A stretch of DNA of 40,313 nucleotides from an uncultured Clostridia bacterium (GTDB lineage: Bacteria > Bacillota > Clostridia > Christensenellales > Borkfalkiaceae). This document shows positions 1 to 40,313 of the stretch, in pieces. Within the stretch, counting starts at the first letter, position 1, and every line of letters begins with the position of its first letter. The position numbers and the translations under genes were made by a program. Where the stretch lies: contig CANRNP010000012.1 of NCBI GenBank assembly GCA_947632015.1, positions 1 to 40,313 on the forward strand, read 5' to 3'. The notes beneath the pieces are model-generated. The model saw only the letters and a program-made list of their open reading frames with translations. It ran no database searches and was not told where the DNA came from.

Positions 1-409
1 GAAAACCACGCTTTTCCATAAGCGCACTCAATTTGCCGCATACCTGCGGCTTAATGTCCGATGCAACGAACAAGAGGGCAAAAAGGTTAAAGCGAGAGCG
101 CACGTTTCCTCGAACGATTATTTTCGACGACACCCCTTCCGTCACGCGCTTCGCGCGTGACACCCACCCCTCAAGGGGTGGGCAAGGGGGAAAGGAGCAA
201 AGAATCGTTCGAAACTCTAAAATCCTCTGCGCGTTGGAAAACCACGCTTTTCCATAAGCGCACTCAATTTGCCGCATACCTGCGGCTTAATGTCCGATGC
301 AACGAACAAGAGGACAAAAAGGTTAAACCGCTAACGCCCGTTTCCTCGAACGATTCTTTTCGACGACGCCCCGAAGGAGGCGGAGGAGCAAAGAATCGTT
401 CGAAAACTT
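1..409. repeat. Two-copy direct repeat with palindromic core; no gene in this stretch
   Basis: The sequence starting at 1 recurs at 237, about 75 bases being almost identical, and the similarity continues through the segments at 77-130 and 312-366. Each copy ends in a long inverted repeat: TCGAACGATTATTT at 110-123 faces its complement at 199-212 with one mismatch, and TCGAACGATTCTTT at 346-359 faces a perfect 14-base complement at 390-403. The first copy carries about 45 extra bases between its arms, including a nested 9-bp hairpin at 141-161. I see no coding potential. The second hairpin ends 7 bases from the cysK stop codon, so it may act as its 3' end, although it has no T run. Confidence 0.75.
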
Positions 410-1336
410 TTATTCGTAAAGTTCTGTCGAAAGATACCTGTCGCCCGAATCGGGAAAGAGAACGACGATGTTTTTGCCGAAATTTTCCTCCCGCTTTGCA
501 AGCTCCGTGGCGGCAAAGAGCGCCGCGCCCGAAGAGATGCCCGCGAGCACCCCCTCCGCCTTGGCAAGTTCCCTGCCCGCTTCAAACGCCGCTTCATTCT
601 CCACGGGAATAATCTCGTCGCAGACGGACATGTCGAGCGTTTTGGGGATAAACCCCGCGCCGATCCCCTGCAACTTATGCGCGCCCGCGCGACCTTTTGA
701 TAATACGGGCGAAGAGGCGGGCTCCACGGCGACGACTTTGACCGCCCCGTTCTGCGCTTTAAGGAATTTCCCCGCGCCCGTGAGCGTGCCGCCCGTGCCG
801 ACGCCCGCGACGAAAAGATCCACTGCGCCGCGCATGTCCTTCCAGATTTCGGGACCTGTGGTGCGGAAATGCACTTCGGGATTGACGGGATTTTCGAATT
901 GCGAGGGAAGAAAGGCACCCTCGATCTCCTGCGCGAGTTCCTCCGCCTTCGCGATCGCTCCCTTCATGCCCTTTGCCCCCTCGGTGAGCACGATCTCCGC
1001 GCCGTACGCTTTGAGAAGTTTCCGCCGTTCAACGCTCATCGTTTCGGGCATGGTGAGGATGCAACGGTACCCCTTTGCCGCCGCGATCGCCGCAAGCCCG
1101 ATGCCCGTGTTGCCCGACGTCGGTTCGATGATGACGGCGCCCTCTTTGACGGCGCCCCGCCGTTCGGCGTCCTCGATCATCGCCTTCGCGATCCTGTCCT
1201 TTACAGAGCCCGTGGGATTGAAGGCTTCGAGCTTGGCAAAGAGCCTCGCCTTTAAGCCGAGTTTCTTCGCATATCGTTTGAGTTCGAGAATGGGCGTGCC
1301 GCCCACAATTTCCGCGATCCCGCCATAGAGCGCCAT
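410..1336 (-). CDS. cysK: Cysteine synthase (O-acetylserine sulfhydrylase), CysK family
   Basis: The 308-residue product is a complete fold-type II PLP enzyme, the usual length for CysK. It is predicted to make L-cysteine from O-acetylserine and sulfide in the cytoplasm. Visible family signatures are the PLP lysine in GSVKDR near residue 43-48, the TSGNTG phosphate-side loop near 74, the GTGGTL glycine loop near 180 and the GISSGAA motif near 270. The ATG at 1336 follows an AAGGAG ribosome site. It is the last gene of a probable three-gene unit with the flavodoxin/ferredoxin gene 42 bases upstream. Serine acetyltransferase (cysE) is not in the window. Specificity between cysteine synthase A and B types cannot be settled from sequence alone. 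Confidence 0.93.
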   Translation of the reverse strand: MALYGGIAEIVGGTPILELKRYAKKLGLKARLFAKLEAFNPTGSVKDRIAKAMIEDAERRGAVKEGAVIIEPTSGNTGIGLAAIAAAKGYRCILTMPETMSVERRKLLKAYGAEIVLTEGAKGMKGAIAKAEELAQEIEGAFLPSQFENPVNPEVHFRTTGPEIWKDMRGAVDLFVAGVGTGGTLTGAGKFLKAQNGAVKVVAVEPASSPVLSKGRAGAHKLQGIGAGFIPKTLDMSVCDEIIPVENEAAFEAGRELAKAEGVLAGISSGAALFAATELAKREENFGKNIVVLFPDSGDRYLSTELYE

Positions 1337-1378
1337 ATTCTTTTCTCCTTTATCCTCGCTTACCGCGCCTAAGGCGCT

Positions 1379-2224
1379 TCACTTCCCTTCCATTTCGCGG
1401 AAGTAACGCAGGTAGCTCTTTCTGCAATAGCGGATGACGTCGGCGTCCGCGGCGGGTTCGCCCTCAAAGGAGTATTCCCCGTTCACCCGCCAGCCGTTTA
1501 GAAGGGATATCCTGACCGCGTCTTTGGGGCAATGGAAGGAGCAACCCATGCAGGCGGCGCAATTTTTGCCGAATTTCGGCTTGCCGTCTACCATCATGAT
1601 ATTCCCCTGCGGGCAAATTTTTGCACAGAGACCGCAACCGACGCACTTTTCCGTCGCCTTGAAGCGCCTGCCGATGAGCGGCATCGCCGTGTGCTCGACG
1701 CGGAGGGTAAACGAGACCATTCTGCGGAAGGGTCCGTTTTTGCAGAGGCTCCCCTCTCCCGCGGCGATCGCGCGGGCGTCCTGCGGAAAAGCCCGCTCTG
1801 CGTCCCGCTTCATGCGCACCGCCATGCCGTCCGGGTGGCGGAAAATGATGTTATAGGGCATAACATAATGGAATTCTCCCCGCACGGGATAGCCCTTTCC
1901 GCCGAGAATGCGCTTGGGGGTGATGCCCGACGCCTCGTTGAGCTTCAAAGGTTCGCCCGAAGTACGCACGAGCCAAACGGGCAGAAGTTTTTGCGCGGGG
2001 GGAAGGGTTTTGAGAAATTTGAGGACTGGCACGGGCGCATTGAAGGCATGCACGGGATAGCCGAGGAGGATCCCGTCGTAACCGTTCGGCGGGGGCGGCG
2101 TGCAATCGGAAGAGATCGCGTACACGTCCGCCGTCTGCCCCAGAAGGCGCAGTTCCGCGGCAAGGCGGTCGCACGCCCAGCGCGTATTGCCCGTACCCGA
2201 AAAACAATAGACGACAAACCTCAT
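1379..2224 (-). CDS. EFR1-type flavodoxin/ferredoxin fusion protein
   Basis: The 281-residue protein combines an N-terminal flavodoxin-like domain with two C-terminal [4Fe-4S] clusters. The FMN phosphate loop is visible as FSGTGNTRWA at residues 8-17. The clusters are CVGCGLCAKICP and CAACMGCSFHCP, both of the C-x2-C-x2-C-x3-C type, near residues 195-235. This layout matches EFR1-family ferredoxins of anaerobes, which presumably shuttle low-potential electrons in the cytoplasm; the partner is unknown. The start at 2224 was chosen because ATGA overlaps the stop codon of the upstream SDR gene and the flavodoxin fold begins immediately. The overlap indicates translational coupling within the SDR-EFR1-cysK unit. 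Confidence 0.88.
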   Translation of the reverse strand: MRFVVYCFSGTGNTRWACDRLAAELRLLGQTADVYAISSDCTPPPPNGYDGILLGYPVHAFNAPVPVLKFLKTLPPAQKLLPVWLVRTSGEPLKLNEASGITPKRILGGKGYPVRGEFHYVMPYNIIFRHPDGMAVRMKRDAERAFPQDARAIAAGEGSLCKNGPFRRMVSFTLRVEHTAMPLIGRRFKATEKCVGCGLCAKICPQGNIMMVDGKPKFGKNCAACMGCSFHCPKDAVRISLLNGWRVNGEYSFEGEPAADADVIRYCRKSYLRYFREMEGK

Positions 2225-3756
2225 GTTTCGTCCCCGCAGAAGGTGATTTTTGCCGCACCGTTTTCGAATTCGTAGCGGACGTTCTCCTCTTTTTCGTGCG
2301 AATCGTACCACACCTGCGCAAAAAACGGGATGTCTTTCGCAAGGCGGTCGAAATCCCACGGCGAGGGCTGGCAGCACTTGGGACACCAGTGCCCGCCGCG
2401 CAAAACGGTGTAGGGCGTCATTTCGAATTCATGACCGTCGTGACATTTCCAGCGCAATTTCGCGTACGGATCGGTCACTTCGCCGGAAAGGCACTCTCCC
2501 CCGCGGAAGGAAGCCGCCGCGCGCATGTCGCCGATCTCCCATTTTTCCATCGGCTTTTCCTCATCGTAGCCGTGGCTGAGCAGAAGCCCGTTTTTCTTCG
2601 CGTTCTCCACGCTACGAAAGGCGGAAAACTCGCCGAAATCCCCTTTTGCGATGAGCGTGGTCTCCTTCCACGAAGCGGGGGGCATGCCGTCCCCGAACGA
2701 GGCAAAGGTACGCGCCCTGTCGCCGTTTTTCCGCCAACGGTAGGGAGAATTCGGGTGATTGCGCAATTTTTTGAACAGGAACAGATCGATGAGTTTTGCG
2801 GGAACGAGCTTGCCAAGCGCGTAGAGCTTATGCGCCTTTCCGATCTCTTTCCAGTAATCGGAGGGGTTGTCCCGCTGATAATTAAACAACGTTTCAAGTT
2901 CGTCGCCGTCCGAAAACCACAGCCCGTGGAAATTCCGCGTAGCGAACCATTCGGGCTTGAAAAACTTTTCCGCGCTGCCGCCGATGATCGAAAACCCGTC
3001 CTTGAAGGTATCGTAGCCCGTCTGCATCGCCTTTTCGCCCGCGCCGATGTTATAGATCTTTTTCCAGAAGCCGGGGATCTCGCCCTTCATATCCCGCTCC
3101 AAGATCCGCTTGATCAGATAGCCGCTGTCCCGCGCGCTCACCCATTCCAAGGGGGCGTTGAGGCAGGTATGGAACATGAGCCCGTCGCTCACGTTGTCGC
3201 GCATCATGTTGGGGTGGAGCATGGCGGTCTGGCGGAGGACCGCCCAACGCTTTAAGCCCGCTTCGAGGCAATAGCGCTCCCCTTCGAGTTTGTGCATGGC
3301 GTAGGCGTCGAAAGCGCTCACGAGGAGAGGATCGCCCACCCTGCCGAAGGGGTGCTTTTCGTTGCGGTTCCCGTAGAGGGCAACCGTGGAGATGTGGATA
3401 TAGCTCGGCTGGGGAAGCGCCGCCTTTACGGCGTTCGCCATCGCGATGGCGCCGCGGCGGTTGCATTCCTCGCTCGCCGCAAAATCGGCGTCGGAGCGGG
3501 GCGGGATGACCGCCGCCATGTGGACGACGTAATCGGTCCCCTCTACGAGTTTTTTACAGAGCGCCTCGTCGGCGACCGAGCCGCGCAACACCTCGATCCG
3601 GTCGCCGTATTCCCTGCGGTATCGCTTTGCGAGTTTGTCGTTTTTCTTTTTATCGGAGAGGAGAACGCGCACGAGCTCCACACAGCGGAGCTGCATCGTT
3701 TGGAGCAGGACTTCCCTGCCCATATTGCCGCTCGTTCCCGTCATTGCGATCTTCAT
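2221..3756 (-). CDS. Extended SDR (NAD-dependent epimerase/dehydratase) fused to a zinc-ribbon domain
   Basis: The 511-residue protein starts with an extended SDR fold: GTSGNMG at residues 7-13 binds the nucleotide, STVALYG follows at 123-129, and the catalytic pair is Y152/K156 (YAMHK). It probably oxidises, reduces or epimerises a sugar nucleotide or similar substrate, which is not recognisable. After about residue 400 comes an unrelated tail with C438, H442, C458 and C461 in a W-x-C-x3-H...C-P-x-C layout, resembling the DUF4379-type zinc ribbon. The start at 3756 follows an AGAGGA ribosome site, and a longer frame upstream lacks support. A promoter lies at 3794-3822. Its role with the downstream EFR1 and cysK genes is unclear. 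Confidence 0.85.
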   Translation of the reverse strand: MKIAMTGTSGNMGREVLLQTMQLRCVELVRVLLSDKKKNDKLAKRYRREYGDRIEVLRGSVADEALCKKLVEGTDYVVHMAAVIPPRSDADFAASEECNRRGAIAMANAVKAALPQPSYIHISTVALYGNRNEKHPFGRVGDPLLVSAFDAYAMHKLEGERYCLEAGLKRWAVLRQTAMLHPNMMRDNVSDGLMFHTCLNAPLEWVSARDSGYLIKRILERDMKGEIPGFWKKIYNIGAGEKAMQTGYDTFKDGFSIIGGSAEKFFKPEWFATRNFHGLWFSDGDELETLFNYQRDNPSDYWKEIGKAHKLYALGKLVPAKLIDLFLFKKLRNHPNSPYRWRKNGDRARTFASFGDGMPPASWKETTLIAKGDFGEFSAFRSVENAKKNGLLLSHGYDEEKPMEKWEIGDMRAAASFRGGECLSGEVTDPYAKLRWKCHDGHEFEMTPYTVLRGGHWCPKCCQPSPWDFDRLAKDIPFFAQVWYDSHEKEENVRYEFENGAAKITFCGDET

Positions 3757-3793
3757 AAAATTTTCCTCTGTGTCGAAAAAAGTCGATACCCAA

Positions 3794-3822
3794 AGTATAT
3801 TATTTTTCCGCGGCGTTGTCAA
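3794..3822 (-). promoter_or_regulatory. Sigma-A promoter for the SDR-EFR1-cysK unit
   Basis: On the minus strand TTGACA (3822-3817) is separated by 17 bases from TATACT (3799-3794). Transcription would start near 3787, leaving a leader of about 30 bases with the AGAGGA ribosome site. Confidence 0.8.
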
Positions 3823-3852
3823 CCCTGTAACGAATAGTTATGACTTTTTTCG

Positions 3853-3884
3853 AAAAAAGTCCTCCCCCGCTTTGAGGGGAGGAC
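3853..3884 (-). terminator. Intrinsic terminator of the membrane protein gene
   Basis: Read on the minus strand, a 9-bp stem (GTCCTCCCC with its complement at 3859-3867) closes a short loop and is followed by six T residues. The T run is also half of a perfect 20-bp palindrome at 3842-3861, so the element is compact and could form a second hairpin downstream. Confidence 0.85.
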
Positions 3885-3910
3885 GACGACGTAGAGTGAC
3901 TGAGGGGTTT

Positions 3911-4921
3911 TCAGAAATCCTCTTGGCTCGTTTCTCGCAGTTCGCTCTCCGCTTCCCGAAGGAACGCCCGTCCTTTGAGCGCCGAGAATACCGTAATTGC
4001 CAAACTCAGCAGATACATTGCGACCGCCGCGGCGAGAAAGGCATAAGACACCGTTCCGTAAAATGCGATCCCCAGCTCTTCACTGCTGTAAGCGAGCAGG
4101 GGGAAATAAGTAAATTGTATGTATTCGGAGCCGAGGATCCCCCCGCCGCCCAACATGGAATCGAAATCGAATACCTTTTCTATTTCGACGCCGTAACTGA
4201 AATTTCTCATCAGAAGATAGTAACCCAGTCCGCATAAGAGCCAGACCGCGAACAATATTACGCGCGGGAATACTTCTTTCCCGATCAGATCGGCACGAAT
4301 TCCGTCCGCATAAGGAGTATTCTTCCCCAAATGGGAGAGAAGGATCGCCGTCTGCCCGCGTTTGCGCAATTTGCGATACGCGCTCAGAGATTCAAGGAGC
4401 GGGATCCCCCCGAAAATGAGCAAAAACAGCACGACCGCAATCATGAGAATTTGGCTGATCCTTACAGTCCACGTCATAACGCTCTTCTCCGCACGGAAGG
4501 AACTTTCGACAAATAAAATCACTTCGTCGAAAAAGGAAAAGGAGTCCACGACCCGCGTCTCGTGAATCGGATCGAGGTCGACTTTCAATTCAAAGATGAA
4601 CAGCGGTGCGAACAAAAGGACGAGCCCGGCGATCCAACAGAACGCACTGGCGACGATCTGGATCAGATAGAACGTTTTCAGTTGTCTGTCGTACTTTTCG
4701 AGCGTTGCGCTTCCCTGCAAGTTCTCGGCAAATTTTTGAAACTCTTCCGCGCTCTCCACGTCTTTCCGCTCTTGCCGCAGTTCCCCGACCGCCGATTTTG
4801 TCCACTTCGCCCCCTTCCACACGAGGCGCACGGTATAAGCGACAAAGAAAACGATGACGGCGACTACCCCCGCGATTACGGCGACTTCCCACCCCTTCAT
4901 TGCCAACAGATCTGCTTTCAT
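3911..4921 (-). CDS. Uncharacterised multi-pass membrane protein under XRE-type operator control
   Basis: The 336-residue protein is not recognised. It has about five hydrophobic spans, near residues 11-34, 83-111, 155-176, 218-238 and 287-313. A charged, possibly coiled-coil loop (about 40-82) lies between the first two, and a hydrophilic acidic C terminus follows the last. No catalytic motif is visible. The ATG at 4921 follows an AGGTGA ribosome site. The gene is divergent from a small XRE regulator 83 bases away, and its promoter contains a perfect inverted-repeat operator between -35 and -10, so repression by that regulator is likely. It ends at a strong intrinsic terminator. A stress-induced or toxin-like role is possible but unproven. 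Confidence 0.8.
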   Translation of the reverse strand: MKADLLAMKGWEVAVIAGVVAVIVFFVAYTVRLVWKGAKWTKSAVGELRQERKDVESAEEFQKFAENLQGSATLEKYDRQLKTFYLIQIVASAFCWIAGLVLLFAPLFIFELKVDLDPIHETRVVDSFSFFDEVILFVESSFRAEKSVMTWTVRISQILMIAVVLFLLIFGGIPLLESLSAYRKLRKRGQTAILLSHLGKNTPYADGIRADLIGKEVFPRVILFAVWLLCGLGYYLLMRNFSYGVEIEKVFDFDSMLGGGGILGSEYIQFTYFPLLAYSSEELGIAFYGTVSYAFLAAAVAMYLLSLAITVFSALKGRAFLREAESELRETSQEDF

Positions 4922-4942
4922 TTTCTCACCTCTTTTGACAGT

Positions 4943-4971
4943 ATTATATAGGATGATGTCCTATAAGTCAA
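4943..4971 (-). promoter_or_regulatory. Promoter of the membrane protein gene
   Basis: On the minus strand TTGACT (4971-4966) is followed after exactly 17 bases by a perfect TATAAT (4948-4943). The spacer coincides with the inverted repeat at 4947-4965, so a bound repressor would block RNA polymerase. The predicted leader is only about 15 bases and contains the ribosome site. Confidence 0.88.
4947..4965. promoter_or_regulatory. Operator 1 (TATAGGA-N5-TCCTATA)
   Basis: This is a perfect 7-bp inverted repeat with a 5-base spacer. It sits between the -35 and -10 boxes of the minus-strand promoter. Its half-sites match operator 2, centred 31 bp away, about three helical turns. It is the likely binding site of the adjacent XRE protein. 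Confidence 0.8.
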
Positions 4972-4978
4972 GAAAAAT

Positions 4979-4995
4979 ATAGGAAATTGTCCTAT
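4979..4995. promoter_or_regulatory. Operator 2 (ATAGGA-N5-TCCTAT)
   Basis: This 6-bp perfect inverted repeat has the same half-sites and spacer length as operator 1. It lies just before the ATG at 5005 of the regulator gene, which suggests autoregulation. It also covers a possible upstream TTG start at 4987, one reason to prefer the ATG. Confidence 0.78.
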
Positions 4996-5004
4996 TATTC
5001 AACC

Positions 5005-5217
5005 ATGGATATTGCAAAAACGGTGGGAGAAAACTTGAAGCTGGCAAGAAAAGCAATGGGCATAACACAAGCACAGATTGCCAAGGAGCTCAACAAGTAT
5101 CAATCCGATTACAGCGACTATGAAACAGGGAAAGTAAGGCTGAGTTACGAGCTGATCGTCTATTTTTGTAATCGGTTCGACGTGACGCCGAACGATCTGT
5201 TCGGATTTGAAAAATGA
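5005..5217 (+). CDS. Small XRE-family helix-turn-helix repressor
   Basis: The 70-residue protein is almost entirely one Cro/C1-type DNA-binding domain. The N-terminal helix is followed by GITQAQIAKEL (first HTH helix and turn), a recognition region with YSDYETGKVRLSYE, and NRFDVTPNDLFG, the typical final helix. It has no dimerisation or sensor domain, so it resembles minimal repressors of the phage or toxin-antitoxin kind. The start is placed at the ATG at 5005; a TTG at 4987 would add six residues but lies inside an operator. It is divergent from the membrane protein gene and probably represses both that gene and itself through operators at 4947-4965 and 4979-4995. Confidence 0.88.
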   Translation: MDIAKTVGENLKLARKAMGITQAQIAKELNKYQSDYSDYETGKVRLSYELIVYFCNRFDVTPNDLFGFEK

Positions 5218-5249
5218 CCCCTCCGCCATCTGCGAAGAGGTCATATCGG

Positions 5250-5300
5250 GGCGCCGCGGCGGGTGACCCGCCGCGGCGCCTCCTCTCCCCGGAAACGGGG
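5250..5300. terminator. Tandem hairpins between converging genes
   Basis: A perfect 14-bp GC-only stem (5250-5263 with 5267-5280, three-base loop) is followed by a 5-bp stem with a GAAA tetraloop on the plus strand (5287-5300). There is no T run on either side, so termination here would be of a non-classical kind. It separates the XRE gene from tex, whose stop codon is at 5303. Confidence 0.5.
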
Positions 5301-5302
5301 AT

Positions 5303-7468
5303 CTATCTTCTTTTCATCGTCAACGAAATTCTGCCCTTCTTTTCGTCGACTTCCTTCACCCAAACGGTGACTACGTCCCCCACCGACAGAACTTCGGAGG
5401 GATGGCGGAGAAAACGGTCGGAGATCTCGGAGATGTGCACGAGACCGTCCTGGTGCACGCCGATGTCCACAAACGCGCCGAAATCGATCACGTTGCGCAC
5501 CGTGCCTTTGAGTTCCATGCCCGGTTTGAGGTCCTTGATCTCCAAAACGTCCGTCCTGAGCACGGGCGGGGGAAGTTCTTCGCGGGGGTCCCGTCCGGGG
5601 CGTTTGAGTTCTTTCGCAATGTCGAAGAGGGTCGGCAAACCGACGCCGCAGGTCGCCGCCGCCTTCTCCTCGCCGAACGAATGCAGGCGCTCCATTAAAT
5701 GTCCCAGCGCCCCCGCCTTTACGTCCGACGGCGAATAGCCGCAGAGCCCCAGCAATTTTTCCGCCGCCGCGTACGATTCGGGATGCACGCCCGTGTTGTC
5801 GAGCACGTTATCGCTCTCCGGCACTCGCAAGAAGCCCGCGCACTGTTCGAACGCCTTTGCGCCGAGTTTCGGCACTTTCAGAAGCTGTTTGCGGGAAGTG
5901 AACGAACCGTTCTCCTCGCGGTATTTTACCACGCCCGAAGCCGTCGCCGCGTTCAGACCGGCTACCCGCGCGAGCAGGGGGGCGGAAGCCGTGTTTACGT
6001 CTACCCCGACCGCGTTCACGCAGTCCTCCACGACGCCGTCGAGCGCCTCGGAGAGCCGTTTTTCGGGCATATCGTGTTGGTATTGCCCCACGCCGATCGA
6101 CTTGGGATCGATCTTCACGAGTTCGGCGAGAGGGTCTTGGAGCCGCCGCGCGATGCTCACCGCGGAGCGCAGATTTACGTCGAAGTCCGGGAATTCCTTC
6201 GCCGCCAGCGGAGAAGCGGAATAGACCGAAGCCCCCGCCTCGTTCACGATGATATAGCTCACGCCCGAACCGCTTCCGAGTTCGCGGAGCAGTTCCACCG
6301 TCATCGCCTCCGTTTCGCGGCTCGCCGTGCCGTTCCCGATCGCAATATGCCGCACGCCGTATTTTTTGATATGCGTCTTTAACTTTTCGATACATTCCCG
6401 CTTTTGGCGCTCCCCGTAAGTGGGATAGACGACGTCGGTCGAGAGCACCTTCCCCGTGCCGTCCACAACCGCCACTTTACAGCCCATGCGGTAACCGGGG
6501 TCGAGCCCCATCGTCACGAAGCCCTTCACGGGCGGCTGCATCAAAAGGGGGCGCAGATTGAGCGCAAATTGCCCGATGGCGCCCTCGCAAGCCTTTTCGG
6601 TGAGCGCGGCGCGCACTTCCCGCTCCACCGAGGGGGCGATGAGGCGGTCGTAACCGTCCCCGATCGCGCTCTCGACGAAGGCGGTCGAAGCGCAGGCGGG
6701 TTTTTTCAAGACGAAACGGCGGATGAGGGAGAGCGCAAGTTCGCGGTCGGTCTCCACCGAAACTTTCAAAAATCCCTCCCGCTCTCCGCGGTCGATGGCG
6801 AGCACCTGGTGCCCCGCGATCTTGCCCACGGGGGAAGAAAAGCGGTAATAGTTGCGGTAGACGGAATCTTCGGGCTCCTTCTTTGCGGCGGAAGAGAGGA
6901 CTTCCCCGCGGGAGAGCCACAGCTCGCGCATCCTGCCGCGCACGGCGGCGTCGTCCGAAATGCGTTCGGCAACGATGTCGTTCGCCCCCGCAAGCGCCTC
7001 CTCCGCGGAGTTCACCCCCTTTCCGGGATCGACGAACGCGCCCGCGGCAAAGAGCGGGTCGGGCGTTTGCGCGCTCTGTTCGAAGAGGAGATCGGCGAGC
7101 GGTTCGAGCCCCTTTTCACGGGCGACCGTCGCGCGGGTGCGCCGCTTTTGCTTATACGGGCGGTAGAGGTCCTCCACGGCGGCGAGGGTCTCGGCGCCGT
7201 CGATGGCGCTTTGGAGTTCTTCGGTGAGTTTCCCCTGCGCCTCGATGGCTTTTTTCACCTCTTCCCGCCGCGCGGCGAGATTGCGCAGATACTGTAAGCG
7301 GTCGGCGAGGACGCGGATGGTCTGGTCGTCCATCGTGCCGTGCATCTCCTTCCGGTAGCGCGCGATGAAGGGCACCGTATTCCCCTCGTCGAGCAGGGTG
7401 ACAACGTTCTGAACGTGCTCTTCCGTTTTATCGAGCTCTCTTGCAAGCGTTTGTACGATCGTAGGCAT
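5303..7468 (-). CDS. tex: Tex family RNA-binding transcription accessory protein
   Basis: The 721-residue protein is a full-length Tex homologue. It has the N-terminal helical Tex region (residues 1-190), a YqgF/RNase H-like core beginning near GLDPGYRMGCKVA (about 318), helix-hairpin-helix segments (about 490-560), and a C-terminal S1 RNA-binding domain (about 645-720, including GMELKGTVRNVIDFGAFVDIG). Tex proteins bind nucleic acid and are linked to transcription and RNA turnover; the precise role is poorly defined. The ATG at 7468 follows AAGGAG, and a promoter lies at 7498-7526. It appears monocistronic, converging on the XRE gene. Confidence 0.95.
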   Translation of the reverse strand: MPTIVQTLARELDKTEEHVQNVVTLLDEGNTVPFIARYRKEMHGTMDDQTIRVLADRLQYLRNLAARREEVKKAIEAQGKLTEELQSAIDGAETLAAVEDLYRPYKQKRRTRATVAREKGLEPLADLLFEQSAQTPDPLFAAGAFVDPGKGVNSAEEALAGANDIVAERISDDAAVRGRMRELWLSRGEVLSSAAKKEPEDSVYRNYYRFSSPVGKIAGHQVLAIDRGEREGFLKVSVETDRELALSLIRRFVLKKPACASTAFVESAIGDGYDRLIAPSVEREVRAALTEKACEGAIGQFALNLRPLLMQPPVKGFVTMGLDPGYRMGCKVAVVDGTGKVLSTDVVYPTYGERQKRECIEKLKTHIKKYGVRHIAIGNGTASRETEAMTVELLRELGSGSGVSYIIVNEAGASVYSASPLAAKEFPDFDVNLRSAVSIARRLQDPLAELVKIDPKSIGVGQYQHDMPEKRLSEALDGVVEDCVNAVGVDVNTASAPLLARVAGLNAATASGVVKYREENGSFTSRKQLLKVPKLGAKAFEQCAGFLRVPESDNVLDNTGVHPESYAAAEKLLGLCGYSPSDVKAGALGHLMERLHSFGEEKAAATCGVGLPTLFDIAKELKRPGRDPREELPPPVLRTDVLEIKDLKPGMELKGTVRNVIDFGAFVDIGVHQDGLVHISEISDRFLRHPSEVLSVGDVVTVWVKEVDEKKGRISLTMKRR

Positions 7469-7497
7469 ACTATCATTTCTCCTTATGGCAGAGCTCT

Positions 7498-7526
7498 ATC
7501 TTATCACAAATGCGGAATTTTTGCAA
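7498..7526 (-). promoter_or_regulatory. Promoter of tex
   Basis: On the minus strand TTGCAA (7526-7521) and TAAGAT (7503-7498) are separated by 17 bases, with the predicted start about 20 bases before the AAGGAG ribosome site and ATG. Confidence 0.7.
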
Positions 7527-7558
7527 GAAAATTTCACGCCGCGGAGCGGGAAAAGAAC

Positions 7559-7587
7559 TTGCCTTTGCCGCTCTTTCATGGTACAAT
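7559..7587 (+). promoter_or_regulatory. Promoter of the lipoprotein gene
   Basis: TTGCCT (7559-7564) and TACAAT (7582-7587) are spaced by 17 bases. The leader contains AGGAGG seven bases before the ATG at 7608. Confidence 0.7.
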
Positions 7588-7607
7588 GAAAACAGGAGGC
7601 AAAAATC

Positions 7608-8297
7608 ATGAAAAATATTCTGAAACATATCGGGATCTGGCTGACGGCGGCGGGGCTCATCGGCTGTATGAGGCTGTTTGCGGCGTGCGGCGAAACGGAC
7701 GACGGCGAAGAGAGCAAGATCGCCTATTCCGTGACCGTGCTCGACCCCGCGGGCGAACCGCTCGAAGGGATCGAAGTAAAATGGGGAAATGTAAAGACGG
7801 TTTATAAAACGCTCGACAGCGGCAAGGCGACCGCAAACCTGCCCAAGGCGGATTATACGGTCGCGCTCGAAAAGCTTTCCCCCATCTACCGCTACACGCC
7901 CGTGACGGTGACCCCCTCGGAGCCCGAAAAGACGGTTGCGCTTGCATGGAACCCCGAAGAGGGAAAACTCGTTTACACGGTGAAAGTGCTTCTGCCCGAC
8001 GGCAAGCCCTTAAAGGGGGTAGAGGTGGAGCTGTGCGTGCTGGCGGACGAGGGCGGCGCTTGCCAGCCTTTCCCCGCGGCGACGAACGCGAACGGCGAAG
8101 CGTACAGCATTGGCGTGATCGACGAGGAGTTCGAAGCCTATCTGCGCGGTTTGGAGCCGGAGGAATATACGGCGAAGATTTTGAGCGGTCTGCCCGCGGA
8201 ATATACCTATGCGCAGGACGCAAACGGATACTATACGGGCGGAAAAGCAACTCCCGGAAACCCCGTTCTCACCATTCAGCTGGAACCGGCGGAATAA
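7608..8297 (+). CDS. Predicted secreted lipoprotein with two beta-sandwich (CnaB/transthyretin-like) repeats
   Basis: The 229-residue protein has a hydrophobic N terminus with a lipobox-like LIGC at residues 17-20; a second cysteine, in FAAC, is at 27. Two related segments follow. Each begins with YSVTVLDPAGEPLEGIEV or the very similar YTVKVLLPDGKPLKGVEV, and each ends in a YTVAL- or YTAKIL-type strand. This is the pattern of Cna B-like or carboxypeptidase-regulatory beta sandwiches that present surface structure. No catalytic motif is visible. The start follows a strong AGGAGG. The gene is single, with its own promoter and a bidirectional terminator. It was probably exported and anchored at the membrane; the ligand is unknown. 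Confidence 0.78.
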   Translation: MKNILKHIGIWLTAAGLIGCMRLFAACGETDDGEESKIAYSVTVLDPAGEPLEGIEVKWGNVKTVYKTLDSGKATANLPKADYTVALEKLSPIYRYTPVTVTPSEPEKTVALAWNPEEGKLVYTVKVLLPDGKPLKGVEVELCVLADEGGACQPFPAATNANGEAYSIGVIDEEFEAYLRGLEPEEYTAKILSGLPAEYTYAQDANGYYTGGKATPGNPVLTIQLEPAE

Positions 8298-8305
8298 ATT
8301 CCGCG

Positions 8306-8339
8306 AAAAAAGCGGACGGCGGGTAAGCCGTCCGCTTTT
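8306..8339. terminator. Bidirectional terminator between lipoprotein gene and mntP
   Basis: A GCGGACGGC stem with its perfect complement (8312-8320 with 8327-8335) encloses a six-base loop. A residues precede it and T residues follow it, so it serves transcripts from both sides. Confidence 0.9.
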
Positions 8340-8359
8340 CCATTTCACGCGCATCCCCT

Positions 8360-8992
8360 TTACGCAACGAGCCCCTCGACCAGAATTTTTATGCCGATCG
8401 CGAGCAGAATGACGCCGCCGAGCAGTTCCGCTTTGTCCGAAAACCTGTCGCCGATCTTCTTTCCGAGAAAGATCGCGGCGAGCGAAAGGACAAACGTGAC
8501 CGCGCCGATGACGAGCGCGCAGAGGGAAACGTGCATCGGCAGCCCTTCCGTCGTCTCCGCGGCGAGGAAGGTCACGCCGACGGCGAGCGCGTCGATGCTC
8601 GTCGCCACCGCTTGCAGGAACAATTTGCCCGCGCCGAGCGGTTTCGTCCGCCCCCCTTCCGCGGGGCAGGGCGCGCGCCCGCCTTCCGCCCTTTCGGCGG
8701 TTTTTTTCTTTCCGAGCTTTTCCGCGGCGAAATCGAAGATCATCTTCCCGCCGATCAGAGCGAGCAAGCCGAACGAGAGCCACGGCGCGATCTTTTCGAC
8801 GAGCGACGAAAAGGCGTAGCCGCAATAATAGCCCAAAACGGGCATGAGAAACTGAAACAGCGCATACATGCCCGCCACGCAGAGCGCTTTCAAAAGCCGC
8901 ATTTTTGGCTCCGTCATGCCGTTCGTCATGCCGACCGCGAATGCGTCCATCGAAAGAGCGATCCCGATGAGTAACACTTCCCAGAATGCCAT
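8360..8992 (-). CDS. mntP: Manganese efflux pump MntP
   Basis: The 210-residue membrane protein shows the two-fold repeat of the MntP (DUF204) family. Each half carries a conserved intramembrane motif, SMDAFAVG with D16 and SIDALAVG with D134, which bind the metal in characterised members. About six membrane spans are present. A hydrophilic insert near residues 93-118 (KKKTAERAEGG...) joins the halves. It exports excess Mn2+ across the cytoplasmic membrane. The assignment is reinforced by a yybP-ykoY-like manganese riboswitch with a terminator directly upstream. The ribosome site before the ATG at 8992 is an AAAGGTGATCT sequence. The gene is monocistronic. Confidence 0.95.
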   Translation of the reverse strand: MAFWEVLLIGIALSMDAFAVGMTNGMTEPKMRLLKALCVAGMYALFQFLMPVLGYYCGYAFSSLVEKIAPWLSFGLLALIGGKMIFDFAAEKLGKKKTAERAEGGRAPCPAEGGRTKPLGAGKLFLQAVATSIDALAVGVTFLAAETTEGLPMHVSLCALVIGAVTFVLSLAAIFLGKKIGDRFSDKAELLGGVILLAIGIKILVEGLVA

Positions 8993-9010
8993 AGATCACC
9001 TTTGGGGAGA

Positions 9011-9054
9011 AATAAAAAACAGACCTACGCACGGAAAAAGCCGCGCATAAGTCT
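9011..9054 (-). terminator. Riboswitch expression platform: intrinsic terminator
   Basis: On the minus strand a 14-bp stem with several G-U pairs (9041-9054 with 9021-9034) and a six-base loop is followed at once by GTTTTTTATTT. It lies between the manganese aptamer and mntP, so Mn2+ binding presumably favours an antiterminated form. The 5' arm starts with the AGACTTATG segment that also belongs to the aptamer. Confidence 0.85.
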
Positions 9055-9137
9055 CGCCGTTTGAGGAAATACCCGCGCAATCCCTTGCGCATCGTGTGGA
9101 TATTCCCGCTTGTATGATCTGAGCCGGCTACTCCCCT
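9050..9137 (-). ncRNA. yybP-ykoY (manganese) riboswitch aptamer upstream of mntP
   Basis: The minus strand begins with GGGGAGTAGC (9136-9127), the hallmark 5' segment of the yybP-ykoY family. It ends with GGCGAGACTTATGCG, resembling the conserved 3' half of the Mn-binding loop. Between them lie pairable segments, including GCGCAAGGGATTGCGC. A terminator follows and then mntP, a known target of this class. The exact 5' boundary and pairing were judged by eye. Confidence 0.85.
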
Positions 9138-9165
9138 ATGAACGTCTTTATTCTATCGCTTTTGC

Positions 9166-9194
9166 TTGCTTTTGTCAAACGATTCCGCTATAAT
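9166..9194 (+). promoter_or_regulatory. Promoter giving a leaderless methyltransferase mRNA
   Basis: TTGCTT (9166-9171) and a perfect TATAAT (9189-9194) are spaced by 17 bases. The predicted transcription start, about seven bases downstream, coincides with the ATG at 9201, and no Shine-Dalgarno sequence is present. Confidence 0.68.
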
Positions 9195-9200
9195 ATACGC

Positions 9201-10364
9201 ATGTCTTATACGCTGTATCTCAAAAAAGGGGAAGAAACCCGCATTTTGGCGGGCAGTCCCTACGTCTATGCGAACGAAGTCGCGCGCATAGAAGGGAAGG
9301 ATAAAAACGGGAGCCTCGCCGAAGTGCGCGCCTCGGACGGGCGGTATCTCGGCAGAGGTTATATCAACCACGCCAGCAAGATTCTCGTGCGCATCTTTTT
9401 GCGGGGAGAGGAAGAGGACGGGGAAGAGCTCTTTTACGAGCGCATCCGCGCCGCCGACAGCTACCGCAGATCGCTCGGTTACGACAGTTGCTACCGCGTC
9501 CTCTTCGGCGAAGCGGACGATCTGCCCGCCCTCATCGTGGATAAATACGGCGACTATCTCTCGGTGCAGATCCTCTCCCTCGGCATGTATCAGAGAAAGA
9601 AAGAGATCGTCTCCGCGCTCGTGAGAGCGTTCTCCCCCAAAGGGATCTTTGAACGCTCCGACGTTCCCGTGCGCAAAAAGGAAGGACTGCCCGAAGAGAC
9701 GGGCGTTCTGTACGGCGAGGTACCCGACGAGATCGTCGTGACCGAGAACGGGCTTTTGATGGCGGTGGACGTGAAAAAGGGACAAAAGACGGGGTATTTC
9801 CTCGACCAGAAGGAGAACCGCTTTGCGGTGCGCCGCTATGCGCGGGGGGAAGTGCTCGATTGTTTTTGCAACAGCGGCGGATTTTCGCTCAATGCGGCGA
9901 CTGCCGCCGACCGCGTGACCGCGGCGGACATCTCCCCTCTCGCCCTCGAAACGGTAAAGCGCAATGCGGCGCTCAACGGGCTCTTCAACATTTCGACCGT
10001 ATGCGCCGACGTTTTCGAACTGCTCCGCGCCTACCGGCGGGAGGGCAAAAGTTTCGACCTCGTGATCCTCGATCCCCCCGCCTTCTGCAAGAGCGCGGAC
10101 GAGGCGAAGGATGCCTGCAAGGGCTATTTCGACATCAACTTTTCGGGGTTCAAACTCGTGAAACGGGGCGGAACTTTGGTGACGTGCTCCTGTTCGCACT
10201 ATGTGCCCCTCTCCCTCTTTGAAAAGACGGTCGCCGAAGCCGCCCGCCGCGCGGGAAGAAGGGTGAAATGCGCGGAAGTGCGTTCGCAGGCGCCCGATCA
10301 CCCCGTTCTCTTCGGCGCGGAAGAATCGCAGTATCTCAAATGTCTCATCCTGCGGGTAGACTGA
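9201..10364 (+). CDS. Class I SAM-dependent rRNA methyltransferase (RlmI/RlmK-like)
   Basis: The 387-residue protein has an N-terminal PUA-like domain (residues 1-75), a central EEHM-type domain, and a Rossmann methyltransferase domain. The SAM loop is DCFCNSGGFSLNAA (about 220-233), and the catalytic-side motif is LDPPAFC (about 294), typical of 23S rRNA m5C methyltransferases of the RlmI family. CSCSHYV follows near 332 with further cysteines. It probably methylates a cytosine in 23S rRNA using S-adenosylmethionine; the exact position is unknown. The ATG at 9201 was preferred over one at 9138 because the longer frame would start upstream of the promoter and has no family similarity. It appears to be translated from a leaderless transcript. 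Confidence 0.88.
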   Translation: MSYTLYLKKGEETRILAGSPYVYANEVARIEGKDKNGSLAEVRASDGRYLGRGYINHASKILVRIFLRGEEEDGEELFYERIRAADSYRRSLGYDSCYRVLFGEADDLPALIVDKYGDYLSVQILSLGMYQRKKEIVSALVRAFSPKGIFERSDVPVRKKEGLPEETGVLYGEVPDEIVVTENGLLMAVDVKKGQKTGYFLDQKENRFAVRRYARGEVLDCFCNSGGFSLNAATAADRVTAADISPLALETVKRNAALNGLFNISTVCADVFELLRAYRREGKSFDLVILDPPAFCKSADEAKDACKGYFDINFSGFKLVKRGGTLVTCSCSHYVPLSLFEKTVAEAARRAGRRVKCAEVRSQAPDHPVLFGAEESQYLKCLILRVD

Positions 10365-10389
10365 GTAGTCCCGCCCTTTTTCTGGCGGC

Positions 10390-10419
10390 TTGACAGCGCG
10401 GCAAGGAATGTGATAGAAT
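10390..10419 (+). promoter_or_regulatory. Promoter of the Mbeg1-like gene
   Basis: TTGACA (10390-10395) is followed after 18 bases by TAGAAT (10414-10419), preceded by TG in the extended -10 position. The leader carries GGAGACAAGGA before the GTG start. Confidence 0.75.
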
Positions 10420-10453
10420 TAAGATACATATTTAAGGCGCGGAGACAAGGATC

Positions 10454-11536
10454 GTGAACATCATCGGTTATGTACAACAATACGGGGACAAACCCTTTTC
10501 GGAAAGACCCTTAAACGAAGTGGACAGCCTCGTTTTTTCCGAACTCTCCTACCTCAATTTTACGGGCATGGTGCGGTATGCGCCCCCCAAGCAGACGCTC
10601 GGCGAACTCGCAGAGGAGAGCGGGAAACTCATCGACGATACCCTTCTCCCCAAAAACAACAAGCGGTTGCTCGACGCCATAAGGACGAGCCCCCGCTATC
10701 AGGGCGTCGCGGTCGGCTACTTCCACGAGCACAACGACGAGAGACGGGAGATCCGCTTTGCCGCCGTCACCTTCCTCTGGGAAGGGGGCGCTTACGTCTG
10801 CTACCGCGGCACCGACGTGACCCTCCTCGGCTGGAAGGAAGATTTCAACATGGCGTTCCGCGCGAGCATCCCCTCGCAGGGCATGGCGGCGGATTACCTC
10901 ATCGACATTGCCTCGAAGGTCGAAGGACCGCTCTATGTGGGCGGGCACAGCAAGGGCGGGAATCTCTCCCTCTACGCCGCCGTAAACGCCCCGAAAGAGG
11001 TGCAAAACCGTCTCGTTGCGGTGTATAACCACGACGGCCCCGGCTTCCGCGAGAGCATCTTCGAATCGCCCGCCTATCTCGCCGTTGCGGACCGCGTGTA
11101 CAAGACCGTCCCGCACGACTCCCTCATCGGCATTCTGCTCTTTCACAGCGAAAATTACAAGGTGGTGGTGAGCCGTAGCGTGCTCATCGGGCAGCACAAC
11201 CCCTTTGCCTGGGGGGTGAAGGACGAGGACGAATTCCTGCCCCTGCCGCAGACCACGAACAATTCGAAGCGCCTCGACGTCGCTCTCCGCGACTGGATCT
11301 CGGAGATGAACGACGCGGACAGGCGGCTGTTCGTAAACGCCCTCTTTTCCGTGATCGAAGGGAGCGGCGCCAAAAAGGTGCCCGAATTCACCCGCGGGTT
11401 CTTCAAAAAACTGCGCGGCATGAAAAGAGCCTACAAAAAACTTTCCGACAAGGAAAGAAACATGATCAAAACGGGCGGCAAAAAGCTGTTGAAGCTATGG
11501 TTCCGCTCCCTGCGCAGGCGGGAAAGAGAGGATTGA
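10454..11536 (+). CDS. Mbeg1-like (DUF2974) alpha/beta hydrolase
   Basis: The 360-residue protein belongs to the Mbeg1-like DUF2974 family of lipase-like proteins. A nucleophile elbow GGHSKGGN near residues 162-169 supplies the predicted serine nucleophile, and the surrounding YVGGHSKGGNLSLYAA pattern is diagnostic. HNDERREIRFAAVTF and YVCYRGTDVTLLGWKEDFNM are other conserved stretches. No signal peptide is present, so the protein is cytoplasmic, and its C terminus is very basic. The substrate is unknown; a lipid ester is plausible. The start codon is GTG at 10454, supported by AAGGA six bases upstream. The gene has its own promoter and ends at a bidirectional terminator. Confidence 0.85.
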   Translation: MNIIGYVQQYGDKPFSERPLNEVDSLVFSELSYLNFTGMVRYAPPKQTLGELAEESGKLIDDTLLPKNNKRLLDAIRTSPRYQGVAVGYFHEHNDERREIRFAAVTFLWEGGAYVCYRGTDVTLLGWKEDFNMAFRASIPSQGMAADYLIDIASKVEGPLYVGGHSKGGNLSLYAAVNAPKEVQNRLVAVYNHDGPGFRESIFESPAYLAVADRVYKTVPHDSLIGILLFHSENYKVVVSRSVLIGQHNPFAWGVKDEDEFLPLPQTTNNSKRLDVALRDWISEMNDADRRLFVNALFSVIEGSGAKKVPEFTRGFFKKLRGMKRAYKKLSDKERNMIKTGGKKLLKLWFRSLRRRERED

Positions 11537-11551
11537 TCCGAAAGAACAAGC

Positions 11552-11579
11552 AAAAAGGGAGGCGGAGCCTCCCCTTTTT
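11552..11579. terminator. Bidirectional terminator between Mbeg1-like gene and lemA
   Basis: A GGGAGGC/GCCTCCC stem with a GGA loop is flanked by AAAAA on the left and TTTTT on the right, serving both converging genes. Confidence 0.88.
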
Positions 11580-11620
11580 CGTGCGATAAATTTTTGACCG
11601 CTCTCCATCCTTTTTTTCGG

Positions 11621-12289
11621 TCAGAAGAAGGTGCCGCGCGCCGCTTCCCTCGTCTCCTTGTCGGCGATGAAGGGGATACGAGTGGTGTAGCCCGCCTTCG
11701 CCGCCACGATCTGCTTGGTGGGCCATGCGAAAATTTCGCGGTTCCACGTATTCACGGTATCGTTATACACCTCGCGCGCCGCCGTGATCTCCCGCTGCAA
11801 ATAGTTGTTCTGCTGCATGGCGTCCGCAATTTCGCGGTGCGCCCGCAGTTCGGGATAGTTCTCGAACGCGATGTTGACGGAGCGGGCGAGCGCGTCTACC
11901 GAGGAGGCGTAATCGATGCGGGCGCCGTCGCCGTCGGCAGTCGTCCTGCTGCGGTACGCGGCGATCTTGGTAAAGGTCTCCTTGTCGAGATCGATCGCCT
12001 TATCGAGGAGCCGCGCGCAGTTTTTGAGGATCTGCACCCGCTGTTCGAGATAATTATCGATCTGGGAAGCGTCGTGCTGGATCTTCTGTTGGAGCTGCTG
12101 GAAATAGTTCTTCGCCTTCACCTTCATGATCGTCCAGATGATGCCGCCGAGGAGCGGGGGAAGGAACCACCAGATGACGTCGAAGATCTTGGAGCCCACC
12201 CCTACGGTGACGGGGAGCTGTTTCGCGATGACCCTCGCGTCGTTTCCGCTGTCCAGAGGGACCGCTGTCATTTCGTCTAATTCGTTCAT
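11621..12289 (-). CDS. lemA: LemA family membrane protein
   Basis: The 222-residue protein has a single membrane span near residues 35-56. It is followed by a long helical domain with the LemA pattern (LEQRVQILKNCARLL..., ENYPELRAHREIADAMQQ, YND.VNTWNREIFAWP). LemA proteins are membrane-anchored coiled bundles of unclear function. Unlike classical LemA, this one starts with a hydrophilic extension of about 30 residues. It lies 19 bases downstream of a large membrane protein gene, and the pair is probably one transcript. The ribosome site GAGGTAACGATATG supports the start at 12289. Confidence 0.9.
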   Translation of the reverse strand: MNELDEMTAVPLDSGNDARVIAKQLPVTVGVGSKIFDVIWWFLPPLLGGIIWTIMKVKAKNYFQQLQQKIQHDASQIDNYLEQRVQILKNCARLLDKAIDLDKETFTKIAAYRSRTTADGDGARIDYASSVDALARSVNIAFENYPELRAHREIADAMQQNNYLQREITAAREVYNDTVNTWNREIFAWPTKQIVAAKAGYTTRIPFIADKETREAARGTFF

Positions 12290-12308
12290 ATCGTTACCTC
12301 CAAATGAT

Positions 12309-14147
12309 TTATCTCAATGTAAAGTCGGCGTCGAACGCCGTGTCCTCTTCGGGGACGATGCAACACAGAATGCCGTGACGGTAGCCGTATTTTTCGCCGC
12401 CGTGCTTTGCAATCGCCGAGCGGTACTCCCCGCTCTCCGCCGCGGCGAAAAAGTCCCTGTCGGAGAGCCCGATCTCCTTCATCTTCACGACCTTCGTATT
12501 CGAAACGGGGAGATATTCCACCCAGTTTACGGGCACTTCGTGCATCTGCCCGTCGCCGCCGAACACGGGCACGAGATCGACGCGGTCCACCGCGCGGTAA
12601 GCGTTCGCCGTCACGCGGACGCGGTCGCTCTTTCCGTCCCGCGAGAGGAAGTTGGTTTTGAGAATGCTCTGCGTCGCCGCCGAAGGATGGGCGAACGCCG
12701 CCGCCCCTAAGCTGTTGACCGCATACTCCGTTTCCTGTCGGGTGAAATAGCGGGGATAGCTCTCCCGATAGATATATTCGTGGGGCTTGTGCTGTTGATA
12801 GAGCGGAATGGAGAGGAGCGGGGCGAGATCGAAATAGAGGGAGCGGAAATACTGCCCGTTGAAATCGAGGAATTTCGCCCGCGAATCGTCTAAGCTGAAA
12901 GAAAAATAGCGGGAGCGGTCCTCCTCCATATCCCACTTTGCGGAATGTTCGGAGCGGATGTAGTTGAGACAGCCCGCCTTCGTCATCTCGAAATCGTCGC
13001 CGTAGCCCTCTTCGTCCGTGAGGAGGGCGAGCAGGTTCTTTTGGGCGAGCGGGGTGAAGAGAAGGCGGAATTGCACCTCGTTATCCCTGTCCAGCGCGCC
13101 GAACAGCACGTCGAACTCCTCGTTCCCCATTTCGGTAAAGGCGCCCGCGCCGCCGACCGTTTCCGCCTGCTTTTTGCGGATCGCCTTCGTCCCCTTCTTG
13201 ATCTTCCGCTCCCGCTCCTTTTCGCTGAGGTCCTCCACATGGGCGGGTCTGCGCGAAAAATGCAGATCGGGCGCCGCTTCGTTGCCGTAGATGAGGCGGG
13301 TGCGCTCGCTGTAATAGGGCTTGGGCTTGGTGACGCTCGCCGTCAGAGTCTGCGAATGATGCTCGGTGACGAGGTGCCCCTCCGAATCGGTATGGGTCGT
13401 CGTCCAGAAAATTTCGATCGACCCCGTGTAGGTATAAGTGCCGAGGGTATGGACGAGCGTTCTGTCGACCACGAACGGATTCCCGACGATCTCCCCCGTC
13501 AGAATGCCGACGGTGGAAGTTTCGGGGTCGTCGTCCCGCCCGTAGCCGTATTTTCCGTTGAGATAATCGTAACGGCGGACGTTGAAATTGTCGTCGAGAA
13601 AGAGGAGCGGCACCGTTTTATGGATAAGTTTTTTGGTGACGTTGCCCTCGAACAGGGCGTTGAGGGGCGCCATTTGCTCCCACGCCTTACGGAGAATTTC
13701 GTCCGCCTTCGCCTGCATCTTCTGCCGCTTTTCCTCATTCTGTCTGAGGCGGGGCAGGATGACCTTTGCCAAAAGAACGGGAAAGAGGACGACGAAAAGC
13801 ACCCCCACCGCCAGCAGGACGGCGCCCGTAAGATTTTCCCCGCGGACGAGCAGGAAAATGCCCGCCGCCAGCAGGACGGCGCCGAGGACAATGAGAAAGA
13901 TGTGCAAGCCTTTCAGCCCTCTGTAACGGGACAGCAGACCCGAAATCTGCTCGATCAGGCGGTTCTGCGCGCGGTAAGAGGCGACCGTCCTGCGGTTTTC
14001 TTCCGGATCGATCCCCGAACGCCCGACGAGCCCGTCGAAATATTCCTCACAATTTTGACGGAACTTGCTCTCGTATTCTGTTTTATAGGCGGTAAACGGC
14101 TCTAAGATGAGGTCGTCCGTCTCTCTTCTTTCATCGCTCGACATCAT
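12309..14147 (-). CDS. Large membrane protein, probable LemA partner (DUF3137-like)
   Basis: The 612-residue protein has two adjacent membrane spans (about residues 81-103 and 108-131). They follow an N-terminal cytoplasmic region of 80 residues, and a soluble domain of nearly 480 residues comes after them. That domain resembles DUF3137-type proteins, which are often encoded beside LemA. No enzymatic motif is visible. Two consecutive ATG codons open the frame, and the first was chosen. The gene has a near-consensus promoter only a few bases away and no Shine-Dalgarno sequence, so the mRNA is likely leaderless. A role in membrane organisation or proteolysis with LemA is a guess. Confidence 0.78.
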   Translation of the reverse strand: MMSSDERRETDDLILEPFTAYKTEYESKFRQNCEEYFDGLVGRSGIDPEENRRTVASYRAQNRLIEQISGLLSRYRGLKGLHIFLIVLGAVLLAAGIFLLVRGENLTGAVLLAVGVLFVVLFPVLLAKVILPRLRQNEEKRQKMQAKADEILRKAWEQMAPLNALFEGNVTKKLIHKTVPLLFLDDNFNVRRYDYLNGKYGYGRDDDPETSTVGILTGEIVGNPFVVDRTLVHTLGTYTYTGSIEIFWTTTHTDSEGHLVTEHHSQTLTASVTKPKPYYSERTRLIYGNEAAPDLHFSRRPAHVEDLSEKERERKIKKGTKAIRKKQAETVGGAGAFTEMGNEEFDVLFGALDRDNEVQFRLLFTPLAQKNLLALLTDEEGYGDDFEMTKAGCLNYIRSEHSAKWDMEEDRSRYFSFSLDDSRAKFLDFNGQYFRSLYFDLAPLLSIPLYQQHKPHEYIYRESYPRYFTRQETEYAVNSLGAAAFAHPSAATQSILKTNFLSRDGKSDRVRVTANAYRAVDRVDLVPVFGGDGQMHEVPVNWVEYLPVSNTKVVKMKEIGLSDRDFFAAAESGEYRSAIAKHGGEKYGYRHGILCCIVPEEDTAFDADFTLR

Positions 14148-14155
14148 TCGACAAT

Positions 14156-14184
14156 ACTATACCACAGTTTCACGGGCTTGTCAA
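14156..14184 (-). promoter_or_regulatory. Promoter of the LemA-partner operon (leaderless)
   Basis: On the minus strand TTGACA (14184-14179) and TATAGT (14161-14156) are spaced by 17 bases. The predicted start lies two or three bases before the ATG at 14147, and no ribosome site is present. Confidence 0.8.
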
Positions 14185-14226
14185 TCCTTCGGGAGCACCC
14201 TTCTTTCCCTTTTTTCGGCGCGACCC

Positions 14227-14255
14227 TTGACGGGAAGCGGCGGCGATGGTATAAT
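14227..14255 (+). promoter_or_regulatory. Promoter of tag
   Basis: TTGACG (14227-14232) and TATAAT (14250-14255) are spaced by 17 bases; the leader contains GGGGGG five bases before the ATG at 14286. Confidence 0.82.
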
Positions 14256-14285
14256 TTTTCACGGAAAACGATCTTTGGGGGGCTT

Positions 14286-14858
14286 ATGGAAAAGAGGCGG
14301 TGCCATTTCTGTTTCGGGACGAAAAAATATCCCGTTTCGGAAAAAAGTTTGCTCTATCACGACACCCGCTGGTGCAAGCCCGAACACCGGGACGGCGAGC
14401 TTTTTGCCATGCTCGTTCTGGAAGGGATGCAGGCGGGGGTCAGCTGGGAGCTCATTTTGAACAAAGAGGAGAACTTCCGCAAGGCGTTCGACGGGTTCGA
14501 CCCCCGCATCGTTGCTTCTTACGATGAAAAAAAGGTCGAAGCGCTCATGCAGGATAAGGGGATCATCCGCAACCGGAGCAAGATCTGGGCGGCGATCGCG
14601 AACGCGCGGGCGTTTCTCAAAGTGCAGGAAGAATTCGGCAGTTTCGACGCCTTTCTTTGGGGCTTTACGGGGGGAAAAGTCATCGACCACCATTTGGCGG
14701 ACGGGGCGGAAATGCCCGCAAAGGACGCCCTTTCCGAAAAGATCAGCGCAGATCTCAGACGGCGCGGGTTCAAATTTGCGGGTCCGACGATCGTTTACTC
14801 GTATATGCAGGGCGTCGGTATGATCAACGATCATGCGGAATATTGCGATTTCCGCTGA
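14286..14858 (+). CDS. tag: DNA-3-methyladenine glycosylase I (Tag)
   Basis: The 190-residue protein is a complete Tag homologue that removes 3-methyladenine from alkylated DNA. The family core LEGMQAGVSWELIL is present near residues 44-57, and FDGFD follows. The zinc-snap ligands are visible: cysteines near the N terminus (C6, C9), H25 in YHDTRW, and the C-terminal HAEYC. Compared with E. coli Tag, the N terminus carries an extra CxxC-like pair. The start at 14286 follows a GGGGGG ribosome site and its own promoter. A small zinc-ribbon gene and a GNAT gene follow on the same strand and may be cotranscribed. Confidence 0.94.
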   Translation: MEKRRCHFCFGTKKYPVSEKSLLYHDTRWCKPEHRDGELFAMLVLEGMQAGVSWELILNKEENFRKAFDGFDPRIVASYDEKKVEALMQDKGIIRNRSKIWAAIANARAFLKVQEEFGSFDAFLWGFTGGKVIDHHLADGAEMPAKDALSEKISADLRRRGFKFAGPTIVYSYMQGVGMINDHAEYCDFR

Positions 14859-14899
14859 CGCCGCTTTTCTTATCGTATGGCAATTTTGAGGAGGACGCG

Positions 14900-15196
14900 A
14901 TGAATTTTTGCGAGGGATGTAACATTGCCGTGAACGGCGAAAGATGTCCAAGGTGCGGGCGGAAGAAGCTCAGAGCCGTAAACGATGAGGATTTTTGTTT
15001 GATCGCGCAGGTGGACAGAGCTTTGGGCGATTGTCTGAAAGGTCATCTGGAAACCGAAAAGATCGATTGCGTGCTCATACCGTACGGGACGGGCGTTCGG
15101 GCTCAATTTGCTTTACCGCTCGAAAGTTATCTGCTCTATGCCCGCTATAAAAATGCAGACCATGTACGGCAGCTGTTAAAGGAGTGGAATTCTTGA
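14900..15196 (+). CDS. Small zinc-ribbon protein with a DUF2007-like domain
   Basis: The 98-residue protein opens with a zinc ribbon: two CxxC knuckles, CEGC at residues 4-7 and CPRC at 15-18. It continues with LIAQVDRALGDCLKGHLETEKIDCVLI, which resembles the DUF2007 putative signal-transducing fold found in small cytosolic proteins. The function is unknown. The ATG at 14900 is preferred because GAGGAGG lies just upstream; the open frame extends much further back through tag, but without similarity. It sits 41 bases after tag and may share its transcript. Confidence 0.75.
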   Translation: MNFCEGCNIAVNGERCPRCGRKKLRAVNDEDFCLIAQVDRALGDCLKGHLETEKIDCVLIPYGTGVRAQFALPLESYLLYARYKNADHVRQLLKEWNS

Positions 15197-15316
15197 ATTC
15201 CATGGCGTTTTGCGCGGCGTTGCGGAGCTGATCGAAAGAGCGACCGCGCAGAAAAGAACATGAGACGATCCCGCGGTTTTGACCGAAACGGGAAAGAAAT
15301 TTTTTCGGAGGCACCC

Positions 15317-15901
15317 ATGCAACACAAAGGAACTAAAATTCTTGAAACGAAGCGTTTGATCCTTCGCCGTTGGAAAGAGAGCGACGCCGAAGAAGCGTTC
15401 GCGCACTGGATGAACGACCCCGACGTCACAAAATATCTCACGTGGACGCCGCACGGAGACATCGAGGTGACACGTGCTCTTCTCAAAATATGGGAACGGG
15501 AGAGCGGAGAGCCCCATATCTACCACTGGGCGATCGTTTTGCGGGAGGGAAACATCCTCATCGGCGACATTGCCGTTCTGCGCGCGGACGACTTTCAGGA
15601 ACGCGGCACGATCGGCTACTGCATGGGCAAGGCGTGGTGGGGAAAGGGCATCATGACGGAGGCGCTCTCCGAAGTTCTGCGCTATTGCTTTGAGGAAGTG
15701 GGATTTTTCCGCATCGACGGTGAGCATGCGGCGGAAAATATCGGCTCCTCCCGCGTCATGGAAAAGTGCGGGCTCGTCTATGAGGGAACGCGCAGAAAGT
15801 TCTTCCGCCCTCCCACGACAGGGGAGCGCGTCGATATTGTGGAGCGCGGCATTCTGCGGGAAGATTACTTCAAAAACGGGAAATCCCTTTCGGAAACATA
15901 A
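15317..15901 (+). CDS. GNAT acetyltransferase (RimJ/RimL-like)
   Basis: The 194-residue protein shows the RimJ/RimL type of GNAT fold: an N-terminal TKRLILRRWKESDAEE strand-helix, a core strand ending ILIGDIAVL, and the acetyl-CoA pyrophosphate loop AWWGKGIMTEAL near residues 110-121. AENIGSSRVMEKCGLVYEGT, the typical final motif, follows. It would acetylate an amine from acetyl-CoA, either a protein N terminus or a small molecule. The ATG at 15317 follows CGGAGGCACCC; upstream in-frame ATG codons lack ribosome sites. A strong terminator follows. Confidence 0.9.
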   Translation: MQHKGTKILETKRLILRRWKESDAEEAFAHWMNDPDVTKYLTWTPHGDIEVTRALLKIWERESGEPHIYHWAIVLREGNILIGDIAVLRADDFQERGTIGYCMGKAWWGKGIMTEALSEVLRYCFEEVGFFRIDGEHAAENIGSSRVMEKCGLVYEGTRRKFFRPPTTGERVDIVERGILREDYFKNGKSLSET

Positions 15902-15926
15902 CACGATCTCCGACTTTATCAAAGCG

Positions 15927-15952
15927 AAACAGCCCGAAATCGGGCTGTTTTT
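15927..15952. terminator. Intrinsic terminator between the GNAT and ECF genes
   Basis: AAACAGCCCG pairs perfectly with CGGGCTGTTT around a four-base loop and is followed by TT, giving a T run on the plus strand; the minus strand also has a short T run. Confidence 0.9.
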
Positions 15953-15977
15953 ACGTTGCTATGAAATTATCTGTCTT

Positions 15978-16556
15978 TTAGCCCTCTGAGTATCCTTCGG
16001 CATGATCCTTACGGATGAGTTTTGCAAGCACGATCACGATAAGGGGCACAAGGATGAGCTGAATGTACAGCCCCAAAAGCCCCGTCTGTACAGAAGCCCA
16101 AAGCTCCAAAAACGATCTGCCTGCAATCAGATTATAGATGACATAAACAGCTCTCCCCGAAACCTGAGCAAGCGCCACAACGGGAAAAGCGACAAAAGCG
16201 TTTTTTTCGATTTTCTTTGCAAACAAACCGCATATCAGACCGTAGAGCGCAAGCTCCAAGATCATGTACGGCAAGCGCGAAGCCGTGGGCATGACGGATG
16301 ATAAAAAGAGGGACGAGAAGCCGAAACTTATGACGGGCGACAGAATGCCGACGCCAAGTCCCCATCCGTAACCCAAAAGGCATCCCGCAAGCAACGCCGG
16401 CGCATACATGGGCATATATGTTGCGGAAAATTCTTTTCCGAAAAAGTGCCCGAATTGCGGTAAGGCAACTGCAAGCACGATCAGCAGAACGGATACCGCG
16501 CCCTTTACGGAAATGCGGACACTTACTTTATAACGTCTTAAAACCGCATCTAACAT
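15978..16556 (-). CDS. ECF transporter S component
   Basis: The 192-residue membrane protein has about six spans and the look of an ECF-type vitamin-uptake S component: a basic N terminus, VSVRISVKGAVSVLLIVLAVALP as the first span, and the glycine-rich MYAPALLAGCLLGYGWGLGVGILSP region typical of these proteins. It binds a micronutrient and works with the shared energising EcfA/EcfA'/EcfT module, which is not in the window. The substrate cannot be read from sequence. The ATG at 16556 follows AGGAGGAAATAAA; a longer frame starting at 16595 lacks a ribosome site. It lies 55 bases after the GH2 gene, separated by a weak 6-bp hairpin, so read-through from the uronate operon is possible. Confidence 0.8.
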   Translation of the reverse strand: MLDAVLRRYKVSVRISVKGAVSVLLIVLAVALPQFGHFFGKEFSATYMPMYAPALLAGCLLGYGWGLGVGILSPVISFGFSSLFLSSVMPTASRLPYMILELALYGLICGLFAKKIEKNAFVAFPVVALAQVSGRAVYVIYNLIAGRSFLELWASVQTGLLGLYIQLILVPLIVIVLAKLIRKDHAEGYSEG

Positions 16557-16611
16557 TTTATTTCCTCCTGAATTTCTATAAAACTTCCGAGGCACACCCT
16601 CGGCGATTTTC

Positions 16612-18513
16612 CTACTTCTGCCAATTCTTCGTATTTGTCTTTTTCAAAATATATGAGGAGTCGGGCTTTTTCGTCCTGATCACCCTGCCCCGATCCGTCA
16701 AAGTGCCCGCTCTCACCTCGATCTCGTTCTCCGCCGCCATCTCCACGGAAAAGCGGAAAACTTTGCTCCCTCGCTTCTTTCCGATCGGTTTTCCGTTCAC
16801 GATCACCTCGACCTCAGGTTGGTTGGTACAGACGACGATCTCGAATCGATTCCCCGTTCTGTTGATAAACCGCTTGCCGCAGAGGTGCACGAACGGCTCC
16901 CGGCTCCAATACGCCTTATAGAGATAGAACGCATCCTTCTTGATCTGTCTGTCGAATGTCACAAGCCCCTTGTGGTTCATTCCCGGCTCGCCCCCCTGAT
17001 TGCGGGCGTCCGCCGCAAAATCAAACATATTCCAAAGATGCGTTGCCCAAAACTCAGGATGCTTTTCGAAAAATTTCAGCATGTACTCGTGATATTTGAA
17101 CTGATACTCCTCGGTATTATCTCCCCTCTTCGGTCTTACCGCATGCAGATTCGGCATGCCCTCCGCGCCGTATTCGCTCATGCCGTACACCCGCTTCGGG
17201 TTGCACGCGCGATAGAACGCATACCAGACCTTGTTCAAGAACAGCCCCGGTACATACCAACCGAGATAGAGATTCCAGCTCACCGCGTCCGTGATCTTCC
17301 CCACCCGATCAAAGGGTGCGCACATCGCAAAGCATGCAAGCACCGTAAACCGGGAAGGATCTATCCCGTGACAGAGCTCATTCAATTTTCTGTGCAGCGC
17401 GAGCATGTCCTTTCTGTGACGGCGGAACATGGTGATCTCGTTCGAGATCCCCCAGCATACGATCGACGGGTGATGATACTGTTGATAAATAAGCTCCTTC
17501 ATCTGCGAGACGGCGTTGCCGTTTGCCTTAGGCATATGACGAGAAATGTAGGGGATCTCGGCCCAGACGATAAGGCCGTATTTGTCGCAGAGGTCATAAA
17601 AATAGTCGTCGTGCTGATAGTGTGCCAGGCGAACGGTATTCGCGCCCGTTTCGAGAATGAGCCGCATATCCTCTTCGTGTTCCGCTTCCGTGATCGCGTT
17701 CCCCAGCCCCTTTCTGTCCTGATGTCTGCATACGCCGTGAAGCGGATACGGCTTCCCGTTGAGAAAAAAACCTTTCTTGGGGTCGACGGAAAAGGTGCGG
17801 AATCCGAAGTTTACGCTCACTTCGTCGCAAAGCTCGCCGCTGTCATAGAGCCGTGCAACGGCCCTGTAAAGGTTTGGCGCCTCCACCCCGTTCCATAATT
17901 TTGCATGGGGGATCACGAGCGCTTCGCCGCTTTTGCCCGTTGCGGCTACCTTCTCTCCGTCATAGACGGACACTTTGATCTCGCCCCCGTTTGCGTATCC
18001 CGTCACCGTCACGACCCCGTCCGTTCCGTTTACGACTGCCTCTGCTTTTATCCCGCTGCTCCCGTAATAGAGCAAATCGAAATGTTTCTTCCCGACAACG
18101 ATCAGATTGACGTCGCGATAGATGCCGCCGTAAAACGTGAAATCCGCCGTCTGCGGATAGACCTTTTCCGAGACGGAATTATCCACGTCCATCCTCAGGG
18201 TGTTTTCTCCCTTCAAAACCTCCGTGACGTCGGCGCGAAACGTAGAGTATCCCCCGTCGTGCGAAGCGACAAGCGTGCCGTTGACATACGCCTTGCAGGA
18301 GGCGTTCACCCCCTTGCATTCAAGAAAAACCCGCTCATCCGCCCCCTTCCGCGGATCGGAAAACGCACGCTCGTAAAAGCAGGTCCCGCGCCAATAGTCG
18401 TTCCCGCCGTCCTGTCCGTCCAAACAGTTCCATGTGTGCGGAAGATCGATCGCTTCGGTCCTCCCCTCTTTGGTGAATCGCCACCCCTTGTTGAGACAAT
18501 AACGGGCTCTCAT
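16612..18513 (-). CDS. GH2 family glycosidase (beta-glucuronidase or beta-galactosidase)
   Basis: The 633-residue enzyme has the usual GH2 order: sugar-binding jelly roll (1-140), immunoglobulin-like domain (150-245) and a TIM barrel (250-540). The acid/base E359 lies in WGISNE, and the nucleophile E447 in GMSEYGAEG. NHKG (N513, K515) stands where beta-glucuronidases use an N-x-K motif to bind the carboxylate, though some beta-galactosidases have NDKG there. No signal peptide is present, so the enzyme is cytoplasmic. The gene is last in the uronate operon, 11 bases after araC, with a strong GAGGAGG site. With a hexuronide symporter and UxaC beside it, cleavage of imported beta-glucuronides is the favoured role, but this is inference. 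Confidence 0.88.
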   Translation of the reverse strand: MRARYCLNKGWRFTKEGRTEAIDLPHTWNCLDGQDGGNDYWRGTCFYERAFSDPRKGADERVFLECKGVNASCKAYVNGTLVASHDGGYSTFRADVTEVLKGENTLRMDVDNSVSEKVYPQTADFTFYGGIYRDVNLIVVGKKHFDLLYYGSSGIKAEAVVNGTDGVVTVTGYANGGEIKVSVYDGEKVAATGKSGEALVIPHAKLWNGVEAPNLYRAVARLYDSGELCDEVSVNFGFRTFSVDPKKGFFLNGKPYPLHGVCRHQDRKGLGNAITEAEHEEDMRLILETGANTVRLAHYQHDDYFYDLCDKYGLIVWAEIPYISRHMPKANGNAVSQMKELIYQQYHHPSIVCWGISNEITMFRRHRKDMLALHRKLNELCHGIDPSRFTVLACFAMCAPFDRVGKITDAVSWNLYLGWYVPGLFLNKVWYAFYRACNPKRVYGMSEYGAEGMPNLHAVRPKRGDNTEEYQFKYHEYMLKFFEKHPEFWATHLWNMFDFAADARNQGGEPGMNHKGLVTFDRQIKKDAFYLYKAYWSREPFVHLCGKRFINRTGNRFEIVVCTNQPEVEVIVNGKPIGKKRGSKVFRFSVEMAAENEIEVRAGTLTDRGRVIRTKKPDSSYILKKTNTKNWQK

Positions 18514-18524
18514 CGTTTCCTCCT

Positions 18525-19310
18525 CTATTTCTTGCGGCGACCCTTTGAAGCGGACAACGAGCCGTCCTCTAATAATTTCAGATACTGACGGTAAAACGTC
18601 GAATAGTTGTCAAACCCGAACTGCGCGGCGACATAGGACTTCTTTTCTCCCGTGAGGATAAGCTGATGCGCCGCGATGATCTTTTTCAAGCGTACATACT
18701 GCATCACCGAAATTTTCATATACCGCTTGAATTCGTTGCTGATGTACGATTTTGAAAAATGGAACTCCTCGCTGATCCCTTCCAGCGTGATCGGCTGGCG
18801 GATGTGCTCGTCGATATAGCGGATGATCTTCGCGATCGTCGTGTTCGTCTGATGCGGTGTCGCCTGCGGCTCTTTGGACAGCGTCACCAAAAATTTTACC
18901 AGCTCCGCAAGATACAGCGCTTTCAGTTCGTCGTCGGAATAATTTCCGTAGTACGTGTCGTAAACCGTGAACGACAATAAGTTTTCACTTCCTCTCAAAA
19001 ACGGACCGAGCGTCTTGATCCGCTCTGAGAGAAAGGAGGGGATCAGCTCGCTTGGAAATTTCAGCACGTACCGTTCATACTGTACGTTGGAATTGACCGT
19101 TGCAAAATGATACTGCCCCGGCGCGACCACGACAACATCCCCCGATACAAGCCGCCTCGTATCCGATTCCACCGTATATTCCACGTCGCCCTCCACAAAG
19201 TAAATCACTTCGTTGAACGCATGCACGTGCTTGAAATATTGTTCCGTCGGATTGCTCGCGGCATCCAGTTTATGGGCGAAATCGATCCCGCCGTAAATAA
19301 AATTAAACAT
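18525..19310 (-). CDS. AraC-family transcriptional regulator of the uronate operon
   Basis: The 261-residue protein has an N-terminal cupin sensor domain (about residues 10-95, with HVHAFNEVIYFVEGDVEY and the VAPGQYH turn). The C-terminal tandem helix-turn-helix follows (about 165-250, with ITLEGISEEFHFSKSYISNEFKR and YVAAQFGFDNYSTFYRQY). It probably senses a uronate or glycoside and activates transcription. Candidate targets are the paired ATTGCAAT boxes 21 bp apart at 28439-28467 and 38424-38452, because AraC-type dimers often use such spacing. The gene lies inside the operon, overlapping the LarA-like gene by eight bases, which implies autoregulation. Confidence 0.9.
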   Translation of the reverse strand: MFNFIYGGIDFAHKLDAASNPTEQYFKHVHAFNEVIYFVEGDVEYTVESDTRRLVSGDVVVVAPGQYHFATVNSNVQYERYVLKFPSELIPSFLSERIKTLGPFLRGSENLLSFTVYDTYYGNYSDDELKALYLAELVKFLVTLSKEPQATPHQTNTTIAKIIRYIDEHIRQPITLEGISEEFHFSKSYISNEFKRYMKISVMQYVRLKKIIAAHQLILTGEKKSYVAAQFGFDNYSTFYRQYLKLLEDGSLSASKGRRKK

Positions 19311-20571
19311 CGGCCTTCAACCTGCTCTCTTCCATCCATAGCCCTAAGGCGGGATTGGGGATAAAAAAGATCTCTTCGCCGTCCGGCATCCTGTTCCACC
19401 CCGCCGACAGCTTTTCGGGATCATAGCGTCTTTTTGCCTCGTCGTAGTCGGCATATCGGAAATTGACACCCTCGATCTCCTCTTTCGTCATACGCCTGAC
19501 CGCGTAAGTGATCGTAAATCTGCCATCGGACGATCCGTGTATGAGGTGCGCCGCGGTCCCCATGTTTTCTTTTAGGTCCTTCTCCGTTTTGAAGAGTTCC
19601 AAAACTCTTTTCCGTCCGACATACCCGTACTTTCGTATGATCGCGTCCTGCATAGGGTCCTCGCCGAATTTCTCGATCCCCGGCGCAAGCACCAAGAGTT
19701 CCCCGCCGTCCGCGATCGCCATGCGGGTCCGGTAGATCGCTTTGTTTCCGAGCCATGTGCTCTTGAATTCCTTCGGATCGAGATAGACGACGCATTTCCC
19801 GATCGGACGGTCGAGAATGTCCAGATTCTTTCTCTGTGCAAGCGAAATCGCCGCCTCCAAAGGCTTCCTGCCTTCGCCGATGAATAGACCGTGCATGCGG
19901 ATCGCCCCTTCGGGCGCGGTCGTCACCGTAAGCACCCAAAGGATCGGGAGTTTGGCTAAAAAGTGGGTGATGCAGTAATCGAACAGCTTTCTCGTGACGG
20001 TGTTGTCCCGCCCCATCATGCGCTCCAAGCCGTACAGCGCTCCCACCATGTGGGAAGCGTTGATAAACTTGCTGCCGCCCAGTCCCACCAGAATATTCTT
20101 GGAGTGATTTGACATGCCAACGACCTCGTGCGGCACGACCTGCCCCACCGACAAAATGAGATCGTACCCCCCGAATAAGATCTGATTGACTTCGCAGTCG
20201 ATCGGTTCCGTCCAAGTTCCCTCGGAGATCTCTTCGAGATAGTCCGCCGGTACCGTTCCCACCTTGACGACGTCCGTCCGCCAACGGTGTTCCAGAAACT
20301 TCTCGTAGGGGATGTCCCCGAACATTTCGGCGCACTCTTCTTTTGTCATCTTCGCATGGGTGCCGAGCGCAGGCATGATGTCTACCTCGATTCCTTCGAG
20401 GGCATGATAGTAAACGTTCGTAATATATCCCGCGTTGGAATGAAAGCGCGTAAAGTCGGGCGGAACGATCAGCACCTTCTTTAATGTTCTGCCTTCGATC
20501 GATTTGAAGAGCGCCTCTTTGATCTCTTCGGGTGAAAGAGTTTCCCCTGCCGCCTGATACTCCAAATACAT
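19303..20571 (-). CDS. LarA-family nickel-pincer racemase/epimerase homologue (candidate gluconate/mannonate 2-epimerase)
   Basis: The 422-residue protein belongs to the LarA (DUF2088) family of enzymes that carry the nickel-pincer nucleotide. Conserved elements are the PDFTRFH segment (D39, R42), GTH with H72, GQVVPHEVVGMSNHSKN with H148 and K158, and NASH with H174. The H148-K158-H174 spacing (10 and 16 residues) is the same as that of H174, K184 and H200 in lactate racemase, so the cofactor site looks intact. It sits nine bases after gnd in a glucuronate operon that lacks mannonate dehydratase. C2 epimerisation of mannonate to gluconate would connect the genes; this is inference, although I recall that a LarA homologue with gluconate 2-epimerase activity has been reported. 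The cofactor genes larB, larC and larE are not in the window. Confidence 0.88.
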   Translation of the reverse strand: MYLEYQAAGETLSPEEIKEALFKSIEGRTLKKVLIVPPDFTRFHSNAGYITNVYYHALEGIEVDIMPALGTHAKMTKEECAEMFGDIPYEKFLEHRWRTDVVKVGTVPADYLEEISEGTWTEPIDCEVNQILFGGYDLILSVGQVVPHEVVGMSNHSKNILVGLGGSKFINASHMVGALYGLERMMGRDNTVTRKLFDYCITHFLAKLPILWVLTVTTAPEGAIRMHGLFIGEGRKPLEAAISLAQRKNLDILDRPIGKCVVYLDPKEFKSTWLGNKAIYRTRMAIADGGELLVLAPGIEKFGEDPMQDAIIRKYGYVGRKRVLELFKTEKDLKENMGTAAHLIHGSSDGRFTITYAVRRMTKEEIEGVNFRYADYDEAKRRYDPEKLSAGWNRMPDGEEIFFIPNPALGLWMEESRLKADV

Positions 20572-20580
20572 TCTATACCT

Positions 20581-22023
<1,443 letters not shown>

Positions 22024-22080
22024 ATTTTCAATCTCCTTTTCCTATTTTTTCCTATTTTTTCTGATTTTTTCGGAATCTGT

Positions 22081-23142
22081 TTATCCGAACGTCCTCTGTT
22101 CCAAGTCCCAAATCAACCCTTCGTCCAACGGCAGACCGTAGTCGTCCGCGAGCCCGGAAACCAACGCAGTGCAACCCCACCCGAAGGCAAGCCGCTTCCC
22201 GATTTCCCAACCCTTTACGGTGGCGTACAGAAATCCGCCGACAAAGGCGTCCCCGCCGCCGATACGGTCGTAGACAGGCATCTCCCGCGGCGTGTAAACC
22301 GTATATTCTCCCCCGGCAAGCGCCACCGCACCGAATATGTGCCGGTTGACCGAGAGCACCTCCCGCACGGTCGAGACGTGGATCTCCGCCCCAGGATAGC
22401 CCTCACGCGCCTTTTCGAGCAGAAATTCGGCTCCCTCGACGCGGCTGTTTGCATCCGTAAATTTTAATCCGAAAAACGGCTTCGCCCGCTCTTTCTTTTC
22501 AACAAGCACGTCGCCTCCGAAGAGAATATCGGAGAGAGAAGCGATCTCATCGAAGAGGGGCAGAAGTTTCTCCTCGCGTCCCTCCCAAAGGGACGGGCGA
22601 TAGTTGGTATCGAACGAGACGATCGTGCCGTATTCCTTCGCCTTTCGCGCGAGATCGAGACAGCAGCGCGCCGATCCATCCGACAGGGAACATATGAGCC
22701 CGCTGATATGCAGGATCGAAACCCCCTCTTTTCCGAACAGCTCATCGGGGGCAAATTCCTCCGCCTTGATCGTCCTTCCGATCTCTTCCGCGCGGTCATT
22801 ATCGACGCGGGGAGCTCTCAGACCGAACCCGCACTCTGCGATATTGCTCGGATGCCGTCCGCTCCACGGACCGGAGCGCTTTTCCTGCACGTCCGTACAG
22901 ACGATCCCCCGGCTGCGGATATCCCGACGGATAAATTCGGAAAGAGGATCGTCCTTTATAAACTTTGTAAGTGCCTTGACGGGCAATCCCAGCGCGGCGG
23001 GAATGGATAGCACGTTGCTCTCCGCACTCGTCGCCTGCAACCGGAAGCGGTCGCTCGTCTGCACCTGCCGGAACTCCGTCGGCGCAAAGCGGACCCCAAG
23101 GCTCGTAGGCGCGGCAATGGCAAAGGTTCGGTTTTCTCTCAT
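22081..23142 (-). CDS. PfkB-family sugar kinase paralogue A (NxxE motif lost)
   Basis: The 353-residue protein is a paralogue of the kinase encoded directly upstream; both share ATSAESNVLSI, GLRAPRV, YRPSLW/YRASFW and the anion-hole motif DRIGGGD. The catalytic aspartate (D298) is present. However, the NEED segment of paralogue B, equivalent to the Mg-binding N-x-x-E motif, is replaced here by GGDVL (209-213). The active site may therefore be weakened or altered, or this may be a regulatory subunit. It begins 12 bases after the stop of paralogue B without a clear ribosome site, which suggests coupled, perhaps weaker translation. Annotation as a 2-keto-3-deoxygluconate kinase would be usual, but gluconate is the substrate that fits the operon. 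Confidence 0.87.
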   Translation of the reverse strand: MRENRTFAIAAPTSLGVRFAPTEFRQVQTSDRFRLQATSAESNVLSIPAALGLPVKALTKFIKDDPLSEFIRRDIRSRGIVCTDVQEKRSGPWSGRHPSNIAECGFGLRAPRVDNDRAEEIGRTIKAEEFAPDELFGKEGVSILHISGLICSLSDGSARCCLDLARKAKEYGTIVSFDTNYRPSLWEGREEKLLPLFDEIASLSDILFGGDVLVEKKERAKPFFGLKFTDANSRVEGAEFLLEKAREGYPGAEIHVSTVREVLSVNRHIFGAVALAGGEYTVYTPREMPVYDRIGGGDAFVGGFLYATVKGWEIGKRLAFGWGCTALVSGLADDYGLPLDEGLIWDLEQRTFG

Positions 23143-23154
23143 ACTACTTGCGGA

Positions 23155-24213
23155 TCATCTCAGGATGCGCGCATTGCCCGCCCAGATGTCCCAGATCTGC
23201 TTTTCGTCCGCAGGCAAGCCGAAATCGTCGAGGAGGGTCGTTACAAATGCCCCCGACGCCCAACCGAACTGTGCGCATTTTTCGGGCTCCCAGCCCAGAG
23301 AGACCCCATACAGAAGCCCCCCGACAAATCCGTCGCCGCCGCCGATACGGTCAAGCACGGGGATGGAGCGGGGTTCTATGACCGTCCATTCGTCTCCGTG
23401 CAACATGATCGCTCCCCAGAGGTGCTCGTTGGCGGATACTACCTGGCGCAACGTCGTTGCAAACATTGCCGCATTCGGATAAGTTTTTTTGACATTTTCG
23501 ACCATCCCCTGAAAACGCTCGATCTTTCCCGCAATGTCTTTGCCGCCCGCTTCGGGGCCCTCGATCCCCAAACAGAGCTGAAAATCCTCTTCGTTGCCGA
23601 CGAGGATATCCGCCGCCCCCGCGATCTCGCTGAAAATTTCGGAGAGCTCTTTCTCTCTTCCCTTCCAAAAAGAAGCGCGATAGTTAAGATCGAAGGAGAT
23701 CTTCGTTCCGTACTTCTTTGCCGTACGCGCAAGTTGCAAACAAAACTTGCCCGTATCGGGCGAGAGCGCGCAGATGAGACCGCTCATGTGCAGGATCTCG
23801 CACCCCTCTTCCCCGAAAATGCGCTCCAAATCGAAATCCGCCGTGCTCAACGTTCTGCCGACCTCACCCGCTCTGTCGTTCGCAACGCGGGGAGCGCGGA
23901 GGCCGTAGCCGCTGTCCGCGATGTTGAACTGATGGCGATATCCCCAAGGACCGCCCTGCGGGACTTCCCTGCCCTCGAAGCCGATGCCGCGGCGGCGGAG
24001 ATCCCCCTTGATAAATTGCGCGATGGGACTGCCTTCGACAAAGGTCGTAAGCACCTTTACGGGTAAGCCCAGCCCTGCGGAAATACTGAGCACGTTGCTC
24101 TCCGCACTCGTCGCCTGCATGCGGAATATGTTTGAGATCGCCACGGGCTGCCGATCGGGAGGAGTGATCCGCACTCCCATGCTCGTCGGCGCGATAATCG
24201 CATACTTTTTCAT
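23155..24213 (-). CDS. PfkB-family sugar kinase paralogue B (2-keto-3-deoxygluconate kinase-like; candidate gluconate kinase)
   Basis: The 352-residue protein has the complete PfkB layout: substrate region ATSAESNVLSISAGLG (34-49), SFDLNYRASFW (173-183), the Mg-binding NEED (207-210, in place of NxxE), and DRIGGGDGFVGG (288-299) with the catalytic aspartate D294. KDG kinases of this family phosphorylate a sugar acid, so a role on a uronate-derived acid is expected. With Gnd in the operon and no aldolase, phosphorylation of gluconate to 6-phosphogluconate is a coherent alternative to KDG; this is inference. The ATG at 24213 follows AAGGAGAAAAAAGTT and aligns with paralogue A; a frame starting at 24252 lacks support. 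Confidence 0.9.
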   Translation of the reverse strand: MKKYAIIAPTSMGVRITPPDRQPVAISNIFRMQATSAESNVLSISAGLGLPVKVLTTFVEGSPIAQFIKGDLRRRGIGFEGREVPQGGPWGYRHQFNIADSGYGLRAPRVANDRAGEVGRTLSTADFDLERIFGEEGCEILHMSGLICALSPDTGKFCLQLARTAKKYGTKISFDLNYRASFWKGREKELSEIFSEIAGAADILVGNEEDFQLCLGIEGPEAGGKDIAGKIERFQGMVENVKKTYPNAAMFATTLRQVVSANEHLWGAIMLHGDEWTVIEPRSIPVLDRIGGGDGFVGGLLYGVSLGWEPEKCAQFGWASGAFVTTLLDDFGLPADEKQIWDIWAGNARILR

Positions 24214-24266
24214 AACTTTTTTCTCCTTTTTCCCGCGCGAAGCGGGACGCAAATTTTATGGCTCCG

Positions 24267-25100
24267 TTATACTCCGCTGTAAGCGGCAAATCCGCCGTCG
24301 ACCGCGATCACCGAACCCGTTACAAAGCCGCTCGCTTCGTCGCTTGCAAGCCACAAAAGGGTGCCGATGAGATCCTCCGTCTCGCCGAACCGCTTCTGCG
24401 GCGTCGCGCTCAGGATCTTATCCGTACGGGGCGTGGGCGTGCCGTCCGCGCGGAACAGAAGCGCCCTGTTCTGATTTGTCACGAAGAAACCGGGCGCGAT
24501 CGCGTTGCAACGGATCCCGCAGGGAGCAAAGTGCACGGCAAGCCACTGCGTGAAGTTGGAGATCCCCGCCTTCGCCGCCGAATACGCCGGTATCTTCGTG
24601 AGCGGCCGAAAGGCGTTCATCGAGGAAATGTTGAGAATGTTCCCGCCCGTTTGGACCATGTCCGCGGCAAATACCTGTGTCGTCAAAAAAGCCGACAGAA
24701 TGTTGAGATCGAACACAAATTTGATCCCGCTCTCCTCTAAATCGAAGAAGGTCTTTATCTCCCCGGACAGATCGGGGGTCATCGTCTCGTTATCGCACGT
24801 CGCCTTGGGGTTATTTCCCCCCGCGCCGTTGATGAGAAAATTGACCTTCCCGAACGCCTCGCCCACCGTCTCCTTCGCCTGAATGATGCTCTGTTTATCG
24901 AGACAGTTGCACCTCACCGCGATCGCATTCTCTCCGATTTCGTCTGCGTATTTTTTAGCCGCTTCGTAATTGATGTCGAGAAGCGCCACTTTTGCGCCGC
25001 ACTCTGCCAGCGCCTTTGCAAATTCGCTCATGAGCACTCCGCCCGCGCCCGTCACTGCCGCAACTTTGTCGCTCAGATCCACTTTGAACGGTAATTTCAT
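24267..25100 (-). CDS. uxuB: SDR family D-mannonate oxidoreductase (fructuronate reductase, YjmF/UxuB type)
   Basis: The 277-residue protein is a classical SDR with the nucleotide loop TGAGGVLM (17-24), the NGAG strand (91-94) and the catalytic triad S160, Y173 and K177 (YSAAK). The TGxGGVL-type loop and the insert around residues 96-122 (NNPKATCDNETM...) are characteristic of the Bacillus YjmF group, which reduces D-fructuronate to D-mannonate with NADH. It lies 13 bases after uxaC, the enzyme that makes fructuronate, which supports the assignment. AAGGAG precedes the ATG at 25100. The substrate could also be another ketohexonate, such as tagaturonate. Confidence 0.85.
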   Translation of the reverse strand: MKLPFKVDLSDKVAAVTGAGGVLMSEFAKALAECGAKVALLDINYEAAKKYADEIGENAIAVRCNCLDKQSIIQAKETVGEAFGKVNFLINGAGGNNPKATCDNETMTPDLSGEIKTFFDLEESGIKFVFDLNILSAFLTTQVFAADMVQTGGNILNISSMNAFRPLTKIPAYSAAKAGISNFTQWLAVHFAPCGIRCNAIAPGFFVTNQNRALLFRADGTPTPRTDKILSATPQKRFGETEDLIGTLLWLASDEASGFVTGSVIAVDGGFAAYSGV

Positions 25101-25113
25101 TTCTGTTTTCTCC

Positions 25114-26445
25114 TTATAGATTCATAAATATTTTCGGATTCCGATAGCAGATGTCTTTGAGCAGCGCGTTTGCGCTCTCCGCATCGTATTCTCCCGCTTC
25201 CGTTTTTTTCGCCACGTAGTCGCACAGGATCCTGCGGAAAAAGTCGAAACGGCAATAGCTTGAAAAGGAGCGGCTGTCCGTCAACATGCCGGGCGATATA
25301 CCCAAGACCGAATACTCGGCAAGCGTTTCAAGATGCGCCAAGATCCCCTTTAAGGTATCGTTGAACCACCATGCCGCGCCCATCCTTACATTCGGGAAAC
25401 AAGGCGCGATCGTGCAAAGCGCAGGCACCGCGTTCCTGTTGAGGGAATATAACAGCGTTTTGGGCAATTTCCCGATTTTATACAGCGAATCAAGAAAGAC
25501 CGCAATCCCGTCCGTGTCGATGTTTCCCTGCATGACGTCGTATCCCGCGTCACACCCGATCGCTCGGTGCGCCGTCGTATTGATGTTCCTCAGCGCTCCG
25601 ACATGCAACTGCCAGACGATCCCGTATTCCGCGAAAAGTCCGCCTAAAAATTTCATCCCATAAGAGTAAAAACGGCTTTTTTCCGCGGGCGTACGGTCTT
25701 CCCCCTTTGCGAACAACTCTTCCGCCTCCGTTTCGGTCACGTCCGTACGCACGCTTTCCTCCACGCTGGTATCGGCGATCGTGCACCCCTTCGTCACAAA
25801 ATATTTCAAACGTTCCGTCAGCGCCTCTTTCCAATCTCCGAGCGTACGGATCTCTCGCCTAGCCGCACTGCCGAGTTTTTCCAAATATGCGCTTTCAAGA
25901 CGGAGCGCCTTATCCGGCCGAAAGGTCGGACATACTTTTATGCCGTCGTAACTGCCGTGAAATTCGAGTTGTTCGATCGGGTCGTTCGTCGTTGCGATAT
26001 ACTCCACGTTGAATTGCTTCAAAAGCGTACGCACCGACAGCGACTTCAATTTTTCATTCGCCTCTTTGTAGATCGCCCGCGCCGTCCTTTCGTTGAGCGG
26101 CTCTGCGATCCCGAACAACTTTTTCAGCTCGAAATGCGTCCAATAGTAGAGCGGGTTTCCGAGAAGCTTGGGCATCACCGAAGCGTATGCGTAAAACTTT
26201 TCTTCATCGCCCGCGTCTCCCGTGATCCATTTTTCCCCGATCCCGCAACTGCGCATGGCTCGCCATTTATAGTGATCGGCGCTCAGCCAGAGTTCGGTGA
26301 TCGTATTGAATTTCCTGTCCTCCGCGATCTCTTTCTCCGAAAGATGGGAATGGTAATCCACGATCGGCAGATCCTTCACTTCTTCATAATACTTGCGGGC
26401 CGTTGCGGAATGCAATAAAACTCCCTCGTCAAAAAATTCTCTCAT
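25114..26445 (-). CDS. uxaC: Glucuronate isomerase UxaC
   Basis: The 443-residue protein is a UxaC homologue of the amidohydrolase superfamily. It interconverts D-glucuronate and D-fructuronate, and also galacturonate and tagaturonate. VDYHSHLS (29-36) supplies the metal-site histidines H32 and H34. Further conserved stretches are ATTNDPIEQLE, WQLHVGALRN and the C-terminal GMLTDSRSF. It is slightly shorter than the usual 465 or so residues, but no conserved block seems missing. The ATG at 26445 overlaps the stop of the transporter gene by four bases (ATGA), with AGAGGAG upstream, so transport and isomerisation are translationally coupled. Confidence 0.95.
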   Translation of the reverse strand: MREFFDEGVLLHSATARKYYEEVKDLPIVDYHSHLSEKEIAEDRKFNTITELWLSADHYKWRAMRSCGIGEKWITGDAGDEEKFYAYASVMPKLLGNPLYYWTHFELKKLFGIAEPLNERTARAIYKEANEKLKSLSVRTLLKQFNVEYIATTNDPIEQLEFHGSYDGIKVCPTFRPDKALRLESAYLEKLGSAARREIRTLGDWKEALTERLKYFVTKGCTIADTSVEESVRTDVTETEAEELFAKGEDRTPAEKSRFYSYGMKFLGGLFAEYGIVWQLHVGALRNINTTAHRAIGCDAGYDVMQGNIDTDGIAVFLDSLYKIGKLPKTLLYSLNRNAVPALCTIAPCFPNVRMGAAWWFNDTLKGILAHLETLAEYSVLGISPGMLTDSRSFSSYCRFDFFRRILCDYVAKKTEAGEYDAESANALLKDICYRNPKIFMNL

Positions 26446-28376
26446 GACTGCTCCTCTTTTTCAGGAAGATATTCTGCGGGGATCTCGATCGCATTGACCG
26501 AGGGCTCCGCCGAAACCTTCTCCCGCCGTGTGAACACGGCGCCGTATATCTTATCCAGAATGTTCGCCTTTTTGGGCTCGCCCGTCTTTTTGTCAAGCGC
26601 CACATGCACGGGCGCCACGAAGCGCGCGGGAACCTGGTCGATCGTCTGCCACGTTTTCATCGCCTCTTCCATCGGCATGCCGCCCTCGACCGCCGCCTTC
26701 CGCACCGCGTTCACTGCCTGTATCTCCTGCAACCGCTTGCCCGAAAGACCGTATCGCGTCATGCAAAATACCGTCACCAGCCACGCCGCCATCGGAAGGA
26801 TGCAGAAGCAGATGATCGCCGAAAGTTTCATCCCCTCCATGTACGCCGTCGCCTCGCCCGGCAATGCGTTCAAGCCCGGAACCATGTACACGATGAATAC
26901 CGTCAGAAGCAACGTTTGCAGCGACGATATGATCTTGTCCACCAGCGAGAAAATCGTCCCCATGATCCCCGGCACATATTTCCCCGAACGGTAGGTCTCG
27001 TAGTCCGTACAATCCGCAACCATCGGGATCGTCAGATTGTCGCAACAATTAAACGCTCCGTATCCGCAGCCGTAAAAAATAATGAAGAAAATCGTGTAAG
27101 CGTTGATCGTAAGATGGAATCCGCCCTCCGTCGAGAAGATGCTCAGCCATGTCGCGGGATTATCATGGTCATAAATACACAGGAGCACGAGCACGCCCAC
27201 ATAGAAGAGCAACGCAAACAGCGTGAATTGCGCGACCCCGCGCTTCTGCCCTTTCTTGCCTGCCGTCGAACTCCCCCATAGGAAGAACACCCCCATAAAG
27301 ATAAAGCAGAGCGCATAGAAGGGGATAAAGAGCCCGTTGTAATCCCCCATGAGACAGCCGTAGATCAAAAATGCCACCGTCCCCGACGTCGCGATCGTGG
27401 AGGCAAGTTTGTTGAGCCCCGACGAGAGCACCAGCCAGCGGATCTCTTTGTTTCCCTTTAAGATCCCCGCGTAGTCTCTGAGTTTTGCGGGCTCGCTCTC
27501 GATCCCCCAATACTGCGGACGGTCCTTCTCCGAGATCGCGGCATAAGCCATGATCGTATAGACCGCCGAAACGCAGATGACAAACGGCACCATGATATTG
27601 TAGAACTGCGCGCCGTACCCCGCGCCATAGACGTAGGCATACTGTTTGCCCGCTTCAAGCAGACTGAAATCGTAAGAAATATTTCTCGACGCGAATTCCG
27701 CCGCAAGCGTCTCGATCGAAAATCCGTTTTCCGTCACTTCATAGATGATCAGCCCTTTCGGACAGATCGCTTCGTTCGTAAGTACGCCGCCCGCCATTAC
27801 ATTCACGAGCACGATCGATCCGATCATGCCGATCATGTTCCAGATAACGAACTGCGAACGCTGCTTGGGATCGTTGGTAAGACAGGTCTGACCCGCCTTC
27901 GTCACCGCGCATTGGCAGGTGTATCCGAGGACGTAAACAATGTAACTCACGATATACACCATCCAGCGCAACCAGGCAAGCTGATTATTCAATCCGCGGA
28001 AAAACACCATCATGAGCAACAGGGAAAGGGCAAGCAAAATATTCCCCAGGATCATGTAAGGCCGAAACTTGCCGATCCTCGTTTTGGTGCGGTCCATAAT
28101 TCCCCCTAAAAGAGGATCGGTGATTGCGTCGAATACCCGCATAAGCGGCGCAAAGATCGCGTTGAAACTTGTGATCGCGAGCGCCAGCCCGCCCGCAATG
28201 AGGGTACCTCCGATCGCCGTCGCCGCACTGCCCGTCAGATACATCATCGCGAAATATGTAAAATAGGTGTAGAACGCAAAGTAGACGTTCGTCGCCGCAT
28301 TGTTGAACGGGAATAACGCCACTTGCCATTGCTTTGCGCGATTGACCGCCGCGCTGTCTCCTCCTTGTAGTGTCAT
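26442..28376 (-). CDS. GPH-type MFS transporter (glycoside-pentoside-hexuronide:cation symporter)
   Basis: The 644-residue protein has about twelve membrane spans and the GPH signature after the second span: DAITDPLLGGIMDRTKTRIGKFRPY near residues 83-107, a variant of the DPxxGxxxDRTxxxxGRxRP motif. GPH carriers import melibiose, pentosides or hexuronides with a cation. Given uxaC, the likely cargo is glucuronate or a beta-glucuronide. It is longer than typical (about 450-500) because of an insert near residues 200-250 and a hydrophilic C-terminal tail of about 100 residues, which could be regulatory. It is the first gene of the operon; AGGAG precedes the ATG, and a promoter with paired activator-like boxes lies upstream. 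Confidence 0.88.
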   Translation of the reverse strand: MTLQGGDSAAVNRAKQWQVALFPFNNAATNVYFAFYTYFTYFAMMYLTGSAATAIGGTLIAGGLALAITSFNAIFAPLMRVFDAITDPLLGGIMDRTKTRIGKFRPYMILGNILLALSLLLMMVFFRGLNNQLAWLRWMVYIVSYIVYVLGYTCQCAVTKAGQTCLTNDPKQRSQFVIWNMIGMIGSIVLVNVMAGGVLTNEAICPKGLIIYEVTENGFSIETLAAEFASRNISYDFSLLEAGKQYAYVYGAGYGAQFYNIMVPFVICVSAVYTIMAYAAISEKDRPQYWGIESEPAKLRDYAGILKGNKEIRWLVLSSGLNKLASTIATSGTVAFLIYGCLMGDYNGLFIPFYALCFIFMGVFFLWGSSTAGKKGQKRGVAQFTLFALLFYVGVLVLLCIYDHDNPATWLSIFSTEGGFHLTINAYTIFFIIFYGCGYGAFNCCDNLTIPMVADCTDYETYRSGKYVPGIMGTIFSLVDKIISSLQTLLLTVFIVYMVPGLNALPGEATAYMEGMKLSAIICFCILPMAAWLVTVFCMTRYGLSGKRLQEIQAVNAVRKAAVEGGMPMEEAMKTWQTIDQVPARFVAPVHVALDKKTGEPKKANILDKIYGAVFTRREKVSAEPSVNAIEIPAEYLPEKEEQS

Positions 28377-28409
28377 AATCTCATCTCCTATTATAACTGT
28401 TCCGACTTT

Positions 28410-28467
28410 ATCATAACATACTTTTTACATAAAAATAAATTGCAACTTTTTAGTTTTATATTGCAAT
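28410..28467 (-). promoter_or_regulatory. Promoter of the uronate operon with paired 21-bp-spaced boxes
   Basis: On the minus strand a TATGAT -10 box (28415-28410) has only a weak TTATTT at the -35 position, as expected for an activated promoter. Two boxes lie upstream: GTTGCAAT (28446-28439) and ATTGCAAT (28467-28460), with starts exactly 21 bp apart. The nearer box ends 23 bases from the -10. The same arrangement occurs at 38396-38452. The rest of 28377-28650 is AT-rich and holds no gene. Confidence 0.72.
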
Positions 28468-28555
28468 TCTTCCACAAATGCAAAAAATCTATATCCTGCG
28501 CCCCGATTTTTTGCGGTTTTCCTTCACCGATCTTGTTTTCCCGCACATGCCGCCG

Positions 28556-28587
28556 GCAGAAAACGGCGCAGGATCGCTCCTGCGCCG
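28556..28587 (-). terminator. Terminator of the GH3 surface operon
   Basis: CGGCGCAGGA pairs perfectly with TCCTGCGCCG (28564-28573 with 28578-28587) around a TCGC loop, followed on the minus strand by TTTTCTG. It separates the GH3 operon from the uronate operon, so the latter needs its own promoter. Confidence 0.72.
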
Positions 28588-28650
28588 CCTTCTAAGGGGG
28601 AAATATATGTCATATGTTTTGCCATATGCATCTTGACCGGCGCGGCTTTT

Positions 28651-31617
28651 TCAGGAGATCTCATTCAGTTTCGGATCGTTCCCGTCGTCTTGAACTTCTT
28701 TCTCCTTTTTTGTTCTATAATAGCTCACATACTTTACCGTGAGCATTGTGCCGCTCGCCGCCGTCAGAACCGCGCCGATGATCACGAGCGTCAGTGCGAG
28801 AATCTCTACCCAGGTCTTGACTATGACCACACGGTCTGCCGTGGAGATCCCGTTCATACTCGCGGAGAAGTTCGCCGTAACATATAAGATCCTGTGCGCC
28901 GATTCGCGCAATTTGTTCGCAAACATGGCGCTGCCTTTGAAATCGGCAAGTCCTGTCGGATCGGCAGGTCCGTCGTACAAATTGGTGCCGTTTGCAATGC
29001 CGTCTACAAACGTCATGAACACCTTCGCGTTCGCGTCTGCCATATCGGTGATCGAATAGCCGTCGAAGCCCCATTCATCGCGCATCATGCCTTCCATCAG
29101 GGCGCTGCTTGCGCTTGTCCAAATGCACCCGATCCGGTTGAAAGAAGTCATGGTCGCATGGGCGTTGCCCATAGACGGACGGAAACTCATTTCAAAGGGT
29201 AGCAACATGATCTCGCGCAGTTCCTGCTCGTTGAGCCATACCGCAACGCCGTTCCGGTTGGTCTCCTCGTTATTCACCGCATAATGCTTCACATAGGCGA
29301 CGACGCCTTTCTTCTGCATCCCGACGACTTCCGCCACGCTCGCGCGCCCCGAAAGATAGGGATCTTCCGAAAAGTATTCGTGCGCTCTGCCGCCGAAGGG
29401 GGTACGGTGCATATTGACTCCGGGGGCATACAGTCCCGTGACCTTTGCCGCGAGGGCGTCCTCCGCGAGGGCGTCGCCCGCACGTTCGACGAGTTCGAGA
29501 TCAAACGTGGACGCCCAGATCCCCTCGGAGGGGAAGGCTACGCCCGTCGTCGATTTGGAAACGCTGTTGGGACCGTTTTCGTCCGTCGTTCCGGGTTTTC
29601 CGACCGAAGCGACGGGGCGGGTGATATGTTGCCCCCAGGTGACGAGTTCCGCCTGCTCTTCATAGGTCATCTGGTCGAGCAGATCGTCCCAGCGGGGATC
29701 GTCGTAAGCGACAGGATCTTCTTCCGTCGAGCGGAGCATCGCGACCGTAAGCCCGTTGCTCGCGCCGTAAGAGGGCATCGCCGTGCCGTCTTCGACGAGG
29801 GGCTTGTTGCTGCGGATGTCCGTTACCATCTGATCGGTCATGGACAGTGAAACCGCGGCTTTGGGCCATGTACCCTCCCAATCGTTGCGGGAGACATAGA
29901 CGGCGCGATTGTCGCCACGACCCTCGTATCGGTTGATGTCGCTGAAATCGAAGCGGTTGGAGATCTGCCCGCCCGTTTCGGAAGAGACGGAATAAGTCTT
30001 ATCGTCGAACGAATCGACATGGTATTTAGCGCAGAGGGAGACATCGGCATAAATATCCTCCACCGCATAGCCCTGCGCCGTGAGAATATTGTTGAGCGCA
30101 TTATGCGCGTCCTTGCCCGCGGCAAACCAATAGTCGCCATCGTCGACGATATAAGTCTGCGCGCCGTATGCGTCGTACGATTTGAGCCGTTCTTTGGGGA
30201 TCTCCACGGTGACCGTCTGATCCTCGCCCGATTCAAGCACTTTCGTCTTTGCGAAGCCGACCAGTTCGATCGCAGATTTCTCGATCTTATGCTCAATATC
30301 GTACTGCGTGTACGGCTTTTGGAGATAGATCTGGACGACCTCTTTCCCCGCATAGGCGCCGATATTCATGACATTGACCGTTGCCGTAAACGAATCCTCG
30401 TTCTCGGTGAGCTCGAATCCGCTGTACAGAAACTCGGTATAACTCAGACCGTGCCCGAAGGGGAAGGCGACGTCGTCCGCATAGACATAATCGCCCGTAT
30501 TTGCCCTTCCGGTGACGGCATCGGCATACCTCGTCTCATAATAGCGGTATCCGACGTAAATGCCCTCGACGTAGACCGCATACACGTTCTGCGTTTCCCC
30601 GAACTCCTGCGCGCTGTTTTGGTAGGTCTGCGTAAACTTTTTATCGGGATTCAATCCCCAGCTTGCCATGGCGGGCGAGGAAAAGTTATCCTTCACATAG
30701 GTATCGGAGAGCCTGCCGGAGGGAACGACGTCGCCGGAGAGCACATCGCCGATGGCGTAAATGCCCGTGGAGCCGACGTTGCCGACCCAAAGCGCCGCAT
30801 CGATCGAGATCGTATCGTCGAACATGAAATCGAGCTGCACGGGGACCGCGGAATTCAAAAGCACGATCACGCGCTTGAAAGTCCCCGAATTTTTCAGCCC
30901 CGTGATCCCGCGCAACACGCTCAGCTCCTGCTCCGAAAGGGACAAATAGCTGCCGTCGAGCCCGTCGGATCCGGACGTGGTGATGTCTCTGCCCTCGCCG
31001 CTGTCGCGGGAAATGACATAGATCGCCGCGTCGCCGTATGCCGCAAACGTATTCGTGACCGAGGACTTATACATATCCCAGGCGGGTTCCCTGATCTTAT
31101 ACACGAAGTTTTCCTGCGTGCGGCCGTACATTCTCGGATCGAGTTGCGCATAGAACCCGATCAGTTCTTCGTTTACCTCATAATCGTCCAGCGCCTGCGA
31201 CAGGGTGGGAAATGCGCTCGAACCCGTGGTATTTGACGAACCTGAGGAGTTATAGTTGAATTTATACGCGCCATAGCCGAACAGGCTGACCTTACTGCCC
31301 TTTTCGAGCGGAAGCGCATAGCTCCCGTCGCTGAGCGGTTCGTTGCGGAGAAGCACCATGCCCTCCTCTTCGAGCTTGCGGCAGGTCTCCTCCATATACG
31401 CTTTGAGCGACTCCGTATCGGAATAGTCGGACTTGAAGTACTCCGTATCCTCGCCGCTCGAATCCCCTTTGATGGTCACAGAGGTTTGGAGATGGAGCGC
31501 GGCGGTGATCGCGGCGGCATTGCTCATTGCCAGATTGTACACCCCGATGAAGAGCGCCAACAGGAATGCCGACACAAAAAACAGTGTGCGGGCGAGTTTG
31601 ACTGAAAACTTTTTCAT
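28651..31617 (-). CDS. Membrane-anchored GH3 beta-glycosidase, circularly permuted
   Basis: The 988-residue enzyme has the domain order of GH3 proteins of the Ruminococcus/Butyrivibrio kind: the GH3 C-terminal domain and Fn3-like module come first (about 60-480), and the TIM barrel last (about 640-920). In the barrel, DENGPN, GGRAHEYFSEDPYLSG, KHYAVNNEETNR and the nucleophile D858 in SITDMADA are visible. A membrane span lies at each end (about 10-32 and 935-962), with a basic tail inside, so the catalytic part should face outward. The ATG at 31617 overlaps the preceding gene by four bases and has AAGGAGG. It probably releases glucose, xylose or a similar unit from glycans at the cell surface. 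Confidence 0.9.
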   Translation of the reverse strand: MKKFSVKLARTLFFVSAFLLALFIGVYNLAMSNAAAITAALHLQTSVTIKGDSSGEDTEYFKSDYSDTESLKAYMEETCRKLEEEGMVLLRNEPLSDGSYALPLEKGSKVSLFGYGAYKFNYNSSGSSNTTGSSAFPTLSQALDDYEVNEELIGFYAQLDPRMYGRTQENFVYKIREPAWDMYKSSVTNTFAAYGDAAIYVISRDSGEGRDITTSGSDGLDGSYLSLSEQELSVLRGITGLKNSGTFKRVIVLLNSAVPVQLDFMFDDTISIDAALWVGNVGSTGIYAIGDVLSGDVVPSGRLSDTYVKDNFSSPAMASWGLNPDKKFTQTYQNSAQEFGETQNVYAVYVEGIYVGYRYYETRYADAVTGRANTGDYVYADDVAFPFGHGLSYTEFLYSGFELTENEDSFTATVNVMNIGAYAGKEVVQIYLQKPYTQYDIEHKIEKSAIELVGFAKTKVLESGEDQTVTVEIPKERLKSYDAYGAQTYIVDDGDYWFAAGKDAHNALNNILTAQGYAVEDIYADVSLCAKYHVDSFDDKTYSVSSETGGQISNRFDFSDINRYEGRGDNRAVYVSRNDWEGTWPKAAVSLSMTDQMVTDIRSNKPLVEDGTAMPSYGASNGLTVAMLRSTEEDPVAYDDPRWDDLLDQMTYEEQAELVTWGQHITRPVASVGKPGTTDENGPNSVSKSTTGVAFPSEGIWASTFDLELVERAGDALAEDALAAKVTGLYAPGVNMHRTPFGGRAHEYFSEDPYLSGRASVAEVVGMQKKGVVAYVKHYAVNNEETNRNGVAVWLNEQELREIMLLPFEMSFRPSMGNAHATMTSFNRIGCIWTSASSALMEGMMRDEWGFDGYSITDMADANAKVFMTFVDGIANGTNLYDGPADPTGLADFKGSAMFANKLRESAHRILYVTANFSASMNGISTADRVVIVKTWVEILALTLVIIGAVLTAASGTMLTVKYVSYYRTKKEKEVQDDGNDPKLNEIS

Positions 31618-32063
31618 TGCTTGCCTCCTTCCGCCGCTTTGCCGCCGAATTCGTTTTTGAGTAAGATCGCCGCAAAGAGCGTACACAGCGTCGAGAGCAA
31701 CAAGAGCCCGAACGTAAAGATGAACGGATAGAGGATATCCGGTTTAAGCCCGGTGGGATCGATCCCGACAAGGACATTCGCAAGATAGGACATCTCCGAG
31801 TTCAGATACGCGAACCACGCGGAAAAGAGCAGGAGAAATGCTATGTACGGGATCAACTTTCCGTCAAAATTCACCGAAAGGAAATGGGAGACGACTGCAA
31901 CGGCGGCGAGAACTACACCGATCGCGGCGAGCGCGATCACGGAAGCGTCGAGCCGAAGGATAAAGTCGTTGACGCCCTTTGCCGCATACAGGATCAAGGC
32001 GACCGCACCGAGAATACATCCGGCGGCGGACAGGATCAAACTTACCGTATTTCCACGCTTCAT
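31614..32063 (-). CDS. Small four-span membrane protein of the GH3 operon
   Basis: The 149-residue protein is not recognised. It consists almost entirely of four hydrophobic spans (near residues 7-27, 40-61, 70-88 and 111-134) with short loops and a charged C terminus (KNEFGGKAAEGGKQ). Its ATG at 32063 has a GGAGG site inside the end of the lipoprotein gene. Its end overlaps the GH3 start by four bases (ATGA), which ties its translation to the anchored GH3 enzyme. It may help membrane insertion or assembly of the surface enzymes; this is a guess based on context only. Confidence 0.75.
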   Translation of the reverse strand: MKRGNTVSLILSAAGCILGAVALILYAAKGVNDFILRLDASVIALAAIGVVLAAVAVVSHFLSVNFDGKLIPYIAFLLLFSAWFAYLNSEMSYLANVLVGIDPTGLKPDILYPFIFTFGLLLLSTLCTLFAAILLKNEFGGKAAEGGKQ

Positions 32064-32065
32064 CG

Positions 32066-34003
32066 TTATGCCTCCGTCCTCTTCTGCTCGCAGATCTCTT
32101 CGTTCTTGGGCGTCCAGCTCAAAGTCGCATCCGTGCAGACATAGATGCAGTCCACGATGGGCGAATTTGCGTTCATCGTGCCGTCCGGATACAGCTTATC
32201 GCTGTTCGTTACGGTGAGCGTAATGGTGTTCCTCCCCTTCACGAGGTGCGCGCGTGTGTTCATGATGAAGTTTTCGAACGGACGGATGTCGTTATTGAGG
32301 TCGTCGCGTTCGCCGTACAGGCTGATCTCGTCGTAATCGAGCTCTTCGCCGTTGACCGTCACCGAATAGCGTTCGGGGTTGAACACCTGGGGCGCATACA
32401 TCGCCTGGATCCTCAAAATCACGACGGCGTCGGTTACCTCGCGGTCGGATTCGATCACAAATTGCAGGTTTGCGCCGTTATAGAAGAGCATGCCCACCCA
32501 AAAACCGTTGCTGGCGTTTGCGTGCCTGTCGTCCTTGATGATGAGGTCCTCCGGACCGGAGCCGTTGTTGGAGTATCCGAGCCCCGTCTTGCCGTCGAGA
32601 TCGGTGTATTCCGCTTCGAAGGTGTATTGACGGTACCATTTCGCATAAACGGAGATGCTCGCCGTAACGCGGCGGTCGAAGCTGAACTCCGTCGTGCATC
32701 CGGCATCGGTGTACCAACCCATAAAGTAGTAATTTTCGCGTTCGGGAGCGGGAACATCGCCGACGGACACCCGCTGGTTCTTCTTCACCGAGAAACTCTT
32801 GTAGGTATCGTCGCCGGTGCCGTAATTGAGATGGAAGGTCACGGTGAAGGTGTCATCCTGTCCAGTGCTGTTCTGCTCCCAATGAGCCGTGAGCGTAAGA
32901 TCGGAGGTGACGGGCGTCGAGAAGATATATTCGTCCTCTTCGAGATACCAGCCCGCAAACGACCAACCATCGCGCGTGCGTTCTTCGGGTTCCGAGACCG
33001 GTTTGCCATGCTCGACCGTCTCCGTCGTATCCGCTTCGTTGCCATAGTTCCAATGGAACGTGACGGTGTACGTCTTGATCGTCCATTTTGCATACAGCGT
33101 GAGATTTTCCGTCACCGCCGCTTCGAAGTTATACTGCGTCGTGCAGGCGGCTTCCGTGTACCAGCCGCCGAAGTCATAGCCTTCGCGCTCAGGTGCGGGC
33201 GTAGGCGCCGTTACGCGCTCCCCTACCGTGACTTTGGCGGGAGAAGGATTTTCGGAGGGCTTATAGTTGAGGTCGAACGTGATCTCGGCGGTCGTGAGCG
33301 TCCAGCCCGCATAAAGGGTGATGTTCGCAGAGACGGGCGTCGTGAAATCGAAGGGGTGCTCGCAAGTAGCTTCCATATACCACGCATCGAACGCATAATC
33401 GTCTCTTTCGGGTGTTTCCGGCTGTTGCACCGTCTGCCCCGAAGTGACCGTCACCGTGCGCATCGCGGGCGCACCGACATAATTATAATTAAAGGAAACC
33501 GTGACCGTCGAGCTCGACCAGCCGGCATAGACGACTGTCGCCTTTGTGATGGGCGTTTCGAAATCGAACAAGGTCGTGGCGGCGGCGGTCGTGTACCAAC
33601 CGGTAAAGGAATAGCCGCCGTCGCGGGTGGGCTCGCCGTCGGGTCTTTTTGCCTTTTCTCCCGACTTCACGGTCTGGCGGTCGAATACGCCGCCTCCCTG
33701 ATAGTTCAAATTGAAAACGACGTTAAAAGTCGTATCTTGATCGCTCGGTGTGCCGCTTTGCCGATAGCCGCATACCGTGCAGGCTCCGTCTTTTAAGGTG
33801 TGTGCCGCCTTGCCGCTGACCTCCGTCTTATGATCGCAGGTCGCCGCATGCCAATGGTTGGTGTCGTCGTATGTCCATGCGTCGGAAAAGGTGTGTTTGT
33901 GCTCTTCCGTCGTTTCCCCGCAGGCGGTCACGCCGATAAAAAGGACTGCGGAAAGCAGGATCGAGACAGACATTCTGAAAATTTTCAAAATTGTTTTTCG
34001 CAT
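32066..34003 (-). CDS. Surface lipoprotein with five InlB-type repeats and a carbohydrate-binding-like domain
   Basis: The 645-residue protein has a signal peptide and a perfect lipobox, VTAC with C28. A histidine- and cysteine-rich segment follows (35-80), including HWHAATC and CTVCGY, possibly metal binding. Five InlB B-repeat (Listeria-Bacteroides) units come next at about 92-163, 165-235, 238-308, 310-376 and 384-457, each ending in a YAGW/YAKW-like motif. The last part (about 460-630) begins YTFEAEYTDLDG and resembles CBM6/35-type beta sandwiches that bind sugars. It is probably a substrate-capturing or adhesive partner of the GH3 enzymes encoded on either side. GGGGG precedes the ATG at 34003. 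Confidence 0.87.
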   Translation of the reverse strand: MRKTILKIFRMSVSILLSAVLFIGVTACGETTEEHKHTFSDAWTYDDTNHWHAATCDHKTEVSGKAAHTLKDGACTVCGYRQSGTPSDQDTTFNVVFNLNYQGGGVFDRQTVKSGEKAKRPDGEPTRDGGYSFTGWYTTAAATTLFDFETPITKATVVYAGWSSSTVTVSFNYNYVGAPAMRTVTVTSGQTVQQPETPERDDYAFDAWYMEATCEHPFDFTTPVSANITLYAGWTLTTAEITFDLNYKPSENPSPAKVTVGERVTAPTPAPEREGYDFGGWYTEAACTTQYNFEAAVTENLTLYAKWTIKTYTVTFHWNYGNEADTTETVEHGKPVSEPEERTRDGWSFAGWYLEEDEYIFSTPVTSDLTLTAHWEQNSTGQDDTFTVTFHLNYGTGDDTYKSFSVKKNQRVSVGDVPAPERENYYFMGWYTDAGCTTEFSFDRRVTASISVYAKWYRQYTFEAEYTDLDGKTGLGYSNNGSGPEDLIIKDDRHANASNGFWVGMLFYNGANLQFVIESDREVTDAVVILRIQAMYAPQVFNPERYSVTVNGEELDYDEISLYGERDDLNNDIRPFENFIMNTRAHLVKGRNTITLTVTNSDKLYPDGTMNANSPIVDCIYVCTDATLSWTPKNEEICEQKRTEA

Positions 34004-34040
34004 AAAAAACCCCCAAAGTACTCGGACCGTTCGTCCGTAA

Positions 34041-34082
34041 AAAGGCTCCGATTGCCCGCGGGCTCTTCACTCGCGGGCAATC
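34041..34082 (-). terminator. Partial terminator/attenuator after the first GH3 gene
   Basis: An 11-bp perfect stem (GATTGCCCGCG at 34050-34060 with its complement at 34072-34082) is followed on the minus strand by CGGAGCC and five T residues. The gap between stem and T run suggests incomplete termination, which would give more GH3 mRNA than lipoprotein mRNA. The remainder of 34004-34132 holds no gene. Confidence 0.6.
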
Positions 34083-34132
34083 TTCGCTTAGTTCAAAAGT
34101 TCGTTATCAGACAGCCGAAGCCCTGATTTGTC

Positions 34133-37100
34133 TCAGTCTTTCTTCTTTTTGAGGACGAGAGCGCCTGCGCCGAGGAGAACGACTGCCGCGATAATCGCGC
34201 TGCCTGCGCCGATGACGCCGCCGCAACCGCCGGACGCGCCTGCTTCGCCTGCGTCGCCCTTATCGCCTTTTTCACCCTTTTCGCCTTGGGCGCCGGTTGC
34301 GCCGGTTTCACCCTTTTCGCCGGGATCGCCCTTGTCGCCCTTGTCACCCTTTTCGCCCTTTTCGCCCTGCGCGCCGGTTGCGCCGGTTGCGCCGACGACG
34401 TTGCCGAGGTCTGCGGTCGTGTTATCGGAATAGGTGACGATGAGGTGACCTTGATCGTTGATCTCGAACTTCGTTACGGACTTGCCTGCTTCCGCGGAGC
34501 CCGCTACATCGTTCCAAATATCGCCGTCCGTCGAGTATTGAAGTTTGCCTTCGTTGACTCTGAACTGCACTTCCGCGGGCTGAGCGCCGCCCTCGCCGTT
34601 GACGGTGATGGAGACGGTCAGATAGAAAGTATCGGTCACATTTTTTCTGCCCTGTCTGTACTTGCCCTCGACCTTGATGGTGGCGGTGTATTCGCCCGCC
34701 TTCTGAGCGGTGCCGGAGATGACGTCGTCTTCGAGCGTTACGCCATCGGGAAGCGCGCCTTCGGAGATGCTGTAAGTAATTCCCTGATTGTACTTGGACT
34801 GGGTGACGACCTCGGAATTGATGAAGATTTCGACTTCGTCGCCGACGTCGTAGGTGAGTTCGCCGTTAAGTTCGAACGCGGACGCGACGTTGACGGTCAC
34901 TTGTGCGGAGGAGGTGATCCAACCCGCGACCGCCGCATTGATCGTGAAGGTGTAGGTGCCGGGAGCCGCGGTTGTCGTGCCGCTGAGAACGCCGGTGTTC
35001 GCATTGAGGGAAAGCCCTGCGGGAAGATCGCCGGTTACGGAATACTTCACGCTGTTGCCGTTGAGCGCATCCGCCGCAATGCCGACGTTTTCGTTGACGG
35101 CAACGCCCTGCTTCGCTTCGACAGTCTTAGCCGTGACGCCGGAGCTCACGCCGTTGCGGTTGCCCATGGTGTTCGCCGCGACATAGAGCACGCGCTGTGC
35201 CGCCGTACGGACATAATACCATTGATGATCGTTTTTTACATTGTTGACGAGCACGCACTTCTGCGCCGCGTCCCAGGTGCCGGTCGCCTTACCGCTGAGG
35301 CCGTTCGCACCTGTCGAGGTCGCCCTGCCGTCGGGAAGATCGCAACCCGCGCGGAGAAGCATATCCATGTTGTTCTGCTGGATGGCATTGTTACCGTAGT
35401 AGTCGGTGACATAGACTCCTTCCCAGCCCCATTCGTCTCTCACGTGTCTCGTGAGCATGTTGTAGTTCGCAACGCCGACCGCACGACCGATTCTGTTATA
35501 GGCAACCATTGCGGAGGTTGCGCCGCCCTCTTGCATCGCCATCTGGAATACCTTCGCGTAATCGCCGCGGATCGCGGCTTCGGAAGCCCAGGTGAAGAGG
35601 CACTGACGGGAACGGTTCTCTTCCTGATCGTTCAGATACATGTGCTTGACGTAGACGTTGAGGCCTCTCGACTGCGCGCCCTTGACGAACGCCGCCGCGA
35701 TGTAACCGCCCTGGATGCCGTCCTGGCTGTAATACTCGGTATTGCGTCCTGCGAAGGGCGAGCGGTGCGTGTTCATTGCGGGACCGTAGAGACCCTGCTG
35801 ATTGTTGAACATACCGAGATTGGCATCGATGATGCCGTATTGATTTGCAAGGTTGACGTTCCAGGTCGAGGAGACGACGGGCGCGTCGCACCAGGTGTAA
35901 CCGCAGAAGCTGTTGGGGCCGTTCTCGTCCTTCGTTGCCTGTTTATCGATTGCAGGAAGTGCAACCGTGACGTGCGAGCCGTTGCTGAGCAGATCAACCA
36001 TATCGGAATAGGTGAGCTGATCCATGAACTCCTTCCACTGAGGATCGCTTGCAGGGATACCGGACATGTCGCGCAGTTTCGTTACCACGTCGGAATAATC
36101 CGCTTCGTAGGCGTCGTTCTGCGTCCAGCCCTTCATGAGCTCCGCAAGTTCTTCTTTCGTCTTGTACCAATCGTAATGACCTTCTTCCGCGTAAACGGAC
36201 TTATAATAGTTGTTGCCGTCGTCCGCATAGTCGAGCTGACCGTCGACGCCCGTGGGAACATCCTGGTCAAAGTAAGTCCAATACACCGTCGCCTTGACGA
36301 ACTCGTCCGCGAGCGTGCGATCCGCTTCGGTGGGAGCCTTCGGATAGGTCCCAACCATGTCCGTACGGCTGAGGAGCGTCATCTTCGCACTATCGTCCTG
36401 ATTGATTTTGAGGAACGCATCGTCGGTGCCCTTGCTGTGATTTTCACGGATCGTGTCGTAGAAATCGCCGTTGGAATAGAGCGGCAGAATCTCGTTGTGG
36501 GAGAAGTCGTCGATCTTGAGGAGCGCCGCTTCGTCGCCGCTGATCGTGAAATCCTTCGAATCGAGAACATTGTGGGAATCCGCCATCACCTTGATGGTGT
36601 ATTTGCCCTCGTCGAGCTCATAGCCGCGATATTCGTTATCGTTTGCGTCGTTGTAGTCGTACGCCGCGAAATCCTGCACGTTGAAGGAAACGGTGACGTT
36701 CGCGGACTGACCGGGACGAAGCATGGGAGATTTCGCATAGCCGACGAGCTGAACCGCGGGCTTCTCGATCTTGCCGCTCGTGTAGGGAGCCGTGATGTAG
36801 ACCTGGACGACCTCTTTGCCCGCGTAGTTCCCCTTGTTGGTGACTTTGACGGTAGCATAGAGAGTTTCGACCTTGGCGGGCTTATCCTTTTCGGAATTGA
36901 AGAGGTCGGGAGTCACAGTCTCTTCGAGCGAGGTCTTTTTCGCGCCCTCAAAGTAGTAGATGTCCGTCAGATCCTGCTCGAACTCGGTGTAGGAAAGGCC
37001 GTGCCCGAAGGGATAGACGACTGCATAATTCCACCATTCTTCTGCGGTGCCGAGCGCTTCGCCCTGGGGCTGTTCGCTCACGAGTTTGTGCGTCGTCTTG

Positions 37101-38266
37101 TTATAGTAGATGGATTCTGCTTCAAGCTCGGCATAAACGGTTTCCCAATATTTATAGCCGAGATAGATGTCCTCTTCGTAGTCGATCCCGTAGTAGCCGT
37201 CGCCGCCGACATAGCCGTTGCCCGAGCCGGGCGTGGGCGCCTTTCTCTCCGTGCCGCCGACGTTTACCGTGAGGGTGTCGTCATAGGAATAGAGGTGCTG
37301 CGAGCCGACCTGCCGGTTGGTGCCGACGTTCTGCCAGGTGGGATCTGCGGTAAGGTCGCGGTTCCACTCATCGACGAGTTTTCCCGAAGGATTGATCTTA
37401 CCGTTGAGGATCTTCGCGACCGCTTTCAGCCCCGTCGTGCCGGGACGACCGATCCAAAGAATGGAATTGACCGCCTCGTCGTCGTCGAGATTGCCGAGCT
37501 CCATCACGTGGGAGGAGTTGATTATAACCACAATGCGGCTGAAATGCTTCTTGACGTAGGAGATCATCTTCTCCTCACTGTCCGAGAGCATGGAATAATG
37601 CTTGTAGGCTTTTTCGCCGTCTGCGTCATACTTATACTCTGTCGTTCTTCCAGAAACGGTGACTTCACCCGTAAAGAGCGCTTCGTGTTCCCAATCGTAC
37701 TCTACGCCGTCGCCGTCCTTGTTGTCCTCGACCTCGTTGAGCACGGTGGCGTTCTCTGCGCCCTCGCCGCCCGTTCTCGCCAAGATAATCACAGCGGCCT
37801 CGCCGTAAAGATCGAGCGAACCTTCCACGGTAGATGAGAATTCCGAATCTTCGGTCGCAAGCGAGGAAGCGCTGTTGCTCGCGCCGCTGTTGCCTGTCGC
37901 GGCATAGAAACTTTCGAGCGCAGGATTGACTTTGAATCCCTCTTCTCTGAGCGCCGCGGTCAAGGTGCCGCTCCCGCCGACGATGCTGTCCTGCGATCTG
38001 CCAAAGACGCTGATCCGCTCATTTCCGTAGAGAGGGAGCGTGCCGTCGTTCTTCATGAGAACACTGCCTTCCCCTTGGATCTCCTCGTTCAGTTCACGGG
38101 CCGCTTCCGTGACTTCCGCCGCGGAGCTGTAATCGGCATTGAACTTTCCCTCAGGGTCCAAAAGCAAAGCCGACGCATTCATTGCATACGGCGAAACCAA
38201 TGCAAGGCCCGTCAGTAATGCAATCCCACCCAGAAGAGCTTTTTTGGTTCCCTTCCGTTTTAACAT
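34133..38266 (-). CDS. Very large secreted GH3 glycosidase with Ig-like modules, collagen-like stalk and membrane anchor
   Basis: The 1377-residue protein has a signal peptide (1-33) and a circularly permuted GH3 core: C-terminal/Fn3 modules at about 40-580, then the barrel to about 1030. DENGPNSF, AGRNTEYYSQDG, KHMYLNDQEENR and the nucleophile D955 in VTDYYG are visible; the residue after TD is usually W or M, so the specificity may differ. Two He_PIG-type immunoglobulin modules follow (about 1060-1220), then 18 Gly-X-Y triplets (1292-1345), then a hydrophobic anchor ending KKKKD. The enzyme should stand off the membrane on a collagen-like stalk. The ATG at 38266 follows AAGGAGG. First gene of its operon. 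Confidence 0.9.
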   Translation of the reverse strand: MLKRKGTKKALLGGIALLTGLALVSPYAMNASALLLDPEGKFNADYSSAAEVTEAARELNEEIQGEGSVLMKNDGTLPLYGNERISVFGRSQDSIVGGSGTLTAALREEGFKVNPALESFYAATGNSGASNSASSLATEDSEFSSTVEGSLDLYGEAAVIILARTGGEGAENATVLNEVEDNKDGDGVEYDWEHEALFTGEVTVSGRTTEYKYDADGEKAYKHYSMLSDSEEKMISYVKKHFSRIVVIINSSHVMELGNLDDDEAVNSILWIGRPGTTGLKAVAKILNGKINPSGKLVDEWNRDLTADPTWQNVGTNRQVGSQHLYSYDDTLTVNVGGTERKAPTPGSGNGYVGGDGYYGIDYEEDIYLGYKYWETVYAELEAESIYYNKTTHKLVSEQPQGEALGTAEEWWNYAVVYPFGHGLSYTEFEQDLTDIYYFEGAKKTSLEETVTPDLFNSEKDKPAKVETLYATVKVTNKGNYAGKEVVQVYITAPYTSGKIEKPAVQLVGYAKSPMLRPGQSANVTVSFNVQDFAAYDYNDANDNEYRGYELDEGKYTIKVMADSHNVLDSKDFTISGDEAALLKIDDFSHNEILPLYSNGDFYDTIRENHSKGTDDAFLKINQDDSAKMTLLSRTDMVGTYPKAPTEADRTLADEFVKATVYWTYFDQDVPTGVDGQLDYADDGNNYYKSVYAEEGHYDWYKTKEELAELMKGWTQNDAYEADYSDVVTKLRDMSGIPASDPQWKEFMDQLTYSDMVDLLSNGSHVTVALPAIDKQATKDENGPNSFCGYTWCDAPVVSSTWNVNLANQYGIIDANLGMFNNQQGLYGPAMNTHRSPFAGRNTEYYSQDGIQGGYIAAAFVKGAQSRGLNVYVKHMYLNDQEENRSRQCLFTWASEAAIRGDYAKVFQMAMQEGGATSAMVAYNRIGRAVGVANYNMLTRHVRDEWGWEGVYVTDYYGNNAIQQNNMDMLLRAGCDLPDGRATSTGANGLSGKATGTWDAAQKCVLVNNVKNDHQWYYVRTAAQRVLYVAANTMGNRNGVSSGVTAKTVEAKQGVAVNENVGIAADALNGNSVKYSVTGDLPAGLSLNANTGVLSGTTTAAPGTYTFTINAAVAGWITSSAQVTVNVASAFELNGELTYDVGDEVEIFINSEVVTQSKYNQGITYSISEGALPDGVTLEDDVISGTAQKAGEYTATIKVEGKYRQGRKNVTDTFYLTVSITVNGEGGAQPAEVQFRVNEGKLQYSTDGDIWNDVAGSAEAGKSVTKFEINDQGHLIVTYSDNTTADLGNVVGATGATGAQGEKGEKGDKGDKGDPGEKGETGATGAQGEKGEKGDKGDAGEAGASGGCGGVIGAGSAIIAAVVLLGAGALVLKKKKD
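34232..34393 (-). repeat. Collagen-like Gly-X-Y coding repeat
   Basis: Eighteen uninterrupted Gly-X-Y triplets encode GAT, GAQ, GEK, GDK, GDP and similar units. The block GATGAQGEKGEKGDK occurs twice, and the DNA repeats accordingly, so length variation by slippage is possible. Confidence 0.9.
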
Positions 38267-38395
38267 AAAGTTTTCCTCCTTAAAAATTTTCTTTATTACG
38301 GCGCTCTGCGCTATAATACCTTCTTTGGCGGTGATCAAATCGGCGGTTCCTCGCCTCGCTCTTGCTCGAAGGTCCGCCGCTTCATCCTAACATTC

Positions 38396-38452
38396 ATTAT
38401 AAAGGATATTTCCCGAAAAGTACATTGCAATTTATCCACAAAACATTGCAAT
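38396..38452 (-). promoter_or_regulatory. Promoter of the GH3 surface operon with paired 21-bp-spaced boxes
   Basis: On the minus strand TATAAT (38401-38396) lacks a good -35. Two perfect ATTGCAAT boxes lie at 38424-38431 and 38445-38452, starts exactly 21 bp apart; the nearer ends 22 bases from the -10. A TCCACAAA segment next to a box is also shared with 28439-28480. The leader of about 120 bases includes a CGGCGG/CCGCCG stem (38341-38346 with 38374-38379). The rest of 38453-38618 is AT-rich without a gene. Confidence 0.75.
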
Positions 38453-38618
38453 TCGTAGCCATTTTTTGTTTTTTGTGGTGTTTTGACAATTTTTTTGGGT
38501 AAATTTTTCGATTATTCCATTTCTTTTTTGAGTATTCCATTCAATTTTATAACGAAATGAACTCCGCCCCGATCGCGAAAATCTTTGCGCCGCGCACAAA
38601 ACTTTTTTGCAAAACCTC

Positions 38619-38647
38619 TTGACACTTTTGTGGGAATATGATAGTTT
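38619..38647 (+). promoter_or_regulatory. Promoter of the metallophosphoesterase gene
   Basis: TTGACA (38619-38624) is followed after 17 bases by TAGTTT (38642-38647), preceded by TGA as an extended -10. The leader carries AGAGGA before the ATG at 38668. Confidence 0.6.
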
Positions 38648-38667
38648 CGTATGCAGGCAGAGGATCT

Positions 38668-39351
38668 ATGACTTATATCATTTCCGACATTCACGGCGAA
38701 TACGATTTATTTATAAAACTGCTTGAAAAAATAAAGTTTTCTGCGAGCGACAAACTCTACATCTGCGGGGATATCGTCGAAAAAGGAGATCATTCCATAA
38801 AACTTGCAAAAATGATTTCCCGCTTGCCGAACGCAAAGTGCATTGTGGGGAATCATGAATACGCATTTCTCAAATATTATTGGGCGCTCATGCAAGAATC
38901 GCCGTCCGACCTCGATGAAATATTGAGAAAATTGCAAGCCTATTTCCCCGATGACGGATATTTGCTTGATTGGGAACTCGTCGATTGGTTTGAAGCGTTG
39001 CCCTATTATATTGAGGAAGAGGCTTTTATCTGCGTCCATGCGGGGGTCCCGCTCGACAGCGAAGGGTTTATTTTACCCCTTGAAAAAGCGACTCCCGAAC
39101 AGCTTGTCTACGACCGGACGTTCAAAGAGGAGACCGTCTTGCCGAAGGATGGGAAATGCGTCTTTTTCGGGCATACGCCGACCATCAATATGGGATGGGA
39201 AAGCAAAATAAAACCCTATCTCCGCGAAAGCGCGAGAGGAGACAGGGTTTCCGGCTACTATAAAATTCATCTTGATCTCGGAACTTGGATGAGCGGCGTT
39301 CTCGGCTGTTTCTCGATCGAAACCTGCCAAACATTCTATGTCCAAAAATAA
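38668..39351 (+). CDS. Metallophosphoesterase (PrpE/ApaH-like serine/threonine phosphatase family)
   Basis: The 227-residue protein is a calcineurin-like phosphoesterase. The metal and catalytic motifs are in order: SDIHGEYDLF (6-15), GDIVEKGDHS (34-43), GNHEY (61-65), CVHAG (near 124) and GHTP (near 169). This set matches small phosphatases that act on phosphoserine/threonine proteins or on diadenosine polyphosphates; which of the two cannot be decided. It is cytoplasmic and monocistronic. The ATG at 38668 is chosen because AGAGGA lies just upstream and the DIHG motif then falls at the usual distance; a frame from 38638 would start inside the promoter. Confidence 0.9.
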   Translation: MTYIISDIHGEYDLFIKLLEKIKFSASDKLYICGDIVEKGDHSIKLAKMISRLPNAKCIVGNHEYAFLKYYWALMQESPSDLDEILRKLQAYFPDDGYLLDWELVDWFEALPYYIEEEAFICVHAGVPLDSEGFILPLEKATPEQLVYDRTFKEETVLPKDGKCVFFGHTPTINMGWESKIKPYLRESARGDRVSGYYKIHLDLGTWMSGVLGCFSIETCQTFYVQK

Positions 39352-39366
39352 GAAATATAATATGAA

Positions 39367-39661
39367 CACCCTCGCCTCCCATTTCCTCTCTTTCTCATAT
39401 AAACAAAAAGCGCCCCAATGGGCGCTGTTCGTTTATGGAGCAGGAAACGGGAGTCGCGCCTTTGGCGGCGCGCCCCGGTGAACAGCACACTGTGCTGTTC
39501 AGTTTGCGGGCAGGTACCCGCAAACCATCGCGCTACGCCGCGCGGGGAAGGGCACGGCTTGCGCTTGCCTCCACCCTCGCCTCCCATTTCCTCTCTTTCT
39601 CATATAAACGAAAAGCGCCCCAGTGGGCGCTGTTCGTTTATGGAGCAGGAAACGGGAGTCG
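39367..39661. repeat. 90-bp direct repeat carrying a tRNA-Gly 3' fragment
   Basis: Positions 39367-39456 and 39572-39661 are identical except for two bases. Each copy contains the tRNA terminator hairpin and then about 20 bases of the tRNA-Gly 3' end. In the right copy this leads into the complete tRNA; in the left copy it breaks off. The 115 bases between hold three hairpins: CGCC/GGCG, a 10-bp GAACAGCACA/TGTGCTGTTC, and a 9-bp GTTTGCGGG/CCCGCAAAC. No gene is seen. Confidence 0.85.
39611..39631 (-). terminator. Terminator of tRNA-Gly
   Basis: On the minus strand AGCGCCC and GGGCGCT pair around a four-base loop (39614-39631) and TTT follows. It starts about ten bases after the CCA end. A second copy lies at 39409-39426. 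Confidence 0.8.
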
Positions 39662-39715
39662 AACCCGCCGGAACCAGCTTGGGAAGCTGGCGCCATACCG
39701 CTAGGCGATTCCTGC
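39641..39715 (-). tRNA. tRNA-Gly (anticodon CCC), CCA encoded
   Basis: The minus strand gives a 75-base cloverleaf. The acceptor GCAGGAA pairs with TTCCTGC, followed by T and the encoded CCA. The anticodon stem CCAGC/GCTGG closes the loop TTCCCAA, giving anticodon CCC. GGTTCGACTC forms the T arm. A promoter lies upstream and a terminator downstream. Confidence 0.97.
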
Positions 39716-39726
39716 ATTCTATAACC

Positions 39727-39756
39727 ATTATACCCTAAAACTCGGCGCTCTGTCAA
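39727..39756 (-). promoter_or_regulatory. Promoter of tRNA-Gly
   Basis: On the minus strand TTGACA (39756-39751) and TATAAT (39732-39727) are both perfect and are spaced by 18 bases, with the start a few bases before the mature tRNA. Confidence 0.9.
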
Positions 39757-39850
39757 GCGCAAATTTTGCGAGTTTTGGTTTTTTTATAAAAAATCTTGGG
39801 AAGTTTTCCACATTTTCTGCCGAATTCGACAGAATAACATAAAAACTCTG

Positions 39851-39879
39851 TGGAATCGTCACAAGATATTTTATATAAT
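39851..39879 (+). promoter_or_regulatory. Possible promoter of the small-protein gene
   Basis: A perfect TATAAT (39874-39879) has only TGGAAT (39851-39856) at the -35 distance of 17. The leader would include GGAGGAGG before the ATG at 39915. The remainder of 39757-39850 is AT-rich, with no other feature seen. Confidence 0.5.
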
Positions 39880-39914
39880 CATGTCAAGCAAGTGAAAAAC
39901 GGAGGAGGTAAAAG

Positions 39915-40073
39915 ATGAGCCACGCAATTTCTTTGGAGGACTTTAAGGAAGAGATCAAGGATATGCTCTCGGTGTGCTTTGAATGCAATGTCCTGTCGGA
40001 CGGATCTCAGATTTATATGATCTTCCCAAGCGGACAAACTTTTTGCGTCAAAGTCGGCGAAGACGCCGCTTGA
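39915..40073 (+). CDS. Small hypothetical protein (52 residues)
   Basis: A short frame begins with ATG seven bases after a perfect GGAGGAGG and ends with TGA at 40071. The product, starting MSHAISLEDFKEEIKDML, is acidic, with a predicted N-terminal helix, two central cysteines (CFEC, residues 20-23) and a beta-like half (SDGSQIYMIFPSGQTFCVKV). It has no membrane span and no recognised family. A TATAAT box upstream and a terminator-like hairpin downstream frame it as an independent gene. CFEC together with C45 might bind metal, but that is speculation. Confidence 0.75.
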   Translation: MSHAISLEDFKEEIKDMLSVCFECNVLSDGSQIYMIFPSGQTFCVKVGEDAA

Positions 40074-40124
40074 TCGCCGCAAAAGAGGACTTACCGAAGA
40101 AATGCAGAAGAAAGACGGAAGAAG

Positions 40125-40165
40125 AAGCAGCCTTGCAGGAGTTTTGCGGGGCTGCCGCTTTTTTC
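40125..40165 (+). terminator. Terminator-like hairpin after the small-protein gene
   Basis: GCAGCC (40127-40132) pairs with GGCTGC (40150-40155), with a longer loop and a CG bulge, and is followed by CGCTTTTTT. Outer segments AAGAGGACTT (40083-40092) and AAGTCCGCTCTT (40172-40183) could extend the fold. Confidence 0.5.
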
Positions 40166-40265
40166 CGCGGCAAGTCCGCTCTTAAAATTTTTCGGGAAAA
40201 ATAAAAAAATAAAACAAAAACGCTTGATTTCTGCGATTGAATGTGGTACTATAATCAAGCAAGTC

Positions 40266-40313
40266 GGAAGTTTAGCTCAGTTGGGAGAGCATCTGCCTTA
40301 CAAGCAGAGGGTC
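40266..40313 (+). tRNA. tRNA-Val (anticodon TAC), cut by the window end
   Basis: The first 48 bases of a tRNA are present: acceptor strand GGAAGTT, TAGCTCAGTTGGGAGAGC as the D arm, and anticodon arm CTGCC/GGCAG-like stem around CTTACAA with anticodon TAC. A TATAAT box at 40250-40255 with a distant TTGATT (40224-40229) may be its promoter. The T arm and 3' end lie outside the window. Confidence 0.93.

Follow-up and report, generated by a model that had tools for sequence, protein, structure and literature searches.

A predicted route from beta-glucuronides through gluconate to ribulose-5-phosphate in an uncultured Clostridia bacterium without matches to UxuA, LarB, LarC or LarE

Introduction

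How might a bacterium whose genome has no match to mannonate dehydratase (UxuA) use glucuronate? The question is raised by the window analyzed here, a 40,313-nucleotide stretch of DNA (contig CANRNP010000012.1, assembly GCA_947632015.1) from an uncultured Clostridia bacterium of the Borkfalkiaceae. A first-pass annotation proposed that a gene cluster in this window sends glucuronate through gluconate and 6-phosphogluconate. We examined the gene families of the cluster, the rest of the genome, and related loci in other genomes.

Results

Nine ORFs, all on the minus strand, occupy positions 16612 to 28376, with -8 to 57 bases between neighboring listed ORFs. The close packing and the families given in the first-pass annotation were all recovered. 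The features of the region, starting from the upstream end, are as follows.

26442..28376, minus strand: GPH/MFS_2 symporter, predicted to take up beta-glucuronides or hexuronates (Pfam MFS_2, 91.9 bits; cut-off, 27)
25114..26445, minus strand: UxaC, glucuronate/galacturonate isomerase (Pfam, 472.8 bits; NCBIfam, 451.6 bits with a cut-off of 387; both passed)
24267..25100, minus strand: SDR, fructuronate reductase of the D-mannonate oxidoreductase type (PRK08277, 401.4 bits; cut-off, 281)
23155..24252, minus strand: PfkB1, predicted gluconate (or mannonate) 6-kinase (Pfam PfkB, 64.2 bits; cut-off, 25.8)
22081..23142, minus strand: PfkB2, PfkB1 paralogue and putative kinase (Pfam PfkB, 47.9 bits; cut-off, 25.8)
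20581..22023, minus strand: Gnd, decarboxylating 6-phosphogluconate dehydrogenase (TIGR00873, 753.3 bits; cut-off, 426.7)
19303..20571, minus strand: LarA homologue of group 18, predicted nickel-pincer-dependent D-mannonate/D-gluconate 2-epimerase (NPN_18, 619.9 bits; cut-off, 500)
18525..19310, minus strand: AraC-family regulator (Pfam AraC_binding and HTH_18)
16612..18513, minus strand: GH2 glycosidase, likely a beta-glucuronidase (Pfam GH2 domains)
16587..16603, minus strand: terminator-like hairpin between the GH2 and ECF genes
15978..16557, minus strand: ECF transporter S-component-like gene, probably a separate transcription unit (Pfam ECF_trnsprt, 23 bits, under the cut-off of 30.7)

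We infer that the nine genes are co-transcribed as one operon. The likely start of PfkB1 is an internal ATG near 24213, and with this start the gap to the SDR gene would be ~53 bases. The region holds 17 terminator-like sites against a shuffled mean of 14.9, and no Rfam element besides two tRNAs was found near the operon at gathering score. The symporter scored under the cut-offs of the NCBIfam gph model (98.6 bits; cut-off, 231.35) and of the glucuronide transporter model, and a relative of it heads the same gene set in a locus of the same genus (L126). The SDR carries YxxxK at residue 173. The top NCBIfam match of the GH2 enzyme was "beta-glucuronidase LacZ4" (BetGlucuronLacZ4; 511.2 bits, under the cut-off of 950), and the enzyme has NxKG at residue 513, a motif that we take to be a mark of glucuronidases.

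The LarA homologue passes the curated cut-off for group 18 (NCBIfam NF052594, "putative hexonate epimerase"). Its predicted model has the LarA fold and fits best the T. maritima D-gluconate epimerase GntE2, which converts D-mannonate (PMC7583248, excerpts). The equivalents of LarA D72, R75, H108, H174, K184, and H200, whose roles in binding the nickel-pincer nucleotide (NPN) and in catalysis are taken from the same excerpts, are D39, R42, H72, H148, K158, and H174. Group 18 was predicted in 2020 to act on hexonates, and the excerpts of PMC7583248 consulted report no assayed member.

We surveyed 91 other group 18 LarA loci by tabulating neighbors within 9 kb with tblastn. Gnd lay within this distance of LarA in 73 of the 91 loci, so the association exceeds what chance would give. 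The same loci contained PfkB (47 loci), SDR (52), a mannitol-type dehydrogenase (10), UxaC (17), and UxaE (19). UxaC, a reductase, a kinase, Gnd, and LarA occurred together in 14 loci; replacing UxaC with UxaE in this set also gave 14, and two loci were counted both times. Within 9 kb of LarA, no kinase was seen in 32 loci and no Gnd in 18, some loci ending at contig ends; in five Poribacteria loci LarA stood alone. In the window itself, a single locus combines Gnd with a uronate isomerase/epimerase, a fructuronate reductase, a LarA-type epimerase, and a predicted hexonate kinase, the kinase being of a different family (PfkB).

Where a kinase was seen, it was PfkB alone in 46 loci, FGGY or GntK alone in 12, and both in one (Fisher P = 0.0006 for the alternation, with kinship of the loci ignored). 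A GntK/IdnK-type gluconokinase precedes LarA in one locus (L038; 165 bits, cut-off 113.75), and the FGGY kinases of two others (L030 and L033) matched gluconokinase best, under the cut-off. We infer from this pattern that PfkB occupies the gluconokinase slot, an assignment added by the present analysis. Neither PfkB1 nor PfkB2 scored above the cut-off of any NCBIfam model. The best score of PfkB1 against a KDG kinase equivalog model was 85.7 bits, under the cut-off of 440, and its closest solved chain by sequence is the KDG kinase 2afb (117 bits). PfkB2 is 51% identical to PfkB1 and retains the GGGD motif; it has a counterpart only in L126 (71%) and none in L003. The literature titles searched contained nothing relevant on a PfkB protein acting as a gluconokinase.

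Some observations run counter to a gluconate route: PfkB1 resembles KDG kinases, as does the solved protein nearest to it, and the specificities of the GPH and GH2 proteins come from matches under cut-off. The loci without a kinase or Gnd, and the group 18 genomes that also hold UxuA (below), likewise speak against it.

The first-pass annotation noted the absence of UxuA from the operon, and this extends to the genome: the UxuA profile (PF03786) had no match anywhere in the assembly (97.5% complete), while it matched 5 of 14 control genomes, E. coli included. The dehydratase of the classical UxuA-KdgK-KdgA glucuronate pathway is thus without a match here. Among the 79 genomes with group 18 LarA that were searched, UxuA went unmatched in 56 and was present in 23, two of them weakly. 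KDPG aldolase (KdgA) is also missing from the operon, as noted there, but two KdgA genes lie elsewhere in the genome, beyond the DNA available to the first-pass annotation, each adjoining its own KdgK-like gene. One of these pairs also adjoins a GH88-like gene, and the pairs may therefore serve unsaturated uronides. With KdgA present twice and PfkB1 resembling KDG kinases, glucuronate might still follow classical logic, in which a dehydratase other than UxuA would be encoded elsewhere, the PfkB proteins would be KDG kinases, KdgA of the other loci would finish the pathway, and Gnd and LarA would serve otherwise. We consider this highly improbable in view of the lack of a UxuA match, the KdgK-like partner that each KdgA gene already has (with the GH88-like gene near one), and the presence of Gnd in 45 of the 47 LarA loci with PfkB.

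The genome-wide lack of a UxuA match, the placement of LarA in a predicted hexonate epimerase group, the recurrence of Gnd beside it, and the gluconokinase families that replace PfkB together make a gluconate route the best reading. We put at roughly 0.7 the probability that the nine genes form a beta-glucuronide operon working in this way. The GPH symporter would import beta-glucuronides, from which the GH2 enzyme would release glucuronate. UxaC would convert glucuronate to fructuronate, and the SDR would reduce fructuronate to mannonate. Group 18 LarA, with NPN, would then invert C2 of mannonate to give gluconate, which PfkB1 would phosphorylate to 6-phosphogluconate, and Gnd would decarboxylate this to ribulose-5-phosphate. 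The redox of the SDR and Gnd steps would balance if their cofactors match.

The order of phosphorylation and epimerization cannot be read from gene content. PfkB could act first to yield 6-phosphomannonate, with group 18 LarA serving as a 6-phosphomannonate 2-epimerase ahead of Gnd. That order has been measured in L. suebicus extracts, in which the genes were not identified (PMC6978723, excerpts), and R281, R283, and R351 are invariant in 25 group 18 sequences, in contrast to K, Q, and T in GntE2 by our reading of the alignment. LarA groups 19 and 20, however, use free D-mannonate (PMC7583248, excerpts), and L038 has a GntK-type kinase; mannonate is reportedly not a substrate of the E. coli GntK (Cohen 1950, cited in PMC6978723, excerpts). 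We therefore regard phosphorylation first as unlikely and retain epimerization of free mannonate to gluconate.

Unexpectedly, the known genes for NPN synthesis are missing from this genome and from many related genomes. LarB, LarC, and LarE were sought as a check on the first-pass proposal; none scored above cut-off in the genome, a result that neither confirms nor removes the route. All three were missing, over cut-off, in 58 of 92 genomes with group 18 LarA (this genome and 57 others). Two of the 58 are single-contig assemblies with completeness of 97 and 100 (G077 and G208), and we therefore rejected incomplete assembly as a general cause of the joint absence. Assembly gaps may explain single cases such as G003 and G017, which lack LarC and have a LarA nearly identical to that of G004 and G030, and of G019, all LarC-bearing. 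Partial sets also occur among LarC-bearing genomes: no LarE was found over cut-off in G006, G033, G046, G173, G273, and G380, and LarB was missing as well in G173 and G380. LarC was missing in 34 of 51 genomes with group 18 versus 18 of 53 with other LarA-type matches only (P = 0.0016). G074, with a LarC match under cut-off, was counted as lacking LarC. The lack of LarC is not peculiar to group 18; the other 35 of the 53 have LarC, three by short partial matches. Near relatives with no LarA match had LarC in 0 of 20 cases.

So widespread an absence might mean that group 18 LarA in such genomes is a relic that has no activity or works in another way. This is distinctly improbable given that the six catalytic and NPN-binding positions are unchanged in all 91 aligned group 18 sequences, 55 of which come from genomes without LarC. 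Moreover, LarC presence and absence requires 17 changes on the LarA tree, while 50 of the 56 loci without LarC have kept Gnd close to LarA.

With none of the three genes found, an active LarA would need an outside or novel source of NPN; the cofactor would come from outside the cell or from another pathway. It is possible, though we hold it at somewhat less than even odds, that NPN behaves as a shared vitamin would and that bacteria with an intact group 18 LarA, whether they once possessed LarB, LarC, and LarE or always lacked them, import NPN itself, the NPN riboside, or a precursor from late in its synthesis, made by other community members. Nothing on NPN uptake, or on LarA without these proteins, was found in the literature titles searched; earlier notice is possible in a 2014 lar gene survey or a review.

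The ECF S-component-like gene downstream of the GH2 gene has an ATG with an RBS at about 16557. The terminator-like hairpin parts it from the GH2 gene, and it was left out of the operon count. Its relatives adjoin LarA in five other loci (L004, L007, L014, L015, and L031), and all six genomes lack LarC. In three of these loci (L014, L015, and L031) the next gene after the ECF gene encodes a P-loop protein resembling uridine kinases (under the Pfam cut-off in L015), which could rephosphorylate an imported riboside; the three are close kin, so the pairing may be one event. Of 42 genomes, 16 had ECF relatives (E value, 1e-6); LarC was missing from 13 of these and present in 3 (P = 0.050). Another 12 genomes without LarC had no such relative. 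A second sample had the gene near LarA in 0 of 50 stretches, giving P = 0.079 for all loci together. In view of these counts and the hairpin, we did not accept the S-component as the NPN importer beyond a lead; it is a weak candidate for NPN uptake.

Discussion

The first-pass proposal survives as the best-supported reading but not as a new kind of pathway, and it must accommodate the KdgK-like and KdgA genes elsewhere and the missing LarB, LarC, and LarE. The same route was proposed by Rodionova et al. in 2012 for the T. maritima UxaR regulon, gnd-uxaRED-gntEK (as told in excerpts of PMC3750489 and PMC6978723). There, the substrate is galacturonate, the locus has UxaE, and GntE belongs to LarA group 20, whereas the window has UxaC, group 18 LarA, and a PfkB kinase. 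The T. maritima genome holds UxuA (control profile search; PMC3750489, excerpts) and LarC (control profile search), unlike the genome studied here. We regard the route as a version of the T. maritima gntE/gntK/gnd route in which UxaC provides the entry and PfkB takes the place of the kinase.

The galacturonate route of L. suebicus likewise joins isomerase-pathway steps to 6-phosphogluconate and Gnd, is redox neutral to ribulose-5-phosphate, and comes from an organism in whose proteome UxuA was not detected; it differs in using a mannonate kinase first and a 6-phosphomannonate epimerase second, with genes not identified (PMC6978723, excerpts). The classical UxaC-UxuB-UxuA-KdgK-KdgA pathway shares the first two steps with our route and diverges at UxuA. 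For LarA group 18, the predicted hexonate substrate agrees with the earlier hypothesis (NF052594; PMC7583248, excerpts), to which we add the reading of the operon as a pathway and the lack of matches to LarB, LarC, and LarE. This kind of pathway had thus been proposed before, and what is added is PfkB in the kinase slot and the lack of these three proteins.

If the kinase assignment is true, PfkB proteins may include a further kind of gluconokinase. If the route is true, a broad range of bacteria, including many Clostridia, would feed uronates into the pentose phosphate pathway via a nickel enzyme and without spending reducing power. If NPN is shared, uronate use would be possible only in company, an NPN importer would be implied, and NPN auxotrophy would have its first example. 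The absence of LarB, LarC, and LarE raises a question not posed in the excerpts consulted, whether the nickel-pincer cofactor moves between cells, and makes it accessible to a simple genetic and mass-spectrometric test.

Operon content and the classical pathway

All nine minus-strand genes that the first-pass annotation placed at 16612 to 28376 were present there in an ORF listing, with -8 to 57 bases between listed ORFs. Curated models, each over its cut-off, named UxaC, Gnd, and the D-mannonate oxidoreductase-type SDR and described the LarA homologue as a "nickel-dependent putative hexonate epimerase." PfkB1 and PfkB2, the two kinases, are PfkB proteins by Pfam, with no NCBIfam model over cut-off for either; the GH2 enzyme and the symporter are compatible with glucuronide use, at scores under the specific cut-offs. 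An inverted repeat was seen by eye upstream of the operon, between a GH3 gene and the symporter, and a terminator-like hairpin followed by an ECF S-component-like gene lies 3′ of GH2. Two GH3 proteins have their domains in reverse (GH3_C first, followed by Fn3-like and GH3_N); Ig-like and collagen-like repeats are also present in the larger of the two.

Window 28651-31686: GH3 protein with reversed domains
Window 34133-38338: GH3 protein with reversed domains
Window 32066-34003: surface-type protein, Listeria-Bacteroides repeats (226.5 bits, five stretches)

The absence of UxuA, claimed for the window, held genome-wide: the assembly containing the window (a 1.69-Mb draft, 83 contigs, 97.5% complete) gave no match. 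KDPG aldolase is indeed missing from the operon, yet two copies occur elsewhere in this genome, both directly adjoining a KdgK-like PfkB gene. Downstream of one pair are genes for a GH88-like protein, a DUF2264 protein, and an SDR, neighbors which suggest unsaturated uronides as the source for the pairs.

G000:C53 (stretch L137): KdgK-KdgA pair; stretch also encodes a BspA-type leucine-rich-repeat protein
G000:C8 (stretch L138): KdgK-KdgA pair; stretch also encodes a BspA-type leucine-rich-repeat protein

Partner genes of LarA and the kinase product

One genome-collection scan yielded 41 loci whose LarA homologues share 45 to 88% identity with that of the window, the closest from an uncultured Clostridia bacterium. 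Hosts were Clostridia, other Bacillota, Acholeplasmataceae, Izemoplasmatales, Spirochaetes, Bacteroidales, Poribacteria, one Deltaproteobacterium, and one Cellvibrionaceae. Ten of the 41, mostly the most distant, were scored individually, and all 10 passed the cut-off of the LarA group 18 model. In a second sample, drawn evenly from the window's class, group 18 LarA exceeded the cut-off in 50 of 393 genomes, including our own, and 51 stretches around LarA matches were fetched.

Both samples, minus one duplicate, gave 91 loci, which were searched by tblastn for partner genes within 9 kb of LarA; misses include contig ends. Gnd was found at 73 loci, PfkB at 47, FGGY at 12, GntK at 1, SDR at 52, mannitol-type dehydrogenase at 10, UxaC at 17, and UxaE at 19. 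Gene orders such as PfkB-Gnd-(SDR)-LarA recurred; in Poribacteria, LarA stood without these partners at 5/5 loci. The kinase slot held PfkB alone (46 loci), FGGY or GntK alone (12), both (1), or none (32). The GntK-like gene of locus L038 exceeded the GntK/IdnK cut-off, and the FGGY kinases at L030 and L033 matched gluconokinase best, under cut-off. The most compelling reason to think that PfkB would make 6-phosphogluconate or 6-phosphomannonate is that kinase families replace one another beside LarA and Gnd. A PfkB2 counterpart was seen only in locus L126 (71%) and is absent from the closest locus, L003; in L004, the second PfkB resembles PfkB1 more closely than PfkB2.

Passage to 6-phosphogluconate via LarA, as first proposed, is likely; epimerization of the free hexonate ahead of the kinase step is only favored over the reverse order. 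Earlier papers describe gnd-uxaRED-gntEK genes in T. maritima (PMC3750489), credit the mannonate-to-gluconate proposal to Rodionova et al. 2012 (PMC6978723), and report further gluconate epimerases (PMC11770544). Phosphorylation first also has a precedent there: L. suebicus extracts have mannonate kinase and 6-phosphomannonate 2-epimerase activities, from genes that this study did not assign (PMC6978723). Given these precedents, the operon is a variant of an already known type of route.

LarA without LarB, LarC, and LarE

The window's genome had no LarC match, and its LarE and LarB matches were weak and far under cut-off, as in those control genomes whose matches also fall short of it. LarC exceeded the cut-off in 17/42 genomes of the first set and 17/51 of the second (our genome counted in both; 92 handles overall), and LarE did so in 15/42 and 13/51, never without LarC. 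LarB, searched in 80 handles (12 with LarC were left out), was found in 20/22 with LarC and 0/58 without. Combined, these counts leave 58 of 92 handles, our genome among them, with group 18 LarA but without LarB, LarC, or LarE over cut-off; in one of the 58, genome G154, LarA is in fragments only. Broken sets occur too, since six LarC-bearing genomes lack LarE and two of these also lack LarB. On a quick LarA tree of 90 rows, 17 changes in LarC status were required, of which well-supported branches made 12 unavoidable.

As controls, LarC was found in 0/20 near relatives without a LarA match and in 35/53 genomes having solely other LarA-type matches, some of them weak. Its absence from the other 18 of these 53 non-group-18 genomes indicates that missing cofactor synthesis may extend past group 18. 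The reverse case, larB, larE, and larC without larA, is reported for about 15% of genomes (PMC11796402, excerpt); the excerpts available on lar genes make no mention of LarA without LarB, LarC, and LarE. The boldest reading compatible with the data is that the cofactor may be supplied by uptake.

A uridine-kinase-like P-loop gene recurs near LarA at four Acholeplasmataceae loci (ORFs of 206 to 297 aa), directly behind the ECF gene in three.

L014 11857-12648: uridine-kinase-like P-loop gene
L015 11746-12636: uridine-kinase-like P-loop gene (Pfam PRK 20.6 bits, under the cut-off of 22)
L031 11814-12641: uridine-kinase-like P-loop gene
L009 4220-4837: uridine-kinase-like P-loop gene

LarC is absent from all four genomes. 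A putative riboside kinase adjoining a nucleotide-cofactor enzyme is worth attention.
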